DNA of 64,000 nucleotides from the NCBI RefSeq assembly GCF_036192275.1, contig NZ_CP108088.1, positions 3,597,501 through 3,661,500 of the forward strand. Reading direction: 5' to 3'. This stretch comes from Streptomyces sp. NBC_00250 (GTDB lineage: Bacteria; Actinomycetota; Actinomycetes; Streptomycetales; Streptomycetaceae). The notes beneath the pieces are model-generated. The model was not told the origin of the DNA and ran no database searches. It saw only the letters and a program-made list of their open reading frames with translations. A program made the translations under genes and the position numbers. Positions 1 through 64,000 of the stretch are shown here, piece after piece; position 1 is the first letter of the stretch; each line of letters begins with the position of its first letter.

Positions 1-242
1 GCGTCGGTGAAGGAGTTGCGCTCCTTGAGGTCGGCGCCGACGCAGAAGGCCCGGTCGTTCGAGGAGGTGAGCACGGTGACGCGGACGGAGGCGTCGGCCG
101 CGAGCGCGTCGCAGGCGGCACCGAGGGAGCGGGCCATCTCGGAGGACACGGCGTTCATCGCCTTGGGCCGGTCGAGGACCAGCTCGGCGACGTGCCCGTC
201 CCGCCGGACCACGACGAACTCACCAAAACGCTGCTCGGACAT
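1..242 (-). CDS. enoyl-CoA hydratase/isomerase family protein (partial, N-terminal 80 residues)
   Basis: The first 80 residues of a crotonase-fold protein are present and the rest lies beyond the left edge. They include the N-terminal strand pair, the segment VAELVLDRPKAMNAVSSEM typical of the family, and the oxyanion-hole motif AFCVGADLKER. The ATG at 242-240 is preceded by a GGGAGGG ribosome site about 8 bases upstream. The family hydrates or isomerises enoyl-CoA thioesters, usually in fatty acid or amino acid catabolism; the exact substrate cannot be read from this fragment. A perfect 22-bp palindrome at 266-287 sits just upstream and may control it. Confidence 0.85.
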   Translation of the reverse strand, partial: MSEQRFGEFVVVRRDGHVAELVLDRPKAMNAVSSEMARSLGAACDALAADASVRVTVLTSSNDRAFCVGADLKERNSFTD

Positions 243-265
243 GCCGCACACCCTCCCGATCAAGG

Positions 266-287
266 TCTGTTAACGGCTGTTAACAGA
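266..287. promoter_or_regulatory. Palindromic operator TCTGTTAAC-N4-GTTAACAGA
   Basis: The arms TCTGTTAAC (266-274) and GTTAACAGA (279-287) are exact reverse complements with a 4-base spacer. It lies 24 bases upstream of the enoyl-CoA hydratase start and downstream of the cyclase stop. The core reads GTTAA-N6-TTAAC, which from memory matches the box reported for the TetR-type acyl-CoA repressor AccR in Streptomyces. That assignment is inference; the symmetry is directly visible. Confidence 0.65.
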
Positions 288-302
288 CGTTCACCGGAGA
301 TC

Positions 303-1442
303 CTAGGTGGGACGGCGGGTCAGGAGCCAGGGTTCGACGACGCCGAGGCCGCGGACCGGGCGCTGCCACATCGGCTGGAGCGCGAAGCGGTACGTGGCCG
401 CCTGGCGGCCCTCCTTCTCCGCGCGGACGGCCTCCTCGGCGGCCTCCGTCTCCGAGACGGGCGCCTCCCTCGTCCTGGACAGCTCCTCCGCGAGCGCGCC
501 GTCGACGAGGACGGCGTCCTTCGGCGCTATCGAGGTGAGGCGGCTGGCCAGGTTCACGGTGGTGCCGAAGACGTCGCCCATCCGGGTCGTCACGGTGCCG
601 AAGGCGATGCCTACGCGCAGTGCGGGCATCGTCTCGTCGTGGCTGAGGGTCTCGATGAGCCGCAGCGCGATCTCGGCGGCCGTGCCGGCGTCGTCGGCGG
701 CGTACAGGACCTCGTCGCCGAGGGTCTTGATGAGCCGGCCGCCGTGCGCGGCGACCAGGTCGGCGCAGGTGGTCTCGAAGGCCTCGACGAGCTCGCCGAG
801 CTCCTCCTCCTCCAGGCGCCGGGTGAGCCGGGTGAAGCCGACGAGGTCCGCGAAGCCGACGGCGAGCCGCCGGTCGACCATCTCGTCGTCGTCGGCCGCC
901 TGCACGACCCGGCCGGTGGCGGCGGCGAGCTGGCGCCGCCAGACGTAGATGAGGAACTCCTCCAGCTCGGGCAGGAGCAGCTCGACCAGCGGGTACGTCA
1001 TCTCGGTGCGGGTCATGCCGGGCTCGGGCGGCTCGGTGAGGCCCTCCAGGAAGGAGTCGATCTGCCACTCGGCGAGCCGGGCGGTGGTCTGCCCGGTGGA
1101 GCGGGCGACCTGGACGGCCATCGGCTCGCTGAGCAACCCGGCCTCGACGAGACCGGCGAGCCGGCGCAGGGCGAGGACGTCGGCCTCGGTGAGCGCCTTG
1201 GCCTGGCCGATGTCGGCGAAGCCCATGGCGCGCCAGAAGCGGGAGGCGAGTTCCATGGAGACGCCGGCGGTGCGGGCGGCCTGGAACGGGGTGTAGCGGC
1301 GGTCCGCGCCGAGGATGAGCTGTTCGAGGCGGATGGCGAGCGGGTCGTCGCTCGGCTCGGCCGTGTGGTCGACCTCGTGGTGGGGGGTGGGGTACGTGGG
1401 AGGCTCGGGCGCGCCGCCCTCGTTCTCGTCGTCGACGGTCAC
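303..1442 (-). CDS. cya: class III adenylate/guanylate cyclase
   Basis: Soluble 379-residue nucleotidyl cyclase expected to make cAMP from ATP. The GTG at 1442-1440 is chosen because AGGAGG lies about 7 bases upstream. Roughly residues 35-185 are a helical regulatory region and residues 193-325 form the CHD catalytic domain. Visible catalytic residues are the metal-binding Asp199 (FADLVGF) and Asp243 (TLGDEV), base-selecting Lys239, and Asn297/Arg301 in TVNLASR. There are no membrane segments. Position next to birA and the carboxylase genes, and the domain layout, match the single Streptomyces cya, whose cAMP is linked to germination. Lys239 favours adenine over guanine, so adenylate cyclase is the better reading. 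Confidence 0.9.
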   Translation of the reverse strand: MTVDDENEGGAPEPPTYPTPHHEVDHTAEPSDDPLAIRLEQLILGADRRYTPFQAARTAGVSMELASRFWRAMGFADIGQAKALTEADVLALRRLAGLVEAGLLSEPMAVQVARSTGQTTARLAEWQIDSFLEGLTEPPEPGMTRTEMTYPLVELLLPELEEFLIYVWRRQLAAATGRVVQAADDDEMVDRRLAVGFADLVGFTRLTRRLEEEELGELVEAFETTCADLVAAHGGRLIKTLGDEVLYAADDAGTAAEIALRLIETLSHDETMPALRVGIAFGTVTTRMGDVFGTTVNLASRLTSIAPKDAVLVDGALAEELSRTREAPVSETEAAEEAVRAEKEGRQAATYRFALQPMWQRPVRGLGVVEPWLLTRRPT

Positions 1443-1703
1443 CGGCCGCCTCCTGCCCGTTCCCTGCCCACTTGCCCTGCCGATCTGTCGCCTGGGATCG
1501 CGCTCCACGATACGACAGCTGTGGGCTGGCTCACGCCTTAACGGCTGCCGCCTGTGTTCCGGGGCCTGTCGTGCGGGCCCTCCTGTCGTGCGAGGCCCTT
1601 GGGCGCGCGGGCCCTCGGGGTGGCCGGACTGGAGGGCGCCGCGCGCTGGTGGGGTGGGCCCACCCGTCCCGCCCCTGGCGGAACGCATGCCCACACCGGG
1701 GGG

Positions 1704-2555
1704 TCAGGTGGCCGATCGCAGGTGGACGATGTCGCCCGCGCCCACCGCTTCCGTGCCGCCGCCCTCCGTGGCGACGACCAGGCGGCCGTCGCCGTCCAGG
1801 GCGACCGCTTCGCCTTCCAGCATGCGTTCGCCGGGGAGGTCGGCCCTGACGCGGCGGCCGAGGGTCGCGCAGCCGGCCGTGTACGCCTCCTGGAGTCCGG
1901 AGGCGGCGGGGTCGCCGTCCGCCCGCACCCAGGTCCTGTACCACTCCTCGAAGGAGCGCAGGACGGCCCGCAGGAGGGTGTCGCGGTCGGTGGAGACCGC
2001 GTCGGCGAGGAGGAGGGAGCCTGCGGCCGGGACGGGGAGTTCTTCCTCGCGGAGGGTGACGTTGATGCCGAGGCCGACGACGACGCCGTCCGCTCCGGCC
2101 CGCTCCGCGAGGATGCCGCCGGTCTTGCGTTCCTCGCCCGCGACGGAAACCAGGAGGTCGTTGGGCCACTTGAGGGAGATGTCGACCCCGGCGGCCTTCG
2201 CGAGGCCCGTCGACGCGGCCACGCCGGTGAGCAGCGGGAGCCAGCCCCAGCGCTGGACGGGCACCTCCGGCTTGAGGAGGACGGAGAGGAAGAGCCCGGA
2301 GCGTGCGGGGGCCGTCCAGCTGCGGTCGAGGCGGCCGCGGCCGGAGGTCTGCTCCTCGGCGACGAGTACGGCGCCCTCGGGCAGCTCGTCGGCGCGGGCG
2401 GTGAGGTCGCTGTTGGTGGATCCGGTGCCGGTGACCACGTCGAGCGAGGTCCACAGGCCCTCGGGAAGGACGAGGGCGCGGCGCAGTGCGGGGGCGTTCA
2501 GCGGGGGCCGGTCGAGGTCGGACCAGGGTCCGCCGGAGCCTTGGGAGGACGTCAT
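1704..2555 (-). CDS. birA: biotin--[acetyl-CoA carboxylase] ligase
   Basis: This 283-residue ligase activates biotin with ATP and attaches it to the carrier lysine of acyl-CoA carboxylases. Motifs are the biotinyl-AMP loop SGRGRLDRSW at 71-80, KWPNDLL at 129-135 and ERKTGGIL near 142-149, followed by a small C-terminal SH3-like domain. There is no N-terminal winged helix, so it is an enzyme only and not an E. coli type repressor. It is divergent from pccB and close to accA2, which carries the biotin lysine it modifies. The start has no Shine-Dalgarno sequence; instead TAGTCT lies 7 bases before the ATG, indicating a leaderless transcript. Confidence 0.92.
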   Translation of the reverse strand: MTSSQGSGGPWSDLDRPPLNAPALRRALVLPEGLWTSLDVVTGTGSTNSDLTARADELPEGAVLVAEEQTSGRGRLDRSWTAPARSGLFLSVLLKPEVPVQRWGWLPLLTGVAASTGLAKAAGVDISLKWPNDLLVSVAGEERKTGGILAERAGADGVVVGLGINVTLREEELPVPAAGSLLLADAVSTDRDTLLRAVLRSFEEWYRTWVRADGDPAASGLQEAYTAGCATLGRRVRADLPGERMLEGEAVALDGDGRLVVATEGGGTEAVGAGDIVHLRSAT

Positions 2556-2562
2556 GCAAGCC

Positions 2563-2568
2563 AGACTA
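2563..2568 (-). promoter_or_regulatory. -10 box of leaderless birA promoter
   Basis: Reading the minus strand, TAGTCT is followed by 7 bases and then the birA ATG. TANNNT at this distance puts the transcription start at or next to the A of ATG. Confidence 0.6.
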
Positions 2569-2609
2569 GGTGTGGCAAAGACCGCAGTGCCGAACCGTAT
2601 CCGCGTCGA

Positions 2610-2633
2610 TACGCTACGGCTCAGTAGCTGAGC
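2610..2633 (+). promoter_or_regulatory. putative pccB -10 box and palindrome GCTCAG-TAG-CTGAGC
   Basis: TACGCT at 2610-2615 is a plausible -10 hexamer. It is followed at once by a perfect inverted repeat (arms 2619-2624 and 2628-2633) that would overlap the transcription start. The leader to the pccB ATG would be about 68 bases. The placement suits an operator, but no regulator is assigned. Confidence 0.4.
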
Positions 2634-2689
2634 AGTAGCCCATTCGTAGTCAACGAACCCCCCGTGACCAGGCAGGGAGCCGCATCCCG

Positions 2690-4282
2690 ATGTCCGAGCC
2701 GGCAGAGCAGTACGAGATCGACATTCACACGACCGCAGGCAAGATCGCGGACCTCAAGCGCCGTATCGACGAGGCCACCCACGCCGGCTCGGAGCGTGCG
2801 GTGGAGAAGCAGCACGCGAAGGGCAAGCTGACCGCGCGCGAGCGGATCGCCCTGCTGCTCGACGAGGGTTCCTTCGTCGAGCTGGACGAGCTGGCCCGCC
2901 ACCGGTCGACCAACTTCGGTCTGGAGAAGAACCGGCCGTACGGAGACGGTGTCGTCACCGGCTACGGCACGGTCGACGGGCGCCCGGTCGCCGTGTTCTC
3001 GCAGGACTTCACGGTCTTCGGCGGTGCGCTGGGCGAGACGTACGGCCAGAAGATCATCAAGGTGCTGGACTTCGCGCTGAAGACCGGTTGCCCGGTCGTC
3101 GGCATCAACGACTCCGGTGGCGCCCGCATCCAGGAGGGTGTGAGCGCGCTCGGCATGTACGGCGAGATCTTCCGCCGGAACACCCATGCCTCCGGGGTGA
3201 TCCCGCAGATCTCGCTGATCGTCGGCCCGTGTGCGGGCGGCGCGGTCTACTCCCCCGCGATCACCGACTTCACGGTGATGGTGGACCAGACCTCGCACAT
3301 GTTCATCACGGGTCCCGACGTCATCAAGACGGTGACCGGCGAGGACGTGGGCTTCGAGGAGCTGGGCGGCGCCCGGACGCACAACTCGACCTCGGGCGTG
3401 GCGCACCACATGGCGGGTGACGAGAAGGACGCCATCGAGTACGTGAAGTCCCTGCTGTCCTACCTTCCGTCGAACAACCTCTCGGAGCCGCCGGCCTTCC
3501 CGGAGGTCGCGGAGACCGAGGCGACGGACGAGGACCGCGAGCTGGACACGCTGATCCCGGACTCGGCGAACCAGCCGTACGACATGCACAAGGTCATCGA
3601 GCACGTCCTGGACGACGGTGAGTTCCTGGAGACGCAGGCGCTGTTCGCGCCGAACATCCTGACCGGTTTCGGCCGTGTCGAGGGCTTCCCGGTGGGTGTC
3701 GTCGCGAACCAGCCGATGCAGTTCGCGGGTTGCCTGGACATCGACGCGTCGGAGAAGGCCGCGCGGTTCGTCCGCACCTGCGACGCCTTCAACATCCCGG
3801 TCCTGACCTTCGTGGACGTGCCGGGCTTCCTGCCGGGCGTGGACCAGGAGTACGCCGGCATCATCCGGCGCGGCGCGAAGCTGATCTACGCGTACGCGGA
3901 GGCCACGGTCCCGCTGATCACGGTCATCACGCGGAAGGCCTTCGGCGGCGCGTACGACGTCATGGGCTCCAAGCACCTGGGCGCGGACCTGAACCTGGCC
4001 TGGCCGACGGCGCAGATCGCGGTGATGGGCGCGCAGGGCGCGGTCAACATCCTGCACCGCCGGACGATCGCCGCCGCCGAGGACCAGGATGCGGAGCGGG
4101 CGCGGCTGATGCAGGAGTACGAGGACGCCCTGCTGAACCCGTACACGGCGGCCGAGCGCGGCTACATCGACGGGGTGATCCTGCCGTCGGACACGCGCCC
4201 GCAGATCGTGAAGGGGCTGCGTCAGCTGCGGACGAAGCGGGAATCGCTGCCCCCGAGGAAGCACGGCAACATCCCGCTCTAG
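2690..4282 (+). CDS. pccB: acyl-CoA (propionyl-CoA) carboxylase carboxyltransferase beta subunit
   Basis: The 530-residue carboxyltransferase moves the carboxyl group from carboxybiotin to propionyl-CoA (or acetyl-CoA), giving methylmalonyl-CoA, a polyketide and odd-chain precursor. The N half has [14 protein letters not shown] and a first oxyanion hole in [14 protein letters not shown]; the C half has [10 protein letters not shown] and [13 protein letters not shown]. Length and motifs match the AccD5/PccB type. The start ATG at 2690 follows a GGGAG site. It is followed 33 bases later by the epsilon subunit gene, so the pair is one transcript. The biotin-carrying alpha subunit is the separate accA2 gene at 8486. 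Confidence 0.95.
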
Positions 4283-4315
4283 GCCTCCCCGGACCTGACC
4301 CTTCAAGGAGTCCAC

Positions 4316-4528
4316 ATGATCAAGGTCGTACGAGGAAACCCGACCCCGGAGGAGTTGGCCGCCGCACTGGCGGTGGTTCAGGCCCGGGCCGCGGCGACGG
4401 CGGCGGCGTCCGCCGAGAGCGGCGGCCCGGCGGTGCCGGAGGGGTGGTCGGACCCGTCCCGGATCGCGCGTTCGGTACGGCCCCGCCCGGGCCCGCGGGC
4501 GTGGGCACGGTCGTACTGGCCGGTGTAG
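4316..4528 (+). CDS. accE: acyl-CoA carboxylase epsilon subunit
   Basis: A 70-residue accessory subunit that stabilises and stimulates the actinobacterial carboxylase made of PccB and AccA2. It begins with the family signature IKVVRGNPTPEELAALLAV-like strand and helix (residues 2-24), has an Ala/Arg-rich middle, and ends with a Trp-Ala-Arg-Ser-Tyr-Trp-Pro type tail. CAAGGAG lies 5 bases before the ATG. It follows pccB by 33 bases and is closed by the hairpin at 4548-4584. Confidence 0.9.
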   Translation: MIKVVRGNPTPEELAAALAVVQARAAATAAASAESGGPAVPEGWSDPSRIARSVRPRPGPRAWARSYWPV

Positions 4529-4547
4529 TCGCGGGTCGGCACGCGAG

Positions 4548-4584
4548 GAAGGGCCGGACTCCCCGGGTGGGGGTCCGGCCCTTC
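4548..4584. terminator. bidirectional terminator hairpin accE / MFS
   Basis: A 12-bp perfect stem (4548-4559 with 4573-4584, arm GAAGGGCCGGAC) with a 13-base loop sits between convergent genes. There is no strong T tract, as is usual in Streptomyces. Confidence 0.75.
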
Positions 4585-4602
4585 TCGTGTCCCTGTCACC
4601 CG

Positions 4603-5979
4603 TCACGTGCGGCGCAGGAAGACGCCGGCCAGGACGGCTCCGGCCACGACGATGGCGGCGTTGACGAGGACCGCGAGCCCGATGCCGTCGAGGAGCACGG
4701 GGGAGGTGACGACGACGGCGCTCATGATCGGGGTGCCCATGGTGATGCCGATCTGCTGGGTCATGGTCGCGAGGCCGGTCGCCGTGCCCTGCTCGTGGTC
4801 GGGGATCCCGGAGGTGGCGGTGACCATGAAGCCGACGATCGCGAGCATGTTGCCGACGCCGCCGGCGAAGGTCGCGGCGAGCAGCAGCCAGAGGCTGCCG
4901 CGGTCGTCGCCGAGGCCGTAGAGGGCGAGGGTCGCGGCGGCCTGGAGGAGGCCTCCGGCGACGAGGGCGGTACGGGCGCCGAAGCGGCCGATGAAGCGGG
5001 AGGCGAACACCCCGCCGAGGACCGTGCCCGCGCCGAGGACGCCGAAGGAGAGGCCGGCGGCGAGCGGGGAGAAGCCGAGGACGTCCTGGAGGTACAGGGT
5101 CATCAGGAAGACCAGGGAGGTCTCGGTGACGAAGGCGACGAGCCCGGCGACGTTGCCCCAGACGACGGTGCGGCGGGTGAGGATCCGTACGGGTACCAGG
5201 GGCGAGGCGGCCCGCCGCTCGATGAACCAGAAGGCGACGAGCAGGGCGACGCCGAGGACGAGGGCCAGGGGTTCGGTCGTCAGGCCGTAGACCAGGGCGA
5301 GGAGTCCGCCGGTGACGGTGATCGCGCCGGGTACGTCGAGGCGGGGCCGGACGGCGGGGCGGCTCTCGGTGAGGACGGCGGGGGCGACGAGGAGGACGGC
5401 GAGGGCCACCGGCACGTTGACGAGGAACGCCCAGCGCCAGGAGAGCAGGTCGGTGAGGACGCCGCCGAGGATCGCGCCGGTGGTGAAGCCCGCGGACATG
5501 AGGGCTCCGTTGAGACCGAGCGCCCGTGCGCGCAGGGGGCCCTCGGGGAAGGCGGCGGTGAGCAGGGAGAGTCCGGCGGGGGTGACGGCCGCGGTGGCGA
5601 GGCCTTGGGCGACGCGGGCCGCCATCAGCATCTCGGGGCCGGTGGCGAGGCCGCCGACGAGGGAGGAGGCGCCGAGGAGCGCCATGCCGCCGAGGAAGAG
5701 GCGGCGGCGTCCGACGAGGTCGGCGACGCGCCCGAAGAGCAGGGTGAAGCCGGCGGCGGCGAGGGCGAAGGCGGTGGCGATCCACTGGAGGCCGCCGAGG
5801 CTGAAGCCGAGTCCTTGACCGATGACGGGCAGTGCGACGTTCAGGATCGAGAAGTCGACGGCCAGCATGAACTGGGCGACGAGGAGGACGACGAGGACGA
5901 GCCGCATCCGGCCGGTCATCCGGGTGTCCGGGTGTTCCGTGGAGGTGGGAGTGGGTGTGGGGAGATCGAGGGCAACCAT
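4603..5979 (-). CDS. MFS drug exporter (DHA2/EmrB-QacA type)
   Basis: A 458-residue integral membrane protein with about 14 predicted hydrophobic segments. It opens with QFMLAVDFSILNVALPVIGQGLGF, the DHA2 motif D1 region, and has the loop motif GRVADLVGRRRLFLGG between segments 2 and 3. It is probably a proton-driven exporter of hydrophobic compounds. It is divergent from a TetR repressor across a short region that contains the palindrome at 5991-6016, which covers the MFS ribosome site (AAGGGG). This is the usual repressor/pump arrangement, so the pump is probably induced by its own substrate. Confidence 0.88.
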   Translation of the reverse strand: MVALDLPTPTPTSTEHPDTRMTGRMRLVLVVLLVAQFMLAVDFSILNVALPVIGQGLGFSLGGLQWIATAFALAAAGFTLLFGRVADLVGRRRLFLGGMALLGASSLVGGLATGPEMLMAARVAQGLATAAVTPAGLSLLTAAFPEGPLRARALGLNGALMSAGFTTGAILGGVLTDLLSWRWAFLVNVPVALAVLLVAPAVLTESRPAVRPRLDVPGAITVTGGLLALVYGLTTEPLALVLGVALLVAFWFIERRAASPLVPVRILTRRTVVWGNVAGLVAFVTETSLVFLMTLYLQDVLGFSPLAAGLSFGVLGAGTVLGGVFASRFIGRFGARTALVAGGLLQAAATLALYGLGDDRGSLWLLLAATFAGGVGNMLAIVGFMVTATSGIPDHEQGTATGLATMTQQIGITMGTPIMSAVVVTSPVLLDGIGLAVLVNAAIVVAGAVLAGVFLRRT

Positions 5980-5990
5980 GAGCGCGACCC

Positions 5991-6016
5991 CTTAATGGGA
6001 GACTGGTTCCGTTAAG
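5991..6016. promoter_or_regulatory. putative TetR operator between MFS exporter and tetR
   Basis: Imperfect 26-bp palindrome: CTTAATGGGA at 5991-6000 and TTCCGTTAAG at 6007-6016 match at 8 of 10 positions, with a 6-base centre. A further GTTAATGGAA half-site follows at about 6046. It overlaps the MFS translation initiation region and lies upstream of the divergent TetR gene, so one dimer could repress both. Confidence 0.55.
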
Positions 6017-6067
6017 ATGTCCCGTACCGTAGCAGAGTCGATGGCGTTAATGGAACAGGAGACCCAT

Positions 6068-6691
6068 TTGACCGAGAGCCAGCCGGCCTCGCCCGGCACC
6101 CTGCGTCCCGGCGGCCGCACCGCGAAGGTCCGCAGGGCCGTCCTCGACGCCACCCAGGACGCCCTCGCCGACACCGGCTTCCACGCCCTGAACATGGACC
6201 GGATCGCCGCGACCGCGGGCGTCGGCAAAACGACCGTGTACCGCCGCTGGGGCTCGCCCGTCGGCCTGGTCACCGACCTCCTGCACGACATGGCCGAGCA
6301 GTCCCTGCCCGCCTCCGACACCGGCAGCCTCGCGGGCGACCTGCGGGCCAACGCCGAACTCGTACGGGACACCCTCACCGACCCCCGGATGGGCGCCGTC
6401 TTCCGCGCGGTCATCGCCGCGGCCGCCTGCGACGAGGAGTGCGCCCGCGCGCTCGCCGACTTCTACCGGACCAGGCTCGGCGAATGGGCGCCCGTCGTCG
6501 CCAAGGGCGCCACCCGCGGCGAGATCCCGGCGGAGACGGACCCGACGGAGCTGCTCCGCGCCGTCTCCGCGCCGCTGTACTACCGCTTCACCGTCACCCG
6601 CGAGGAACTCACCGGGGAAGTGACGGAACGGGCGGTCACGGCGGCCCTCGCGGCGGCGCGGGACGGGGTGTTCATCCGGGCGCGGCCCTGA
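6068..6691 (+). CDS. TetR/AcrR family transcriptional repressor
   Basis: A 207-residue regulator. The TTG at 6068 is preferred because AGGAG (6057-6061) is 6 bases upstream. In-frame ATGs at 6017, 6041 and 6050 exist, but the first two would add a TTA codon and would overlap the palindrome or a half-site. The helix-turn-helix spans about residues 17-63 (ALADTGFHALNMDRIAATAGVGKTTVYRRW). The rest is a TetR_C-type ligand and dimer domain. It is divergent from the MFS pump and presumably represses it. Confidence 0.88.
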   Translation: MTESQPASPGTLRPGGRTAKVRRAVLDATQDALADTGFHALNMDRIAATAGVGKTTVYRRWGSPVGLVTDLLHDMAEQSLPASDTGSLAGDLRANAELVRDTLTDPRMGAVFRAVIAAAACDEECARALADFYRTRLGEWAPVVAKGATRGEIPAETDPTELLRAVSAPLYYRFTVTREELTGEVTERAVTAALAAARDGVFIRARP

Positions 6692-6730
6692 GGCGACCTT
6701 CCGTTCGTCCGCGAATAGTCCTTCGACACC

Positions 6731-6762
6731 GGGGCGGCTGAGTATCCGTACTCAGGCGCCCC
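6731..6762 (+). terminator. terminator hairpin after tetR
   Basis: 14-base arms at 6731-6744 and 6749-6762 with one mismatch and a TCCG loop, 40 bases after the tetR stop. Confidence 0.55.
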
Positions 6763-6789
6763 GCCCGTCGCACCCGCAGGATCGGAGGC

Positions 6790-6918
6790 ATGCTGTGGTC
6801 GGACCCGAAGAATCAGCCGCCGAAGTTCCTGCGCGACATGCAGGCGAAGCTTCGCCGCGCGGGCATACTGCTCGCCCTGGCGATGGTGGTGGCGATGTTC
6901 GTGGTCAACGCGCGCTGA
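6790..6918 (+). CDS. small single-pass membrane protein, 42 residues
   Basis: The ATG at 6790 is preceded by AGGATCGGAGG. The product starts [18 protein letters not shown], has a basic stretch KLRRAG, then one hydrophobic helix [15 protein letters not shown] and a short tail ending at the TGA at 6916-6918. An N-terminal basic segment followed by the helix suggests the C terminus faces outward or the protein inserts as a simple anchor. I do not recognise a function. It lies alone between the tetR hairpin and maf. Confidence 0.65.
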
Positions 6919-6991
6919 CGCCCCGGCCCACCTCGACGGGCTCCCACGGGCTTCGGCGGGCCTTCGACGCGAAGGGGGCCCCGCGACTGGC

Positions 6992-6997
6992 TACGCT
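6992..6997 (+). promoter_or_regulatory. -10 box of leaderless maf promoter
   Basis: TACGCT lies 6 bases before the maf ATG at 7004, with no ribosome site between them. Confidence 0.55.
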
Positions 6998-7003
6998 GCC
7001 CCC

Positions 7004-7609
7004 ATGACTGCTGATCCGCGCCGTGTCGTGCTCGCCTCCGCCTCCCCCGCCCGCCTCAACCTGCTCCGGCAGGCCGGGCTCGCCCCCGAGGTGATCGTGA
7101 GCGGGGTCGACGAGGACAAGCTGCACGCCCCGACCCCGGCCGAGCTCGCGCTCGCCCTCGCGGAGGCGAAGGCCGCCCATGTGGCCGCCCGGCCCGAGGT
7201 GTTCGGCGCCCTGGTCATCGGCTGCGACTCGGTCCTGGAGCTCGACAAGCAGGCCCTCGGCAAGCCGGCGGACGCCGAGGAGGCCACCGCCCGCTGGAAG
7301 GCGATGCGCGGCCGGGTCGGCATCCTCCAGACCGGCCACTGCGTGTACGACACGGCCGCCAAGCGCTACGAGTCGGCGACGGCCTCCACCGTGGTCCGCT
7401 TCGGCGAGCCGACGGACGACGAGATCGCGGCGTACGTGGCGAGCGGCGAACCGCTGCACGTGGCGGGCGCGTTCACCCTGGACGGGCGCTCGGCGCCGTT
7501 CATCGACGGCATCGACGGCGACCCGGGCAATGTGATCGGCCTGTCGCTGCCGCTGCTGCGCACGCTCCTCGGGAAGCTGGGCGTGCAGATCACCGACCTC
7601 TGGACCTGA
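7004..7609 (+). CDS. maf: Maf-family nucleoside triphosphate pyrophosphatase
   Basis: A 201-residue cytoplasmic house-cleaning enzyme that hydrolyses non-canonical or excess dTTP/UTP-like nucleotides to monophosphates and pyrophosphate. The family opening [19 protein letters not shown] (residues 6-24) is present. So are the catalytic Asp segment [18 protein letters not shown] and a C-terminal [18 protein letters not shown]. Length is normal. It is transcribed from its own leaderless promoter and has no obvious operon partner. Confidence 0.92.
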
Positions 7610-7659
7610 GGGCCGCGGAACGTCGGCGCCGGTGGCCGTCCCGGCCCGCCCGGCGGCGG

Positions 7660-8130
7660 TTACGCGGGCGCCGGCGCTTCCTCGCGGGGTTCCTCGCGGC
7701 GCTCTTCCCCGCGGTGCTCGGCACTCTTGCCGTACGCCACGAGGGTGAGCACGATCAGGCCGAGTACGAGCATCATGAAGGCGAAGGCGCCCCAGCCGAT
7801 CAGGCCGAGGGTGACCGCGCCGAGGAGGCCGTGCACGACCGCGCAGCCGATGAGCAGGCCCCGGCCGATCCGGCCGGGCCGGCGGTCGCGGATGCCCGCG
7901 ACGAGGGCGACGAGGCCGCACAGGGCGAGGGCGACGCCGGAGCCGATGCCCAGCGCCCAGGTGCCGGTGTACATCGCGTCGGGGTCCATGCCGTCGAGGG
8001 ACATCGTCTGGACCTTGACGAACCGTGCCATCACGGCGTTGATCGCGACGATCCCGGGTGCCTCGAGGAACAGCACCGCCGCCGTCACGAGAGCTATCGG
8101 TCTGCGGGCCACCTCGGCCACCCCCTGCAT
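7660..8130 (-). CDS. four-helix integral membrane protein of unknown function
   Basis: A 156-residue protein read from the ATG at 8130-8128. It has hydrophobic segments near residues 11-30 (ALVTAAVLFLEAPGIVAINA), 60-80, 93-112 and 115-137, then a charged tail rich in Glu, Arg and Ala (AEHRGEERREEPREEAP). Longer reading upstream is possible, but that part is Arg/Pro-rich and not membrane-like. A GTG six bases further in is an alternative start. No catalytic motif is visible. It is convergent with maf. Confidence 0.7.
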   Translation of the reverse strand: MQGVAEVARRPIALVTAAVLFLEAPGIVAINAVMARFVKVQTMSLDGMDPDAMYTGTWALGIGSGVALALCGLVALVAGIRDRRPGRIGRGLLIGCAVVHGLLGAVTLGLIGWGAFAFMMLVLGLIVLTLVAYGKSAEHRGEERREEPREEAPAPA

Positions 8131-8429
8131 ACGACTGTTACCGACAGTACGATCGACAGCGCGAAGGCTACTGGCCGGTAAACCTCTGGACAAGAGTGCG
8201 CACACGACCGGCGACGGCGGACGGCAGGGCAAAGAATCACTGGGCCATTCGTAGGGACTCGACAAAGAAACCCGAATGGCGACTGGCCGCATGAACAGAG
8301 ACCTGCGCCACACCTCGGAGCTACTGTGCCGTAAAGGAACCCTGCGTACCGTGGTGCGACAAGGGAATTCACGACCCGAGCAGGCCCGGGGTCACGCTCC
8401 GTGTGGGCAAGCTCACCACTGGGGACGGG

Positions 8430-8459
8430 TCGAAAGGCCGTGTCGGCAGTCCCTAAACT
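8430..8459 (+). promoter_or_regulatory. putative accA2 promoter
   Basis: TCGAAA at 8430-8435 and TAAACT at 8454-8459 are spaced 18 bases apart and give a leader of about 20 bases. The stretch 8131-8485 has no convincing gene. Besides this promoter it shows only an in-frame, non-conserved upstream extension of accA2. Confidence 0.45.
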
Positions 8460-8485
8460 CAGCTTGTTTCAAGGAGGGAGCCATC

Positions 8486-10240
8486 GTGCGCAAGGTGCTC
8501 ATCGCCAACCGTGGCGAAATCGCTGTCCGTGTGGCCCGGGCGTGCCGGGATGCGGGTATCGGCAGCGTGGCCGTGTACGCCGAGCCGGACCGGGATGCTC
8601 TGCATGTCCGGGCGGCTGATGAGGCGTTCGCTCTGGGCGGTGACACTCCGGCGACCAGTTATCTGGACATGGCGAAGGTGTTGCAGGCGGCGAAGGACTC
8701 GGGTGCGGACGCGGTCCACCCCGGTTACGGGTTCCTTTCGGAGAACGCCGAGTTCGCGCAGGCCGTGCTGGACGCGGGTCTGACGTGGATCGGTCCGCCG
8801 CCGCAGGCGATCCGTGATCTGGGTGACAAGGTGGCGGCCCGTCACATCGCCCAGCGTGCCGGTGCCCCGCTCGTCGCGGGCACCCCCGACCCGGTCTCGG
8901 GTGCGGATGAGGTCGTGGCGTTCGCCGAGGAGCACGGGCTGCCGATCGCGATCAAGGCCGCCTTCGGCGGCGGTGGCCGTGGTCTGAAGGTCGCCCGGAC
9001 GCTGGAGGAGGTCCCCGAGCTGTACGACTCGGCCGTGCGTGAGGCCGTTGCCGCGTTCGGCCGGGGCGAGTGCTTCGTCGAGCGCTACCTCGACAAGCCC
9101 CGCCACGTCGAGACGCAGTGCCTGGCCGACTCCCACGGCAACGTGGTCGTCGTCTCCACCCGTGACTGCTCGCTGCAGCGCCGCCACCAGAAGCTGGTGG
9201 AGGAGGCCCCCGCGCCGTTCCTGTCCGAGGCGCAGAACGCCGAGCTGTACGCGGCGTCCAAGGCGATCCTGAAGGAAGCCGGCTACGTCGGCGCCGGCAC
9301 GGTCGAGTTCCTCGTCGGCACCGACGGCACGATCTCCTTCCTGGAGGTCAACACCCGCCTCCAGGTCGAACACCCGGTCACCGAAGAGGTCACCGGCATC
9401 GACCTCGTCCGCGAGATGTTCCGCATCGCCGACGGCGAAGAACTCGGCTACGGCGACCCCGAGATCCGCGGCCACTCCTTCGAGTTCCGCATCAACGGCG
9501 AGGACCCGGGCCGCGGCTTCCTGCCCGCCCCCGGCACCGTCACCCTCTTCGCCCCGCCGACCGGCCCCGGCGTCCGCCTCGACGCGGGCGTGGAGTCCGG
9601 CTCGGTGATCGGCCCGGCCTGGGACTCGCTCCTCGCCAAGCTGATCGTGACGGGTGCCACCCGCGAGCAGGCCCTGCAGCGCGCCGCCCGCGCGCTCGGC
9701 GAGTTCAAGGTCGAGGGCATGGCCACCGCCATCCCCTTCCACCAGGCCGTCGTCGTCGACCCCGACTTCACCGCAGACCCCTTCCGGGTCCACACCCGGT
9801 GGATCGAGACCGAGTTCGTCAACGACATCAAGCCCTTCGCCCCCGCCGGCGCCGATGCCGACGAGGACGAGACCGGTCGCGAGACGATCGTCGTCGAGGT
9901 CGGCGGCAAGCGCCTCGAGGTCTCGCTGCCGTCCTCGCTGGGGATGACCCTGGCCCGCACCGGCCTCGCCGCGGGTGCGAAGCCGAAGCGCCGCGCCGCC
10001 AAGAAGTCCGGCCCGGCCGCCTCCGGCGACACCCTCGCCTCCCCGATGCAGGGCACGATCGTCAAGATCGCGGTCGAGGAGGGCCAGGAGGTCAAGGAAG
10101 GCGACCTGATCGTCGTCCTGGAGGCCATGAAGATGGAGCAGCCGCTCAACGCCCACCGCTCCGGCACCATCAAGGGCCTGGCCGCCGAGGTCGGCGCCTC
10201 GGTCACCTCGGGCGCCGCGATCTGCGACATCAAGGACTGA
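8486..10240 (+). CDS. accA2: acyl-CoA carboxylase alpha subunit: biotin carboxylase plus biotin carrier protein
   Basis: A 584-residue fusion that carboxylates its own biotin using ATP and bicarbonate and hands CO2 to PccB-type subunits. The GTG at 8486 follows AAGGAGGG. The biotin carboxylase domain opens [18 protein letters not shown]. It contains the ATP-grasp glycine loop [12 protein letters not shown], the [20 protein letters not shown] catalytic strand, and a C-terminal lid. A linker rich in Lys/Ala (about 490-510) leads to the carrier domain, with biotinyl lysine 549 in EAMKMEQPL. BirA at 1704 modifies that lysine; PccB/AccE are the likely partners. Confidence 0.95.
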
Positions 10241-10260
10241 CCGTCGCACCAAGTACGGTA

Positions 10261-10296
10261 CGAAGGGCCCGCAGGCAACCGCCTGCGGGCCCTTCG
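10261..10296 (+). terminator. strong terminator after accA2
   Basis: A perfect 16-bp stem (10261-10276 with 10281-10296) with an AACC loop starts 21 bases after the accA2 stop. Confidence 0.9.
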
Positions 10297-10317
10297 TCGA
10301 GGGGAGGGCCTTCACCC

Positions 10318-10863
10318 ATGCGAGCCGACGCACGGCGCAACCACGAGCGGCTGCTCACCGAAGCCCGTGTCACCTTCGCCGAACAGGGCGCCGACGCGCC
10401 CCTGGAGGAGATCGCGCGCCGCGCGGGCGTGGGGATCGGCACCCTCTACCGTCATTTCCCCACCCGGGCCGAGCTGCTGAACGCCGTCTTCCAGGAAGCC
10501 CTGACGGAGCTCCTGGACCGCTCGGGGGAGCTGGCCGAGGCCGAGGAGCCGTGCCGGGCGCTCGTCGAGTGGCTGCGGGCCCTGATCGCCCACGCGGGCG
10601 AGTACCGGGGGCTCGCGCACGCGCTGATGTCCGCCTCGTACGACCGGAGTTCGGCGCTCGCGCAGTGCAGCGATCCGCTGCGCGCGGCGGGTGAGCGGCT
10701 GCTCGGGCGCGCCCGGGAGGCGGGCCAGGTGCGCGCCGACGTGTCGATCGGCGACCTGATGCAGCTGACCAACGCGATCGCGCTGGCGGCGGAACAGTGT
10801 CCGGAGGACGCGGAGTTGGCGGATCGCCTGCTGGAGCTGACGCTTCGGGGCATCAAGGCGTGA
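10318..10863 (+). CDS. TetR family transcriptional regulator
   Basis: A 181-residue regulator. The helix-turn-helix spans residues 5-50 (RRNHERLLTEARVTFAEQGADAPLEEIARRAGVGIGTLYRHFPTR, typical TetR_N), and the C-terminal part is helical and Leu/Ala-rich with a TetR_C-like ligand domain. The ATG at 10318 lies just past the accA2 terminator with a GGGGAGGG site. Its position does not prove a target. The C domain resembles the SbtR-like group more than drug repressors, but this is weak. Confidence 0.85.
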   Translation: MRADARRNHERLLTEARVTFAEQGADAPLEEIARRAGVGIGTLYRHFPTRAELLNAVFQEALTELLDRSGELAEAEEPCRALVEWLRALIAHAGEYRGLAHALMSASYDRSSALAQCSDPLRAAGERLLGRAREAGQVRADVSIGDLMQLTNAIALAAEQCPEDAELADRLLELTLRGIKA

Positions 10864-10932
10864 GGTGACGGCTGCCGCCGTGGCGAGGAAGGTTCGGCGG
10901 AGCGCGGGACCCCTGGGGGAGGGCCCGCGGGC

Positions 10933-11895
10933 TCAGCGGCGCCGCATGTCGGCGACCCGCGCCGTGCGCTCCAGTGTCTCGGCGGCCATCCCTCCGCCCG
11001 GTCCCCGGAACTGACCGGCCGCCATCCGGCCGCGCTGCACCGGGAGCGGCATGTCACGGCGGGGCCGGGCGCCCGGGGGGACCTGGTCACCGCCGGTGGG
11101 GCCGGCGGCGGCGCCCGTACCGGCGACGGCGATGTGCACGCCCTGGTCGGCGAGGGCCTGGAGCTCGGTGGCGGCCCGGTCGTCGTGGGCGGGCGGTTCG
11201 TCGGTCACCAGGCGGGTGATGACGTCCGTGGGCACCGTCTGGAACATGGTGTCGGAGCCGAGCTTGGTGTGGTCGGCGAGGACCACGACCTCGGCCGCCG
11301 CCTGGACGAGTGCCCGGTCCACGCTCGCGGAGAGCATGTTGGACGTGGACAGGCCGCGCTCGGCGGTGAGTCCGCTTCCGGAGAGGAAGGCGCGGGAGAC
11401 CCGGAGGCCCTGGAGCGACTGCTCGGCCCCGCTGCCCACCAGGGCGTAGTTGGAGCCACGGAGGGTTCCCCCGGTCATGACGACCTCGACCCGGTTGGCG
11501 TGGGCGAGGGCCTGGGCGACCAGGAGCGAGTTGGTGACCACGGTCAGACCGGGCACGCGGGCGAGCCGGCGTGCCAGCTCCTGCGTGGTCGTCCCGGCGC
11601 CGACGACGATGGCCTCGCCTTCTTCGACGAGGCTCGCGGCGACGTCGGCGATGGCCGTCTTCTCCGCGGTCGCGAGATGGGATTTCTGCGGGAAGCCGGA
11701 TTCTCGCGTGAATCCGCCCGGCAACACCGCACCGCCGTGCCGGCGGTCGAGGAGTCCTTCTGCCTCAAGGGCCCGTACGTCTCTCCGTACGGTCACTTCA
11801 GAGGTCTGGACGACGCGGGCGAGCTCGCGGAGCGACACGGCCCCATTGGCTCGCACCATTTCGAGGATCAACTGGCGACGTTCTGCAGCGAACAC
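10933..11895 (-). CDS. DeoR family transcriptional regulator
   Basis: A 320-residue regulator. The N-terminal winged helix (residues 1-57, RRQLILEMVRANGAVSLRELARVVQTSEVTVRRDVRALEAEGLL) is classic DeoR. The DeoRC sensor domain (about 75-235) carries the sugar-phosphate isomerase-like motif VVGAGTTTQELARRLA. The last 60 residues are an unusual low-complexity, Gly/Arg/Pro-rich tail after the normal end of the family. Family members sense phosphosugars; deoxyribose-5-phosphate would be attractive here because deoD, deoC and deoA are in the window. No CTACGCGCGTAG site lies upstream of the gene itself. Confidence 0.88.
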   Translation of the reverse strand: MFAAERRQLILEMVRANGAVSLRELARVVQTSEVTVRRDVRALEAEGLLDRRHGGAVLPGGFTRESGFPQKSHLATAEKTAIADVAASLVEEGEAIVVGAGTTTQELARRLARVPGLTVVTNSLLVAQALAHANRVEVVMTGGTLRGSNYALVGSGAEQSLQGLRVSRAFLSGSGLTAERGLSTSNMLSASVDRALVQAAAEVVVLADHTKLGSDTMFQTVPTDVITRLVTDEPPAHDDRAATELQALADQGVHIAVAGTGAAAGPTGGDQVPPGARPRRDMPLPVQRGRMAAGQFRGPGGGMAAETLERTARVADMRRR

Positions 11896-11966
11896 GAAAC
11901 TGACAGTAACGTGACCGGCCGATACTTTTCAGCACTATGCGCCGAATTACAGAAGATGCACACAGA

Positions 11967-11996
11967 CGGGGCCTCCAAGTGGTATGGGAGGCCCCG
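11967..11996 (-). terminator. terminator downstream of lpdA
   Basis: A 10-bp perfect stem CGGGGCCTCC (11967-11976) / GGAGGCCCCG (11987-11996), loop 10. It sits about 110 bases beyond the lpdA stop and upstream of the deoR start. Confidence 0.7.
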
Positions 11997-12108
11997 CCGT
12001 TGATTCGTCATGCGCCAGGGCTATGCCCTGCCTTGCCGGGGGTTGTCCGAGTCGGCGAACCGTTCCCGCAGGCGGGAGCCGTGCGCCGGACGTCGATCCG
12101 GCGGGCTG

Positions 12109-13548
12109 TCACGCCTCGCCCGCGGACTTCCGGGTGTGCAACTGCCGTGCCACTTCCGCGATCGAACCCGAAAGGGAGGGGTACACGGTGAAAGCATTTG
12201 CGATCTGTTCGACCGTCAGATTGTTGTCGACCGCGATCGAGATCGGATGGATCAGTTCGCTCGCCTTCGGCGCGACGACACAGCCGCCGACCACGATGCC
12301 GGTGCCCGGACGGCAGAAGATCTTGACGAAGCCGTCCCGGATGCCCTGCATCTTCGCGCGCGGGTTGCGCAGCAGCGGCAGCTTGACGACCTTGGCGTCG
12401 ATCTTGCCCGCGTCCACATCTGCCTGCGTGTAGCCGACGGTGGCGATCTCGGGGTCGGTGAAGACGTTCGACGAGACCGTCTTCAGGTTGAGCGGGGCCA
12501 CCGCGTCGCCGAGGAAGTGGTACATCGCGATACGGCCCTGCATCGCGGCCACGGAGGCGAGCGCGAAGACACCGGTCACGTCACCCGCCGCGTACACGCC
12601 GGGGGCGGTCGTACGGGAGACCTTGTCGGTCCAGATGTGACCGGAGTCCTTCAGTTTGACCCCCGCCTCCTCCAGACCCATTCCGGCCGAATTCGGGATC
12701 GCGCCGACCGCCATCAGACAGTGCGTACCGGAGATGACCCGGCCGTCCGCGAGGGTGACCTCGACCCGGTCGCCGACCCGCTTGGCGGACTCGGCGCGGG
12801 AGCGGGCCATGACGTTCATGCCGCGGCGGCGGAAGACGTCCTCCAGGACGGCGGCGGCGTCCGGGTCCTCGCCCGGCAGCACGCGGTCACGGGAGGAGAC
12901 CAGGGTGACCCGGGAGCCGAGCGCCTGGTAGGCACCGGCGAACTCGGCACCCGTCACACCGGAACCGACCACGATGAGCTCCTCGGGGAGCTCCTTCAGG
13001 TCGTAGACCTGCGTCCAGTTCAGGATGCGCTCGCCGTCCGGCTTGGCGTCCGGCACCTCGCGCGGGTGGCCGCCGGTCGCGATGAGCACGGCGTCCGCGG
13101 TCAGCGTCTCCTCCGTGCCGTCGGCGGCCGTGACGATCACCTGGCGCGAGCCGTCCATCGCCTGCCGGCCGGAGAGCCGGCCGCGGCCGCGCAGCACGCG
13201 GGCGCCCGCCCTGGTGACGGAGGCGGTGATGTCGTGCGACTGGGCGAGCGCCAGGCGCTTCACCCGTCGGTTGACCTTGCCGAGGTCCACGCCCACCACA
13301 CGGGCCGCCTGCTCCACGTGCGGGGTGTCGTCCGCGACGATGATGCCCAGCTCCTCGTACGAGGAGTCGAAGGTGGTCATCACCTCGGCGGTGGCGATCA
13401 GGGTCTTGGAGGGAACGCAGTCGGTCAGGACGGACGCGCCGCCGAGGCCGTCGCAGTCGACGACGGTCACCTCCGCGCCGAGTTGGGCGCCCACCAGGGC
13501 CGCCTCGTATCCGCCGGGTCCGCCGCCGATGATCACGATCCGGGTCAC
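12109..13548 (-). CDS. lpdA: LpdA-type flavoprotein NAD(P)H quinone reductase
   Basis: A 479-residue two-dinucleotide-fold flavoenzyme. The FAD motif IVIIGGGPGGYEAAL begins at residue 4, the NAD(P) motif VVGSGVTGAEFAGAY lies mid-protein, and the FAD-binding YAAGDVTG and a dimerisation domain follow. The redox centre reads GGASVLTDC: Cys44 is present, but the first cysteine of the usual CxxxxC is Ser39. The enzyme therefore cannot be a true dihydrolipoamide dehydrogenase. This is the pattern known for the mycobacterial LpdA quinone reductase. Automated annotation as lipoamide dehydrogenase would be wrong. Confidence 0.88.
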   Translation of the reverse strand: MTRIVIIGGGPGGYEAALVGAQLGAEVTVVDCDGLGGASVLTDCVPSKTLIATAEVMTTFDSSYEELGIIVADDTPHVEQAARVVGVDLGKVNRRVKRLALAQSHDITASVTRAGARVLRGRGRLSGRQAMDGSRQVIVTAADGTEETLTADAVLIATGGHPREVPDAKPDGERILNWTQVYDLKELPEELIVVGSGVTGAEFAGAYQALGSRVTLVSSRDRVLPGEDPDAAAVLEDVFRRRGMNVMARSRAESAKRVGDRVEVTLADGRVISGTHCLMAVGAIPNSAGMGLEEAGVKLKDSGHIWTDKVSRTTAPGVYAAGDVTGVFALASVAAMQGRIAMYHFLGDAVAPLNLKTVSSNVFTDPEIATVGYTQADVDAGKIDAKVVKLPLLRNPRAKMQGIRDGFVKIFCRPGTGIVVGGCVVAPKASELIHPISIAVDNNLTVEQIANAFTVYPSLSGSIAEVARQLHTRKSAGEA

Positions 13549-13603
13549 TGGGATCTACGCCTCGCGCTCTCGTTCTGCCGGGGGGTCCCCCCGCTGGGAT
13601 GCA

Positions 13604-13658
13604 GTGCGTACGCCATTGTCCCGCACGCTTCAAGTGCGTACCCCATTCTCCCGCACGC
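13604..13658. repeat. 25-bp direct repeat pair upstream of lpdA
   Basis: Copies at 13604-13628 and 13634-13658 differ at two positions and are 30 bp apart. Each begins GTGCG and ends CGCACGC, so each also has inverted ends. They lie 56-110 bp upstream of the lpdA start and could be tandem regulator sites. Confidence 0.6.
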
Positions 13659-13762
13659 CCGGCGCGGCCTCACGCCGGGGCCTCCGAAGGGACGGCCGCC
13701 CCCGGGCAGGGCTCCCCCGGGGCCCTCACCTCGGAGTTCGGCGGACACCCCGCCCCCTCCCG

Positions 13763-13768
13763 TACCCT
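13763..13768 (+). promoter_or_regulatory. -10 box of a leaderless promoter
   Basis: TACCCT lies 7 bases before the ATG at 13776. No Shine-Dalgarno sequence is present. Confidence 0.55.
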
Positions 13769-13775
13769 CGGTCCC

Positions 13776-14213
13776 ATGTCGCTCTACGCCGCTTTCGCCG
13801 GCAACCTCGACGCGCGGCTGATGAGCCGCCGCGCACCGCACTCCCCGCTGCGCGGCACCGGCTGGCTGAACGGCTGGCGGCTGACCTTCGGCGGCGAGCA
13901 GATGGGCTGGGAGGGAGCGCTGGCCACCATCGTGGAGGCCCCCCGCTCCCAGGTCTTCGTGGCGCTCTACGACATCGCGCCGATGGACGAGGACTCCATG
14001 GACCGCTGGGAGGGCGTCGGCCTCGACATCTACCGCCGGATGCGGGTCCGGGTGCACACCCTGGACGGCGAGGAGCCGGCCTGGGTGTACGTCCTCAACG
14101 CGTACGAGGGCGGCCTGCCGTCCGCGCGGTACCTGGGCGAGGTGGCCGACGCGGCCGAGTCCGCGGGCGCGCCGCACGACTACGTGATGGAGTTGCGCAA
14201 GCGCCCCTGCTGA
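13776..14213 (+). CDS. gamma-glutamylcyclotransferase-fold protein
   Basis: A 145-residue protein beginning SLYAAFAGNLDARLMSRRAPHSPLRGTGWLNGWRLTFGG. It resembles the YGSN-type start of gamma-glutamylcyclotransferases (here FAGN) and the substrate loop of that fold. The following strands (VYVLNAYEGGLPSARYLGEV) fit as well. The family opens gamma-glutamyl amino acids to pyroglutamate; the substrate here is not known. The start is set by the leaderless promoter, which excludes the Pro/Gly-rich upstream extension. Confidence 0.8.
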   Translation: MSLYAAFAGNLDARLMSRRAPHSPLRGTGWLNGWRLTFGGEQMGWEGALATIVEAPRSQVFVALYDIAPMDEDSMDRWEGVGLDIYRRMRVRVHTLDGEEPAWVYVLNAYEGGLPSARYLGEVADAAESAGAPHDYVMELRKRPC

Positions 14214-14364
14214 GCCGCCCCGCCGGCGGTGCCGCCCGAAGAGCGCCCGCCGACCGGTGTCCGCCGGAAGGTGTACGAACTGCCGACGCGCGGGGACGAG
14301 GGTGAGCGTGCTCCATTCGTCGGAAACGACAAGACAACGATCGCATGTCCGTCGGCATCGTCAT

Positions 14365-14376
14365 CTACGCGCGTAG
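14365..14376. promoter_or_regulatory. nucleoside-regulon operator, deoD copy
   Basis: CTACGCGCGTAG, a perfect 12-bp palindrome 82 bases before the deoD start. A second inverted repeat, GATACGC (14387-14393) and GCGTATC (14400-14406), follows 10 bases later. It embeds TACGCT (14389-14394), a plausible -10 box. The same palindrome precedes five other nucleoside genes or operons in this window. Confidence 0.75.
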
Positions 14377-14457
14377 GCAAACTCCGGATACGCTTCTGCG
14401 CGTATCAAATCCGTCCGGGGCCAACCTCGGACCCCCCTCCCCGAGGCGAGAGAGTCA

Positions 14458-15261
14458 GTGAACGCAACTGCCACCCCGTACGAGGCCGCCGAGGCCGCTG
14501 CCGCACGTCTTCGCGAGCTGACCGGCGTCGAGAACCACGACGTCGCCCTGGTCATGGGCTCGGGCTGGGCGCCCGCCGTCGACGCGCTCGGCGCTCCCGA
14601 GGCCGAGTTCCCGGTGACCGACCTGCCCGGCTTCCCGCCGCCCGCCGTCGAGGGCCACGGCGGCAAGATCCGCTCGTACAAGATCGGTGAGAAGCGCGCC
14701 CTCGTCTTCCTCGGCCGCACCCACTTCTACGAGGGCCGCGGTGTCGCCTCCGTCGCCCACGGCGTCCGCACCGCCGTCGCCGCCGGCTGCAAGACGATCA
14801 TCCTGACCAACGGCTGCGGCGGCCTGCGCGAGGGCATGCGCCCGGGCCAGCCGGTCCTCATCAGCGACCACCTCAACCTGACGGCGGCCTCCCCGATCGT
14901 CGGCGCGAACTTCGTGGACCTCACCGACCTGTACTCGCCGCGGCTGCGCGCGCTGTGCAAGGAGGTCGACGAGACCCTCGAAGAGGGCGTCTACGTGCAG
15001 TTCCCCGGGCCGCACTACGAGACCCCGGCCGAGATCAACATGGTCCGCGTGCTCGGCGGCGACCTCGTCGGCATGTCCACCGTCCTGGAAGCCATCGCCG
15101 CGCGCGAGGCGGGTGCCGAGGTCCTCGGCATCTCCCTGGTCACCAACCTGGCGGCGGGGCTCTCGGGCGAGCCGCTGAACCACGAAGAGGTGCTGCAGGC
15201 GGGGCGGGACTCGGCGGCGCGGATGGGTGAGCTCCTGACGCGCGTCCTGGACCGGATCTGA
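14458..15261 (+). CDS. deoD: purine-nucleoside phosphorylase (trimeric PNP type)
   Basis: The 267-residue enzyme cleaves inosine, guanosine and deoxy forms with phosphate to free base and (deoxy)ribose-1-phosphate. The GTG at 14458 follows a GAGGCGAGAG leader. Motifs include [16 protein letters not shown], the conserved [21 protein letters not shown], and [33 protein letters not shown], which contains the purine-binding Glu and the Met-Ser of the low-molecular-mass trimeric family. deoD is a loose symbol for the hexameric type; punA would also fit. Expression is probably controlled by the operator at 14365. Confidence 0.92.
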
Positions 15262-15273
15262 GTTCCTCCCCAC

Positions 15274-15490
15274 CCCGCCCCTTCCCGTGACCGGGGCTCC
15301 GCCCCCGGACCCCCGCGCCTCGAACTCCCCCTACGCCCTTGCGGGCGTGGGGGACCTCGGGCGGGGCTGAGAGTTCAGCCCCGCCCGGCGTTCGAGGGCA
15401 CGGCCGAAGGCCGTACGGGGGGCTGGGGGCCCGCCCCGTTTCGGGAAGGGGCGGGGTGGGGGAAGGCTCCGCGCAGCGGCAGACCACCCA
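15274..15490. repeat. GC-rich dispersed Streptomyces intergenic repeat region
   Basis: The gap between deoD and the mutase is made of short inverted and direct GC blocks, such as GGGGCTCCGCCCCC, GGGGCTGAGAGTTCAGCCCC and GGCCCGCCCCGTTTCGGG. From general knowledge, such blocks recur between Streptomyces genes. No gene is seen here. The hairpin at 15361-15384 probably ends the deoD transcript. Confidence 0.5.
15361..15384 (+). terminator. hairpin downstream of deoD
   Basis: A perfect 10-bp stem GCGGGGCTGA (15361-15370) with TCAGCCCCGC (15375-15384), loop GAGT. Confidence 0.6.
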
Positions 15491-15528
15491 CCCGCACCCA
15501 CCCCCGCCGACACCCCGAAAGGCACACC

Positions 15529-17196
15529 GTGACGCAGGACGACCTCATCGCCCGGGCCCAGGCATGGCTCGCCGAGGACCCCGACAGTGAGACCCGGGAG
15601 GAGCTCGCCGCGCTCCTCGACCGCGGCGCGAGCGACGAGATCGCCGCCCGATTCGCCGGCACGCTGCAGTTCGGCACCGCCGGGCTCCGCGGTGAGCTGG
15701 GCGCCGGGCCCATGCGGATGAACCGTTCGGTCGTCATCCGCGCCGCCGCCGGCCTCGCCGCGTACCTCAAGGCGCAGGAGCCCTCCGGGAGCGAAGGAGG
15801 GGCCGGGCTCGTCGTCATCGGCTACGACGCCCGCTACAAGTCGGCCGACTTCGCGCGCGACACCGCAGCCGTGATGACCGGCGCGGGCCTGCGCGCCGCG
15901 CTCCTCCCCCGCCCGCTGCCGACGCCCGTCCTCGCGTACGCCATAAGGCATCTGGGCGCCGTCGCGGGTGTCGAGGTCACCGCGAGCCACAACCCGCCGC
16001 GCGACAACGGCTACAAGGTCTACCTGGGCGACGGCTCGCAGATCGTGCCGCCCGCCGACGCGGAGATCGCCGCCGAGATCGACGCGATCCGCTCGCTGCA
16101 CGACGTGCCGCGTCCGGAGGCCGGCTGGGAGACCCTCGGTGACGAGGTCCTGGGCGCCTATCTGGAGCGTACGGACGCCGTCCTGACCCCTGGGTCCCCC
16201 CGCACCGCGCGGACCGTCTACACGGCCATGCACGGCGTCGGCAAGGACGTCCTGACGGCGGCCTTCGCCCGGGCCGGCTTCCCGCCGCCCGCGCTCGTCG
16301 CCGCGCAGGCCGAGCCGGACCCGGCGTTCCCGACGGTCGCGTTCCCGAACCCGGAGGAGCCGGGTGCCATGGACCTCGCCTTCGAGGCGGCCCGGGCCGT
16401 GGACCCCGACCTGATCATCGCCAACGACCCGGACGCCGACCGCTGCGCCGTGGCCGTGCCCGACGCGACCGTCGTCGGCGGCTGGCGGATGCTCCGCGGC
16501 GACGAGGTGGGCGCGCTGCTCGCCGCGCACCTGGTGCACAAGGGCGCGACGGGCGTGTTCGCCGAGTCGATCGTGTCGTCCTCGCTGCTCGGCCGGATCG
16601 CGGAGGCCGCGGGCGTCGGCTACGAGGAGACGCTGACCGGCTTCAAGTGGATCGCCCGCGTCGAGGGCCTGCGGTACGGCTACGAGGAGGCGCTCGGCTA
16701 TTGCGTCGACCCGGAGGGCGTCCGCGACAAGGACGGCATCACGGCGGCGCTGCTCGTGACCGAGCTCGCGTCGGTGCTCAAGGAGCAGGGCCGGACGCTG
16801 ACCGACCTGCTCGACGACCTGGCGGTCGCGCACGGGCTGCACGCCACGGACCAGCTGTCGGTGCGGGTCGAGGACCTGAGCATCATCGCGAACGCCATGA
16901 CGGCGCTGCGCGAGCGGCCGCCGGTCTCGCTCGCCGGTCTGACGGTCGTGTCGGCGGAGGACCTGACGAAGGGCACGGAGTCGCTGCCCCCGACGGACGG
17001 GCTGCGGTACCACCTGGAGGGCGACTACAAGGCCCGGGTGATCGTCCGCCCGAGCGGCACCGAGCCGAAGCTCAAGTGCTACCTAGAGGTCGTGGTGCCG
17101 GTCGCCGCGGCGGTCGACCTCGCCCCGGCGCGGGCGACGGCCGACGAGGTGCTGGTGGCGATCAAGCGGGACCTGTCGGCGGCGGCGGGTCTCTGA
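15529..17196 (+). CDS. phosphohexomutase (phosphoglucomutase/phosphomannomutase family)
   Basis: A 555-residue alpha-D-phosphohexomutase. It carries the phosphoserine loop TASHNPPRDNGYKVY with Ser153, the Mg site NDPDADR (Asp300, 302, 304), the sugar-specificity loop YEEALGYC, and the phosphate-binding RPSGTEPKLKCY near the C terminus. It follows deoD. In nucleoside salvage it may convert ribose-1-phosphate or deoxyribose-1-phosphate to the 5-phosphates that DeoC needs, as PGM2-like mutases do. The long length and position favour that over plain phosphoglucomutase, but this is inference. The GTG at 15529 has GAAAGG upstream. Confidence 0.88.
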   Translation: MTQDDLIARAQAWLAEDPDSETREELAALLDRGASDEIAARFAGTLQFGTAGLRGELGAGPMRMNRSVVIRAAAGLAAYLKAQEPSGSEGGAGLVVIGYDARYKSADFARDTAAVMTGAGLRAALLPRPLPTPVLAYAIRHLGAVAGVEVTASHNPPRDNGYKVYLGDGSQIVPPADAEIAAEIDAIRSLHDVPRPEAGWETLGDEVLGAYLERTDAVLTPGSPRTARTVYTAMHGVGKDVLTAAFARAGFPPPALVAAQAEPDPAFPTVAFPNPEEPGAMDLAFEAARAVDPDLIIANDPDADRCAVAVPDATVVGGWRMLRGDEVGALLAAHLVHKGATGVFAESIVSSSLLGRIAEAAGVGYEETLTGFKWIARVEGLRYGYEEALGYCVDPEGVRDKDGITAALLVTELASVLKEQGRTLTDLLDDLAVAHGLHATDQLSVRVEDLSIIANAMTALRERPPVSLAGLTVVSAEDLTKGTESLPPTDGLRYHLEGDYKARVIVRPSGTEPKLKCYLEVVVPVAAAVDLAPARATADEVLVAIKRDLSAAAGL

Positions 17197-17210
17197 CCCT
17201 CGCACAGCCA

Positions 17211-17247
17211 CGAAGGGCCGGTACGGGGACTCCGTACCGGCCCTTCG
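17211..17247. terminator. bidirectional terminator, phosphomutase / pstB
   Basis: A 16-bp perfect stem (17211-17226 with 17232-17247, arm CGAAGGGCCGGTACGG) between convergent genes. Confidence 0.9.
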
Positions 17248-17324
17248 GCCGTCCGGGTGAAACCCGCACGGCACATGACGTCTCTCGGCTCCCGCACGCC
17301 GGGGGCGCACGCCGGAGATCGGTC

Positions 17325-18179
17325 TCAGCCGAAGCGGCCGTTGACGTAGTCGGAGGTGCGCGGATCGGTCGGGGAGTTGAACACCGTCTCCGTGGGCCCC
17401 TGCTCGACGATCACTCCGGGGGTGCCCTGTTCGGCGAGGAAGAAGGCGCAGGAGTCGGAGACGCGGGCCGCCTGCTGCATGTTGTGGGTGACGATGACGA
17501 CGGTGACCTCCGACTTCAGCTCGGCGATGGTCTCCTCGACGCGCCGAGTGGAGGTCGGGTCGAGCGCCGAGCAGGGTTCGTCCATGAGCAGGACCCGGGG
17601 GCGGACGGCGAGCGAGCGGGCGATGCAGAGGCGCTGCTGCTGGCCGCCGGAGAGCGCCCCGCCGGGCTGCCGCAGCCGGTCCCTGACCTCGTTCCAGAGG
17701 CCGGCCCGGGTCAGGCACTCCTCGACGAGGTCGTCCTTGGCCTCCTTGCCGGCCCGGATGCCGCCGAGCTTCAGGCCGGCGAGGACGTTCTCGTACAGGG
17801 ACATCGCGGGGAACGGGTTGGGCTTCTGGAAGACCATGCCGATCTCGCGGCGGGCGTGGGTGATGCGGCGGCCCCGGTCGTAGATGTCGGCGCCGTCGAG
17901 GAGGACCCGGCCGGCGAGCGAGGCGGTGCCGGTGAGTTCGTGCATCCGGTTGAGGATGCGCAGGAAGGTCGACTTGCCGCAGCCGGAGGGGCCGATGAGG
18001 GCGGTGACCTCACGGGCGGGCATGGCGAGCGAGACCCGGTCGAGGACCTTGCGGTCGCCGAACCAGGCGGAGACGGAGTCGGCTTCGAGGTCGGCGGCAC
18101 GGGACGGGGCCGCCGTGCCGCCGACCGGCACGAGCGGCGGGACGGGCGGCAGGGTGACGGTGTCGGCGAGATCGGTCAC
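17325..18179 (-). CDS. pstB: phosphate ABC transporter ATP-binding protein
   Basis: A 284-residue ATPase of the phosphate importer class. Walker A is GPSGCGKST, the signature is LSGGQQQRLCIARSLAV, Walker B is VLLMDEP, and the switch His is in VIVTHNMQQAAR. The segment RILNRMHE and the phrase MVFQKPNPFP are specific to PstB. The first 30 residues are a Pro/Ala-rich addition. It is the last gene of the surface cluster, 19 bases after the sortase-like gene and 7.9 kb from its cognate permease genes, an unusual separation. The GTG start is at 18179. Confidence 0.93.
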   Translation of the reverse strand: MTDLADTVTLPPVPPLVPVGGTAAPSRAADLEADSVSAWFGDRKVLDRVSLAMPAREVTALIGPSGCGKSTFLRILNRMHELTGTASLAGRVLLDGADIYDRGRRITHARREIGMVFQKPNPFPAMSLYENVLAGLKLGGIRAGKEAKDDLVEECLTRAGLWNEVRDRLRQPGGALSGGQQQRLCIARSLAVRPRVLLMDEPCSALDPTSTRRVEETIAELKSEVTVVIVTHNMQQAARVSDSCAFFLAEQGTPGVIVEQGPTETVFNSPTDPRTSDYVNGRFG

Positions 18180-18198
18180 GGTGTGAACTCCACAGCGG

Positions 18199-19074
18199 TC
18201 AGAGGAGGTTGGGGAGGAGCCGGGTCAGTTCGCCGGAGACGAGGACGCCGAGGGCGAGGAGGACCGGGACGGCGGTGACCCAGGTCTGGCGGTTTCCCCA
18301 GCGGCGGCGGGCGAGGACGGTGAGCAGGGCGGCGAGGAGCAGCGCCTGGGCGCCGAGGAAGATCCCGGGCCAGGCGTCGGGGTCGCCCGCGAGGGGCTTC
18401 TCGGCGGCCGTGATCCAGCCGGGGCGCAGCGGCCGGGGCGGGCTGGGCCGGGCTGCGCCGAGGAGCCTGGCGTCGATGCGGACGATGTCCTCGGGGGTGT
18501 ACGCGCCACCGCTCGCGGTCATCAGGGTGAGCCGTCCCTCGCCGGAGGCGAGGGCCGCGGGGTTGGGGTCACCGGGGTGCCGGACGCCCGTCACCTCGTA
18601 CACCGCCTCGCCCTGACCGGTCGCCACCTCGACGCGGGCGCCGTTCGGGAGGCGGTGCACGTCGTTGAAGGGGCTGCCGTAGCCCCACTTGCGGCCCATG
18701 ATCACGCTGGCCCCGGCCTGGCCGGGCAGGGCGGTGTCCCGGCGGTGCCCGGGCCCGGACATGAGGACCTCGGAGGTGGTGCCCTCGGCGACGACCTCGC
18801 GGAGTCCGAGCGCGGGGATGCGGAGCAGGGCGACGGGGGCGCCGGGTTCGAGCGGCTTGCCGTCGTAGGTGAGCTGCCCCACCGGGGCGGTGCCGAGGGC
18901 GAGTTGCTCGCGCAGTTCGTCGTAGGCGGTGGACTGCTCGCGGGCGTGCTGGAGGTGTCCGACGACGGTGAGGTTGGCGGCGAAGCCGATGAGCAGCGCG
19001 GCGAGGACGGACAGCGCCGCCCCGGCCAGGGCGAGCCCGGCGCGGGGGGCGGTGGGGGGCGGTGCGGTGGTCAC
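18199..19074 (-). CDS. catalytically degenerate sortase-fold membrane protein
   Basis: A 291-residue protein with an N-terminal transmembrane helix (about 13-38) and an extracellular class E-like sortase domain (about 75-205). Two extra C-terminal helices follow (about 236-256 and 264-286). The sortase landmarks are recognisable (LLRIPALG, ALPGQAGASVI, RLTLMTASGG, YTPEDIVRIDARL). The catalytic His of the usual G-H-R is Arg128 (MGRKWGYG), and the catalytic Cys of the usual LTLxTC is Ala187. It should not perform transpeptidation and may instead bind or scaffold the LAXTG proteins encoded beside it. It overlaps the upstream gene by 4 bases (ATGA), showing coupled translation. Confidence 0.85.
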   Translation of the reverse strand: MTTAPPPTAPRAGLALAGAALSVLAALLIGFAANLTVVGHLQHAREQSTAYDELREQLALGTAPVGQLTYDGKPLEPGAPVALLRIPALGLREVVAEGTTSEVLMSGPGHRRDTALPGQAGASVIMGRKWGYGSPFNDVHRLPNGARVEVATGQGEAVYEVTGVRHPGDPNPAALASGEGRLTLMTASGGAYTPEDIVRIDARLLGAARPSPPRPLRPGWITAAEKPLAGDPDAWPGIFLGAQALLLAALLTVLARRRWGNRQTWVTAVPVLLALGVLVSGELTRLLPNLL

Positions 19075-20351
19075 GGGCGGGCGCCCGCCTTGCGGCGGCG
19101 GGTCTGGATCACGGCCGCCGCGCCGAGGAGGCAGAGTGCGAGGGAGCCGAGCGCGGCGGAGGCGGCGGTGGAACCGGTGGCGGCGAGGCTGCCGTTGCCG
19201 CCGTCGGTGCCGGTGCCTCCGGAGCCGCCGCTGGTGCCGCTTCCGCCGGAGTCGCCGGAACCGCCCTGCGCATCGCTGCCGCCGGAGCCGCCCGAGGTGC
19301 CCGAGTCGCCGCCGGAGCTGCCGCCCGAGGTGCCGGAGTCGCCGGTCGCGGTCGGCGACGGCGTGTCGGTGCCGGTCGGACCCGGGGTGTCGCTCGGCGT
19401 GTCGCTGGGGGTGTCCGTCGGCGTGGGCGTGTCGGTGGGGTCGTCCGTCGGGGTCGGCGTGCCGGTGCCGGTGCCCGTCGGGGTGGGGGTGGTGCCGGTG
19501 GGGGTCGGGGTGGTGCCGGTGGGGGTGGGGGTGGGTTCGGCCACGTACAGCGAATAGACGAACGAGGCGGGGGTGTAGGCCTCGGGGTCGGTGGGGGTGA
19601 ACGTGACGACCACCGGCAGGCCGTCGTTGTTGACGGCGGACTCCGTGACGGTGACCTGGGCCTTCCCTCCGACGACGTCGACGGTGCCGATGTCGACGAG
19701 TTCGTCGTTCACGAACTTCTGGAAGCTCACCGATCCGGCGGCCTCCTTGGGCTGGAAGGTCGCGATGATCTCGGCCGGTGCGCCGACGACGGCGACGGCG
19801 GGGTCGGAGACGACCTCCAGCAGGGTCGCCTTCTGCGCGATCGGGGCCCAGGTGTCACCGGTGACCTGGATCATCGTGGAGAAGTAGTCCTCCGACTCGG
19901 CTCCGATGCCGGTCCGGCAGTAGAGGCGAAGCTCGTAGCGGCCGTCCAGGGGCCCTTCGGGGATGAAGTTCCGGAGGCCCTCCTGGAGCGAGGTGTGAGT
20001 GGCCTCGACGTCGACGGGCCGGGTGAAGGGCCCCGCGCTCAGGGGGTCCCCGGGGACGGTGCCGGCTATCGCGTGGAAGGTGCCGAGGACGGGTTCGACC
20101 ACTCCGAGCCGGGCCTTGAGGTAGGGCTTGGCGGGGTCGGCCGGTGCCGGGCAGGCGGCGGTGGTGGTGACCCCGGTGGCGAAGGGCCGGGCGGTGACGG
20201 AGCCCGAACCGCCCTGGAGCGTGAAACTCCCGTGGACGGTGGCGGCCTTGGCGGGGACGGCCAGGGCCAGGGCGGCGGCGAGGGCGCCGCAGAGGAGGGC
20301 GAGTGCCGTCAGGAGGGCGACGGGTGATCTGAGTGGTGCGGGGCGGTTCAT
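19071..20351 (-). CDS. secreted Ig-like surface protein with LAATG sorting signal
   Basis: 426 residues. A signal peptide (1-36, ending AKA) is followed by two beta-rich Ig-like domains, roughly 38-165 and 168-270. A Thr/Pro-rich stalk (about 272-330, repeats of TPTPTGT) and a Gly/Ser stalk (335-385) come next. The C terminus is a cell-wall sorting signal: LAATG at 389-393, a hydrophobic helix and a RRRK tail. LAXTG is the motif used by Streptomyces class E sortases. The tail-to-head 4-base overlap with the degenerate sortase gene suggests they act together. It has no enzyme motif and is likely a wall-displayed accessory or adhesive subunit. Confidence 0.85.
   Translation of the reverse strand: MNRPAPLRSPVALLTALALLCGALAAALALAVPAKAATVHGSFTLQGGSGSVTARPFATGVTTTAACPAPADPAKPYLKARLGVVEPVLGTFHAIAGTVPGDPLSAGPFTRPVDVEATHTSLQEGLRNFIPEGPLDGRYELRLYCRTGIGAESEDYFSTMIQVTGDTWAPIAQKATLLEVVSDPAVAVVGAPAEIIATFQPKEAAGSVSFQKFVNDELVDIGTVDVVGGKAQVTVTESAVNNDGLPVVVTFTPTDPEAYTPASFVYSLYVAEPTPTPTGTTPTPTGTTPTPTGTGTGTPTPTDDPTDTPTPTDTPSDTPSDTPGPTGTDTPSPTATGDSGTSGGSSGGDSGTSGGSGGSDAQGGSGDSGGSGTSGGSGGTGTDGGNGSLAATGSTAASAALGSLALCLLGAAAVIQTRRRKAGARP
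19475..19540. repeat. tandem repeat encoding TPTPTGT stalk
   Basis: GTGCCGGTGGGGGTCGGGGTG-type units are repeated head to tail inside the LAATG gene and encode the Thr/Pro stalk. Such arrays often change length between strains. Confidence 0.6.
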
Positions 20352-20449
20352 GCGGGTCCCCCAGGAGTCGGATGCGGGAGCGGGTGGGCCGGTGGTGGCG
20401 GGATCGGGCGGCGTGGTGTGCCCGCCCGGAGGTCGGGCAATCGGGCGGG

Positions 20450-20487
20450 CAGTCAGTCGGGCGGTCGGGCGGTCGGGCGGTCGGGAA
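20450..20487. repeat. 8-bp tandem repeat (GGTCGGGC)n
   Basis: About four successive copies of GGTCGGGC in the 226-bp gap between the two secreted protein genes. Apart from this and the hairpin at 20526-20551, nothing else was found in the gap. Confidence 0.7.
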
Positions 20488-20525
20488 GCGATACGGGGAG
20501 CGGATGCACCACGGATACGCCGGGG

Positions 20526-20551
20526 GGCCGGGCACCCGAAGGTGCCCGGCC
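20526..20551 (-). terminator. terminator after secreted PBP-like gene
   Basis: An 11-bp perfect stem GGCCGGGCACC (20526-20536) / GGTGCCCGGCC (20541-20551) closed by a CGAA tetraloop, 27 bases past the stop codon. Confidence 0.75.
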
Positions 20552-20577
20552 GGTGTGCGGTCAGGAAGCGGTGGTGA

Positions 20578-21552
20578 TCAGCGCTCGCCCTTGACGGTGG
20601 TGGCGCCGCAGGCGGTGCCGAGGGCGCCGAAGCCGTAGTTGGTGATGGTCGTGGTGGCGGCGCAGACCTTGGAGGTCGAGCCGACGAACGTGGAGGAGAT
20701 CGTGGCGTTGGTCAGCTTCGGGGTCGGGACCACGTTGTAGACGTCACGCAGGAAGGGGAACGCCGTGTTCAGGGTCTTGTCGGCGTTGCGGGGCGCGACG
20801 GTGCCGACGGAGCCGAGGACGGCCGCGCCGCGGCGGTTCGCGACGACGCCCTTCTCCTGCGCCGTGTACTGGGCGACGGAGTACGGGGCGATGTCACCGG
20901 CGGTGTCGAGGACGGTGCCGTCGTTCTCCTGGACGCCCTGCTGGACGCAGGAGCCCGGGGCGGTCACGCCGATGGAGGAGAGGAAGAACTGACGCGTGCC
21001 GGAGTTGGCCTGCGGCAGGATCGGGGTGAGCGCCACGCCGTTGAGGGCCGTGAGGTTGCACTCGTAGATGTCCTTGAGCTGCGTCGCCGTCAGGTCGGAG
21101 GGCAGCGTGCTGTCGGAGCGCTTCACCCAGGACACCGCGTCCTTGGCGAAGGGGATCCAGGTGAGGTCCGTGGTGCTGGTGTCGGCCGGGCCGCGCGAGG
21201 AGCGGGCGAAGTCGAGGCAGCCGGAGTTGGTGTCCACGGCGTTGCGCAGCGCGTCGATGCCGGCGGAGGAGCCGTTCGGGCGGTTGATCACACAGCCGGC
21301 CGACTTGGTCTTGATGGTGGCCGTGCCGGTGGCGTCCCAGGACGCGATGATCTTCTGACCGATGGCGTTGACGACGACGTTGCCGAGGCCGTTCATGACG
21401 TCCTGGGTCGTGTCCGAGCCGGTGCCGGCGAGGGTGCGGTACTGGGTGATCGGGTTGGGGTCGGCCTGCGCGGCGGGGGCGAGGGCGACACCGAGACCGA
21501 GGGCGGCCACACCGAGGGCGGCACCGATACGAGCGCGGGACTTGACGTTCAC
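20578..21552 (-). CDS. secreted periplasmic-binding-protein-like protein
   Basis: 324 residues with a signal peptide (1-30, ending AQA). The mature part follows the PstS-like PBP fold: GTGSDTTQDVMNGL at the first ligand loop, a DALRNAVDTNSGCLDFARSSRG region, KDAVSW, and PQANSGTRQFFLSSIG at the second ligand loop. The arginine that in PstS lies four residues before SGT is missing, so phosphate binding is doubtful. Several cysteines could form disulfides. It has no lipobox and no sorting signal, so it is probably released. Its own terminator and 131-bp upstream gap suggest a separate or internal promoter in the cluster. Confidence 0.82.
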   Translation of the reverse strand: MNVKSRARIGAALGVAALGLGVALAPAAQADPNPITQYRTLAGTGSDTTQDVMNGLGNVVVNAIGQKIIASWDATGTATIKTKSAGCVINRPNGSSAGIDALRNAVDTNSGCLDFARSSRGPADTSTTDLTWIPFAKDAVSWVKRSDSTLPSDLTATQLKDIYECNLTALNGVALTPILPQANSGTRQFFLSSIGVTAPGSCVQQGVQENDGTVLDTAGDIAPYSVAQYTAQEKGVVANRRGAAVLGSVGTVAPRNADKTLNTAFPFLRDVYNVVPTPKLTNATISSTFVGSTSKVCAATTTITNYGFGALGTACGATTVKGER

Positions 21553-21683
21553 TTCTGATCTCCTCCGTGGAAACGGATGTCATGGAATGGACGCACAAGC
21601 AAAATCCGGATTCTTCAACCGGCCGGTCCGTCGACCGGCCGGGAACAACAATTCCTCACCGGTGGCACGGGCGGCCACCACGG

Positions 21684-24257
21684 TCAGCCGCTCTTCAGGT
21701 TACGAATTCCTGTCCTAGGTGAATCCGAGGGAATTCGACGGCGGCCGGCGGCGGCCAGGACCGCGGGTCCCGCGATACCGGCGACGCCGCCGACGACCAG
21801 GACCGCGAGAAGGACCCAGCGAATGACGCCGAGCACCTGGGAGGGCGTGCTGCCGGTGTCGGCGAGCCGCTCCCCCGGTGCGCCCCCGGAGCCGTTCCCG
21901 CCCGCGCCGGAGGCCGGCGGCGGCGCGGCGGAGGACGGCGACCCGGCGGCCGCGCCCGTGTCCGTACCGCCGCCGGTGGACCCGCTCGCGGACCCGCTGC
22001 CGGAACCGGAAGCCGAGCCCGAGCCCGAGCCGCCGGAGCCTGTGCCCGTGGAGCCCGTCGTGCCGTTCGTTCCCTGGCCGCCGCCGGAGTTCGGGCCTCC
22101 GGTCGCGCCGCCGTCACCGCCGGCCGTGCCGCCGGTGGTGGCGCCCGGTCCGGTCGGCGTGCCGCGCTCCAGGCGGTCGGCCGCCGCGGCGGCCTGGGCC
22201 TTCAGCTTCGCGGGCATCGGGGCGTAGCCGAGGGGCAGTTCACCGGGGGCGGTGCCCTGCTTCTGCCCGGGTCCGGCCGCGTACCGCAGCACGCGCGCGT
22301 AGTCCTTGCGGGCGTCCGCCGGAAGGCCGGTGGAGGCGGCGGCGTAGGTCACCACCGTCAACGGGTAGGCGTCCTTCGTCGCGCGAGCCGGGTCGGGGAC
22401 GAGGACCCCCGGGACGGAGGAGTCCTTGAACTGTTCGACCGCCTTGAGCATGGCCCGGGTGGTGGGCCGGACGTAGGTGCCGTCGGCGTTCGCCAGGGCC
22501 GCGGTCTGGAGCTGATAGCGGGTTGCCGAGGAGGAGTCGATGATGCCGTAGGCGCGTCGGCTGCCCGGCAGGACCAGGGGGCCGGTGAGCTTGAGTCCCC
22601 CCGTGGCGGTGTCCTCGGCGACCTCGTACTTGGTGTTGTTGGTGCCCCTCCGTGTCGACCGGGCGGCGTCGTGGAAGTCGCCGGCGTACGGCGAGCGGTC
22701 GATCACCCCGTACCTGATGGACTTCCCCGACAGCAGGAGTTCCGTCTCCGTGGGATCTGCCTTCGGGAACTCGTAGAGACTGGACGTGCTGATTCCCAGA
22801 CTCTTGTAGTGGGGGTTCATCTTCATTCCCCACGGGTCCGGCTTCCCGTCGAGGAAGGAACGCGCGTCGGCGTTGCTCCGCAGATAGTCCCAGACGACTT
22901 TCGCGGTGTCCGCCCGATCGGCGGAAAGGAGAATTCCGCCGGGATAGCTCAGCTCCGCCGGCCGGAACTCCTCGAATTGCGGATTCAGCTTCAGGAACTC
23001 CGGGTCCCGGACGATCGAGACCGGATTGCCCTTCAGATGCGCCAGGGGCTCCATGCCCCACGTGTTCACCCGGACGTCGTAGGGGTAGGACAGCGTGAGC
23101 AGCTTCGCCAGCAGCCGTGGGTTCAGCCGCAGGTCCTTCACGAGCCCGATCCTGTCGGCCTCCCAGAAGAACCCGACGGTCAGCGCGCTGACGGCCACGG
23201 GTGCGTGGACGAAGCCCGCCTTCTCCCCGCCTTCCACGGGCTCGACGGTGAAGCCGAGACCGGGCGAGGTGGAGGTCGGGGCGAGCAGACTCGACCGGGC
23301 CAGCTCCTCGCCCCGCTGGGAGAAGGTGAAGCGGGTGGAGCCGCCCGCGCACAGGGCCGCCTGCCAGGAGGTGACGGCTTCCGTGACCAGCTCGGAGCCG
23401 GTCATGCGACGCTCGGCCTTGTCCGTGGGGCAGGGGTCGCCGACGGGCAGGAAGTCGAGGGGGAAGGTGATGCGCTGGTTCCAGTTGGTGGTGGAGAGCG
23501 GCGAGGACTGCAGACTTCCGTTGTTCGCGGTCCCGTCCGGGTCACGGGAGCCGCGGGGCACCACGACGAGCCAGCACCTTCGGCCTCGGGCGTCCGCACC
23601 GGTACCGACCGGATCGCCGCACCCGAGGTGCGGAGCCTCCCGGGTGGACTGCAGGTTGAATCCCACCTCGCCCGTCCCGTCCGGCTGGGTGACGGCGAAG
23701 GACTCCTCGTTGGTGTCGTTGTTGCTGAAGTAGGTCCAGTCGGTGGACGTCTTCGTCGGAGGGCCCGAGACCGGGGTGAAGGGCACGAACGGAGAGGTCG
23801 TCTGCCCCGGCAGACCCGGAGCCGGAATCGGCTCGTCGTACTCCGTCTCCCGCGGGTCCGTGCCGACGGCGATCACCCGCTGCAGGACGAACTGCCCGAA
23901 GTCGAGAGCGGCGGGCGCGGCGCCGAACTGGCACTGCTCCCGCTTTGGTCCCGCCGGGTCGTCCCCCCAGCACTGCATGATCTGGAGGAAGTCGGTCTTC
24001 TTGCTGTACGTCTGCTTCCCGCCCTTCCACGTGACGCGCACTCCCTGTCCGCGGAGGTTCTTCGTCTGGTGGACGGTCACCTCCAGCTTCGAGAAGTCGT
24101 CGTGGGGCCCCTTGGTCCCTCGTTTCGTCAGCGCCGAGCTCTGCGACGGGTCGGTCGCCGCCACCGCCGGACTGTCCTGCGGCAGCGGAACGAGGGCGAG
24201 CAGAACGGCGGCGAGCAGCGCCCCGAGTCCGGCCCTTCTGGTGAGCGTCGGTTTCAC
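21684..24257 (-). CDS. large secreted PBP-like surface protein with LADTG sorting signal
   Basis: 857 residues with a signal peptide (1-34, ending AVA) and a long extracellular part with several cysteines. The part around 640-715 (PLTVVTYAAASTGL, RVLRYAAGPGQKQG, ELPLGYAPMPAKL) mirrors the C-terminal lobe of the adjacent PstS-like protein, suggesting an expanded solute-binding fold. About 725-795 is Gly/Ser/Thr stalk. The wall signal is LADTG at 798-802, then a hydrophobic helix, AAGRRR and a short polar tail. It overlaps pstS by 4 bases and is therefore co-translated with the transporter. The ligand is unknown. Confidence 0.82.
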   Translation of the reverse strand: MKPTLTRRAGLGALLAAVLLALVPLPQDSPAVAATDPSQSSALTKRGTKGPHDDFSKLEVTVHQTKNLRGQGVRVTWKGGKQTYSKKTDFLQIMQCWGDDPAGPKREQCQFGAAPAALDFGQFVLQRVIAVGTDPRETEYDEPIPAPGLPGQTTSPFVPFTPVSGPPTKTSTDWTYFSNNDTNEESFAVTQPDGTGEVGFNLQSTREAPHLGCGDPVGTGADARGRRCWLVVVPRGSRDPDGTANNGSLQSSPLSTTNWNQRITFPLDFLPVGDPCPTDKAERRMTGSELVTEAVTSWQAALCAGGSTRFTFSQRGEELARSSLLAPTSTSPGLGFTVEPVEGGEKAGFVHAPVAVSALTVGFFWEADRIGLVKDLRLNPRLLAKLLTLSYPYDVRVNTWGMEPLAHLKGNPVSIVRDPEFLKLNPQFEEFRPAELSYPGGILLSADRADTAKVVWDYLRSNADARSFLDGKPDPWGMKMNPHYKSLGISTSSLYEFPKADPTETELLLSGKSIRYGVIDRSPYAGDFHDAARSTRRGTNNTKYEVAEDTATGGLKLTGPLVLPGSRRAYGIIDSSSATRYQLQTAALANADGTYVRPTTRAMLKAVEQFKDSSVPGVLVPDPARATKDAYPLTVVTYAAASTGLPADARKDYARVLRYAAGPGQKQGTAPGELPLGYAPMPAKLKAQAAAAADRLERGTPTGPGATTGGTAGGDGGATGGPNSGGGQGTNGTTGSTGTGSGGSGSGSASGSGSGSASGSTGGGTDTGAAAGSPSSAAPPPASGAGGNGSGGAPGERLADTGSTPSQVLGVIRWVLLAVLVVGGVAGIAGPAVLAAAGRRRIPSDSPRTGIRNLKSG

Positions 24258-26104
24258 CGTCCCCCTCCCTGGCGTTCGGCGCGGGCCGCGAGGGCGCGGC
24301 CGACGAGTGGCGGGGCGATGACGGTGGCGAGGAGCAGGAAGGCGGAGAGGGCCATGAGGATCCCGCGCAGGCCGCCGCCCGTGTCGGCGGCGAGGGTGAC
24401 CGGGGTGCCGACGATCTGGTTGCCGCCGGAGTCCTGGCCGGTGCCGGTGCCTCCGCCCGTACCGCCGCCGTCCCCGGCGAGGATCTCGCCGGTGTCGGGG
24501 TCGACGGCTCCGCCGCCCGTGGCGCCGCCGGAGGCGGATCCGCCTCCGGAGCCCGTGCCGCCGCCCGTACCGCCGGTCGCGGAACCCCCGGTGCCGGAGC
24601 CGGTGCCGGAGCCGGTGGCGCCGCCGGTGCCACCACTGGCCGAACCGCCGTTGCCGCCCGAGCCGTTGGATCCGTTGGTGCCGGATCCGCCGGAGCCGCC
24701 GTTCGAGGAGCCGGAGCCGTTCCCGGTTCCGTTCCCGCCGGTCGAGCCGCCCGTGGCGGAGCCGCCGCCGGTCGAACCGCCGTTGTTCACCTGCGTGTTC
24801 GTGCCCTTGGCGCCGCCCGTGCCGTCACCGCACTGCGTCGGACCGCGCTTGTCGCAGGGCTTCGGCCGCGGGGCGTTCTTGGCGAGGGTGTTCGTGCCGT
24901 CGGCCGAGAACGTGGGGTTGCGGCAGTCGGACAGGTCGACCGCGCCGGTCGGCGCGCCGGGTACCCGGCGGACCTGGTCGAAGCCGGCCTGGACGAGGTT
25001 CCTCGGGAGCGGCGAGTAGCCGAGTTCCTCGGCCTGCTGCTGGCCCTCGCAGAGGAAGTAGCGGGCGAAGGTACCGAGCGAGCGGCCCTTCTCGGTGGTG
25101 TGCGGGGCGGTGTCCGAGGTGGGGACGACCATGTAGCTGTAGCTGGAGAGCGGGTAGCTGCGCTGGTCCCCGGAGCGGTAGACGTCGTCGAGGATCTGGG
25201 TCAGGTAGTTCGTCGAGTTCCGGTCGGAGTTGATCCGGGCCTTGAGCAGGGCGACGGCGACGGCCTGGGCGGTCGGCTCGACGTAGTAGCCGGAGGAGTT
25301 GAGCACCTTGACGACCGGGAAGTGGGCGTTGATCGCGTACGAGTACTCGACGTAGGTGATGGCGCCCTCGCCCTGCGGCTGGCGGACGTGCGCGGAGACC
25401 CCGAGCGAGCCGGACTTGGCGACGGTGGTGGTGCCGGGCACGACGGGGAAGTACGAGGTCATTCCGCAGGGGGTGGAACGGCCGGCGCGCCGGCAGTAGT
25501 CGTCCCAGACGGAGCCGTTCTCCTTGGCGAGCCAGGTGGTGAACTGGGCGGTCGTGCCGGAGCCGTCGGAGCGCACGACGGGGACGATGCGGCGGGCGGG
25601 GAGGGTGAGGCCGGGGTTGTCGGCCTTGATCTCGGGCGCGTTCCACATGGTCAGCCGGCCGGTGAAGATCTTCGCGAGGACGGGGCCGGAGAGCCGCAGG
25701 TTGGTGACCTGGCGGCCGCCGATCCGCAGGTTGTACATGAAGGCGGTGCCACCGGCGACGATCGGCATGTACGCGTAGCCGCGGCGCGGCGGTACGTCGG
25801 TGGCGCCGCCGTCGTTGAGGCCGTACGGGATCTCGGAGACGGCGAAGTCGACGGTGCCGTTCTTGAACTGCTCGCGGCCCTGCGAGGAGCCGTTGGCGTT
25901 GAAGTTGACCGTGAGGCCGACGTTGGCGCCGATGTTGCGGCGCCACTGCTCGACGGCGTTGGAGCTCCAGGTGGAGCCGGAGCCGGTGATCTTGGTGTAC
26001 CCGGCGGCCTGCGCGGCCGGCGGATGGACGAGCAGGGCGAGCACCGCGCACAGGGCGGCGGCGAGCCCCAGGGCGGTGCGGGCGAGCGGGGCGGCGGATC
26101 TCAC
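24254..26104 (-). CDS. pstS: membrane-anchored phosphate-binding protein PstS with long Gly/Ser stalk
   Basis: 616 residues from the GTG at 26104, preceded by GAGGAG. A signal peptide (1-33) leads to a full PstS domain (about 35-400). The phosphate-pocket residues are retained: TGSGST at 40-45, Ser/Asn near 72-74, Asp86 in VDFAVSE, and R178-x3-SGT (182-184). This spacing equals that in E. coli PstS. Residues about 440-575 are a Gly/Ser/Thr-rich stalk, then AADTG, a hydrophobic helix and a basic tail. Ordinary PstS proteins are lipoproteins of about 370 residues; this one has no lipobox and is held by its C terminus. Short overlaps join it to pstA and the LADTG gene. Confidence 0.88.
   Translation of the reverse strand: MRSAAPLARTALGLAAALCAVLALLVHPPAAQAAGYTKITGSGSTWSSNAVEQWRRNIGANVGLTVNFNANGSSQGREQFKNGTVDFAVSEIPYGLNDGGATDVPPRRGYAYMPIVAGGTAFMYNLRIGGRQVTNLRLSGPVLAKIFTGRLTMWNAPEIKADNPGLTLPARRIVPVVRSDGSGTTAQFTTWLAKENGSVWDDYCRRAGRSTPCGMTSYFPVVPGTTTVAKSGSLGVSAHVRQPQGEGAITYVEYSYAINAHFPVVKVLNSSGYYVEPTAQAVAVALLKARINSDRNSTNYLTQILDDVYRSGDQRSYPLSSYSYMVVPTSDTAPHTTEKGRSLGTFARYFLCEGQQQAEELGYSPLPRNLVQAGFDQVRRVPGAPTGAVDLSDCRNPTFSADGTNTLAKNAPRPKPCDKRGPTQCGDGTGGAKGTNTQVNNGGSTGGGSATGGSTGGNGTGNGSGSSNGGSGGSGTNGSNGSGGNGGSASGGTGGATGSGTGSGTGGSATGGTGGGTGSGGGSASGGATGGGAVDPDTGEILAGDGGGTGGGTGTGQDSGGNQIVGTPVTLAADTGGGLRGILMALSAFLLLATVIAPPLVGRALAARAERQGGGR
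24440..24790. repeat. low-complexity Gly/Ser/Thr coding repeat in pstS stalk
   Basis: Imperfect GCCGCCGGTGCC/GGAGCCGGT units encode GGSTGGNG-like repeats. Slippage-prone; length is likely to vary between strains and assemblies. Confidence 0.5.
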
Positions 26105-27411
26105 GGCGTACTCCTCGGAGGTACGGATCGGTCGGCGGGCGCGGCGGCGGACCCTGCCGGGCCGGGGGTGGGCGCGGCGGTCGCGGAGGCGGCCGGGGAC
26201 GGGACGTTCCCGGCCCCGGGGCCGGGAGCCCCCCGAGGGGTGGAGACCCACCGGGCCGCGTCCTGCCGGGAGGCGAGGGCGCGCCGCCGCTCCTGGCGCT
26301 TCGTCAGCTGCCCCGGTCCGCGCCCGCCCGCGATCCGCGCGAGGACGAAGAGGAGCAGGACGAGCAGCATGAGGACGGCGGCGGTGCCGAAGCCGCGGGC
26401 GATCATGTTCGGTTCGGGCGACTTGACGAGTTCGAAGGTGGCGAGCGGCAGGGAGACCTGCGCGCCGGAGGTCGGCAGGGCGTTCAGCTCGGCGGTGAAC
26501 CCGGCGGTCAGCAGCACGGGCGAGGTCTCCCCCACCCCGCGCGCGGTGCCGAGGATCACGGCCGTGGTCAGCCCCGAGCGGGCGGTCGGCAGGACGACGT
26601 GCCAGACCGTGCGCCAGCGGGAGGACCCCATGGCGTACGAGGCCTCCCGCAGCGTGCCGGGGACGAGCCGGATGACGACGTCGGAGGCGCGGATGATGAT
26701 CGGGAGCATCATCACGGAGAGGGCGAGCGAGGCGGCGAGCCCGGAGCGCTCGGTGCCCAGGGCCAGGATGACGGTCGCGTAGATGAAGAGTCCCGCGACG
26801 ATCGAGGGCAGCGCGGTCATGGCCTCGACGACGGTGCGGACCAGGCGGGCGAAGGGTCCGGGCACCTCGTTGAGGAAGACGGCGCAGACGATGCCGGTGG
26901 GCACGGTGAGCGCGAGCGCGATGCCGACCTGTTCGAGGGTGCCGACGACGGCGTGCAGGATGCCGCCGACGTCGAGCGGTTCGAGGGGGCCCGCCAGGCT
27001 CATGTCCTCGGTGAAGAAGTTGAGGTGGACGAGGGCCGCGCGGCCCTCCCAGAGCGTGAAGGCGACGACGAAGACGAGGACGGCGAGGAGCAGCAGCCCG
27101 AAGCTGCGGACGACGACGCCGGCGATCCGGTCCCGTACGGCGGGCCCGTCCTCGTCGAAGGAGACGAGCAGCGCGTAGAGCCCGAGGAAGAGGACGTACG
27201 CGACGATCACGAAGCCGACGGCGCCGCTGAAGGGCAGCAGGCGGGCGAAGAGGAGCCAGGTGAGGGCGATCGAGGCCGCGGCGGCGCCGAGCAGCGCGTA
27301 CACGTCGGAGGCGCGCGTGGTGCCGGTGGTGCGGCGGCGTTCGGGTCCGGGGGGCTGCGGGGCCCGCTCGGCGGGCGGTCGCAGCTTCGGCCGCTCCGGG
27401 GCGATGGTCAT
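26101..27411 (-). CDS. pstA: phosphate ABC transporter permease PstA
   Basis: A 436-residue inner membrane permease. The N-terminal 35 residues are Pro/Arg-rich. Two extra helices (about 38-80) precede the canonical six-helix core. The EAA-type loop is REASYAMGSSRWRTVWHVVLPTARSGLTTAVILGTARGVGETSPVLLTAG, which is the PstA signature. The tail after residue 375 is Arg/Ala/Pro-rich. It is longer than E. coli PstA (296) because of the added N- and C-terminal parts. The stop overlaps the pstS GTG, so the two are translationally coupled. It partners with PstC and PstB. Confidence 0.92.
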   Translation of the reverse strand: MTIAPERPKLRPPAERAPQPPGPERRRTTGTTRASDVYALLGAAAASIALTWLLFARLLPFSGAVGFVIVAYVLFLGLYALLVSFDEDGPAVRDRIAGVVVRSFGLLLLAVLVFVVAFTLWEGRAALVHLNFFTEDMSLAGPLEPLDVGGILHAVVGTLEQVGIALALTVPTGIVCAVFLNEVPGPFARLVRTVVEAMTALPSIVAGLFIYATVILALGTERSGLAASLALSVMMLPIIIRASDVVIRLVPGTLREASYAMGSSRWRTVWHVVLPTARSGLTTAVILGTARGVGETSPVLLTAGFTAELNALPTSGAQVSLPLATFELVKSPEPNMIARGFGTAAVLMLLVLLLFVLARIAGGRGPGQLTKRQERRRALASRQDAARWVSTPRGAPGPGAGNVPSPAASATAAPTPGPAGSAAAPADRSVPPRSTP

Positions 27412-27443
27412 CGGGTTCGGGTCCCCCTTGAGGAGCGCACGGG

Positions 27444-28484
27444 CTAGGCGTCGCTCGTGGCGCCGGAGCGGCTGCGGGCGACGATGGACGAGGCGGCGAA
27501 GTTGACGATCAGGGTCATGACGAAGAGGGCGAAGCCGGCCGCCATCAGGGCGGACATGCCGAAGGGCGTGGCCTCGCCGTAGCGCAGGGCGATGAGGGAG
27601 GACACCGAGCTGGTGCCGGTCTGCAGGACGTGCCACTGGATGGTGAAGACCTGCGAGATGACCATGTAGACGGCGATGGTCTCGCCGAGGGCGCGGCCGA
27701 GGCCGAGCATGGTGCCGCCGATCATGCCGCCCTTGCCGAAGGGGAGGACGACGCTGCGGATCATGCCCCAGCGGGTGGCGCCGAGCGCGTACGCGCCCTC
27801 GCGTTCGCCGGCGGGGGCCTGGGAGAAGACCTCGCGCATGATCGAGCAGATGATCGGCGCGACCATCATGGCGACGACGAGACCGGCGACGAAGGTGGAC
27901 GAGGTGTAGACGGTGGGCGGGGCCAGCGGATCGTCGGGGTCGGCGCCGTCGACGCGCAGGAACGGGATCCAGCCGAGGTACGTGGCGATCCAGCGGGCGA
28001 TGGGGAGGATCGACTCCTCCAGCCAGAAGACGCCCCACAGTCCGTAGACGACCGAGGGCACGGCGGCCATCAGGTCGACGGTGGAGATGAGGGTGCGGCG
28101 CAGCCGGGGCGGGGCGTACTCGGCGATGTAGAGCGCCGCCCCGGTGGCCAGCGGCACGGCCACGACGATCGCGACGAGGGCGATGAGGACGGTGCCGAGG
28201 AGGACGGCCGCGATCCCGAAGCGTCCGGAGTCGGGCTCCCAGCTCTCGGTGGTGAGGAAGGAGAATCCGGCGCGGTCGAGGGCCTGCCAGGCGCGCAGGA
28301 GCAGGAAGCCGCCGACGAGGAGCATGACCGCGAGGACGATGCCGCCGCCGGTGCGGGCGACGGCACGGAAGACCCGGTCGGGAAGGCCGGGGTCGGCGTG
28401 GAGCCGTCGCGGCGTGTCGGGCGGCGGGTCGGCCGGTCTGCCGGGCGGCGGGCCGGGCGGCGGGTCAAGGGTCTCGGTCGTCAC
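27444..28484 (-). CDS. pstC: phosphate ABC transporter permease PstC
   Basis: A 346-residue permease with six core helices. The Pro-rich N terminus (1-35) is cytoplasmic. The EAA loop is GEREGAYALGATRWGMIRSVVLPFGKGGMIGGTMLGLGRALGETIAVYMV, diagnostic of PstC. It is the first transporter gene of the cluster, 32 bases before pstA, with a GTG start at 28484. It lies 78 bases after the YegP-like gene in the same direction. No clear pair of PHO-box repeats is seen upstream, so classical PhoP control is not supported by the sequence. Confidence 0.93.
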   Translation of the reverse strand: MTTETLDPPPGPPPGRPADPPPDTPRRLHADPGLPDRVFRAVARTGGGIVLAVMLLVGGFLLLRAWQALDRAGFSFLTTESWEPDSGRFGIAAVLLGTVLIALVAIVVAVPLATGAALYIAEYAPPRLRRTLISTVDLMAAVPSVVYGLWGVFWLEESILPIARWIATYLGWIPFLRVDGADPDDPLAPPTVYTSSTFVAGLVVAMMVAPIICSIMREVFSQAPAGEREGAYALGATRWGMIRSVVLPFGKGGMIGGTMLGLGRALGETIAVYMVISQVFTIQWHVLQTGTSSVSSLIALRYGEATPFGMSALMAAGFALFVMTLIVNFAASSIVARSRSGATSDA

Positions 28485-28562
28485 GGGAAGGACGTAAGTC
28501 CCGCCCGGTGGCCAGGCCCGCCCCGCGACGTGAACGAGGGGCGTGCGCGGGGCAACTTCCGT

Positions 28563-28934
28563 TCACCGTAAGGCTGTTGAGGCCCATCTCGGCCCCTCGG
28601 TGGCGATCAGTGCCCGGAACCGCGCATAGGCGGTGCGACAGGTGGAGTGGCGCTCGTAGGAGCGTCCGGAGAGCGCGGCGGTGCGGCCCTCGGCGTCCCT
28701 CAGGAGCCACACCCAGCCGTTGCCCCCGGCGGTGTGCTGCACCCCGCCGGCCATGTCGGCGTACCCGGTGCACAGGGCCGCGAAGGCCGCCCGGCACCCG
28801 GCGTGGTCGTCGTAGCAGCCCCCCGACCGCGCGACGACCCTCCCGTTCTGTGCGACGAGTCGCCATCCGTAGCGTCCGTCGGCCCCCATGTCGACCAGAC
28901 AACGCGTCCCGGACACACCGGTGTCCTTGGTCAT
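28563..28934 (-). CDS. YegP/DUF1508-like tandem-repeat protein
   Basis: A 123-residue soluble protein with two copies of the DUF1508 unit. The first is YGWRLVAQNGRVVARSGGCYDDHAGCRAAF and the second VWLLRDAEGRTAALSGRSYERHSTCRTAY. Family members are small proteins of unknown function, usually with the N-G-x-V-x-A-x-S-x-x-Y signature. The ATG at 28934 is taken; a GTG five codons upstream is possible. It precedes pstC in the same direction and may or may not share its transcript. Confidence 0.75.
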   Translation of the reverse strand: MTKDTGVSGTRCLVDMGADGRYGWRLVAQNGRVVARSGGCYDDHAGCRAAFAALCTGYADMAGGVQHTAGGNGWVWLLRDAEGRTAALSGRSYERHSTCRTAYARFRALIATEGPRWASTALR

Positions 28935-29081
28935 CGCCCCCACCCCCACAGTCTCGGCAAGCGCAATCTATTGAGACGGGGGTGACAGTTGGGCGCTAAA
29001 CCATTTGCGGGTTGCACGCTTCACCAGGAGGTTGCCCCTAGGACACCGGCACCGGGGACGACCCGCCGGGAACGCGCCGGC

Positions 29082-29150
29082 GTGACGCGAAGAGGCACGG
29101 GGCGCGAAGAGGCGTGTGACGCGAAGAGGCCCGTGGCGCAGGGGGCTCGT
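29082..29150. repeat. 17-bp tandem repeat, core GCGAAGAGGC
   Basis: GCGAAGAGGC recurs at 29087, 29104 and 29121, exactly 17 bp apart, with a decayed fourth unit after it. It lies in a 272-bp gap (28935-29206) that otherwise holds only the hairpin below. Confidence 0.7.
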
Positions 29151-29158
29151 GACGTGCC

Positions 29159-29195
29159 GAGGGGGTGTCCTGCCTGATCGGCAAGACACCCCCTC
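29159..29195 (-). terminator. terminator after PH-domain gene
   Basis: An 11-bp stem GAGGGGGTGTC (29159-29169) / GACACCCCCTC (29185-29195) plus an inner TGCC/GGCA stem, 12 bases past the stop codon. Confidence 0.85.
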
Positions 29196-29206
29196 GTCCT
29201 GTCGGG

Positions 29207-29908
29207 TCAGCCCGTCGCCAGCAGGATCACCACGAGCAGCAGCCCGGCGACCGCGGGGCCGACGATCTCGTACGCCCAGCGCACCCGCGCCTCGCCCTGC
29301 GCACCCGGGGTCCCGGCGCGGCGCTCGGCCAGCTCGCGCAGGTCGGCGACCGTCTGGTCGGTGGGCGCGGTCCGGGAGGCACTGTCCCGGACGTTGGCGC
29401 TCACCGAGGTACGGCCGTGCGGGTCGTCCTGGGAGGCGCGGGCGGCCTTACGGGAGGCCTTCTTGCGCTGGCGCAGCGAGACGGGGATGGCCCACAGCTG
29501 GTACTTGGCGCCGTCCTGGGTGAAGACCTCGCTGGAGTAGCCGGCACGTACGTCGGCGACCGTCGCCCAGGGCAGCGTGATCGACCGGAACGGGTTGCGG
29601 ATCCGGAGCCGGTCGTCGTTGGCGTACACGGCGGGCCGGATCGTGAACGCGACGATCAGCGGCACGGCGAGGACGAGACCCGCGAGCGCGAGCCAGGGCG
29701 ACCGGCCCTCGCCGCGGAACATCACGTCACCGGCGAACAGGGCCGCGAGGATCAACAGGAACACCCCGCTCGCGATCCCGAGCGGCGACCGGAAGACACG
29801 GTCGGGGGACTGCGGCCCCGCGGACTTCTGCCCTGCGGACGGCTGCTCGGGGGTCGACTCGCGGCTCGGCTCGTGGCTGGGCTCGGGGGTCGGCTCGGGG
29901 GTCGTCAT
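29207..29908 (-). CDS. PH-domain membrane protein
   Basis: 233 residues: an acidic Pro/Glu/Ser-rich N terminus (1-38), two transmembrane helices (about 43-62 and 70-88), and a bacterial PH-like beta domain (about 90-145). The domain signature VYANDDRLRIRNPFRSITLPWATVADVRAGYSSEV is typical. A basic/polar linker and a final C-terminal helix (215-232) follow. Function is unknown; the fold often binds lipids or scaffolds membrane proteins. From memory it is next to the phosphomutase gene in S. coelicolor, so the Pst cluster seems inserted between them. Confidence 0.8.
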   Translation of the reverse strand: MTTPEPTPEPSHEPSRESTPEQPSAGQKSAGPQSPDRVFRSPLGIASGVFLLILAALFAGDVMFRGEGRSPWLALAGLVLAVPLIVAFTIRPAVYANDDRLRIRNPFRSITLPWATVADVRAGYSSEVFTQDGAKYQLWAIPVSLRQRKKASRKAARASQDDPHGRTSVSANVRDSASRTAPTDQTVADLRELAERRAGTPGAQGEARVRWAYEIVGPAVAGLLLVVILLATG

Positions 29909-29941
29909 GGGCCGATTCTGCCTCAGCCGGGCACTGGGGGC

Positions 29942-30592
29942 TCAGGCGGCCCGCGTGGCCACGAGATCCGCGTACAGAATGATGTTGTCGGGGCGGTGGC
30001 CGTCGACCAGCTCGCCGCCGCAGGTGATGAGGCGCAGCTCGGGGCGCTTCGTGTCGCCGTACACCTTGGCCGTCGGGAAGGTGTCCTTGTCGACCTGCTC
30101 CAGTTCCCTGACCCGGAAGACCGCGGTGGTGCCGTCGGCCCGGGTCACGGTGATCTCGTCGCCGACCCGGACCTTGGAGACGTTCTTCAGTACGGCGGGG
30201 CCGCGGGCGGTGTCGAAGTGCCCGATGAGGACGGCGGGGCCGGTCTGCCCGGGCGTGACGCCCTTGTCGTACCAGCCGATGCGGTCGGCGTCCGCGACCG
30301 AGGGCACCTCGACGGTGCCGTCGGCGGCGAGCCCGAGCCCCAGGACGGGCCCGGTGGGCCCGGTGTCGACCCCGGCGGCGGGGACCTGGACGCGGACGGG
30401 CAGGGAGCGGGCGAGCGGCTTCACGGGCGCCGCGGTGGGTGCGGGGGCGGCGGTGGCCCCGGAGATCCGGGCAGGCGGGGTGACGGGCTGCTGCTCGCCC
30501 CCCGCGGAGCAGCCGGTGAGCGCGGCGAGGACGGCCAGGCCCGCCAGGAGGAGGACGGGGGCGGTACGGGCGGGGTGACGGCGGCGGTTCAC
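29942..30592 (-). CDS. srtF: class F sortase (lipobox-containing)
   Basis: A 216-residue transpeptidase of the actinobacterial class F group. The N terminus is hydrophobic with lipobox LTGC (Cys28), so it may be lipid-anchored rather than a plain transmembrane sortase. A Pro/Ala linker leads to the beta-barrel (about 65-213). Catalytic residues are all present: His125 (IGHFDT), Cys191 (RLITCGGEL) and Arg200 (GHRPDN). It contrasts with the dead sortase at 18199. It lies downstream of a large surface protein gene, but a strong hairpin separates them. Class F sortases have poorly defined substrates. Confidence 0.9.
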   Translation of the reverse strand: MNRRRHPARTAPVLLLAGLAVLAALTGCSAGGEQQPVTPPARISGATAAPAPTAAPVKPLARSLPVRVQVPAAGVDTGPTGPVLGLGLAADGTVEVPSVADADRIGWYDKGVTPGQTGPAVLIGHFDTARGPAVLKNVSKVRVGDEITVTRADGTTAVFRVRELEQVDKDTFPTAKVYGDTKRPELRLITCGGELVDGHRPDNIILYADLVATRAA

Positions 30593-30605
30593 GGGCGGGC
30601 TCCGG

Positions 30606-30670
30606 GCAGAGGGCGGACGGCAGAGGGCAGGCGGCAGGGGGCAGGCGGCAGGGGGCAGGGGCAGGCGGCG
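30606..30670. repeat. GGCAGGCGGCAGGG-type tandem repeat
   Basis: Short GC-rich units repeated several times immediately upstream of srtF. They could alter the promoter spacing of srtF. Confidence 0.5.
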
Positions 30671-30678
30671 GACGGGGT

Positions 30679-30715
30679 CCGGCCGGTCGCCGCGCGGGAC
30701 GCGGCGACCGGCCGG
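30679..30715 (-). terminator. terminator after surface-protein gene
   Basis: A perfect 16-bp stem (30679-30694 with 30700-30715, arm CCGGCCGGTCGCCGCG) and a CGGGA loop. Confidence 0.85.
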
Positions 30716-30779
30716 GGGTGGGGTGTGCTCCCGCTCGGGTCAAGGGGCGGGGAATGCGGGTGGAGCGAGGTACGGGCAA

Positions 30780-30820
30780 TGCGGGTGATGCGGGTGATGC
30801 GGGTGATGCGGGTGATGCGG
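30780..30820. repeat. 9-bp tandem repeat (GCGGGTGAT)4
   Basis: Four exact GCGGGTGAT units plus a GCGGGTCAG end directly at the stop codon of the surface-protein gene. Non-coding on that gene, likely hypervariable. Confidence 0.8.
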
Positions 30821-30821
30821 G

Positions 30822-32450
30822 TCAGACGCGCGCGGCGGCGGACCGGCGGCGCAGGACGACGAAGCCCAGACCGGCGGCGGCGAACGAGGCCCCGGCACCG
30901 GCCGCGAGCAGCGCGGTGTCGTCGCCCGCGGTGCCGAGCTCGGCACCGGCGGCGACGCCGCCCTTCGGGATGACGGAGGTCTGCCCCGCGTGGGTGGTGG
31001 TGCCGGTCCCCGTCCCGGTCGCGCCGTTCGCGGTGTCGCCCGGGACCGTCTCCGCGGTGCAGCCCTTCGGCAGCTTCGGGAAGGCGTGCGTGGCGCCCTT
31101 GGCGGTGCCGCCCTCGACCTTGGTGTACAGCGACGGCGTGGTGCTGTTCGGGGCGACGATCCGGCCGATGAAGCCGACGCTCTTCGGCAGCGAGGGGTGC
31201 GCCCGGTCGACCATCGCGAAGACCCGGTCCTTACCGTTGTCGTCGGCGGCGCTGAACTCGGCCAGCGGGCCCTGCCGGGTCATGAACAGCTCGGCCTTGG
31301 TGCCCGCGCCGATGCTGACGGACGTGCTGACCGTGCAGGGGCCGAGCTCGGTGACGACCGGGGTGGACTCGCCCTGGCCGCCGCCGCCCATGCCGTACGG
31401 CTGCGGGGCCGCCTGCTTCGACGAGCCGGGGACGTAGGCGGAGAACGAGCCGCCCTGCTCCAGGACGACGACGGCCTTGCCGAAGGAGTAGACCTTGCTG
31501 CCGCCGTGGTTGTAGATGTAGCCGCGGCCCTTGTCGGTGGCGGGGTCGATCTCCTGGAGGCCGAAGACACCGTCCTTCCTGCCGAGCTCCACGACGGTGC
31601 CGTCGGCGAGCCGGTAGATGCCGGGGACGCCGGGGGCGGTGTTGCCGATCCAGTTGTGGAGGGTGCCGTCCGGGTTCAGGACGAGGAACTCGCCGTTGTC
31701 CTGCCCGGCGACGGAGCGGGTGTTCGCCTGGAGGACGCCCACCGGGTGACCCTGGCGGAAGAGCTCGGCGCGGTGGTGCAGGGCATTGACCTTGTAGATC
31801 TTGGCGACGGTTCCGGTCATGAGGGTCTCGGTGCGGACGAGGGTGCCCTGCGGGGTGTCGACCGCGGTCGCGGTCACCTCGCCGTCGGAGTTCAGGGTCA
31901 CCGAGTATCCGGCGAAGACCGCGGTGTCCTTCCCGCCGTAGCCGGCGCCGGCCTTCAGCTCACCGAGCGTCCGGCCGCCCTTGATGACCGTCGCGGTGTA
32001 GTACGGGTGCTGGTCGCCCTTGGCGTACACCTTGGCCGACAGCCCACCTGCCAGCTGGACGGTGCGGAGGAGGGTTCCGTTCGCGGCGTCGACGGCGACG
32101 GCGGTCACCTTGCCCTCGGAGTCCAGGGTCACCGCGTACCCGACGATGGTCTTGGTGTCCTTCTGGGCGTAGCCGCCGCCCGCCTTCAGCTCACCGAGCA
32201 CCTGGCCGTCCCGCACGATGGTGGCGGTGTAGTACGGGTGCTGGTCGCCCTTGGCGTACACCTTGGCCGACAGCCCACCCGCCAGCTGGACGGTGCGGAC
32301 CGGGGCGTCCTCCGCGGCGGCGGGCGCGGCGGCCTTCGGCGCCGGGGTCGCACCGGCAGCGAAAGCGGCACCGGCGGTGAGCGCCGGGGCGGTGATCGCG
32401 ACGCCCGCGACGAGGGCGGTGGTGATGGCGGTGCGGAGGGCGGTGCGCAT
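30822..32450 (-). CDS. secreted repeat surface protein
   Basis: 542 residues: a signal peptide (1-32), then two nearly identical 77-residue repeats. Each starts RTVQLAGGLSAKVYAKGD and contains HPYYTAT, near residues 52 and 129. A third divergent copy follows (RTETLMTGTVAKIYKVN). A beta-rich central part (about 230-470), a short Thr/Gly linker, and a C-terminal hydrophobic helix with RRRSAAARV end the protein. No LPXTG or LAXTG is visible; the segment before the helix reads PKGGVAAGAELGTAGDD. It is adjacent to srtF and may be its substrate, but the sorting motif would have to be non-standard. Function unknown. Confidence 0.8.
   Translation of the reverse strand: MRTALRTAITTALVAGVAITAPALTAGAAFAAGATPAPKAAAPAAAEDAPVRTVQLAGGLSAKVYAKGDQHPYYTATIVRDGQVLGELKAGGGYAQKDTKTIVGYAVTLDSEGKVTAVAVDAANGTLLRTVQLAGGLSAKVYAKGDQHPYYTATVIKGGRTLGELKAGAGYGGKDTAVFAGYSVTLNSDGEVTATAVDTPQGTLVRTETLMTGTVAKIYKVNALHHRAELFRQGHPVGVLQANTRSVAGQDNGEFLVLNPDGTLHNWIGNTAPGVPGIYRLADGTVVELGRKDGVFGLQEIDPATDKGRGYIYNHGGSKVYSFGKAVVVLEQGGSFSAYVPGSSKQAAPQPYGMGGGGQGESTPVVTELGPCTVSTSVSIGAGTKAELFMTRQGPLAEFSAADDNGKDRVFAMVDRAHPSLPKSVGFIGRIVAPNSTTPSLYTKVEGGTAKGATHAFPKLPKGCTAETVPGDTANGATGTGTGTTTHAGQTSVIPKGGVAAGAELGTAGDDTALLAAGAGASFAAAGLGFVVLRRRSAAARV
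31960..32315. repeat. 231-bp internal tandem duplication in surface-protein gene
   Basis: A stretch of over 80 bp around 31990-32080 reappears almost unchanged at 32221-32310, offset by exactly 231 bp (77 codons). The few third-position differences suggest recent duplication or ongoing gene conversion. Confidence 0.85.
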
Positions 32451-32696
32451 AACGACTCCTGTGAAATCAGGCAGGTGGATGAGTGAGTCGCATGCCGCTT
32501 TTTCTCAGTCCGTTCGGGGGGTTCGGCGAGGTCTGGCCGGCTGCTGAAGGAAAATCTATTGATCTTGTATTCAGGACTCGTCCGCTCCATGTCACGGGGC
32601 CGTGACAGGAGTCACGGCCCCGGTCGGACGACGGTCACCACGCCGACCGCCGCCTGTGACCTCGGGCTCTGCGAAGCCGGTCCCCTGTACAGGTCG

Positions 32697-32708
32697 CTAC
32701 GCGCGTAG
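32697..32708. promoter_or_regulatory. nucleoside-regulon operator, deoC copy
   Basis: Perfect CTACGCGCGTAG, ending one base before the TATGCT -10 box of deoC. Binding there would block RNA polymerase. Confidence 0.8.
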
Positions 32709-32709
32709 A

Positions 32710-32715
32710 TATGCT
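32710..32715 (+). promoter_or_regulatory. -10 box of leaderless deoC promoter
   Basis: TATGCT lies 6 bases before the GTG at 32722; no ribosome site is present. Confidence 0.6.
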
Positions 32716-32721
32716 CGACTG

Positions 32722-33687
32722 GTGACCATGCCCACCACTGCATCCGCAGCATCCGCATTCGCCGACGTGACCGCGTCCGACGGTGCGCTGCGCCGCTTCC
32801 TCCACGGGCTGCCCGGCGTCGACGCCGTCGGCCTGGAGGCGCGCGCCGCGTCCCTCGGCACCCGCTCGATCAAGACCACGTCCAAGGCGTACGCCATCGA
32901 CCTGGCCATTTCCATGATCGACCTGACGACGCTCGAAGGCGCGGACACCCCGGGCAAGGTCCGGGCGCTCGCCGCCAAGGCCGTCCGTCCCGATCCGACC
33001 GACCGCACGACCCCGACGACCGCCGCCGTCTGCGTCTATCCCGACATGGTGGCCACCGCCAAGGCCACCCTCGCGGGCTCCGGCGTCAAGGTCGCCTCGG
33101 TCGCGACCGCCTTCCCGGCCGGCCGCGCCGCGCTCCCCGTGAAGCTCGCCGACACGGCGGACGCGATCGCCGCGGGCGCCGACGAGATCGACATGGTCAT
33201 CGACCGTGGCGCTTTCCTCTCCGGTCACTACCTGAAGGTCTTCGAGCAGATCGCCGCGATCAAGGCGGAGTGCGGTGACCGCGCCCGCCTCAAGGTGATC
33301 TTCGAGACCGGCGAGCTGTCCACGTACGACAACATCCGCCGTGCCTCCTGGCTCGGCATGATGGCCGGCGCGGACTTCATCAAGACCTCGACCGGCAAGG
33401 TCGCGGTCAACGCCACCCCGGCCAACACCCTGCTCATGCTGGAGGCGGTGCGCGACTTCCGCGCGCAGACCGGCGTCCAGATCGGTGTGAAGCCGGCCGG
33501 CGGCATCCGCAACACCAAGGAAGCCATCAAGTTCCTGGTTCTCGTCAACGAGACCGTGGGCGAGGACTGGCTGGACAACCACTGGTTCCGCTTCGGCGCT
33601 TCCAGCCTGCTCAACGACCTGCTGATGCAGCGCCAGAAGCTGGCGACCGGCCGTTACTCCGGCCCCGATTACGTGACGGTGGACTGA
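32722..33687 (+). CDS. deoC: deoxyribose-phosphate aldolase
   Basis: A 321-residue enzyme cleaving 2-deoxyribose-5-phosphate to glyceraldehyde-3-phosphate and acetaldehyde. The TIM barrel shows DEIDMVIDRGAFLSG, RLKVIFETGEL, the Schiff-base lysine in FIKTSTGKV, and GVKPAGGIRNTKEAIKF. It is longer than E. coli DeoC (259) because of an N-terminal extension, as in mammalian-type enzymes. The GTG at 32722 is chosen from the leaderless promoter; an ATG two codons later is possible. Two aldehyde dehydrogenase genes follow immediately, well placed to oxidise the acetaldehyde formed. Confidence 0.93.
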   Translation: MTMPTTASAASAFADVTASDGALRRFLHGLPGVDAVGLEARAASLGTRSIKTTSKAYAIDLAISMIDLTTLEGADTPGKVRALAAKAVRPDPTDRTTPTTAAVCVYPDMVATAKATLAGSGVKVASVATAFPAGRAALPVKLADTADAIAAGADEIDMVIDRGAFLSGHYLKVFEQIAAIKAECGDRARLKVIFETGELSTYDNIRRASWLGMMAGADFIKTSTGKVAVNATPANTLLMLEAVRDFRAQTGVQIGVKPAGGIRNTKEAIKFLVLVNETVGEDWLDNHWFRFGASSLLNDLLMQRQKLATGRYSGPDYVTVD

Positions 33688-33692
33688 TCAAC

Positions 33693-35129
33693 ATGGCATC
33701 TGCATTCGAGTACGCACCGGCGCCCGAGTCCCGGTCCGTCGTCGACATCGCCCCCAACTACGGCCTGTTCATCGACGGCGAGTTCGTCGAGGCCGCCGAC
33801 GGCAAGGTCTTCAAGACCGTCTCGCCGTCCTCCGAGGAGGTCCTCTCCGAGATCGCCCAGGCGGGCACCGAGGACGTCGACCGCGCGGTGAAGGCGGCCC
33901 GCAAGGCCTTCGAGAAGTGGTCGGCGCTGCCCGGCTCCGAGCGCGCCAAGTACCTCTTCCGCATCGCCCGGATCATCCAGGAGCGCAGCCGTGAGCTGGC
34001 CGTCCTGGAGACCCTGGACAACGGCAAGCCGATCAAGGAGACCCGCGACGCGGACCTCCCGCTGGTCGCCGCGCACTTCTTCTACTACGCGGGCTGGGCC
34101 GACAAGCTCGACCACGCGGGCTACGGGGCGAACCCGAAGCCGCTGGGCGTGGCCGGTCAGGTCATCCCGTGGAACTTCCCGCTGCTCATGCTGGCGTGGA
34201 AGATCGCCCCGGCCCTCGCGACCGGCAACACGGTCGTCCTGAAGCCGGCCGAGACGACCCCCCTGACCGCCCTGTTCTTCGCGGACATCTGCCGCCAGGC
34301 CGGGCTGCCGAAGGGCGTCGTCAACATCCTTCCCGGGTACGGGGAGACGGGCGCCGCGCTCGTCGCGCACCCGGACGTGAACAAGGTCGCCTTCACCGGT
34401 TCGACCGCCGTCGGCAAGGCCATCGCGCGGTCGATCGCCGGCACCGACAAGAAGGTCACCCTGGAGCTGGGCGGCAAGGGCGCGAACATCGTCTTCGACG
34501 ACGCCCCCATCGACCAGGCCGTCGAGGGCATCGTCAACGGCATCTTCTTCAACCAGGGCCAGGTCTGCTGCGCGGGCTCGCGCCTCCTCGTCCAGGAGTC
34601 GATCCAGGACGAGCTGCTCGACAGCCTGAAGCGCCGCCTCTCGTCGCTGCGTCTCGGCGACCCGCTGGACAAGAACACCGACATCGGCGCCATCAACTCC
34701 TCGGAGCAGCTGGCGCGGATCACCTCGCTGGTGGAGCAGGGCGAGGCGGAGGGCGCCGAGCGCTGGACCGCCGCCTGTGACATCCCCGAGGCCGGTTACT
34801 GGTTCGCCCCGACGCTCTTCACGAACGTCACGCAGGCGCACACGGTCGCCCGCGACGAGATCTTCGGCCCGGTCCTGTCGGTGCTGACCTTCCGTACGCC
34901 CGACGAGGCCGTCGCGAAGGCCAACAACAGCCAGTACGGCCTGTCCGCCGGCATCTGGTCGGAGAAGGGCTCCCGCATCCTGGCGGTCGCCGCCAAGCTC
35001 CGCGCCGGCGTCGTCTGGGCCAACACGTTCAACAAGTTCGACCCGACCTCGCCGTTCGGCGGATACAAGGAGTCGGGCTTCGGCCGCGAGGGCGGCCGTC
35101 ACGGTCTGGAGGCCTACCTCGATGTCTGA
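33693..35129 (+). CDS. aldehyde dehydrogenase family protein
   Basis: A 478-residue NAD(P)-dependent dehydrogenase. It has the cofactor motif PWNFPLLMLAWKIAPALATGNTVVLKPAE, general base Glu in LELGGKGANIVF, and catalytic Cys in FFNQGQVCCAGSRL. It starts 5 bases after deoC, so it is in the deoC operon and likely oxidises acetaldehyde released by DeoC, linking deoxynucleoside breakdown to acetate or acetyl-CoA. Substrate assignment is by context only. Confidence 0.9.
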   Translation: MASAFEYAPAPESRSVVDIAPNYGLFIDGEFVEAADGKVFKTVSPSSEEVLSEIAQAGTEDVDRAVKAARKAFEKWSALPGSERAKYLFRIARIIQERSRELAVLETLDNGKPIKETRDADLPLVAAHFFYYAGWADKLDHAGYGANPKPLGVAGQVIPWNFPLLMLAWKIAPALATGNTVVLKPAETTPLTALFFADICRQAGLPKGVVNILPGYGETGAALVAHPDVNKVAFTGSTAVGKAIARSIAGTDKKVTLELGGKGANIVFDDAPIDQAVEGIVNGIFFNQGQVCCAGSRLLVQESIQDELLDSLKRRLSSLRLGDPLDKNTDIGAINSSEQLARITSLVEQGEAEGAERWTAACDIPEAGYWFAPTLFTNVTQAHTVARDEIFGPVLSVLTFRTPDEAVAKANNSQYGLSAGIWSEKGSRILAVAAKLRAGVVWANTFNKFDPTSPFGGYKESGFGREGGRHGLEAYLDV

Positions 35130-36015
35130 CGTGACCCGTCTTGGCGTCTTCAAGACCTACAAGCTGTACGTCGGGGGCAAGTTCCCCCGCTCCGAGAGCG
35201 GCCGGGTGTACGAGGTGACGGACTCCAAGGGCAAGTGGCTGGCGAACGCCCCCCTGTCCTCCCGCAAGGACGCCCGTGACGCGGTCGTCGCGGCCCGCAA
35301 GGCCTTCGGCGGCTGGGCCGGCGCCACCGCGTACAACCGCGGCCAGATCCTCTACCGCGTCGCCGAGATGCTGGAGGGCCGCCGGGACCAGTTCGTCCGG
35401 GAGGTCGCCGAGGCGGAGGGCCTGTCCAAGTCGAAGGCGGCCGTCGTCGTCGACGCGGCGATCGACCGCTGGGTCTGGTACGCGGGCTGGACGGACAAGA
35501 TCGCCCAGGTCGTGGGCGGCGCGAACCCGGTCGCGGGCCCGTACTTCAACCTGTCGAGCCCCGAGCCGACCGGTGTCGTCACCGTCATCGCGCCCCAGGA
35601 CTCGTCCTTCCTCGGCCTGGTCTCGGTGATCGCCCCGGTGATCGCGACGGGCAACACCGCCGTCGTCGTCGCGAGCGAGAAGTACCCGCTCCCGGCGCTC
35701 TCCCTCGGCGAGGTCCTGGCCACCTCCGACCTTCCCGGCGGCGTCGTCAACATCCTCTCCGGCAAGGCCTCGGAGATGGGCCCGCACCTGGCGGCCCACC
35801 AGGACGTCAACGCGATCGACCTGACGGGCGCGACCGAGGGCGACCTCGCCCGCGACCTGGAGATCGCGGCGGCGGACAACCTGAAGCGCGTCCTGCGCCC
35901 GCGTACCGAGGACTTCGCCGAGTCCCCGGGCACGGACCGCATGACCGCCTTCCTGGAGACGAAGACGGTCTGGCACCCGACGGGTTCGCTGGGCGCGAGC
36001 GGCTCCTCGTACTAG
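35122..36015 (+). CDS. truncated aldehyde dehydrogenase homologue without catalytic domain
   Basis: 297 residues that align with only the N-terminal NAD-binding part of aldehyde dehydrogenases (KLYVGGKFPRSESGR, VTVIAPQDSSFLGLVSVIAPVIATGNTAVVVASEKYPLP, VVNILSGK). The protein ends before the catalytic Cys and shows NO equivalent of the LELGG base motif. It overlaps the full-length dehydrogenase gene by 8 bases, which indicates tight coupling. The reading frame is intact with normal codon use, so it is a maintained pseudo-enzyme or regulatory subunit rather than a decaying gene. From memory, other Streptomyces carry the same pair. Confidence 0.85.
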   Translation: MSDVTRLGVFKTYKLYVGGKFPRSESGRVYEVTDSKGKWLANAPLSSRKDARDAVVAARKAFGGWAGATAYNRGQILYRVAEMLEGRRDQFVREVAEAEGLSKSKAAVVVDAAIDRWVWYAGWTDKIAQVVGGANPVAGPYFNLSSPEPTGVVTVIAPQDSSFLGLVSVIAPVIATGNTAVVVASEKYPLPALSLGEVLATSDLPGGVVNILSGKASEMGPHLAAHQDVNAIDLTGATEGDLARDLEIAAADNLKRVLRPRTEDFAESPGTDRMTAFLETKTVWHPTGSLGASGSSY

Positions 36016-36021
36016 TTCGGC

Positions 36022-36058
36022 GAGAAGGGCCCCCGGGTGATCCCGGGGGCCCTTTCTC
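36022..36058. terminator. terminator of deoC-aldehyde dehydrogenase operon
   Basis: A 16-bp stem (36022-36037 with 36042-36058) with one extra T. It serves both the deoC operon and the convergent tetR gene, whose stop it touches. Confidence 0.85.
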
Positions 36059-36791
36059 ATGCGTGCCCGCGCTCGACCATCCCCGCCACCCCGTCGAGGA
36101 CGCAGTCGAGGCCCGTCTCGAACTGCCACGCCGCGTCGTCCTTGCGGGCCGCGGCCCGGGTGTAGCGCCGGTAGGTCGGGTAGCGCCCGGTCTCCATCAG
36201 GTACGACATCTGCGGGGCGAGCCCCCGTCGGGTCTCGTCGGCGCTCTGCCAGCCCTGTTCCTCCATGTACTGGCGCAGCGCGGCCTCCGACTGGGTGGCC
36301 CCGTGGACGTACGCGTTGACCGCCCGGAACGTGGCCATCATCGTGTCGACGTCGAGGCCGAGTCCGTCGAGCGAGGCCAGCTGGCGTTCGGCCGCCGCCA
36401 TCCGGTTCGGCGTGAGGCCGAAGAGCGGCGCCGGCATGTGGGCCAGCCACGGGTGGCGCAGCATCATCTCCCGGGTCCGCAGCGCGTACGCCCTGAGCGT
36501 CTCGCGCCAGCCGGACACCTCGGCCACCGGTTCCAGCTCGCCGGACACCCGGTCGATCATGAGTGCCCAGAGCTCGTCCTTGCCGTTGACGTGCCGGTAC
36601 GCGGCCATCGGTGCGACGCCCAGTTCGGTGGCGACCTTCCGCATGGTGACGGCGGCGAACCCCTCGCGATCCGCGATGCCGATCGCGACCTCGGCGATCC
36701 GCCCCGCGCTGAGGGACGCCCGCGGTGCCGCCGCGGGCCGCTCCAGGCGCTCCCACAGCGAGACGTCGGCCGTCTCGTCCTTCTTCGCCAC
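36057..36791 (-). CDS. TetR family regulator (TetR_C type)
   Basis: A 244-residue regulator from the GTG at 36791, preceded by GGAGG. The helix-turn-helix spans about 24-70 (GRIAEVAIGIADREGFAAVTMRKVATELGVAPMAAYRHVNGKDEL). The C-terminal domain is of the tetracycline-repressor type. It is divergent from the FMN reductase and MFS genes across a region packed with GTAC-based inverted repeats, which it probably binds. The likely role is repressor of that pair, released by a xenobiotic or quinone. Confidence 0.88.
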   Translation of the reverse strand: MAKKDETADVSLWERLERPAAAPRASLSAGRIAEVAIGIADREGFAAVTMRKVATELGVAPMAAYRHVNGKDELWALMIDRVSGELEPVAEVSGWRETLRAYALRTREMMLRHPWLAHMPAPLFGLTPNRMAAAERQLASLDGLGLDVDTMMATFRAVNAYVHGATQSEAALRQYMEEQGWQSADETRRGLAPQMSYLMETGRYPTYRRYTRAAARKDDAAWQFETGLDCVLDGVAGMVERGHA

Positions 36792-36834
36792 TGGGGCCTC
36801 CTTCTCTCGCGTACAGCGTATGCCTTGTGGACGT

Positions 36835-36890
36835 CGTACACATCGACGTGTACGTTGTACGCCAGCTCGTGTACGCCGTACACATCGACG
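36835..36890. promoter_or_regulatory. tandem GTAC-rich operators between tetR and FMN reductase
   Basis: The 14-mer CGTACACATCGACG occurs at 36835 and 36877, 42 bp apart (four helical turns). Inverted repeats are GTACAC/GTGTAC at 36836-36853, GTAC-GTT-GTAC at 36850-36860 and GTGTAC-GCC-GTACAC at 36869-36883. Confidence 0.7.
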
Positions 36891-36905
36891 TTCCAGGGGG
36901 AACCC

Positions 36906-37496
36906 ATGGCCGCTCCGCTCCACATCGCCGTGATCCAGGGCTCGACCCGCGACGGCCGGCTCGGCCCCGTCGTCGCGAACTGGCTGCTCACCCACACCGC
37001 CGACCGCCCGGATCTGACCACCGACCTGATCGACCTCGCCGAGACCCCGCTGCCGACCGTCTTCCCGCACCTCGGCCAGGCCCCCGAGCGCGCCGAGGAC
37101 CGCGCCCTCCTCGCCGCCGTGTCACCGCGACTGGCCGCCGCAGACGCCTTCGTCGTGGTGACCCCCGAGTACAACCACAGCTACCCGGCCTCCCTGAAGA
37201 ACGCGATCGACTGGCACAACCAGGAATGGCGCGCCAAGCCCGTCGCCTTCGTCGCCTACGGCGGCTTCTCCGGCGGCCTGCGCGCCGTCGAGCACCTGCG
37301 CGGCGTCTTCGCCGAACTGCACGCCGTCACCATCCGAGAGGCGATCGGACTCCAGGGAGTCTGGGGGCAGTTCGACGAGAACGGCCGGGCCGTCGACCCC
37401 GCCGCCGACACCGCGGCCAAGGCGATGCTCGACCAACTCGCCTGGTGGGGCGAGGCACTTCGTGACGCCCGCGCCAACAAGCCCTACGCCGCCTGA
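36906..37496 (+). CDS. NADPH-dependent FMN reductase / quinone reductase family
   Basis: A 196-residue flavodoxin-like enzyme. The FMN phosphate loop is GSTRDGRLGPVVANW (near 11-25), and the conserved TPEYNHSYPASLKNAIDWH motif and AYGGFSGG are present. It probably reduces quinones, azo compounds or nitro compounds using NADPH. The ATG at 36906 follows AGGGGG. The next gene, an MFS pump, begins 3 bases after its stop, so the two form an operon under the TetR operators: a reduce-and-export detoxification pair. Confidence 0.9.
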   Translation: MAAPLHIAVIQGSTRDGRLGPVVANWLLTHTADRPDLTTDLIDLAETPLPTVFPHLGQAPERAEDRALLAAVSPRLAAADAFVVVTPEYNHSYPASLKNAIDWHNQEWRAKPVAFVAYGGFSGGLRAVEHLRGVFAELHAVTIREAIGLQGVWGQFDENGRAVDPAADTAAKAMLDQLAWWGEALRDARANKPYAA

Positions 37497-37499
37497 GTC

Positions 37500-39029
37500 A
37501 TGACGACCCTTCAGACCCCTCAGGAGACGCGCATCCCCTATCTGGGCATCACCGGCCTCATGCTCGGCATCGTCCTCGCGACGCTCGACGGCACGATCGT
37601 CGGCACCGCACTGCCCACCATCGCGGGCGAACTCGGCGGCCTCGACCGGCTGTCCTGGGTCGTCACCGCCTATCTCCTCACCGCCGCCGTCGCGACCCCG
37701 CTCTGGGGCAAGGTCGGCGACCTGTACGGACGCAAGGGCAGCTTCCTCTCCGCCGTCGGCGTCTTCCTCGCCGGTTCCGTGCTCTCCGGCCTCGCCCAGA
37801 CCATGGGCCAGCTCATCGCCTTCCGCGCCCTCCAGGGCATCGGCGCCGGCGGCCTGATGGTCGGCGCCTTCGCGCTCATCGGCACCCTGGTGGCCCCGAA
37901 GGACAGCGCCCGGGTCCAGGGGATCACCGGGGCGATGCTGCCGGTGGCCTTCGCGGGCGGCCCACTCCTCGGCGGCCTCCTCACCGACCACCTGAACTGG
38001 CGCTGGGCCTTCTACGTCAACCTGCCCGTCGGCCTCGCCGCCCTGCTGATCGTCTCGCTCACCCTGCGCGTACGGACCCCGCGCGTCCGGGCCCGCGTCG
38101 ACTGGGCGGGAGCCCTTCTGCTGACCACCGGGGTCCTCGCGCTGACCCTGCTCGCCGGCTGGGCCGGCACCTCCCACGCCTGGACCTCACCGCGGATCCT
38201 GACCCTGGGCACGATCGCCGTCGTGGCGCTCGCCTGGTTCGTCCGGGTCGAGCGGCGGGCCGAGGAGCCCGTGATCCCGCCCCGGCTCTTCCGCGGCCGC
38301 AACTTCACGCTCGCGCAGATCCTGAGCTTCCTGGTCGGCGCGGGCATGATCGCCGCCCTGAACTATCTGCCGCAGTACCTGCAGTTCGCCCGCGGCCGGT
38401 CGTCCACGGCGAGCGGACTGCTGCTGCTCCCGCTGATGCTCGCCATGGTCGCCGCGCAGCTGGCCTCGGGCCGGATCATCGCCCGTACCGGCCGCTACCG
38501 GATCCATCCGATCCTCGGCGGCGCGCTGATGACGGCGGGCGCGCTCGTCCTGCTGCTGCTCGACGTGGACACCCCCACCGCCGTCGCCTCCGGGCTCACC
38601 GTGGTCGTCGGCGCGGGCATGGGCTTCCTCATGCAGGCCACGCTGCTCGTCACGATGTACGGCGCCGAGCCGCGCGACATGGGCGCGGCGAGCGGCACCG
38701 TGACACTCGTGCGGACGCTCGGCGGCTCGCTCGGCGTCGCCGTCCTCGGCGCGGTGTTCACCGCGCGCCTCGACGGCACCGACACCCACCTGACCCCGGC
38801 GCAGGCCCTGCGACTGCCGGAGCCGGCCCGGGAGGGCCTGGGGGCGGCGGTGACGAGCGGGGTGCACGGGGTGCTGATCGGCACGGCGGTGCTCGCCGCC
38901 CTGGCCTTCGCCGTGGCCTGGCTCGTACGGGAGGTCCCGCTGCGGCCCGAAGCCGGCTCCGCTACGGAAGCAGGCCCTGGGTCAGCGGTCCGGCCACCGG
39001 CAGATCGGCCACTGCCCCGCCCTTCGTGA
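37500..39029 (+). CDS. MFS multidrug exporter (DHA2, 14 helices)
   Basis: 509 residues. The opening GIVLATLDGTIVGTALPTIAGELGGLDRLSWVVTAYLL is the DHA2 motif D1 with a membrane-embedded Asp. LWGKVGDLYGRKGSF is the loop 2-3 motif, and GGPLLGGLLTDHLNWRWAFYVNLPVG is motif C. It is translated directly after the FMN reductase. The C terminus is Pro-rich, and its last 68 bases overlap the 3-prime end of a convergent secreted-protein gene. Confidence 0.9.
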   Translation: MTTLQTPQETRIPYLGITGLMLGIVLATLDGTIVGTALPTIAGELGGLDRLSWVVTAYLLTAAVATPLWGKVGDLYGRKGSFLSAVGVFLAGSVLSGLAQTMGQLIAFRALQGIGAGGLMVGAFALIGTLVAPKDSARVQGITGAMLPVAFAGGPLLGGLLTDHLNWRWAFYVNLPVGLAALLIVSLTLRVRTPRVRARVDWAGALLLTTGVLALTLLAGWAGTSHAWTSPRILTLGTIAVVALAWFVRVERRAEEPVIPPRLFRGRNFTLAQILSFLVGAGMIAALNYLPQYLQFARGRSSTASGLLLLPLMLAMVAAQLASGRIIARTGRYRIHPILGGALMTAGALVLLLLDVDTPTAVASGLTVVVGAGMGFLMQATLLVTMYGAEPRDMGAASGTVTLVRTLGGSLGVAVLGAVFTARLDGTDTHLTPAQALRLPEPAREGLGAAVTSGVHGVLIGTAVLAALAFAVAWLVREVPLRPEAGSATEAGPGSAVRPPADRPLPRPS

Positions 39030-39360
39030 CGTGGTCGGTCACCAGGTTGGTGCCCACCGGCTTGAAGTCGGAGACCTGGGTGCCGAGGCCGTTGTCGAGC
39101 GGATCGACGCCGGTGTTCGCCAGCGGGTCGAGCTGGAGCCGGGTCAGCGGGCCGAGCCCGTGGGTGACACCGGACAGCGCACCCGCCCCGGCCGCACCGG
39201 CGTCCGTCCTGGTCAGCGAGTCGACGGGCAGCGGCACCGGGGCCACCGCCTGGGCCGCGGCGCCCCCGCCGAGGACTGCCGCACCCGCCGCCGTGACGGT
39301 GAGACCGGCCTTGAGCAGGGCACTGCGACGGGGGGTCCGGGATGCTGCGTGACGCGCCAT
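38962..39360 (-). CDS. small secreted protein of the Streptomyces PLPVDSL type
   Basis: 132 residues: a basic N terminus, a signal peptide ending near residue 38 (AQAVA), and a mature low-complexity domain rich in Leu, Gly, Pro and Asp with phrases such as PLPVDSL, GLGPLTRLQLDPLANTGVDPLDNGLG. There are no cysteines and no catalytic motif. Such proteins are common in Streptomyces, and automated pipelines often call them ATP-binding proteins without support. The last 68 bases overlap the convergent MFS gene. Confidence 0.72.
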   Translation of the reverse strand: MARHAASRTPRRSALLKAGLTVTAAGAAVLGGGAAAQAVAPVPLPVDSLTRTDAGAAGAGALSGVTHGLGPLTRLQLDPLANTGVDPLDNGLGTQVSDFKPVGTNLVTDHVTKGGAVADLPVAGPLTQGLLP

Positions 39361-39486
39361 GATGATCCTTCCGAGCCTTCACGGGGTAACCGATCGGACA
39401 CCGACAGTAGTTGAGGTGTGATGCTCGATACCAACGGCCTTCCTCGGGGGTCCCCTGCACGGGGGAATGCTTCACACTGGTGTCCC

Positions 39487-40116
39487 GTGAGTTCCCAACC
39501 GATCCCGACCCGTGTCGTCCTGCTCGCGGGCCCCTCAGGCTCCGGCAAGTCGTCCCTCGCCGCCGTCACCGGCCTCCCGGTGCTGCGCCTCGACGACTTC
39601 TACAAGGAGGCCGACGACCCGACCCTCCCCCTCGTCGAGGGCAGCTCGGACATCGACTGGGACTCTCCACGGTCCTGGGACGCGGACGCCGCCGTCTCCG
39701 CCATCGTCGAGCTGTGCCGCACGGGACGGACCGACGTCCCCGTGTACGACCTGGCCACCAGCTCCCGGGTGGACCGTGAGCGGCTCGACATCGAGCGGAC
39801 GCCGCTGTTCGTCGCGGAGGGGATCTTCGCGGCCGAGATCGTGTCCCGCTGCCGTGAGCTCGACGTCCTCGCCGACGCCCTCTGCCTGCGCGGCCGGCCC
39901 TCGACGACGTTCCGCCGTCGGCTCGCCCGCGACCTGCGCGAGGGCCGCAAGTCGGTCCCGTTCCTGCTGCGCCGCGGCTGGCGCCTGATGCGCGCGGAAC
40001 GGGCGATCGTCGCCCGCCAGGCGGAACTGGGCGCCCACCCCTGCGCCAAACCGGAAGCCCTGGGCCGCCTGGCCGCGGCGGCGGCGGGCCGCCACCGCAC
40101 GCCCGCGGCGAGCTGA
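39487..40116 (+). CDS. uridine kinase-like P-loop kinase
   Basis: 209 residues. The P-loop GPSGSGKSS is at about 15-23, then RLDDFYKE, SDIDWDSPRSWD (substrate-binding), and a lid region with RLARDLREGRK. The fold matches uridine/cytidine kinases, which phosphorylate nucleosides to monophosphates. It fits the salvage theme of the window, but no CTACGCGCGTAG box is upstream. The GTG at 39487 is chosen because the preceding in-frame part is Arg/Pro-rich and unlike the family. Confidence 0.85.
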   Translation: MSSQPIPTRVVLLAGPSGSGKSSLAAVTGLPVLRLDDFYKEADDPTLPLVEGSSDIDWDSPRSWDADAAVSAIVELCRTGRTDVPVYDLATSSRVDRERLDIERTPLFVAEGIFAAEIVSRCRELDVLADALCLRGRPSTTFRRRLARDLREGRKSVPFLLRRGWRLMRAERAIVARQAELGAHPCAKPEALGRLAAAAAGRHRTPAAS

Positions 40117-40128
40117 GAGCCGAAAACA

Positions 40129-40172
40129 CGACGCGGGTCGTACGAGCCCCCCAGCTCGTACGACCCGCGTCG
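40129..40172. terminator. bidirectional terminator, uridine kinase / sigQ
   Basis: A perfect 19-bp stem (40129-40147 with 40154-40172) and a 6-base loop, the strongest hairpin in the window. It is placed 13 bases after the kinase stop. Confidence 0.93.
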
Positions 40173-40259
40173 CCGTTCCCCGTACCCCCGTACGGTTCCC
40201 CCGTGCTCCCCCGACGGCTCCGTTTCCCCCGTAGCCCCCGCGGGTCTTTCCCCCAGCCT

Positions 40260-40979
40260 TCAGGCCACCAGCTCGCCGAAGGACTCCTCCTCGTCACGGC
40301 CGAAGCTGAGCACCTCGTCCTCGCGCAGTCGCCGCAGCGACCGCCAGATGCTCGACTTCACCGTGCCGACACTGATGTCCAGGATCTCCGCGATCTCCGG
40401 ATCGGTCCGGCCCTCGTAGTAGCGCAGCACCAGCATCGTCCGCTGGAGCTCGGGCAGCCGGGCGAGGGCCTGCCACAGCACCGCGCGCAGCTCCGTGCCG
40501 CGCATCGCGTCCGTCTCGCCCACCGTCTCCGGGAGCTCCTCGGTCGGGTACTCGTTGAGCTTGCGCCGGCGCCAGGCGCTGATGTGCAGGTTGGTCATGG
40601 TGCGGCGGAGGTATCCGCCGACCGCGGCCTTGTCGCTGATCCGCTCCCAGGCGCGGTACGTGGAGAACAGCGCGCTCTGGAGCAGGTCCTCGGCCTCGAA
40701 CCGGTCACCGGTGAGGTGGTAGGCGGTGGCGTACAGGGAGGCACGACGCTCCTGGACGTAAGCCGTGAACTCGGCTTCCGAACAGTTGCGCTCCCCCGTG
40801 ACCTCCCCGTACGCCGCTCCCCCGTCAGCAATGGCCACCATGTACGGCGCCTTGCGCTGACGCCCGACGCTGCGAACGCACCCCCGCCCGTTCACCGCGC
40901 CGGACTTCTCCGTGCTCCGAACGACGTCGTGGAGACGCGTGACTACTGCGCTTGAGGTGGTGCTGTGCAGTGCGTTCAT
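40260..40979 (-). CDS. sigQ: ECF RNA polymerase sigma factor SigQ
   Basis: 239 residues. Sigma region 2 has TAYVQERRASLYATAYHLTGDRFEAEDLLQSALFSTYRAW, and region 4 has ARLPELQRTMLVLRYYEGRTDPEIAEILDISVGTVKSSIWRSLRRLRED. Divergence from afsQ1 across an AfsQ1-type box identifies it as SigQ of the AfsQ system, which in S. coelicolor is activated by AfsQ1 and tunes antibiotic production and nitrogen stress. The first 60 residues are unstructured. The ATG at 40979 follows GGGGGGCG. Confidence 0.9.
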   Translation of the reverse strand: MNALHSTTSSAVVTRLHDVVRSTEKSGAVNGRGCVRSVGRQRKAPYMVAIADGGAAYGEVTGERNCSEAEFTAYVQERRASLYATAYHLTGDRFEAEDLLQSALFSTYRAWERISDKAAVGGYLRRTMTNLHISAWRRRKLNEYPTEELPETVGETDAMRGTELRAVLWQALARLPELQRTMLVLRYYEGRTDPEIAEILDISVGTVKSSIWRSLRRLREDEVLSFGRDEEESFGELVA

Positions 40980-41064
40980 TTGGCGCCCCCCGTCGGTTGG
41001 AGTGTGTTTCGGTCCGTGTGCAATGAAGCTTGCCCACCGGACTTCATGGCGTTGTCCGCCGACT

Positions 41065-41080
41065 GTCACAGGCGTGTCAC
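41065..41080. promoter_or_regulatory. AfsQ1 binding site GTCAC-N6-GTCAC
   Basis: GTCAC at 41065-41069 and 41076-41080 with a 6-base spacer fit the GTnAC-N6-GTnAC direct repeat known for AfsQ1. It lies between sigQ and afsQ1, 86 bases from the sigQ start. Confidence 0.8.
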
Positions 41081-41149
41081 AGGGCCCCGGGCAGAAGCGC
41101 GCCTCCCAGCGGTCGAACTCGGACGGCCCCATGCGACAGAATGTCGCCC

Positions 41150-41827
41150 GTGCCTTTTCTGTTGCTGATCGAGGACGACGACGCCATCCGCACGGCCCTC
41201 GAACTCTCCCTGTCACGGCAGGGCCACCGGGTGGCCACCGCCGCGACGGGTGAGGACGGCCTCCAGCTGCTGCGCGAGCAGCGGCCGGACCTGGTCGTGC
41301 TCGACGTCATGCTGCCGGGAATCGACGGCTTCGAGGTCTGTCGGCGCATCCGCCGCACGGACCAGTTGCCGATCATCCTGCTGACCGCGCGCAGCGACGA
41401 CATCGACGTGGTCGTGGGCCTGGAGTCCGGGGCCGACGACTACGTCGTCAAGCCGGTGCAGGGCCGCGTCCTCGACGCCCGGATCCGGGCCGTACTGCGG
41501 CGCGGTGAGCGGGAGTCGACGGACTCGGCGACCTACGGCTCGCTCGTGATCGACCGCTCCGCGATGACGGTCACGAAGAACGGCGAGGACCTCCAGCTCA
41601 CTCCGACCGAGCTGCGGCTTCTCCTTGAGCTGAGCCGCAGGCCCGGACAGGCGCTCTCCCGGCAGCAGTTGCTGCGGCTCGTGTGGGAGCACGACTACCT
41701 GGGCGACTCGCGGCTCGTCGACGCCTGTGTGCAGCGGCTGCGCGCCAAGGTGGAGGACGTGCCGTCCTCGCCGACGCTCATCCGTACCGTGCGCGGGGTC
41801 GGTTACCGGCTGGACGTCCCTGCGTGA
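41150..41827 (+). CDS. afsQ1: two-component response regulator AfsQ1
   Basis: A 225-residue OmpR-class regulator. The receiver has the acidic pocket IEDDDA (8-12), phosphoacceptor Asp52 (VVLDVMLPG) and Lys in YVVKPV. The winged helix spans about 128-223 (LTPTELRLLLELSRRPGQALSRQQLLRLVWEHDYLGDSRLVDACVQRLRAKVE). The length equals S. coelicolor AfsQ1. The GTG at 41150 is used; an ATG three codons earlier is possible. It pairs with AfsQ2 downstream (GTGA overlap) and controls sigQ. Confidence 0.94.
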   Translation: MPFLLLIEDDDAIRTALELSLSRQGHRVATAATGEDGLQLLREQRPDLVVLDVMLPGIDGFEVCRRIRRTDQLPIILLTARSDDIDVVVGLESGADDYVVKPVQGRVLDARIRAVLRRGERESTDSATYGSLVIDRSAMTVTKNGEDLQLTPTELRLLLELSRRPGQALSRQQLLRLVWEHDYLGDSRLVDACVQRLRAKVEDVPSSPTLIRTVRGVGYRLDVPA

Positions 41828-43353
41828 GCAAAGGGATCGTCACGCGGCTGCGCCTCTCCAGCCTGCGGCTGCGTCTTGTCGTCGTCTTCGCCCTCGTCGC
41901 GCTCACCGCGGCCGTCTCCGCGTCCGGCATCGCGTACTGGCTGAACCGTGAGGCGGTGCTGACCCGTACCCAGGACGGGGCGCTCAACGACTTCCGGCAG
42001 GAGATGCAGAACCGGGCGGCGACGCTGCCGCTGCGGCCCACCCAGGAGGATCTGAGCCGGACGGCCGAGCTGATGGCCACCGGCAGCGCCAACTACCAGG
42101 TGCTCCTGCTGGGCGAGCGGGCGGCGGGCAAGCCGATCGTCGGGGCCTCGGACCCGGACGACTTCACCCTGGCCGACGTGCCGCGCTCGCTGATGGTCGC
42201 GGTGGACACCGAGCGCCCGGTGACGGAGGCCGACCCGTATCCGTACCACCTGTTCTGGCAGCGTACGGAGCGGAACGGGACGCCGTACCTGGTCGGCGGG
42301 ACGCGGATCGACGGCGGCGGGCCCGCCGGTTACATGTTCAAGTCGCTGGCCGCGGAGAAGGCCGATCTGAACTCGCTCGCCTGGTCGCTCGGCATCGCCA
42401 CCGCGCTCGCGGTGGCCGGCTCCGTGCTGCTCGCGCAGGTCGCGGCGACGACCGTGCTGCGTCCGGTGCACCGGCTCGGCGAGGCGGCCAAGCAGCTCGG
42501 CGAGGGCAAGCTCGACACCCGGCTGCGGGTCACCGGCGCCGACGAACTGGCCGATCTCACCCGTACGTTCAACAGTGCGGCCGAGTCCCTGCAGAAGAAG
42601 GTCGCGGACATGAGCGCCCGGGAGGAGTCCTCCCGGCGGTTCGTGGCCGACATGTCGCACGAGCTGCGGACCCCGCTGACCGCCCTCACGGCCGTCACGG
42701 AGGTCCTGGAGGACGAGCAGGACTCCCTCGACCCGATGATCGCCCCGGCGGTGGCGCTCGTGGTCAGCGAGACCCACCGCCTCAACAACCTGGTGGAGAA
42801 CCTGATGGAGGTGACCCGCTTCGACGCGGGCACCGCCCGGCTCGTCCTCGACGAGGTGGACATCGCCGACCAGATCACCGCGTGCATCGACGCGCGCGCG
42901 TGGCTCGACGCGGTCGACCTGGACGCCGAGCGCGGGATCGTGGCGCCGCTCGACCCGCGCCGGCTCGACGTGATCCTGGCGAACCTGATCGGGAACGCGC
43001 TGAAGCACGGCGGTTCGCCGGTCCGGGTCTCGGTGCGCACGGAGGACGACGAGCTGGTCATCGCGGTGCGCGACCACGGCCCCGGCATCCCCGAAGAGGT
43101 CCTGCCGCACGTCTTCGACCGCTTCTACAAGGCGAGCGCGTCCCGGCCCCGGTCCGACGGCAGCGGACTCGGTCTGTCGATCGCCATGGAGAACGCGCTG
43201 ATCCACGGCGGTTCGATCACCGCCGCGAACTCGACCGGCGAGGACGGGGCGGTGGACGGCGCGGTGTTCGTGCTGCGGCTGCCCCTGGACGCGTCGGGCA
43301 TCACGCGCGAGGTGCAGACCCGCAGCAGCCAGGGCGAAGTGGAGGAAGAGTGA
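41824..43353 (+). CDS. afsQ2: sensor histidine kinase AfsQ2
   Basis: 509 residues: a first transmembrane helix (about 18-40), an extracytoplasmic sensor (about 42-185), and a second helix (about 186-208). HAMP is about 209-262, the dimerisation/phosphoacceptor helix has VADMSHELRTPLTALT, and the ATPase domain has N (LANLIGNALKHG), G1 (RDHGPGIP), F and G2 (SDGSGLGLSIA) boxes. It phosphorylates AfsQ1. The GTG overlaps the afsQ1 stop, and its own stop overlaps the lipoprotein start, giving a three-gene coupled operon. Confidence 0.94.
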   Translation: MSKGIVTRLRLSSLRLRLVVVFALVALTAAVSASGIAYWLNREAVLTRTQDGALNDFRQEMQNRAATLPLRPTQEDLSRTAELMATGSANYQVLLLGERAAGKPIVGASDPDDFTLADVPRSLMVAVDTERPVTEADPYPYHLFWQRTERNGTPYLVGGTRIDGGGPAGYMFKSLAAEKADLNSLAWSLGIATALAVAGSVLLAQVAATTVLRPVHRLGEAAKQLGEGKLDTRLRVTGADELADLTRTFNSAAESLQKKVADMSAREESSRRFVADMSHELRTPLTALTAVTEVLEDEQDSLDPMIAPAVALVVSETHRLNNLVENLMEVTRFDAGTARLVLDEVDIADQITACIDARAWLDAVDLDAERGIVAPLDPRRLDVILANLIGNALKHGGSPVRVSVRTEDDELVIAVRDHGPGIPEEVLPHVFDRFYKASASRPRSDGSGLGLSIAMENALIHGGSITAANSTGEDGAVDGAVFVLRLPLDASGITREVQTRSSQGEVEEE

Positions 43354-43961
43354 AGCGCCGCACTGTGGGGCGTACGGCCGTGGTGGCCGGGCTCGTCGCG
43401 CTCACCGCGCTGGCCACCGGCTGCGGGATCAGGACCACGTCGGTCCCGGTGGACGCGGGCGCGGCCCCGTCCCGGGTCCCGTGCAGCGTGACCGAGGAGG
43501 GGACGACGGGGACGGCGGTGCAGGGCGTGCCGGTCCGGGCGTTCCTGGTCTGCGGCTCGCAGCTGGAGGCGGTGGACCGGCGGTCGCCGCTGCCGGAGGA
43601 GAAGGCGGGCGGCGACCCGGTGCGCACGGCGCGGGGGCTGCTCGCGCAGCTGCTCGCCGAGCCCTCGGAGAGCGAACAGCGGGCCGGGTTCACGACGGCG
43701 GTGCGCGGCCCGCTGGTGGTGACCGGCGGCCGCCGGGGCGACCCGGCGGACACGCTGCGGCTGAGCCGCCAGCCGGAGGACCTGGCGCCGACGGCCCTGT
43801 CGCAGCTGGTCTGCACCTTCGCGGCGAGCTCGGCGGGCGCGGGCGAGCAGACGGTCCTGCTCGGCGGCCCGGGCGCGTACGCCCCGAAGCGCTACCGCTG
43901 TACCCCGGAACTCCGGGAACGCCCGGAATCGACTCCGCCGACGGCCCCGCCGCAGGGCTGA
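43350..43961 (+). CDS. AfsQ-associated lipoprotein
   Basis: 203 residues: an N-terminal signal with lipobox ALATGC (Cys near 28) and an extracytoplasmic domain with paired cysteines (VPCSVTEEG, FLVCGSQ, LVCTFAA, YRCTPEL) and a Pro-rich end. It starts in the afsQ2 stop codon (GTGA). In S. coelicolor the equivalent position also holds a lipoprotein, presumed to modulate AfsQ2 signal sensing as CseA does for CseC. That role is inference. Confidence 0.85.
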   Translation: MKRRTVGRTAVVAGLVALTALATGCGIRTTSVPVDAGAAPSRVPCSVTEEGTTGTAVQGVPVRAFLVCGSQLEAVDRRSPLPEEKAGGDPVRTARGLLAQLLAEPSESEQRAGFTTAVRGPLVVTGGRRGDPADTLRLSRQPEDLAPTALSQLVCTFAASSAGAGEQTVLLGGPGAYAPKRYRCTPELRERPESTPPTAPPQG

Positions 43962-44045
43962 CGCCCCGCACGGAGGTTTCGGGCGCGTGGGGGCTCGCGC
44001 CGCCTCGGCGGAACCGATTCCGCCGTCGGGGGCGTCTTGGGGGGC

Positions 44046-44627
44046 GTGCAGCGTCAAGGTTCGGGCGGCAGTGCCGCCGTGGTCGTCCGCGTGGCGGGGT
44101 TCGTCCTCGTCCTCGCGCATCTGCTGCTCGTCGCCTGGGTCAGCCTGCGCCCACGGGACGTGGCCTGGGTGACCGCGCCGAACACCGTCCCGCTGAACGG
44201 CCTCCGGGCCGATCTCGCCCTCGGTACCGTCGAGGCCGTCCGGCTGATCGGCGAGGGCCTGCTGCTCCTGGCCCCGCTCGGGATCCTGCTCCCGATGGCC
44301 GACGGCCGGCTCCATGTCTCCGGGTGGGCCTCGCTGGCCCGTACGACCGCGGCCGGGGCCCTGGTGTCGCTCGCCGTGGAACTCCTGCAGACCGCCGTAC
44401 CGGGTCAGGTCGTGGACGTGGACTCGGTCCTCCTGAACACCGCCGGGGTGGCGCTCGCCCATCTCCTCTTCGTCCCGGCCGGCCGCACCTGGCTGCGCCG
44501 CAGGTCGGACGCGGGACGGACGGAGTCCTCCCCGGGTACCGGGCCGGGTCGGGGTTCCCCCCTGCTGCGGAACGAGGGGTCTCAGGGTGCGACCCCGACG
44601 ATTACCAGGGTCCCGATCGCCCGGTAG
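44046..44627 (+). CDS. VanZ family membrane protein
   Basis: A 193-residue protein with four to five helices. The VanZ-like core shows LLLVAWVSLRPRDVAW, TVPLNGLRADL, EAVRLIGEGLLLLAPLGILLPM, and the signature VELLQTAVPGQVVDVDSVLLNTAGVALAHLLF. Family members affect teicoplanin resistance in enterococci but are mostly uncharacterised. The C-terminal 50 residues are polar and unstructured. The GTG at 44046 follows a G-rich leader; a TTG three codons earlier is possible. Confidence 0.83.
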   Translation: MQRQGSGGSAAVVVRVAGFVLVLAHLLLVAWVSLRPRDVAWVTAPNTVPLNGLRADLALGTVEAVRLIGEGLLLLAPLGILLPMADGRLHVSGWASLARTTAAGALVSLAVELLQTAVPGQVVDVDSVLLNTAGVALAHLLFVPAGRTWLRRRSDAGRTESSPGTGPGRGSPLLRNEGSQGATPTITRVPIAR

Positions 44628-44717
44628 ACCGACGCCCCGAACCCCCGTCCGGCGGCACCATGGAGTCATCGGGAGCCCGACGGAGCGGCTCCCGGACAAA
44701 CTCCGAAGGAGCCCACC

Positions 44718-44918
44718 ATGGCCGCACTGACCCGCCCCCGTGACGGACGCGTGATCGGCGGAGTGTGCGCGGGCCTGGCCCGGCGCTTCGGCATCTCCGC
44801 GAACACGATGCGTCTGATCTTCCTGGTCTCGTGTCTGCTTCCCGGCCCGCAGTTCCTGATCTACATCGCCCTGTGGATCTTCATGCCGGACGAGCGGAAG
44901 GCCACCACCGCCTGGTGA
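44718..44918 (+). CDS. PspC domain protein
   Basis: A 66-residue protein that is a bare PspC unit: RPRDGRVIGGVCAGLARRFGISANTMRLIFLVSCLLPGPQFLIYIALWIFMPDE, with two hydrophobic segments. PspC proteins sense or stabilise envelope stress. GAAGGAG lies 6 bases before the ATG. It is followed by a 20-bp hairpin. Confidence 0.9.
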   Translation: MAALTRPRDGRVIGGVCAGLARRFGISANTMRLIFLVSCLLPGPQFLIYIALWIFMPDERKATTAW

Positions 44919-44928
44919 CCGACCCACG

Positions 44929-44972
44929 CCGAAGGGGCGCGTACCCGGGAGACCGGGTGCGCGCCCCTTCGG
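44929..44972. terminator. bidirectional terminator, pspC / secreted protein
   Basis: A 20-bp stem (44929-44948 with 44953-44972; one G-T wobble) and a GAGA loop. Confidence 0.9.
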
Positions 44973-45002
44973 CGTACGGAGAGCCGGGTACGGCCCGGGG
45001 GG

Positions 45003-45368
45003 TCAGCCGAGCGGCAGGCCCTGCAGCGGCAGGCCGCCGAGCAGGCCGCCCAGCGGGGTGGCGCCGAGGCCACCGGCGGCGGCGTCGAGCGGGAGGCTCT
45101 GGGTGGCCTGGCCGGCGGCGGCCGGGAGGGTCTTCACACCCTGGTCGAGGCCCTGGCCGAGGGCGCCCTGACCGGCACCGAGGGACTCGGCGGCGCCGTC
45201 GGGGAGCTCGGTGAGGCCGTCCCCCAGCGGCACGGTCTGGGTCACCAGGCCGAGCGCGTCGGGGGTGGCGGGCGCGACCGGGGCGGCGGAGGCCGTGCCG
45301 GCGGCGGCAGCGGCGAAAGCGGCACCGAGAGCGGCGACACCGAGCTTCTTGGCGGCAGACTGCTTCAT
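45003..45368 (-). CDS. small secreted Ala/Gly/Leu-rich protein
   Basis: 121 residues with a clear signal peptide (1-28, ending ASA) and a mature part of repeated Leu-Gly-Pro-Ala phrases (LPDGAAESLG, GLLGGLPLQGLPLG). There are no cysteines. It resembles in style the 132-residue protein at 38962. The ATG at 45368 follows AAGGAAG. Function unknown; its composition suggests a wall-associated or matrix role, not an enzyme. Confidence 0.8.
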   Translation of the reverse strand: MKQSAAKKLGVAALGAAFAAAAAGTASAAPVAPATPDALGLVTQTVPLGDGLTELPDGAAESLGAGQGALGQGLDQGVKTLPAAAGQATQSLPLDAAAGGLGATPLGGLLGGLPLQGLPLG

Positions 45369-45481
45369 CTGAAAATCTTCCTTGGGGAATCCGGGGGCTT
45401 CCGGGAAAGCCGGGCGGGGAAATCCTGGGAATGCAGAGCGGCTCTGCAACCTAACCAGTGATCGACCGGTCCGCAAACACC

Positions 45482-45516
45482 GGAAAGCGGCCGGGTGTCG
45501 CGCTTTCCCCGGCCGC
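45482..45516 (-). terminator. terminator region after add
   Basis: Two overlapping stems are possible: GGAAAGCG/CGCTTTCC (45482-45489 with 45501-45508) and GCGGCCGGG/CCCGGCCGC (45487-45495 with 45508-45516), about 25 bases past the add stop. Confidence 0.55.
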
Positions 45517-45541
45517 TCGGCTCCCCTCGACGGGGTGGTGT

Positions 45542-46696
45542 TCAGCCCGCGATACGGGAAGACTCGCTGGTCGTAGCGGTCTGCTGGAACAGCCATTCGG
45601 ACTTCAGCTCGGCATATCCGGGCTTGATGACCTCGTTGATCATGGCGAGGCGTTCATCGAAAGGAATGAACGCTGATTTCATCGCATTGACCGTGAACCA
45701 CAGCATGTCATCGAGCGTGTAATCGAACGCCTCGGTCAGCAGCTCGAATTCCCGGCTCATGCTGGTCCCGCTCATGAGCCGGTTGTCGGTGTTGACCGTG
45801 GCCCGGAAGTGCAGCTTGCGGAGCAGACCGATGGGGTGCTCGGCGAACGAGGCCGCGGCGCCGGTCTGGAGGTTGGACGAGGGGCACATCTCCAACGGGA
45901 TGCGCTTGTCGCGGACGTAGGCGGCGAGCCGGCCGAGGGTCACCGAGCCGTCGTCGGCGACCTCGATGTCGTCGATGATCCGGACGCCGTGCCCGAGCCG
46001 GTCGGCCCCGCACCACTGGAGCGCCTGCCAGATGGAGGGCAGCCCGAAGGCCTCGCCCGCGTGGATCGTGAAGTGGTTGTTCTCCCGCTTGAGGTACTCG
46101 AAGGCGTCGAGGTGACGCGTGGGCGGGTAGCCGGCCTCGGCGCCCGCGATGTCGAAGCCGACGACGCCGGTGTCCCGGTAGCGGTTGGCGAGTTCGGCGA
46201 TCTCCAGGGCGCGGGCGGCGTGCCGCATGGCGGTGAGCAGGGCACCGACACGGATGCGGTGACCGTTGGCCCTGGCCTGCCGCTCGCCCTCCCGGAAGCC
46301 CTCGTTGACGGCCTCGACGACCTCTTCCAGGGTGAGGCCGGCCTCCAGGTGCTGCTCGGGGGCGTAGCGCACCTCCGCGTACACGACGCCGTCCTCGGCG
46401 AGGTCGACGGCGCACTCGGCGGCGACGCGGAAGAGGGCGTCACGGGTCTGCATGACGGCGCAGGTGTGCGCGAAGGTCTCCAGGTACCGCTCCAGGGACC
46501 CGGAGTCGGCGGCTTCGCGGAACCAGATGCCGAGCTTGTCGGGCTCCGTCTCGGGGAGCTGCTGATAGCCCTGCTCCCGGGCGAGTTCGATGATCGTGCC
46601 GGGGCGCAGTCCGCCGTCGAGGTGGTCGTGGAGCAGCACCTTCGGGGCACGGCGGATCTGGTCCGCGGTGGGGACGCTGGGGGTCTGGCTCGTCAT
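45542..46696 (-). CDS. add: adenosine deaminase
   Basis: A 384-residue TIM-barrel zinc enzyme converting adenosine and deoxyadenosine to inosine forms, feeding purine nucleoside phosphorylase. Zinc ligands His23 and His25 are in [16 protein letters not shown]. The conserved [15 protein letters not shown] and [12 protein letters not shown] motifs follow. The start has no ribosome site; TAGCAT lies 6 bases before the ATG, and the regulon palindrome sits just upstream. It is a single-gene transcript. Confidence 0.95.
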
Positions 46697-46702
46697 TTCC
46701 GC

Positions 46703-46708
46703 ATGCTA
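46703..46708 (-). promoter_or_regulatory. -10 box of leaderless add promoter
   Basis: On the minus strand TAGCAT is followed by GCGGAA and then the add ATG. Confidence 0.6.
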
Positions 46709-46712
46709 GCCC

Positions 46713-46724
46713 CTACGCGCGTAG
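46713..46724. promoter_or_regulatory. nucleoside-regulon operator, add copy
   Basis: Perfect CTACGCGCGTAG, 4 bases upstream of the add -10 box, the same layout as at deoC. The rest of the 302-bp gap 46697-46998 shows only AT-richer promoter-like bases near 46870-46890 for the divergent secreted protein. Confidence 0.8.
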
Positions 46725-46998
46725 AGCGCGCCCTGTGGCGCGGCGTCCGCCACCGATGTTCCCTCACCCGCCGACGCTCTGATGCCGCGTCACCTGCACG
46801 TCGAGGGAGAGGAACCCGTGCTCAGACCCCATGGCCGGACCCCGCGTTCAGACTCGCGTTCAGTCCTCCGCGTATACGACTTTTTAGGCTGTTGAGACGA
46901 CACCGACTCCTCGGAACACGCCGGGTCCCGTCCGCTCGCGGTTACGTGGGGCGATCACGGCGGGAGCCGAAACCCGCCGGACCCAGAAAGGACGAGGC

Positions 46999-47376
46999 AT
47001 GCGATACATGCGTGGCCTGCTCGTCGTACTCTCCGCGGGCGCCCTGTCGCTCGGCATGATCGGCACCTCGCAGGCCGACACCGACCAGTCGAACCAGAGC
47101 CTGGACCACAGCTGCCAGAACAGCACGTTCGGCTCCTGCAGCCAGGAGGTGAACTACGCTCCGGAGATCCTGGGGGATATCTCTCTCAGCGGCGAGAACG
47201 GGCTGCTCGGCCCGAACGGTCTCCTCGGTCCGTCGGGTCTCCTCGGTCCGACCGGTCTCCTCGGCCCCACCAGCACCAGTGGGACCACCGCCGCCAAGGG
47301 CGTGACCGCCACGAAGGGCGCGACCGGCACGAAGGCCACCGCCGCCAAGACCACCCTGCCCGCGCCCACCCGGTAG
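46999..47376 (+). CDS. secreted small protein with GLLGP hexapeptide repeats
   Basis: 125 residues: a signal peptide (1-26, ending QADT), a short segment with two cysteines (Cys39 and Cys47), and then four tandem hexapeptides of the form x-G-L-L-G-P at residues 67-90. A Thr/Lys/Ala-rich tail without membrane helix follows. GAAAGGACGAGGC precedes the ATG. It is a typical developmental or wall-associated secreted peptide by composition. No known family is recognised. Confidence 0.75.
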   Translation: MRYMRGLLVVLSAGALSLGMIGTSQADTDQSNQSLDHSCQNSTFGSCSQEVNYAPEILGDISLSGENGLLGPNGLLGPSGLLGPTGLLGPTSTSGTTAAKGVTATKGATGTKATAAKTTLPAPTR

Positions 47377-47605
47377 CGCGTCGGCGACTGCCCGCCGAAC
47401 TGATCGAGGAAGCGGCGCCCCGTGAGGCACACGACCGCCGCCGAGGTCGCCCGGCAGCCCGGGTGGCGATCGTTCCCCCCGCCACCCGGGCCGCCCGGCC
47501 ACGGTCGGATCGCCGCGGCTCCCACGCGACGTCCGCCCTCTCCCCGCTGCTCTCCGCTCTCCCCGCGCAGGCGAAAAAGGCCCGCCGCGTCGACCGGGCG
47601 ACTCC

Positions 47606-47611
47606 TAGGCT
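47606..47611 (+). promoter_or_regulatory. -10 box of leaderless GNAT promoter
   Basis: TAGGCT lies 6 bases before the ATG at 47618. The preceding gap 47377-47605 holds no supported gene. Confidence 0.55.
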
Positions 47612-47617
47612 GGCGGA

Positions 47618-48391
47618 ATGACTCCCCGACCGACCGGCCCCGAACTGCCGCGTATCCACGCCGCCTTGTCCGCCTTCCACCGTCGCCAGGCCGCCCGGGT
47701 CGTCGAATTCCCCGGCGGCTTCGCCGCGCTCGACGACCGGTACACCCATTCCCGGGGCAACAACCACCTGCTGGTCGACGGATCGACCGACCCCGAGGCG
47801 CTGCCCGAGCGGGCCGAGGAGCTGCTCGGCCATCTCCCGTACCGGCTGGTGTACGTCATCGACGACGAGGTCGCGGCGGCCTGCCGGGGCCCGCTGGAGC
47901 GGGCCGGTTACACCCACGCGGCCATTTACCTCATGCGGCACACCGGCCCGGTCCCGGCGCACGGCGGGGCTCGGCACGTGGGTCTGGAGGAGCTGCGCGC
48001 GCCGGCCTCGGAGGCCTGGCACCGGTTCGTGCCGGGGATATCCGACGAGCAGGTCCACCACCTGGTGGAACGTCGGGCCGCCCGGCTCGGGGCGGCCGAG
48101 GACGTACGGTTCCTCGCCGTGTACACCGAGGACGGCGAGGTGGCGTCCTGGGCCGACCTGTATCTCGACCCGACGGCCGGGGTCGCCCGCATCGAGGACC
48201 TGGTCACCGCCGAGAAGCACCTCGGGCAGGGCCACGCCGGACGGGTCGTCGACACGGCACTGCATCTGGCGGCCGAGGCCGGCTGCGACCTCCGCTTCCT
48301 GAGCGCGAACAAGGCGAAGTGGCCGCACCGCTGGTACGGGCGGAAGGGCTTCGCCGTCGTCGACACCGTCCACTGCTTCGAGAAGGCGTAG
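47618..48391 (+). CDS. GNAT family N-acetyltransferase
   Basis: A 257-residue protein. The C-terminal half has the GNAT fold with the acetyl-CoA loop HLGQGHAGRVVDTALHLA (Q-x-x-G-x-A form) and the following strand CDLRFLSANKAKWPHRWYGRKGFAVVDTVHCFEKA. The N-terminal half is a divergent second GNAT-like lobe. The acceptor is unknown. The gene runs directly (4 bases) into the remains of an S66 peptidase gene. Confidence 0.85.
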   Translation: MTPRPTGPELPRIHAALSAFHRRQAARVVEFPGGFAALDDRYTHSRGNNHLLVDGSTDPEALPERAEELLGHLPYRLVYVIDDEVAAACRGPLERAGYTHAAIYLMRHTGPVPAHGGARHVGLEELRAPASEAWHRFVPGISDEQVHHLVERRAARLGAAEDVRFLAVYTEDGEVASWADLYLDPTAGVARIEDLVTAEKHLGQGHAGRVVDTALHLAAEAGCDLRFLSANKAKWPHRWYGRKGFAVVDTVHCFEKA

Positions 48392-48395
48392 CCGC

Positions 48396-48691
48396 ATGTC
48401 GACGCCCGCGTACCCGCCCAAGCCACGGCCCGGCGACAAGGTCGCCGTCCTCTCGTCCTGGTGGCCCGGGCCAAGAGCTGGAGCTTCGGGCAGCCCCTCG
48501 ACGCGCCGGCCCGAGTCGCGTACCGGAAGGCCCAACGCGAGGCGGTGCTCAGGGCGTTGGGTGAGTACGCGCCCGAGACCATGGCGGTCTTCGACGTGGA
48601 CTTCGGACACACCGACCCACAGCAAGTGATCCCCTGCGGTGGTCCGATCCGCGTCGACGGCCCCGCCCGACGCATCACCGTCACGTACTGA
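48396..48691 (+). pseudogene. broken LD-carboxypeptidase / S66 peptidase gene
   Basis: The first 20 codons (MSTPAYPPKPRPGDKVAVLS) are the start of an S66 family peptidase. After about 48455 the matching frame shifts, and LVARAKSWSFGQPLDAP to DFGHTDPQQVIPCGGPIRVDG and ITVTY is its C terminus. Roughly 230 central residues, including the catalytic Ser-Glu-His region, are missing. A large internal deletion with a frame change, at a short CTC/CGTCCT microhomology, is the simplest reading. The intact enzyme trims murein tetrapeptides or, as MccF, cleaves aminoacyl-nucleotides. Confidence 0.85.
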
Positions 48692-48784
48692 ACTCCGGCC
48701 GAACGGCGGTGCCCCGCCGGGCGATACGTAACAGAGACCGCACGTACGACTGGCGTACACCTCTCCTTCTGAGACTGTTCTGTC

Positions 48785-49561
48785 ATGGCGCACTTCGCAC
48801 TCGTGGGGCCGCCCGACGCCCGGAGACCCCGGCTCGGTCGGCCTGTTGGAGGTTCACGCACGTCGGCGGCGGTGGGCGGCGTGGTGCTGCTGCTTCCGGA
48901 CGGCGAACCGGTGTCGGGGCGGCGCGCCTCCACGCGGGCCCATGCGGCGATGCTGCCGCTCGGGCGCTCTCTCGTCCGGGCGGGCCGGGCCGACAACCTC
49001 GTCGCCCATGTCGTGCGCTATCGGGGGCGCGGCTGGAACGGGGCCGACGCGAACCTCGCGGAGGACGCCTCCTGGGCGGTCGCCGAGGCCGTGCGGCGCT
49101 ACGGCGACGTCCCGGTCTGTCTCGTCGGCCACGGACTCGGCGGCCGGGCGGCGCTGCGGGCCGCCGGGCACGCCGCGGTCGGCGCGGTCCTGGCGCTCGC
49201 CCCGTGGCTGCCGGAGGACGACATGGCGGCGGCGCCGGAGGCCGTACGGCAGTTGGTGGGGCGCCGGGTGCTGCTCGTCCACGGCACGAACGACGCGCGT
49301 ACGGACCCTGAGCTGTCGTTCCGGTTCGCCGAGCGGGCCAAGAAGTCGAACCGCGACACCTGCCGGTTCGAGGTGCACTCGGACGGTCACGCGCTGCGTC
49401 AGTACGCGGACGAGGTGCGGGCCCTCGCCGCCGACTTCGTCCTCGGCGCGCTCTTCGCCCGGCCGGTCACGCGGCCGGTGACCGACGCGATGGCCGCTCC
49501 TCCGCCGCTCGGCCTGCGGATGCCGCTCGCGGCGGGCTTCGGGGGCTCACTCCGGAGGTGA
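48785..49561 (+). CDS. alpha/beta hydrolase-fold protein lacking the nucleophile
   Basis: 258 residues. The fold is clear: a VVLLLPDGEPVSG strand and oxyanion loop, the nucleophile elbow VCLVGHGLGGRAALRAAG, the acid strand RVLLVHGTNDARTDPE, and the DGHALRQY histidine. The elbow should read G-x-S-x-G but is G115-H-G117-L-G119, so the catalytic Ser is Gly117. The protein is therefore probably inactive as an esterase and may bind a ligand, or is active through another residue. Otherwise it is well preserved, with normal codon bias. The 3-prime end overlaps the convergent LysR gene by 15 bases. Confidence 0.82.
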   Translation: MAHFALVGPPDARRPRLGRPVGGSRTSAAVGGVVLLLPDGEPVSGRRASTRAHAAMLPLGRSLVRAGRADNLVAHVVRYRGRGWNGADANLAEDASWAVAEAVRRYGDVPVCLVGHGLGGRAALRAAGHAAVGAVLALAPWLPEDDMAAAPEAVRQLVGRRVLLVHGTNDARTDPELSFRFAERAKKSNRDTCRFEVHSDGHALRQYADEVRALAADFVLGALFARPVTRPVTDAMAAPPPLGLRMPLAAGFGGSLRR

Positions 49562-50488
49562 GAGGTCCTTCGGGAGCAGGGGCGCCGCGGGTTCCTTCGG
49601 GAGCAGGTGCCCCCTGCGGCTCAGCAGGAACTTCTTGAAGGCGGCCACCGGGGCGGTGTCCGGGTGGCCGTCGAGCCAGGCGACGCCGATCTCGCGGACC
49701 GCGCGCGGGGCGGTGACGGTGAGTTCGACGACGCCGGGGCGCGGCACCGCCGGCGGGGGCAGCAGGGCGACGCCGAGGCCGGCGGCGACCAGGCCGCGCA
49801 GGGTCTCGGCCTCCTCGCCCTCGAAGGCGATCCGGGGCTTGAACCCGGCCTCCGTGCACAGGTCGTCGGTGATGCGGCGGAGCCCGTACCCCGGTTCCAG
49901 GGTCACGAAGGTCTCTTCGGCCGCCTCGGCGAGGCGGACGCGCTTGCGGCCCGCGAGCCGGTGGTCGTCGGGGACGACGAGCCGGAGCCGCTGTTCGTCG
50001 AGGCGGCGGGCGACCAGGTCCGGGGCGTCGGGGACCGGGGAGGTCAGGCAGAGGTCGAGGTCGCCGGCCCGGAGCCGTTCGATCATGGCCTCGCCGTAGT
50101 TCTGGACGAGGGTGAAGCGGATCCGGGGATGGTCGACGCGGAAGGCGCGGATGAGGCCGGGGACGGTCTCGGAGCCCATGGTGTGGAGGAAGCCGAAGGC
50201 GACGCGGCCCGCGGTGGGGTCGGCGTCGGCGCGTACGGTGTCGGCGGCCCGCTCGACCTCGGCGAGGGCCCGCTCGGCGGCGGTGAGGAAGCGGCGCCCG
50301 GCCGGCGTGAGGGAGACCGTGCGGCCGCGGCGGGCGAAGAGGGTGACGCCGAGGTCCTGTTCGAGCCGGACCATCGCCCGGGAGAGGGTGGACTGCGGGA
50401 CGCCCATCTCGGCCGCGGCCCTGGTCACGTGCTCGTGCCGGGCGACGGCGGCGAAGTACGCGAGCCGCGGCGCGAGCAGCAGTCCCAT
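49547..50488 (-). CDS. LysR family transcriptional regulator
   Basis: A 313-residue regulator. The helix-turn-helix is residues 6-64 (LAYFAAVARHEHVTRAAAEMGVPQSTLSRAMVRLEQDLGVTLFAR) and the inducer domain about 90-295. The ATG at 50488 is used. It is divergent from an MFS gene across 119 bp and likely activates it in response to the exported compound. The C terminus has Lys/Pro-rich repeats (LLPKEPAAPLLPKD), and its 3-prime end overlaps the alpha/beta hydrolase gene. Confidence 0.9.
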   Translation of the reverse strand: MGLLLAPRLAYFAAVARHEHVTRAAAEMGVPQSTLSRAMVRLEQDLGVTLFARRGRTVSLTPAGRRFLTAAERALAEVERAADTVRADADPTAGRVAFGFLHTMGSETVPGLIRAFRVDHPRIRFTLVQNYGEAMIERLRAGDLDLCLTSPVPDAPDLVARRLDEQRLRLVVPDDHRLAGRKRVRLAEAAEETFVTLEPGYGLRRITDDLCTEAGFKPRIAFEGEEAETLRGLVAAGLGVALLPPPAVPRPGVVELTVTAPRAVREIGVAWLDGHPDTAPVAAFKKFLLSRRGHLLPKEPAAPLLPKDLSPPE

Positions 50489-50595
50489 GTCTTCTTCGTT
50501 ACTGTTCGGTGACAGGCGAGGCTGTGACCTGTACTCATGCACCATGGGAACGATTACAGCAGTTCCGTGCATTGGACGCATGAAACAGGGCGTCC

Positions 50596-50601
50596 TAGGT
50601 T
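50596..50601 (+). promoter_or_regulatory. -10 box of leaderless MFS promoter
   Basis: TAGGTT lies 6 bases before the ATG at 50608, without a ribosome site. Confidence 0.55.
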
Positions 50602-50607
50602 CGTCAC

Positions 50608-51900
50608 ATGCCTTCCGCCAGTACCAAGGCGGCCGCCACCCACGCGTCCGCCGACACCCGCCTCGCCCCTGCCGACACCCGCCTCGCCCCCGGCGCCCCC
50701 GGCTACCGCCGGTTGAGCCTCGCGCTCTTCGCCGCCGGTCTCGCCGCCTTCGCGCTCCTCTACTCCACACAGGCCCTCCTCCCGGCCATCTCGGCCGAGT
50801 TCGGTGCCACCGCCTCCGCCGCCTCCTGGACGGTCTCGGCCGCGACCGGCGCCCTCGCCCTGTGTGTGCTGCCGCTCAGTGCCCTCTCGGAGCGCTTCGG
50901 CCGGCGCGCGATGATGATCGCCTCCCTGACGGTCGCGGTCGGCATCGCCCTCCTCGTGCCGCTCGCCCCGAACCTGGAGTCCCTGATCGCCCTCCGCGCG
51001 ATCCAGGGCGCCGCGCTCGCCGGGCTCCCGGCCTCCGCGATGGCCTTCCTCGCCGAGGAGGTCCGCCCCAAGGCGCTGATCGCCGCGATCGGCCTGTTCG
51101 TGGCGGGCAACTCCATCGGCGGCATGAGCGGCCGCCTGGTGACCGGCTGGGTGGCGCAGATGTGGGGCTGGCGGGCGGGACTGGCCGCCGTCGGCCTGAC
51201 CTCCCTGCTGTGCGCGCTGGCCTTCCGGGCGCTGCTGCCGAAGGCACGGCACTTCACGCCCGGCACGCTCAACCCGAAGGCGCTCGCCCGGACCGTACGG
51301 ACGCACCTCGCGGACCCGCTGCTGATGCGGCTCTACGTGATCGGCGCGCTGTTCATGACGGTGTTCGGCGCGGTGTACACGGTGATCGGCTACCGCCTGG
51401 TCGAGGCCCCGTTCTCGCTGCCGCAGGGCGTGATCGGCTCCATCTTCCTGATCTACCTGGTCGGTACGGTCTCCTCGGCCGCCGCGGGCCGGCTCGTCGG
51501 CCGGCTCGGCCGGCGCGGGGCGCTCTACCTGGCGGTCTCCACCACGGCCGCGGGCCTGCTGCTCTCGCTCTCCGACGCGCTGCCGGCGGTCCTCGCGGGC
51601 CTCGTCCTGATCACCGCCGGCTTCTTCGCGGGCCACGCGGTCGCCTCCTCCTCGGTGAGCCGTACGGCCACGACGGGCCGCGCGCAGGCCTCGGCGCTCT
51701 ACCAGTCCGCGTACTACCTGGGCAGCAGCGCGGGCGGCACGCTCGGCGCGATCGCGTTCCACGCGGGCGGGTGGGCCGGCACGGTGCTGATCGGTCTCGT
51801 CGCGGTCCTCGGCGTCGTCTCGGTGACCCTGTACGGCAGTCACAGCGCGCGCGTGGAGGCACGGCAGGGACGGCAGGGACGGCTCGCCGCGTCCTGCTGA
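50608..51900 (+). CDS. MFS transporter (DHA1-like, 12 helices)
   Basis: A 430-residue exporter of the YnfM/arabinose-efflux type, with 12 hydrophobic segments. It shows FAAGLAAFALLYSTQALLPAISAEFG at helix 1, SERFGRRAMM as the loop 2-3 motif, and GNSIGGMSGRLVTGWVAQMWGWR as motif C. The substrate is unknown. It is divergent from a LysR regulator that probably controls it. Confidence 0.88.
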   Translation: MPSASTKAAATHASADTRLAPADTRLAPGAPGYRRLSLALFAAGLAAFALLYSTQALLPAISAEFGATASAASWTVSAATGALALCVLPLSALSERFGRRAMMIASLTVAVGIALLVPLAPNLESLIALRAIQGAALAGLPASAMAFLAEEVRPKALIAAIGLFVAGNSIGGMSGRLVTGWVAQMWGWRAGLAAVGLTSLLCALAFRALLPKARHFTPGTLNPKALARTVRTHLADPLLMRLYVIGALFMTVFGAVYTVIGYRLVEAPFSLPQGVIGSIFLIYLVGTVSSAAAGRLVGRLGRRGALYLAVSTTAAGLLLSLSDALPAVLAGLVLITAGFFAGHAVASSSVSRTATTGRAQASALYQSAYYLGSSAGGTLGAIAFHAGGWAGTVLIGLVAVLGVVSVTLYGSHSARVEARQGRQGRLAASC

Positions 51901-51977
51901 TTCCGGCCGAATCCCCTGCAACTGAGTCGCTCCCCCGGACGTCCTGACAGATAGGACTCAAGGGGGAGTTGACGATC

Positions 51978-52685
51978 ATGAAGCGAATCACGGGCCGAAT
52001 AGGCAGAAGAGCGGGCATCGCGGCCGGCCTCACCTCGCTGGTGCTGCCGATGACGATCGCGCTCGGTGCGGCTCCGGCGCAGGCGGCGTCCTGCAACGTG
52101 ACGACGGGCCCGTACCAGAAGCAGGTGGAGAAGTTCCTCGGCCGCCCGGTCGACGGACGCCAGTCGCTCGCCGACTGCAAGGCCATCCAGGCCTTCCAGA
52201 AGAAGCACGGCATCACCCCGACCGCGGGGTACGCCGGGACGATCACCTGGCGCACGATGAGCACGATGAACCAGCAGAAGGCGGCGGGGTCCAACCCCAA
52301 CAAGGACCGCAAGTGTCCGACCAACCGGGGCCGGATCGCCTGCGTCGACCTCACCCGCCAGCTGTCCTGGATCCAGGACGGCTCCCGCCTCAAGTACGGC
52401 CCCGTGCCGGTCCGTACGGGCAAGGACGGCACCGAGACCCGTACCGGGTCGAAGAAGATCTACTGGCGGAACATCAACCACTGGTCGACGCTGTACCACG
52501 TCTCCATGCCGTACTCGCAGTTCTTCGACGGCGGGCAGGCCTTCCACTCGACGACCAAGTCCATGTGGAACCCGCCGGGCTCGGGCGGCTGCGTCAACAT
52601 GCGCTCCGCGGACGCCAAGGCGTACTGGAACCTGCTCAGGAACGGCGACGACGTCTTCATCTACGGGCGCAAGCCGGGAACCTGA
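51978..52685 (+). CDS. secreted L,D-transpeptidase with N-terminal peptidoglycan-binding domain
   Basis: 235 residues. A signal peptide (1-36, ending AQA) is followed by a PG-binding-like helical domain (QKQVEKFLGRPVDGRQSLADCKAIQAFQKKHGITPTAGYAG). The YkuD catalytic domain (about 120-232) has AFHSTTKSMWNPPGSGGCVNM with the nucleophile Cys and an upstream His. It would form or exchange 3-3 cross-links in the wall. The ATG at 51978 follows AAGGGGGAG; a TTG three codons earlier is less likely. Confidence 0.88.
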   Translation: MKRITGRIGRRAGIAAGLTSLVLPMTIALGAAPAQAASCNVTTGPYQKQVEKFLGRPVDGRQSLADCKAIQAFQKKHGITPTAGYAGTITWRTMSTMNQQKAAGSNPNKDRKCPTNRGRIACVDLTRQLSWIQDGSRLKYGPVPVRTGKDGTETRTGSKKIYWRNINHWSTLYHVSMPYSQFFDGGQAFHSTTKSMWNPPGSGGCVNMRSADAKAYWNLLRNGDDVFIYGRKPGT

Positions 52686-52718
52686 CCCCGACTGTCAGTC
52701 CGCTGCGGTAGCTTCCCT

Positions 52719-52747
52719 CTCACCGGCACCGAACGGGTGCCGGTGAG
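52719..52747. terminator. terminator after L,D-transpeptidase
   Basis: A 12-bp perfect stem (52719-52730 with 52736-52747, arm CTCACCGGCACC) and a GAACG loop. Confidence 0.8.
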
Positions 52748-52769
52748 GGGTGAGTGGGGTGTGGACCCG

Positions 52770-53744
52770 ATGAGTGACGCCGCGACCGCGACGACCGACG
52801 AACTCGACAAGTACCGCCGGGAGCTGACCGGTTACTGCTACCGGATGCTCGGGTCCTCCTTCGAGGCCGAGGACGCGGTGCAGGACACCATGGTGCGGGC
52901 CTGGAAGGCCATCGACTCCTTCGAGGGGCGCTCCTCACTGCGGTCCTGGCTCTACCGGATCGCCACCAACGTCTGCCTGGACGCGCTGAACGCGGGCAAC
53001 CGGAGGGCACGGCCGATGGATCTGACCTCGCCGACGCCCGTGGCCCAGGCCCAGCTCGTCAAGCAGCCGGAGATCACCTGGCTGGAGCCCGTTCCCGACG
53101 GGCGGGTCCTGCCCTCGGTCGCCGACCCGGCGGAGACGGCCGTCTCCCGGGAGACCGTGCGGCTCGCGTTCGTGGCCGCGCTCCAGCATCTGCCGCCCAA
53201 GCAGCGGGCGGTGCTCATCCTGCGCGAGGTGCTCGCCTGGAAGGCCGCCGAGGTCGCCGAGCTCCTCGACACCTCCGTCGCCTCGGTCAACAGCGCCCTG
53301 CAGCGGGCCCGCGCGACACTGGCCGAGCAGGCGCCGGCCACCTCCGACACGGCGAACCCCCTGGACGAGGAGCAGAAGGCGCTCCTGGAGCGTTATGTCG
53401 CCGCGTTCGAGGGCTACGACATGAAGGCGCTCACCGCGCTCCTCCACGAGGACGCGACCATGTCCATGCCGCCGTACGACCTCTGGCTGCAGGGTCACGA
53501 CGACATCGTCGGCTGGATGCTGGGCGTCGGCGAGGTGTGCGCCGGCTCGAAGCTGGTGCCGACCGTGGCGAACGGCTCCCCCGCCTTCGCCCAGTACCAC
53601 CCGGACCCGTCGACGGGCGGCTTCAGCCCGTGGGCGCTCATCGTCCTGGAGCTCCGCGACGGCAAGGTCGCCGGGATGGACTTCTTCCTGGACACCGAGC
53701 GCTGGTTCCCGCTCTTCGACCTGCCGGCCCGCCTAGAGGCCTAG
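52770..53744 (+). CDS. ECF sigma factor with C-terminal SnoaL-like domain
   Basis: 324 residues. Region 2 is [59 protein letters not shown], region 4 is [44 protein letters not shown], and residues about 205-320 form a SnoaL/NTF2-like domain that probably regulates it. No anti-sigma gene lies next to it; such ECF groups use the fused domain. The ATG at 52770 is chosen; a GTG three codons upstream is possible. The gene end overlaps a convergent STAS gene by 12 bases. Confidence 0.88.
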
Positions 53745-54008
53745 GGCCGGGCCGAGACCGGTGAGCAGGAGCAGGGCCCGCAGGTCGGGCCCCGCTCCGT
53801 GGAAGCGGATCCGGTGCCCCCTCCGCCCGGCGGCGAGCTTCAGCCGGGCGAGGGCGTCGACGGCGGCGAGGTCGGCGGGCGCGAGCGCGCCGACCTCGCA
53901 GACCACTTCCCCGGGCGGGGCGGCCCCGAGCTCGGCACAGAGACGCGCCACCTCGTCCCCGGTGGGGCGGGCGGTCAGGGTCACGACAAGCGGTTGACTG
54001 GTGTCCAC
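53733..54008 (-). CDS. STAS-domain protein
   Basis: 91 residues matching a minimal STAS fold (anti-sigma factor antagonist type): [21 protein letters not shown], the [40 protein letters not shown] core and an [13 protein letters not shown] end. The usual phospho-serine position (D-x-S) reads PADLAAVD with no Ser, so switching by phosphorylation is unlikely. The GTG start is at 54008. Confidence 0.7.
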
Positions 54009-54060
54009 ATGCCTGGTGACCGGAGGACGGACCGGAACTCATCGGTACCGGACCGCGGCA

Positions 54061-54066
54061 TAGGCT
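54061..54066 (+). promoter_or_regulatory. -10 box of leaderless HAD promoter
   Basis: TAGGCT lies 7 bases before the ATG at 54074. Confidence 0.55.
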
Positions 54067-54073
54067 CCCGATC

Positions 54074-54730
54074 ATGACTCACGAGCCTGTCGAACTGGTG
54101 ATCTTCGACTGTGACGGCGTTCTGGTGGACAGCGAGAAGATCTACTGCAGGGTGGACCGGGAGGTGTTCGCGAGCCTCGGAGCGGAGTTCACCGAGGCGG
54201 AGGTGGTCGACTACTTCGTCGGTTCCTCGCACGCGATGCTCACCTCCCTCGTGGAGGAGCGCAGGGGCCGCCCCCTCGAACCCGGCTGGCAGTCCCCCTT
54301 CAAGCAGCGGTACGAGGACGCCCTGGACGCGGAACTGACGGCCGTGGAGGGCATCACGGACGTCCTGGACACCCTGCCGCTCCCCTACTGCCTCGCCTCC
54401 AACGGCAGCCACCCCAGCATCCGCAAGAACCTCGGCCGCGCCGGACTGCTCGACCGCTTCGAAGGCCGCATGTTCAGCGCCCGCGACGTCACCCACGGCA
54501 AGCCGGCCCCGGACCTCTTCCTCCACGCAGCCGCCACGATGGGCGTCCCGCCGGAGCGCTGCGCGGTCGTCGAGGACAGCCCCTACGGCGTCCAGGCCGC
54601 CCGCGCCGCAGGCATGCGCGCCTTCGGGTACACCGGCGGCCTGACCGCACCGGACCGCCTGACGGGCCCCCGCACGGTGGTCTTCGACGACATGCGGGAG
54701 CTGCCGGGGCTGCTGGGCTCGACGCTCTAG
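54074..54730 (+). CDS. HAD superfamily phosphatase (subfamily IA)
   Basis: 218 residues: motif I FDCDGVLVDSE (residues 10-20), motif II LASNGSHPS, and motif III/IV GKPAPDLFLHAAATMGVPPERCAVVEDSPYGVQAA. The cap domain is helical, as in beta-phosphoglucomutase or phosphoglycolate phosphatase relatives. It may act on sugar phosphates or nucleotides; the exact substrate is not readable. It is convergent with deoA and closed by the hairpin at 54753-54786. Confidence 0.9.
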   Translation: MTHEPVELVIFDCDGVLVDSEKIYCRVDREVFASLGAEFTEAEVVDYFVGSSHAMLTSLVEERRGRPLEPGWQSPFKQRYEDALDAELTAVEGITDVLDTLPLPYCLASNGSHPSIRKNLGRAGLLDRFEGRMFSARDVTHGKPAPDLFLHAAATMGVPPERCAVVEDSPYGVQAARAAGMRAFGYTGGLTAPDRLTGPRTVVFDDMRELPGLLGSTL

Positions 54731-54752
54731 TCAGCACCGGTGCCCGCATGCC

Positions 54753-54786
54753 GAACGGGACCGGTGGGGGTCCACCGGTCCCGTTC
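54753..54786. terminator. bidirectional terminator, HAD / deoA
   Basis: A perfect 15-bp stem (54753-54767 with 54772-54786, arm GAACGGGACCGGTGG) and a GGGG-type loop. Confidence 0.88.
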
Positions 54787-54828
54787 ACCTGAACGTGTCA
54801 GGGGCGCCTACCCAGGGTCGTCGAGGTC

Positions 54829-56106
54829 CTAGGCGATGCGGTCCAGGACGATCGGGTTCGGGGTGAAGGGCGTGCCCTCGGGGGCGATGTCCCAGGCCGC
54901 GGTCAGGGACTTCAGGGCGTAGTCGAACTTCTCCGGGGTGTCCGTGTGGAGGGTCACCAGCGGCTGGCCCGCCGTGACCGTGTCGCCCGGCTTGGCGTGG
55001 AGTTCGACGCCCGCGCCGGCCTGCACCGGGTCCTCCTTGCGGGCGCGGCCCGCGCCCAGGCGCCAGGCGGCGATGCCGATGTCGTAGGCGTCGAGGCGGG
55101 TCAGGACGCCGGAGGACGGGGCGGTGACGACGTGCTGCTCGCGGGCGACCGGGAGGGCCGCGTCCGGGTCGCCGCCCTGGGCCGCGATCATCCGGCGCCA
55201 GTGGTCCATCGCCGAGCCGTCGGCCAGCGCCTTCGCCGGGTCCGCGTCCTTGATGCCGGCCGCGGCGAGCATCTCGCGGGCGAGCGCGATCGTCAGCTCG
55301 ACGACGTCCGCCGGGCCGCCGCCGGCGAGGACCTCGACGGACTCGCGGACCTCAAGGGCGTTGCCGGCGGTGAGGCCGAGCGGGGTGGACATGTCGGTGA
55401 GCAGCGCGACCGTCTTCACGCCGCTGTCGGTGCCGAGGCCCACCATCGTGGAGGCGAGCTCGCGGGCGTCCTCGATGTTCTTCATGAAGGCGCCGGTGCC
55501 GACCTTGACGTCGAGGACCAGGGAGCCGGTGCCCTCGGCGATCTTCTTCGACATGATCGAGGAGGCGATGAGGGGAATCGCTTCCACGGTGCCCGTGACG
55601 TCGCGGAGCGCGTACAGCTTCTTGTCGGCGGGGGCCAGGCCGTCGCCGGCCGCGCAGATCACCGCGCCGGTGGTGTCGAGGACGTGCAGCATCTCCTCGT
55701 TGGAGAGCAGGGCGCGCCAGCCGGGGATGGACTCCAGCTTGTCGAGGGTGCCGCCGGTGTGGCCGAGGCCGCGGCCGGAGAGCTGCGGGACGGCCGCCCC
55801 GCAGGCGGCGACGAGCGGGGCGAGCGGGAGGGTGATCTTGTCGCCGACGCCGCCGGTGGAGTGCTTGTCGGCGGTCGGCCGGGAGAGGGAGGAGAACTCC
55901 ATGCGCTCGCCGCTCGCGATCATGGCCGCCGTCCAGCGGGCGATCTCCGCGCGGTTCATGCCGTTCAGCAGGATGGCCATGGCCAGGGCGGACATCTGCT
56001 CGTCGGCGACCGCACCGCGGGTGTAGGCGTCGATGACCCAGTCGATCTGCTCCGGGCTCAGCTCGCCCTTGTCCCGCTTCGTGCGGATGACGGAGATGAC
56101 GTCCAT
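54829..56106 (-). CDS. deoA: thymidine phosphorylase
   Basis: A 425-residue enzyme that splits thymidine or deoxyuridine with phosphate into base and deoxyribose-1-phosphate. The phosphate loop KHSTGGVGDK is at 81-90, with MSGRGLGHTGGTLDKLESIPGW, SSIMSKKIAEGTGSLVLDVKVGTGAFMK and the C-terminal domain VARGDTV-like TAGQPLVTLH. The ATG at 56106 is preceded by AAAGAGG and the regulon palindrome. Although it follows the transporter-cdd operon, a hairpin and its own operator indicate an independent promoter. Confidence 0.94.
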   Translation of the reverse strand: MDVISVIRTKRDKGELSPEQIDWVIDAYTRGAVADEQMSALAMAILLNGMNRAEIARWTAAMIASGERMEFSSLSRPTADKHSTGGVGDKITLPLAPLVAACGAAVPQLSGRGLGHTGGTLDKLESIPGWRALLSNEEMLHVLDTTGAVICAAGDGLAPADKKLYALRDVTGTVEAIPLIASSIMSKKIAEGTGSLVLDVKVGTGAFMKNIEDARELASTMVGLGTDSGVKTVALLTDMSTPLGLTAGNALEVRESVEVLAGGGPADVVELTIALAREMLAAAGIKDADPAKALADGSAMDHWRRMIAAQGGDPDAALPVAREQHVVTAPSSGVLTRLDAYDIGIAAWRLGAGRARKEDPVQAGAGVELHAKPGDTVTAGQPLVTLHTDTPEKFDYALKSLTAAWDIAPEGTPFTPNPIVLDRIA

Positions 56107-56120
56107 GGTGGTGCCTCTTT

Positions 56121-56132
56121 CTACGCGCATAG
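56121..56132. promoter_or_regulatory. nucleoside-regulon operator, deoA copy
   Basis: CTACGCGCATAG, 11 of 12 matches to the palindrome, only 14 bases upstream of the deoA ATG and overlapping its leader. Confidence 0.75.
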
Positions 56133-56144
56133 AGGGGGAAAGGA

Positions 56145-56181
56145 GGAGCGGCCCTTCCCATCGTGCCGGAAGGGCCGCTCC
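56145..56181 (-). terminator. terminator between cdd and deoA
   Basis: A 14-bp perfect stem GGAGCGGCCCTTCC (56145-56158) / GGAAGGGCCGCTCC (56168-56181), 5 bases past the cdd stop. Confidence 0.85.
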
Positions 56182-56186
56182 GAGGT

Positions 56187-56591
56187 TTACTTCCTGAGGT
56201 GGTCCGGGCCGAACGCCTGCGGCAGCATCTCGGCCAGAGTCAGGAACCCGGTGGGCGTCTCCAGTACGAGCTCGGGGCCCCCGAACTCGAACAGCAGCTG
56301 CCGGCACCGGCCGCACGGCACCAGGCACTCACCCTGGCCGTCCACACACACGAAGTGGGTGAGGCGCCCGCCGCCGGTCGCCTGGAGCTCCGAGACGAGC
56401 CCGCACTCGGCGCACAGGCCGAGGCCGAACGAGGCGTTCTCCACGTTGCAGCCGGAGACCGTCCGCCCGTCGTCGACGCGGGCCGCCGCGCCGACCGGGT
56501 AGCCCGAGTACGGGGCGTACGCGTGGGACATGGCCTCGCGGGCCGTGACCCGCAGGGCCTCCCAGTCGGCCTCGGTGAGGGCGCTCGTCAC
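56187..56591 (-). CDS. cdd: cytidine deaminase
   Basis: A 134-residue zinc enzyme that deaminates cytidine and deoxycytidine. Zinc-site residues are Cys60 with Glu62 (LCAEC) and Cys93/Cys96 (PCGRC). The ribose-binding segment is GCNVENASFG. The length fits the small tetrameric bacterial type. Its start overlaps the stop of the permease gene by 4 bases, so it is co-translated with the nucleoside importer, processing what is imported. Confidence 0.95.
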   Translation of the reverse strand: MTSALTEADWEALRVTAREAMSHAYAPYSGYPVGAAARVDDGRTVSGCNVENASFGLGLCAECGLVSELQATGGGRLTHFVCVDGQGECLVPCGRCRQLLFEFGGPELVLETPTGFLTLAEMLPQAFGPDHLRK

Positions 56592-57877
56592 TTGCCCTGG
56601 CCCTTGCGGTACCGCATGCCGTCGGCCTTCGGCATCCGCAGGCGCTGCGCGGAGAGCGAGAGGACCAGCAGGGTGACCACGTACGGGGTGGCGCTGACGA
56701 ACTCGACCGGGACCGTGTCGGTGCCCAGGTACCAGATGAAGACGCCGACACCGATGACGACGGCGATCGAGGAGGTGATCCAGCGCTTCTGGTACGCCTT
56801 CCAGGCCGCGAGGGCCACGAGGATGGCGAAGAGCAGCAGGAGCAGCGCGTGCACGGACTGGCCGCCGCTGCGCAGCTGGAGCGCGTCGGCGTAGCCGAAC
56901 AGGCCGGCACCCATGGCGAGGCCGCCGGGACGCCAGTTACCGAAGATCATCGCGGCGAGGCCGATGTAACCACGGCCGCCGGTCTGGCCCTCGTTGTAGA
57001 TGTGCGAGGTGACGAGCGACAGGAACGCGCCGCCGAGACCGGCGAGACCGCCGGAGACGATCACGGCGATGTACTTGTACTTGTACACGTTGACGCCGAG
57101 CGACTCGGCCGCGATCGGGTTCTCACCGCAGGAGCGCAGGCGCAGACCGAACGAGGTCTTCCACAGCACGAAGAACGTGCCGATGATCAGCAGCACGGCG
57201 ATGATCGTGACCAGCGAGATGTTGGTGACCAGGCCGCCGAGGATGCCGGCGATGTCCGAGACCAGGAACCACTCGTGCTTCTCGATGTCGGCCAGCCAGT
57301 CGGAGAGACCCGGAATCGAGACCGAGGTGATCTCCTCGGCCGGCGGGGACTGCTTGGGGCTGCCTCCCTTGGCCGACGCCTCACCGGAGTTGAACCACAG
57401 CTTGGCGAAGTAGGTCGTGACACCGACGGCCAGGATGTTGATCGCGATGCCGGAGATGATGTGGTCGACACCGAAGGTGACCGTGGCGACCGCGTGCAGC
57501 AGACCGCCGAACATGCCGCCCAGGATGCCGGCGAGGATGCCGATCCAGGGGCTGGTCTGCCAGCCGGCCCAGGCACCGAAGAAGGTGCCGAGGATCATCA
57601 TGCCTTCGAGGCCGATGTTGACCACGCCCGCGCGCTCGGACCACAGACCGCCGAGACCGGCGAGTCCGATCGGCACCGCGAGCGAGAGCGCGGCGCCGAT
57701 CTGGCCGGCCGAGGTGAGGTCCTGTGCCCCGGTGATGACCCGCACGGCGGACAGGGCCAGGAGCCCGCCCGCGACGATCAGCAGGATCCAGGGGAGGGAG
57801 AGGCGGGTACGGCCGCCCTTGCCGCCGGCCGCCTTGGGCGCCGCGGGCGGCGGGGTGGAAGTCGCCGTGGCGCTCAC
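56588..57877 (-). CDS. nucleoside ABC transporter permease 2
   Basis: A 429-residue BPD_transp_2 type permease. The GTG at 57877 has GGAGG upstream and overlaps the preceding stop. About ten helices; the signature segments ERAGVVNIGLEGMMILGTFFGAW and LRSCGENPIAAESLGVNVYKYKYIAVIVSGGLAGLGGAFLSL are typical of the YufQ/NupQ family that works with BMP lipoproteins. The N-terminal 30 residues are Pro/Ala-rich, and an internal loop near 195-235 is longer than usual. Confidence 0.92.
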   Translation of the reverse strand: MSATATSTPPPAAPKAAGGKGGRTRLSLPWILLIVAGGLLALSAVRVITGAQDLTSAGQIGAALSLAVPIGLAGLGGLWSERAGVVNIGLEGMMILGTFFGAWAGWQTSPWIGILAGILGGMFGGLLHAVATVTFGVDHIISGIAINILAVGVTTYFAKLWFNSGEASAKGGSPKQSPPAEEITSVSIPGLSDWLADIEKHEWFLVSDIAGILGGLVTNISLVTIIAVLLIIGTFFVLWKTSFGLRLRSCGENPIAAESLGVNVYKYKYIAVIVSGGLAGLGGAFLSLVTSHIYNEGQTGGRGYIGLAAMIFGNWRPGGLAMGAGLFGYADALQLRSGGQSVHALLLLLFAILVALAAWKAYQKRWITSSIAVVIGVGVFIWYLGTDTVPVEFVSATPYVVTLLVLSLSAQRLRMPKADGMRYRKGQGK

Positions 57878-58986
57878 GCCGACACCTCCGTCGTGTCGTT
57901 GGAACGGGCCTGGGCCGCGAGCTTCTCGCCGACCTGTCGCTGCTGGCGCTTGAGGCCGTAGCGACGGACGACCTCGTAGGCGATGACGACGCAGAGGACG
58001 ATCACGCCCTGCATGACGCCGACGATCTCCCGGTCGTAGTTCTCGAACTCCAGCTGCTGGCCGCCGCGCTCCAGGAACGCCCAGAGGATCGCGGAGAGCG
58101 CGATGCCGATCGGGTGGTTCCGGCCGAGCAGGGCGATGGCGATACCGGTGAAGCCGATGCCGACGGGGAAGTCGCCGCCGAACTCGTACGAGTCGTTGAG
58201 CAGCGTCGGCATACCGATCAGACCGGCCATGCCGCCGGAGATCAGCATGGACGTGACGATCATCTTCTTGACGTTGACACCGCTGGCCGACGCAGCCGTC
58301 TCGGACTGGCCGACGGTGCGCAGGTCGAAGCCGAACCGGGTGCGGGAGAGGGTGAACCAGTAACCGATGCCCGCGATGGCCGCGACGACGACGAAGCCGT
58401 AGATCGGGGTCGGCGTGGTCGGGAACTCGAAGAAGTGCGAGGACTCCGGGAGCGGGGTCGTCGCCACCTTGGTGCCGGCCGCGTCCAGGTGGCCGAGGCG
58501 GCCGGGCTGGAGCAGGTAGCCGATGATCGCGGTCGCGATGAAGTTCAGCATGATCGTGGAGACGACCTCGCTGACCCCTCGGGTGGTCTTGAGGACACCC
58601 GCGATGCCCGCCCACATGGCGCCGACGATCATCGCGGTGATGATGATCAGCGGGATCTGGACGATGCCCGGGAGGGTCAGCGCGCCACCGACGGCGGCGG
58701 CGAAGAAGGCGGCGAGACGGTACTGGCCGTCGACGCCGATGTTGAACAGGTTCATGCGGAAGCCGATGGCCACCGCGACGCCCGCCAGGTAGTACGTCGT
58801 CGCCTTGTTGATGATGTAGACCTGGCTGTCCGACTTGATGCCGTAGTCGAACATGATCCCGAAGGCGCTGAACGGCTCCTTGCCGGTGGCCGCGAGCACC
58901 AGCGCGGTGATCAGGAACGCGGCGACGATCGCGAGCAGCGGCGCCGCGATGCCCAGGAGCAGCCGCTCCTTGTCGAACTTCTTCAT
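57874..58986 (-). CDS. nucleoside ABC transporter permease 1
   Basis: A 370-residue BPD_transp_2 permease of the YufP/NupP type. The segments GFRMNLFNIGVDGQYRLAAFFAA and LRTVGQSETAASASGVNVKKMIVTSMLISGGMAGLIG are the family signatures. It pairs with permease 2 and the duplicated-domain ATPase. Both ends overlap the neighbouring genes by 4 bases, so it is strictly coupled. Confidence 0.92.
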   Translation of the reverse strand: MKKFDKERLLLGIAAPLLAIVAAFLITALVLAATGKEPFSAFGIMFDYGIKSDSQVYIINKATTYYLAGVAVAIGFRMNLFNIGVDGQYRLAAFFAAAVGGALTLPGIVQIPLIIITAMIVGAMWAGIAGVLKTTRGVSEVVSTIMLNFIATAIIGYLLQPGRLGHLDAAGTKVATTPLPESSHFFEFPTTPTPIYGFVVVAAIAGIGYWFTLSRTRFGFDLRTVGQSETAASASGVNVKKMIVTSMLISGGMAGLIGMPTLLNDSYEFGGDFPVGIGFTGIAIALLGRNHPIGIALSAILWAFLERGGQQLEFENYDREIVGVMQGVIVLCVVIAYEVVRRYGLKRQQRQVGEKLAAQARSNDTTEVSA

Positions 58987-60575
58987 CGGGCCTCGTCCTC
59001 CGGGCCGTCGGTGCCCTCAGGGCTCTCATCGTGCTCAAGGTGACCGGCGGCGGCGCCGGTCATGGCCGAGCCCAGTTCCTCCGGGGTGACCGTCGCCGGG
59101 TCGGCGTCCGCGACGAGCCGCCCGCGGTACATCACGCGCAGGGTGTCGGAGAGGCCGATCAGCTCGTCCAGGTCGGCGGAGATCAGCAGGACCGCAAGGC
59201 CGCCACGGCGCGCTTCGCGGATCTGGTCCCAGATCTGCGCCTGCGCGCCGACGTCCACGCCCCGGGTGGGGTGTGCGGCGATCAGCAGCTTGGGGTCGTG
59301 GCTCATCTCGCGGCCGACGATCAGCTTCTGCTGGTTCCCGCCGGAGAGGGAGGCCGCGGTGACGTCGATACCGGGGGTACGGACGTCGTAGTCGCGGACG
59401 ATCCGCTCCGTGTCCTTGCGGGCGGCCTTGATGTCGAGGATGGCGCCCTTGGAGTTGGGCTTCTCGGTGACATGGCCGAGGATGCGGTTCTCCCAGAGGG
59501 GGGCCTCCAGGAGCAGCCCGTGCCGGTGGCGGTCCTCGGGGATGCAGCCGATGCCGTCCTCGCGCCGCTTGCGCGTCGGCGCGGCGGAGATGTCGGCGCC
59601 GTCCAGGGTCACCACACCGCGGTCGGCGTTGCGCATGCCCATGATCGTGTCGACGAGTTCGGACTGGCCGTTGCCCTCGACGCCGGCGATGCCGAGCACC
59701 TCACCCTTGTGGATGGTGAAGGTGATGCCGCCGAGGACCGCGCGGACCACGCCGTCGGGGTCGACGGCGCTCAGCGACAGGTCCTGGACCGTCAGCATCG
59801 GCACGTCGGTCACCGTGGACTCGCGGGTCTCCGGGGAGGGCAGCTCGGCCCCGACCATCAGCTCGGCGAGCTGCTTGGTGGTGGTCTGCTTCGGGTCGGC
59901 GGTGCCGACCGTGGTGCCGCGCCGGATGACGGTGATCTCGTCGGCGACGGACAGCACCTCGCCCAGCTTGTGCGAGATGAAGATGACCGTGAGGCCCTCG
60001 GCCTTGAGCTCGCGCAGGTTGTCGAAGAGCGCGTCGACCTCCTGCGGGACGAGCACGGCGGTCGGCTCGTCGAGGATCAGGGTGCGGGCACCGCGGTAGA
60101 GGACCTTGAGGATCTCCACGCGCTGGCGGTCGGCCACACCGAGGTCCTCCATGAGGGCGTTCGGGCGGATGCCGAGGCCGTACGCGTCGGAGATCTCCTT
60201 GATCTTGGCGCGGGCCCTGTCACCGATGCCGTACAGCTTCTCGGAGCCGAGAACGACGTTCTCGAGGACGGTGAGGTTGTCCGCGAGCATGAAGTGCTGG
60301 TGCACCATGCCGACACCGCGGGCGATGGCGTCTCCGGGGTTGTGGAACGTCACCAGCTCGCCGTCGACCGTGATGGTGCCCTCGTCCGGCTTCTGCATGC
60401 CGTAGAGGATCTTCATCAGGGTCGACTTGCCCGCGCCGTTCTCGCCCACGAGGGCGTGCACGGTGCCGCGGCGCACGGTGATGTCGATGTCGTGGTTGGC
60501 CACGACTCCTGGGAAACGCTTGGTGATGCCGCGGAGTTCTACGGCGTTGGGACTGCTGGGGCTGGAGGCTTTGAT
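58983..60575 (-). CDS. nucleoside ABC transporter ATP-binding protein (two ATPase domains); possible AUC start
   Basis: 530 residues if read from ATC at 60575. Two nucleotide-binding domains: the first with GENGAGKSTLMKILYGM and EILKVLYRGARTLILDEPTAVL, the second with IAGVEGNGQSELVDTIMGM and LSGGNQQKLIVGREMSHDPKLLIAAHPTRGVDVG. No ATG/GTG/TTG in frame precedes the GTG at 60503. But that GTG would remove the conserved first strand AVELRGITKRFPGVVAN, which is encoded upstream. AGGAG lies 8 bases before ATC AAA GCC. I therefore place the start at that ATC; automated calls will start at 60503. Confidence 0.85.
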   Translation of the reverse strand: MKASSPSSPNAVELRGITKRFPGVVANHDIDITVRRGTVHALVGENGAGKSTLMKILYGMQKPDEGTITVDGELVTFHNPGDAIARGVGMVHQHFMLADNLTVLENVVLGSEKLYGIGDRARAKIKEISDAYGLGIRPNALMEDLGVADRQRVEILKVLYRGARTLILDEPTAVLVPQEVDALFDNLRELKAEGLTVIFISHKLGEVLSVADEITVIRRGTTVGTADPKQTTTKQLAELMVGAELPSPETRESTVTDVPMLTVQDLSLSAVDPDGVVRAVLGGITFTIHKGEVLGIAGVEGNGQSELVDTIMGMRNADRGVVTLDGADISAAPTRKRREDGIGCIPEDRHRHGLLLEAPLWENRILGHVTEKPNSKGAILDIKAARKDTERIVRDYDVRTPGIDVTAASLSGGNQQKLIVGREMSHDPKLLIAAHPTRGVDVGAQAQIWDQIREARRGGLAVLLISADLDELIGLSDTLRVMYRGRLVADADPATVTPEELGSAMTGAAAGHLEHDESPEGTDGPEDEAR

Positions 60576-60665
60576 GACGCACTCTCCTAGGCAGGGAGCG
60601 TGAGGAGGGGATGAGGCCGGTGCGCAGGCGCTGTCGGTGGCGAAAAATACCCTGTACGGCGCACG

Positions 60666-60677
60666 CTACGCGCGTAG
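60666..60677. promoter_or_regulatory. nucleoside-regulon operator, ABC operon copy
   Basis: CTACGCGCGTAG, extending to the 14-bp palindrome GCTACGCGCGTAGC, 91 bases upstream of the ABC operon start. A TTGAAC -35-like hexamer lies just upstream on the minus strand (60696-60691). Confidence 0.8.
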
Positions 60678-60720
60678 CTATTGGAAAATCGTTCAACTGC
60701 CCGCGGGCAGACGTGTGAAA

Positions 60721-60759
60721 GGGGCCCGGAGTGTCGGCCGAAGCCGCTCTCCGGGCCCC
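60721..60759 (-). terminator. terminator between bmp and ABC operon
   Basis: An 11-bp stem GGGGCCCGGAG (60721-60731) / CTCCGGGCCCC (60749-60759) with an inner GGC/GCC pairing, 13 bases past the bmp stop. Confidence 0.8.
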
Positions 60760-60772
60760 CCTCCGACGTGTG

Positions 60773-61813
60773 TCAGAGGGTCGTGTTGACCTTGATCTGA
60801 CCGTCGATGATCTTCTTCTTGGCCTCGTCGAGCTTGGCCTGGATGTCGGTGAGGTGGCCACCGGTGGTGGTCAGGGAGACACCGTTCTCAGCCAGCGAGT
60901 AGACGTGCGTGCCGGTCGCCGGCTTGCCGTCCTGGACGGACTTGATGAGCTCGAAGACACCGGTGTCGACGTTCTTGACCATCGAGGTCATGATCGAGCC
61001 GGCGTACTTGGACAGGGCCGGGTCCTTGGCCTGGTCCGAGTCGACACCGATCGCCCAGGTGCCCGGCTTGGCGGCGACGGCCTCGATGGCACCGGCACCC
61101 GAGCCGCCCGCGGCGGCGTAGATGACGTCGATGCCCTTGTCGAGCATGCCCTTGGCGGCGGCCTTGCCCTTGTCCGGGGCACCGAAGCCGGAGAAGTCCG
61201 TACCGGTGGAGAGGTACTGGATCGTGACCGAGGCGTCCGGGTTGGTGTCCTTGACACCCTGCTGGAAGCCGGCGGCGAACTTCTTGATCAGCGGGGTGTC
61301 GACACCGCCGATGAAGCCGATCTTGCCGTCCTTGGACTTGAGGGCGGCCGCGACACCGGCGAGGTACGAGCCCTGCTCCTCGGTGAAGACGATCGAGTCG
61401 ACGTTCTTCGCCTCGGAGACCGAGTCGACCAGGCCGAACGTGGTCTTCGGGAACTTGGCCGCGACCTTGTCGATCGCGTCCTTGTAGGCGAAGCCGACAC
61501 CGATGACCGGGTTGAAGCCGCCCTCGGCCAGGGAGGCGAGGCGCTGCTCGCGGTCGGCCGGGGTCTCACCGGTCTTGGCGGTGAGCTCCTTGGTCTCGAC
61601 ACCGAGGTCGGCCTTGGCCTTGTCGAGGCCGCGGGCGGCCGAGTCGTTGAAGGAGTTGTCGCCACGACCACCGACGTCGTAGGCCATACCGACCTTGATG
61701 GTGCCCGAGTCGGAGCCCGTGTCCTCGGTGGAGGACTCCCCGCAGGCGGTGGCAGTGAGAGCGAGAGCCGCAGTGACAGCACACGCGGCGGTGATCTTGG
61801 ATACCCGGCGCAC
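60773..61813 (-). CDS. BMP family nucleoside-binding lipoprotein
   Basis: A 346-residue lipoprotein. The signal ends at Cys24 (LTATAC-G), and the mature PnrA/Med-like binding domain shows IKVGMAYDVGGRGDNSFNDSAARGLDKAK, IGVGFAYKDAIDKVA, KIGFIGGVDTPLIKKFAAGFQQGVKDT, and DVIYAAAGGSGAGAIEA. It delivers purine or other nucleosides to the two permeases encoded downstream. It has its own promoter with a regulon site and its own terminator, which would allow the binding protein to be made in excess over the transporter. Confidence 0.93.
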   Translation of the reverse strand: MRRVSKITAACAVTAALALTATACGESSTEDTGSDSGTIKVGMAYDVGGRGDNSFNDSAARGLDKAKADLGVETKELTAKTGETPADREQRLASLAEGGFNPVIGVGFAYKDAIDKVAAKFPKTTFGLVDSVSEAKNVDSIVFTEEQGSYLAGVAAALKSKDGKIGFIGGVDTPLIKKFAAGFQQGVKDTNPDASVTIQYLSTGTDFSGFGAPDKGKAAAKGMLDKGIDVIYAAAGGSGAGAIEAVAAKPGTWAIGVDSDQAKDPALSKYAGSIMTSMVKNVDTGVFELIKSVQDGKPATGTHVYSLAENGVSLTTTGGHLTDIQAKLDEAKKKIIDGQIKVNTTL

Positions 61814-61873
61814 GAGGAGGTCCCTTCAAGACTGACCGAAAGCGCCTCTTGCGGCGCTGGTTTCGGGCGATCG

Positions 61874-61885
61874 TAACGCGCGTAG
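61874..61885. promoter_or_regulatory. nucleoside-regulon operator, bmp copy
   Basis: TAACGCGCGTAG, 10 of 12 matches to CTACGCGCGTAG, 61 bases before the bmp start on the minus strand. This is the weakest of the six copies. Confidence 0.65.
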
Positions 61886-62038
61886 ATGTCAGTTAAAGAC
61901 CCGTTCATGAGTCGTTACCGGATCGACGCGAACCATAGTCACGTTACGCGTCCACGCGTCGCGCACAAGTCGCAACCCCGTGTGACCCGCAAGGTTCGGG
62001 GGCCCGTTCCACCCTGGGAGCAACGGGATCGAAAGGCA

Positions 62039-62073
62039 CGAAGGGGGGCGCCGGAACCCGGCGCCCCCCTTCG
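62039..62073 (-). terminator. terminator after M20 amidohydrolase
   Basis: A perfect 16-bp stem CGAAGGGGGGCGCCGG (62039-62054) / CCGGCGCCCCCCTTCG (62058-62073), 14 bases past the stop. The remainder of 61886-62086 holds no supported gene. Confidence 0.92.
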
Positions 62074-62086
62074 TCCACACGGGCCG

Positions 62087-63310
62087 TCAGGCCCGGCCGG
62101 AGCCCGCGTCGAGCAGGGCGGCGGCGGTGAAGAGTTCCACCGCCGCCTCGATGCAGCGCTCGTCCACGTCGAAGTCGCCCGCGTGGAGGTCGCGGACGCG
62201 GGTGTCGCCGGGGGTGCGCACGCCGAGGCGGGCCATCGCGCCGGGTACGTGCTCCAGGTACCAGGAGAAGTCCTCGCCGCCGAGGCTCTGCTCGGTGTCC
62301 TCGATCGCGTACGGTCCGCGGCGGGCGGTCATCGCGGCCTGGAGGAGGTCGGTGACGGCCGGGTCGTTGACGACCGGGGGGACGCCCCGGACGTAGGTGA
62401 CGGTCGACTTGGCCCGGTGCAGGGTCGCGATCTCGTCGATGGCCGCGTGCACCAGGTCGGGCGCCTCCCGCCAGGTGGGCAGGTCGAGGCAGCGGACGGT
62501 GCCGGAGAGCTCGGCGTGCTGCGGGATGACGTTGCAGGCGTGGCCGGACTCGATGCGGCCCCAGGTGACCGAGAGTCCCGAGCGGGCGTCGACACGGCGG
62601 GACAGGACGGCGGGGACGTCGGTGGCCACCCGGGCGGCGGCGGTGACGAGGTCGGTGGTGAGGTGCGGGCGGGCGGTGTGGCCGCCGGGCCCGTCGAGGG
62701 TGACTTCGAGCCGGTCGCAGGCGGAGGTGATGGGGCCGGTGCGGAGCCCGATCTTCCCGGCGTCCACCCTGGGGTCGCAGTGGACGGCGATGATCCGGCC
62801 GACCCCGTCCAGGACGCCGGCCTCGACGGCGTCGGCGGCACCGCCTGGGAGGACCTCTTCGGCGGGCTGGAAGACGAGCCGTACGGCGGCGGGGAGGAGC
62901 CCCTGCCGGTCGAGCTCGGCGAGGACGAGTCCGGCGCCGAGGACGGTGGTGGTGTGGACGTCGTGTCCGCAGGCGTGGGCGCGGTTGGCCACGGTGGAGC
63001 GGTAGGCGACGGTCTTGGCGTCGGGGATGGGCAGCGCGTCGAGGTCGGCGCGGATCGCGAGCATGGGCCGACCGGGGTCCGGGGTGCCGATGTCACAGAT
63101 GAGTCCGGTGTTGCCCGGCAGGACCTTCGGCGCGAGGCCGGCCGCCTCCAGGCGGGCCTTGAGCGCTGCGGTCGTACGGAACTCCTGGTTCCCGAGCTCG
63201 GGGTGCATGTGCAAGTCCCTGCGGAACGCGATCAGTTCGACGCGCAGGGGTTCGGACAGCGTTCCGGGCAGGGTGGCGGAGCCTGGCTCACGGGACTTCA
63301 ACTGGTTCAC
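62087..63310 (-). CDS. M20 family metallo-amidohydrolase
   Basis: 407 residues. The M20D pattern is clear: FRRDLHMHPELGNQEF near the N terminus, ADLDALP, HACGHDVHTTTVLGAG (metal-binding Cys/His), FQPAEEVLPGGA (catalytic Glu) and a C-terminal GGEDFSWYLEHVPGAM. Relatives hydrolyse N-acyl or indole-acyl amino acids and aminobenzoyl-glutamate. The GTG start at 63310 has no ribosome site; TACCCT lies 7 bases upstream, so the message is leaderless. No operon partner. Confidence 0.92.
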   Translation of the reverse strand: MNQLKSREPGSATLPGTLSEPLRVELIAFRRDLHMHPELGNQEFRTTAALKARLEAAGLAPKVLPGNTGLICDIGTPDPGRPMLAIRADLDALPIPDAKTVAYRSTVANRAHACGHDVHTTTVLGAGLVLAELDRQGLLPAAVRLVFQPAEEVLPGGAADAVEAGVLDGVGRIIAVHCDPRVDAGKIGLRTGPITSACDRLEVTLDGPGGHTARPHLTTDLVTAAARVATDVPAVLSRRVDARSGLSVTWGRIESGHACNVIPQHAELSGTVRCLDLPTWREAPDLVHAAIDEIATLHRAKSTVTYVRGVPPVVNDPAVTDLLQAAMTARRGPYAIEDTEQSLGGEDFSWYLEHVPGAMARLGVRTPGDTRVRDLHAGDFDVDERCIEAAVELFTAAALLDAGSGRA

Positions 63311-63317
63311 CCTTTGA

Positions 63318-63323
63318 AGGGTA
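63318..63323 (-). promoter_or_regulatory. -10 box of leaderless M20 promoter
   Basis: On the minus strand TACCCT is followed by 7 bases and the GTG start of the amidohydrolase. Confidence 0.5.
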
Positions 63324-63426
63324 GGCCTCCGGAGAGGTCAACTGCCCGTTGATCACGAAAAGTTCAGCCCGTTAGGGGAAAGAATCTCGGTTTCTCAGGC
63401 ATGAAGGCCGTTCCATATGGGTACGC

Positions 63427-64000
63427 TCAGCCGAATTCGAGCCGATCGGTCTGGCTCGCCGCCCGTGACGTGAGCCGGTCGACCTCGTGGGCCGCCGTGC
63501 CCGCCACTCCGGACAGGAAGCCCTGGGCGCGCGGCGAGGCGGTCTCCCGCAGCCACTCGGGCGCGATCTCGCAGACCGCGACCTTCACCCCGGTCCCGGC
63601 GAGGGCCAGCGGCAGGGTGTGCACGACCGTGGACGGGAAGCTGACGACCGTACGGCCGATGGGGCCGCGCCGTGCGATCAGCTCCAGGGGCAGCTCGGGC
63701 CGGACCACCTGCAGACCCGTCTCGACCGCGATCCGGTGCAGCTTCTCGGCGCTCTCCCTGCGGTGCGCGAAGTAGCGGGTGGCACCGTGGGTGCGGGCGA
63801 GCTCCGCCACCACCCGGTCGTAGTGGTCGGCGTCGACCACCCCCGTCTCGACCAGCGAGGTGCCCACCAGGTCCGCGCCGCCGGTGAGCAGCGGCGGGCC
63901 GAAGCGGGTCCGGGTCCAGGCGTAGGAGTTCTCGGTGACCGTGATGCCCTCGGGGGCCTCGACCGGCAGCGAGGTGAAGATCTCGACCGTGCGGCCCCGG
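63427..64000 (-). CDS. alpha-2,8-polysialyltransferase-like protein (partial, C-terminal part)
   Basis: The frame is open to the right edge, so about 190 C-terminal residues are seen. They include TVTENSYAWTRTRFGPPLLTGGADLVGTSLVETGVVDADHY, TRYFAHRRESAEKLHRI, RPELPLELI and VVSFPSTVVHTLPLALAGTGVKV. The pattern (a receptor phosphate-like HRRES segment and SFPSTVVHTLPLAL) fits the POLYST glycosyltransferase family. In S. coelicolor this neighbourhood is linked to Kdn-containing teichulosonic acid, so a Kdn polymerase is plausible. Family assignment is moderate, substrate inference weak. Confidence 0.6.
   Translation of the reverse strand, partial: RGRTVEIFTSLPVEAPEGITVTENSYAWTRTRFGPPLLTGGADLVGTSLVETGVVDADHYDRVVAELARTHGATRYFAHRRESAEKLHRIAVETGLQVVRPELPLELIARRGPIGRTVVSFPSTVVHTLPLALAGTGVKVAVCEIAPEWLRETASPRAQGFLSGVAGTAAHEVDRLTSRAASQTDRLEFG

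Follow-up and report, generated by a model that had tools for sequence, protein, structure and literature searches.

A conserved actinobacterial gene cluster combining a second Pst-type importer with additional PstS-like proteins and a sortase lacking its catalytic residues

Antibiotic production in Streptomyces is controlled by phosphate limitation, and in the Isd heme relay an ABC importer, NEAT receptors situated at several depths of the wall and sortase B are encoded in the same cluster. Passages of a review (PMC7866108) present PstSCAB and the low-affinity Pit transporters as the routes by which bacteria take up phosphate, and record mycobacteria with additional high-affinity phosphate systems; the word 'sortase' is absent from the main text of that review. 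The word 'phosphate' is likewise absent from the main text of a report of five sortase candidates of Actinoplanes missouriensis, located at separate loci (PMC13251363), and WxL clusters are described in passages of PMC10599100 as a WxL protein accompanied by a DUF916/WxIP protein.

The locus considered here, a run of eight minus-strand genes within a 64,000-nucleotide stretch (hereafter the window) of contig NZ_CP108088.1 from Streptomyces sp. NBC_00250, was delineated from open reading frames and sequence (Table 1). It shares with PstSCAB the PstC, PstA, PstB and PstS families, the transport motifs, the outline of the binding pocket and PHO-box-like sites, but differs in having PstC in a separate clade and a PstS with a C-terminal helix and stalk, and adds two further PstS-fold proteins, a pseudo-sortase and surface proteins. 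As in the mycobacterial systems covered in passages of PMC7866108, more than one high-affinity phosphate transporter would be present in an actinobacterium. The Isd relay may work alike, in that an ABC importer, several receptor proteins and a sortase-type protein occur together, but the receptors here have the PstS fold rather than NEAT domains, the sortase is predicted to be inactive, and most of the tethering is through membrane helices. In fold and family the pseudo-sortase belongs with class E sortases (SrtE of Streptomyces), from which it differs in being devoid of the catalytic His, Cys and Arg and in carrying a pair of C-terminal helices as well as an LLPNL tail. The combination of WxL-like and WxIP-like proteins characteristic of the WxL clusters sketched in PMC10599100 recurs in 35 of 105 complete loci, although there it is set within a pst cluster with a pseudo-sortase, and it is not found in the window itself. 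A search of the open-licence literature yielded no description of such a system, in agreement with the original prediction.

Table 1. Features of the cluster in the window (positions counted from the first letter of the window).
Feature	Position	Strand	Basis
pstC, permease of second Pst importer	27444..28484	-	TIGR02138 267 bits, above cut-off
pstA, permease; ATG start, GTG start further upstream possible	26101..27411	-	TIGR00974 204 bits, above cut-off
pstS, Gly/Ser-rich stalk and C-terminal membrane helix	24254..26104	-	TIGR00975 218 bits, above cut-off
LADTG protein, large PstS-fold protein	21684..24257	-	predicted model, Foldseek, family alignments
LADTG sorting-signal-like motif, lineage-specific	21852..21866	-	sequence; motif counts in relatives
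fPBP, free secreted PstS-like protein	20578..21552	-	PBP_like_2 PF12849 40.3 bits
GC-rich hairpin 3' of fPBP gene, 11-bp stem, 4-base loop	20526..20551	-	fold
surface protein with LAATG tail	19071..20351	-	sequence; Big_3_5 Ig-like domains in relatives
LAATG motif	19173-19187	-	sequence
pseudo-sortase, class E-like sortase domain	18199..19074	-	PF04203 55.6 bits; 118-member alignment
pstB, ATPase	17325..18179	-	TIGR00972 337.2 bits, just below cut-off 343.2
PHO-box-like direct repeat upstream of pstC, antisense to pstC	28550..28571	+	12.2 bits

All eight genes lie where the original prediction had placed them, the family matches agree with the identities proposed, and the short overlaps foreseen for pstA-pstS, pstS-LADTG and LAATG-sortase are each present as a 4-base GTGA stop/start overlap. 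Because two gaps, of 131 and 226 bases, together with a strong hairpin in the second, isolate the fPBP gene, a single transcript for the whole cluster is not assured; the hairpin is a possible terminator or mRNA stabiliser. Scans of positions 17000-29000 returned neither sigma-70-like promoters nor T-tailed terminators, the latter scan requiring a T run, and no Rfam match at gathering score was recorded within 16500-30000 of the window.

The explanation preferred here, to which a rough probability of 0.47 is attached, is that the actinobacterial envelope has here a dedicated second importer of the Pst type, deployed mainly under phosphate limitation, with receptors arranged as an Isd-type relay and the pseudo-sortase as scaffold. 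A second importer, conserved and equipped with receptors of its own, PHO-like sites and a pseudo-sortase, would change the PstSCAB plus Pit picture, would offer a conserved example, open to testing, of a sortase that has lost catalysis but is retained for a structural role, would link WxL-type surface proteins with a nutrient transporter, and points to an unrecognised means by which cells gather phosphate, or some nutrient related to it, at their surface.

Conservation of the cluster in other genomes was confirmed by the presence of PstC, PstA, PstS, the LADTG-type protein, fPBP, the pseudo-sortase and PstB in all 59 named loci with sufficient flanks (at least 6 kb before and at least 9 kb after the LADTG gene), the named loci (L108-L186) being the best 79 of 527 relatives, a sample leaning to close kin. 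These 59 include L127, in which the sortase and PstB lie in several frames and the LADTG match is shortened, and L140, in which PstS is split; PstC and PstA were covered by one profile in the locus scans and scored as 'two permeases' rather than each by name. A further 54 loci were taken from the genome search (52 above 100 bits plus the weaker G137 and G241); not among them are short fragments and at least one duplicate copy (G054:C102). A second phosphate-type importer, accompanied by a pair of additional receptor-like proteins and a dead sortase, is carried by many soil actinobacteria, and the proposal that the Pst importer and surface genes constitute one system is strongly supported by the retention of the core in the 59 flanked loci. 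Within the genus, 27 of 199 genomes have the cluster, a patchiness such as mobile or easily lost genes display and one that would suit a duplicated pst operon whose unrelated neighbours adjoin it by chance or hitch-hiking; that account is nevertheless scarcely credible, given the intact core, the retention of the window's gene order in 65 of the 94 loci having all core families, and the occurrence of the cluster outside the class, and as a general explanation it is refuted by the complete core. Carriage on plasmids was also rejected, the 72,556 plasmid records having provided a single partial match (31% of the query) within an 11.9-Mb record. No phosphatase gene was seen in the conserved core, and no local PstB in the one Jiangella-type copy.

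When all four Pst subunits were subjected to an equivalog check, PstC, PstA and PstS exceeded their cut-offs and PstB scored 337.2 against 343.2 bits. In the PstC tree the cluster sequences separated fully from other PstC (103 vs 31, support 0.846). They are also the better conserved group, with mean identities of 64% among cluster sequences, 55% among other PstC and 42% between the groups, the first and last of these values being computed from samples of pairs. The GR..GE motif was present in 102 of 103 cluster PstC sequences and an AR..GE-type motif in 106 of 107 PstA sequences, and alignment to the solved E. coli chains matched PstC Arg237 and PstA Arg220, mutation of either of which blocks transport according to passages of PMC5775613; PstC Glu240 of the same source was not exactly matched, the motif Glu being residue 241 in the aligned chain. 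Among 109 PstB sequences, Walker A was found in 109, the signature in 107, and Walker B and the H-loop each in 108. The importer motor and transport residues are intact, and phosphate is the putative substrate of uptake. Permease matches indicated another Pst beside the cluster in 46 of 47 genomes, and the need for the cluster importer is not obvious. In genome G137, the sole PstC-type gene, which groups with the non-cluster PstC in the tree, adjoins and is divergent from the LADTG, pseudo-sortase and fPBP genes.

Upstream signals are consistent with candidate PhoP control. A matrix was built from 18 sites that precede other pst genes. With it, PHO-like sites of at least 10 bits were recorded upstream of PstC in 45 of 102 loci, compared with 13 of 145 other upstream regions (control genes being drawn from L054-L107 and the window only) and 13 of 510 shuffles; the corresponding figure upstream of fPBP is 30 of 124. 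These counts treat related loci separately and hence are not independent; the remaining 57 of the 102 had no site of this strength before PstC. The window's own site is single. Import under phosphate limitation is favoured because of this enrichment and the intact transport residues, and on both grounds the suggestion that the transporter powers or senses surface assembly loses favour.

The cluster PstS matches solved phosphate receptors, but the complete phosphate pocket ascribed to it was not borne out, since the position equivalent to Asp56 is Glu in the window copy; across 113 sequences this position is Glu in 99, Asp in 13 and Ser in one. An importer for a different anion or phosphate compound (an ester, a wall-polymer phosphodiester or another oxyanion) chosen by fPBP, and acting in starvation-induced salvage, could account for this exchange, as it could for the conserved pocket pattern of fPBP itself (GSDTtQ, ARSS and SGTR in 121 sequences), which is unlike that of PstS and in which ARSS and SGTR suggest a ligand other than protonated phosphate; the retention of another PstC in most genomes fits equally. 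It is nonetheless considered unlikely, as the other PstS pocket columns are kept (Arg in 103, Ser in 109 and Gly in 113 of the 113) together with the phosphate-permease motifs of PstC and PstA. The substitution of a long stalk for the usual PstS lipid anchor was supported, a C-terminal hydrophobic helix being present in 116 of 118 PstS sequences; that of the window ends in a non-standard motif, AADTG.

The predicted model of the LADTG protein (m66a6e77ca8b8) comprises an N-terminal beta-rich region, a PstS-like two-lobe domain, a stalk and a C-terminal membrane helix. Foldseek matched it to PstS with a best E value of 7.4e-13, and the first 20 rows gave TM-scores by target of 0.68-0.77 with rmsd values of 4.4-8.0; PstS ligand motifs were not recognisable in the family alignments. 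A C-terminal hydrophobic helix was found in 106 of 127 LADTG-type proteins, and in none of the 121 fPBP sequences.

The pseudo-sortase consists of an N-terminal membrane helix, a class E-like sortase domain and a C-terminal helical hairpin with the tail LLPNLL. Its predicted model (m6d7aea0fd422, pLDDT 91.9) has a sortase fold, with TM-scores by target of 0.78 for 4d70 and 0.71 for SrtE 5go5, while its NF033747 match (70.7 bits) lies below the cut-off of 160. The claim that the sortase lacks His and Cys was upheld in the window copy, where Arg and Ala respectively replace them, and throughout the 118 aligned relatives: the catalytic His column is occupied by Arg in 115 and Lys in 3, Cys is absent from the active-site stretch of all 118, the catalytic Arg column is lost, and conserved non-catalytic residues occupy the site. 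The comparison sortases aligned numbered five, L008 and the third PBP (L019) having been set aside because both had been read on the wrong strand, and one further alignment includes L007 and L008 read on the wrong strand. The near-invariant Arg at the His site could mark a new active site in an enzyme of unusual chemistry, or another cellular sortase could carry out covalent wall anchoring, the genome having 13 sortase-domain matches and a labelled cluster protein whose C terminus combines L[AP]xTG with a helix in 53 of 105 complete loci. Given the missing Cys and Arg, and two membrane-tethered PstS-fold proteins that mostly have no L[AP]xTG, either version is very improbable.

In the window, the LADTG and LAATG proteins both have the motif, helix and basic tail of a sorting signal, although matches of the LAATG protein to the LPXTG/LAVTG anchor profiles are weak and below cut-off, and it has no Pfam match. 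Capture far out in the wall, as deduced originally from such signals, does not generalise: within the last 60 residues L[AP]xTG occurs in none of 118 PstS and in 9 of 127 LADTG-type proteins (the window, seven Streptomyces with at least 68% identical protein, and one Cellulomonas), and wall anchoring was accordingly rejected as a conserved principle. No part of the cluster varies more than the surface proteins. WxL and WxIP profiles had no match in the window's cluster region (12001-36000), and elsewhere, besides matches over cut-off, some assigned members scored below it or had no Pfam match. A transporter turned sensor or power source, in which ATP use by PstB would drive or signal an Ig/WxL assembly held by the pseudo-sortase, would explain why surface genes lie inside the cluster, the overlap of the LAATG and pseudo-sortase genes, and the WxL-like and WxIP-like genes where these occur. 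It is quite improbable, however, in view of the variability of those proteins, the lack of WxL/WxIP in about two-thirds of complete loci including the window, and the constancy of importer, PstS-fold proteins and pseudo-sortase in all flanked loci with transport residues intact.

Under the preferred reading of a phosphate-limitation importer, PstS would be held to the membrane by its C-terminal helix and long flexible stalk without lipid, and free secreted fPBP, with its own pocket, could pick up ligand within the wall or outside it. By analogy with the Isd relay, ligand may then be handed over between receptors, the membrane-tethered LADTG protein probably being structural, such as a partner for docking or gating. 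The pseudo-sortase, which would no longer cut, may serve as a membrane scaffold grouping the C-terminal anchors beside PstC/PstA, while Ig-like, WxL and WxL-interacting proteins would fix the assembly to peptidoglycan in many lineages. A bolder version is doubtful, namely that the pseudo-sortase, by binding rather than cutting sorting-signal-like anchors, is the hub of a complex that joins three PstS-fold proteins, the Pst motor and WxL/Ig proteins bound to peptidoglycan; this complex would capture phosphate, or else a compound of phosphate, outside the wall and pass it inward. The cluster occurs in many Actinomycetota, and the listed database entries are mostly named 'sortase' and 'hypothetical protein'.

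The cluster read by the original prediction as a Pst-type importer joined to a wall-displayed protein system was found to be patchy, yet complete in named loci wherever enough DNA was seen. When the cluster's sortase-domain protein, which lacks the catalytic residues (the pseudo-sortase), served as query, 50 of the 394 genomes of the class had a match above 100 bits. The 54 loci retrieved by this search (52 of them above 100 bits) plus the window held, on either strand, a sortase-like gene in all 55, a relative of the large PstS-fold surface protein (LADTG protein) in 48, the free secreted PBP-like protein (fPBP) in 46, PstB in 45 and PstS in 44, several loci stopping at contig ends. An alignment of LADTG relatives scanned against named genomes gave 563 candidate stretches, 527 of them relatives, the best 79 of which, leaning to close kin, were kept as loci from Streptomyces, Actinoplanes, Cellulomonas, Amycolatopsis, Actinokineospora, Curtobacterium, Frondihabitans and others. 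Two permeases and PstS were present in 76 of these 79, the remaining three being contigs under 9 kb, and the whole core was present in all 59 with at least 6 kb before and at least 9 kb after the LADTG gene, with split genes in two. The window's gene order recurred in 65 of the 94 loci with all core families, fPBP being placed elsewhere in 20 of the 29 that deviated. Of 199 genomes searched within the genus, 27 had an LADTG relative, as did eight of 396 in the phylum (one a partial match, one the window's own genome), and three loci outside the class carried the same core genes. Second cluster copies (L056, L060, L220 and L221) had no PstB in the retrieved DNA on either side. A contig assigned to a Bifidobacterium breve metagenome bin, and possibly mis-binned, also carried a portion of the cluster, 39% identical to that of the window.

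Within the window, GTGA four-base overlaps were present at three junctions (pstA-pstS, pstS-LADTG and that between the Ig-like LAATG protein and the sortase-domain protein), while gaps of 131 and 226 bases flanked the fPBP gene, 3' of which lay a strong hairpin that no run of T follows. The 9.27 Mb genome contained another pstS, pstC and pstA set at ~4.377-4.380 Mb, and a third PBP_like_2 gene (99.5 bits; G000:C1:4980715-4981470) outside both pst clusters.

Features of the cluster and its upstream neighbours in the window
Feature	Position	Strand	Score
Eight genes in reading order: PstC, PstA, PstS, LADTG protein, fPBP, LAATG protein, sortase-domain protein, PstB	17325-28484	(-)	
PHO-like site	28550-28571	antisense	12.2 bits
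PH-domain protein, adjoining the class F sortase just upstream of the pst cluster	29207-29908	(-)	
Class F sortase	29942-30592	(-)	
Surface protein, adjoining the class F sortase	30822-32450	(-)	

The motifs of the importer were almost invariant: among 109 PstB sequences, Walker A was present in 109, the signature in 107, and Walker B and the H-loop each in 108, and the GR..GE motif was present in 102 of 103 cluster PstC, with the corresponding PstA motif in 106 of 107. PstC Arg237 and PstA Arg220 aligned with the solved E. coli chains; changes to PstA Arg220, or to PstC Arg237 and Glu240, are reported to block transport but not signalling (PMC5775613). Counted along the solved chain, the Glu of the motif falls at position 241, so that the Glu240 of that report has no exact match here. 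A FastTree tree split the 103 cluster PstC from 31 others without exception (support 0.846), mean identities being 64% among cluster sequences (500 sampled pairs), 55% among the non-cluster ones and 42% across the two groups (every fifth cluster sequence). PstC matches were present in all 47 genomes searched, with at least four permease matches in 45, three in G320 and two in G137. The sole PstC-type gene of G137, divergent from its LADTG, sortase and fPBP genes (locus L105), grouped with non-cluster PstC, as if the receptor module worked there with an ordinary Pst. The G137 genome is 1.5 Mb and 97% complete.

With a PHO-like matrix built from 18 sites upstream of other pst genes, sites of at least 10 bits were recorded upstream of 45 of 102 cluster PstC and 30 of 124 fPBP genes, counts that are not independent as the loci are related. 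Equivalent values were 8/113 for PstS, 5/121 for LADTG, 2/118 for the sortase and 5/109 for PstB, the upstream regions of these four lying mostly in coding DNA of the cluster; 25/30 for the regions of the other pst genes, from which the matrix sites came; 13/145 for control genes preceded by a gap; and 13/510 for dinucleotide shuffles. PhoP is a likely but putative regulator of part of the cluster family.

Cluster PstS matched solved phosphate receptors, and of its pocket columns (n = 113) the Gly was retained in every sequence, the Ser in 109 and the Arg in 103. The Asp56 position of PstS was Glu in 99 of 113 (Asp in 13), and fPBP had conserved motifs particular to it (GSDTtQ, ARSS and SGTR). 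The best account would be an importer in use under phosphate limitation, with receptors at several envelope positions and the pseudo-sortase as a scaffold. Its main rival, in which phosphate is bound in another form or as part of a larger compound, rests on the Glu and the fPBP motifs. Content, synteny, motifs, anchors and enrichment form the observed part of this account; the ligand, its transfer between receptors and the scaffold role we infer. The Isd relay offers a comparison for this working mode: the cluster would work similarly, but is no member of Isd.

As to anchors, the PstS domain was followed by a stalk (median 169 residues), and 116 of 118 PstS had a C-terminal helix, L[AP]xTG being present in none of the 118 and a looser pattern in four. 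LADTG-type proteins had the helix in 106 of 127, L[AP]xTG in nine and the looser pattern in 23, while all 121 fPBP lacked the helix. A LADTG protein model built from 20 sequences (pLDDT at least 70 for 519 of 852 residues, stalk below 50) ranked PstS structures first in Foldseek (best E 7.4e-13; first 20 rows with TM-score by target 0.68-0.77 and rmsd 4.4-8.0), suggesting a PstS-like fold; by eye, the usual PstS ligand motifs were not found in LADTG-protein alignments. Among 120 listed entries these proteins were almost always named 'hypothetical protein', and once 'PBP domain-containing'.

In the 118-member pseudo-sortase alignment the catalytic His column was Arg (115) or Lys (3), the active-site stretch contained no Cys and the catalytic Arg column was lost, with surrounding residues strongly conserved; five further proteins with a sortase domain, encoded in the same genome, had His at that column and Cys in the aligned or next column. 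The confident predicted model (pLDDT 91.9) showed one long helix at the N-terminus and two helices at the C-terminus; it matched sortases of several classes (4d70 ranked first with a TM-score by target of 0.78; SrtE 5go5, 0.71), and database entries among the 120 listed bore names such as sortase or class E sortase. The strongly conserved tail read LLPNLL in 62 of 118, LPN falling among the final eight residues in 106, and might occupy the sortase groove. LLPNLL forms the extreme C-terminus, beyond the last predicted helix, and bears a faint likeness to an LPxTG-type motif.

No paper describing the cluster was found among the open-licence papers listed, judged by title and abstract start, and 'sortase' was absent from the main text of a review of actinobacterial phosphate transport (PMC7866108).

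LAATG-type proteins of relatives contained Big_3_5 Ig-like domains. WxL (PF13731) scored 26.5 bits in L156 (cut-off 25) and WxIP (PF06030) 29.1 and 31.1 bits in L060 and L074 (cut-off 27.3), further members tested being below the Pfam cut-off or without score. It is known that genes for WxL and DUF916 proteins occur together in clusters (PMC10599100). Group-built profiles detected WxL-like proteins in 37 of 105 complete loci, WxIP-like in 36 and both in 35, with no match in the window. The class F sortase upstream of the cluster scored above cut-off (NF033748, 186.5 bits), and the surface protein beside it had a weak GVDTG-type tail, below cut-off.
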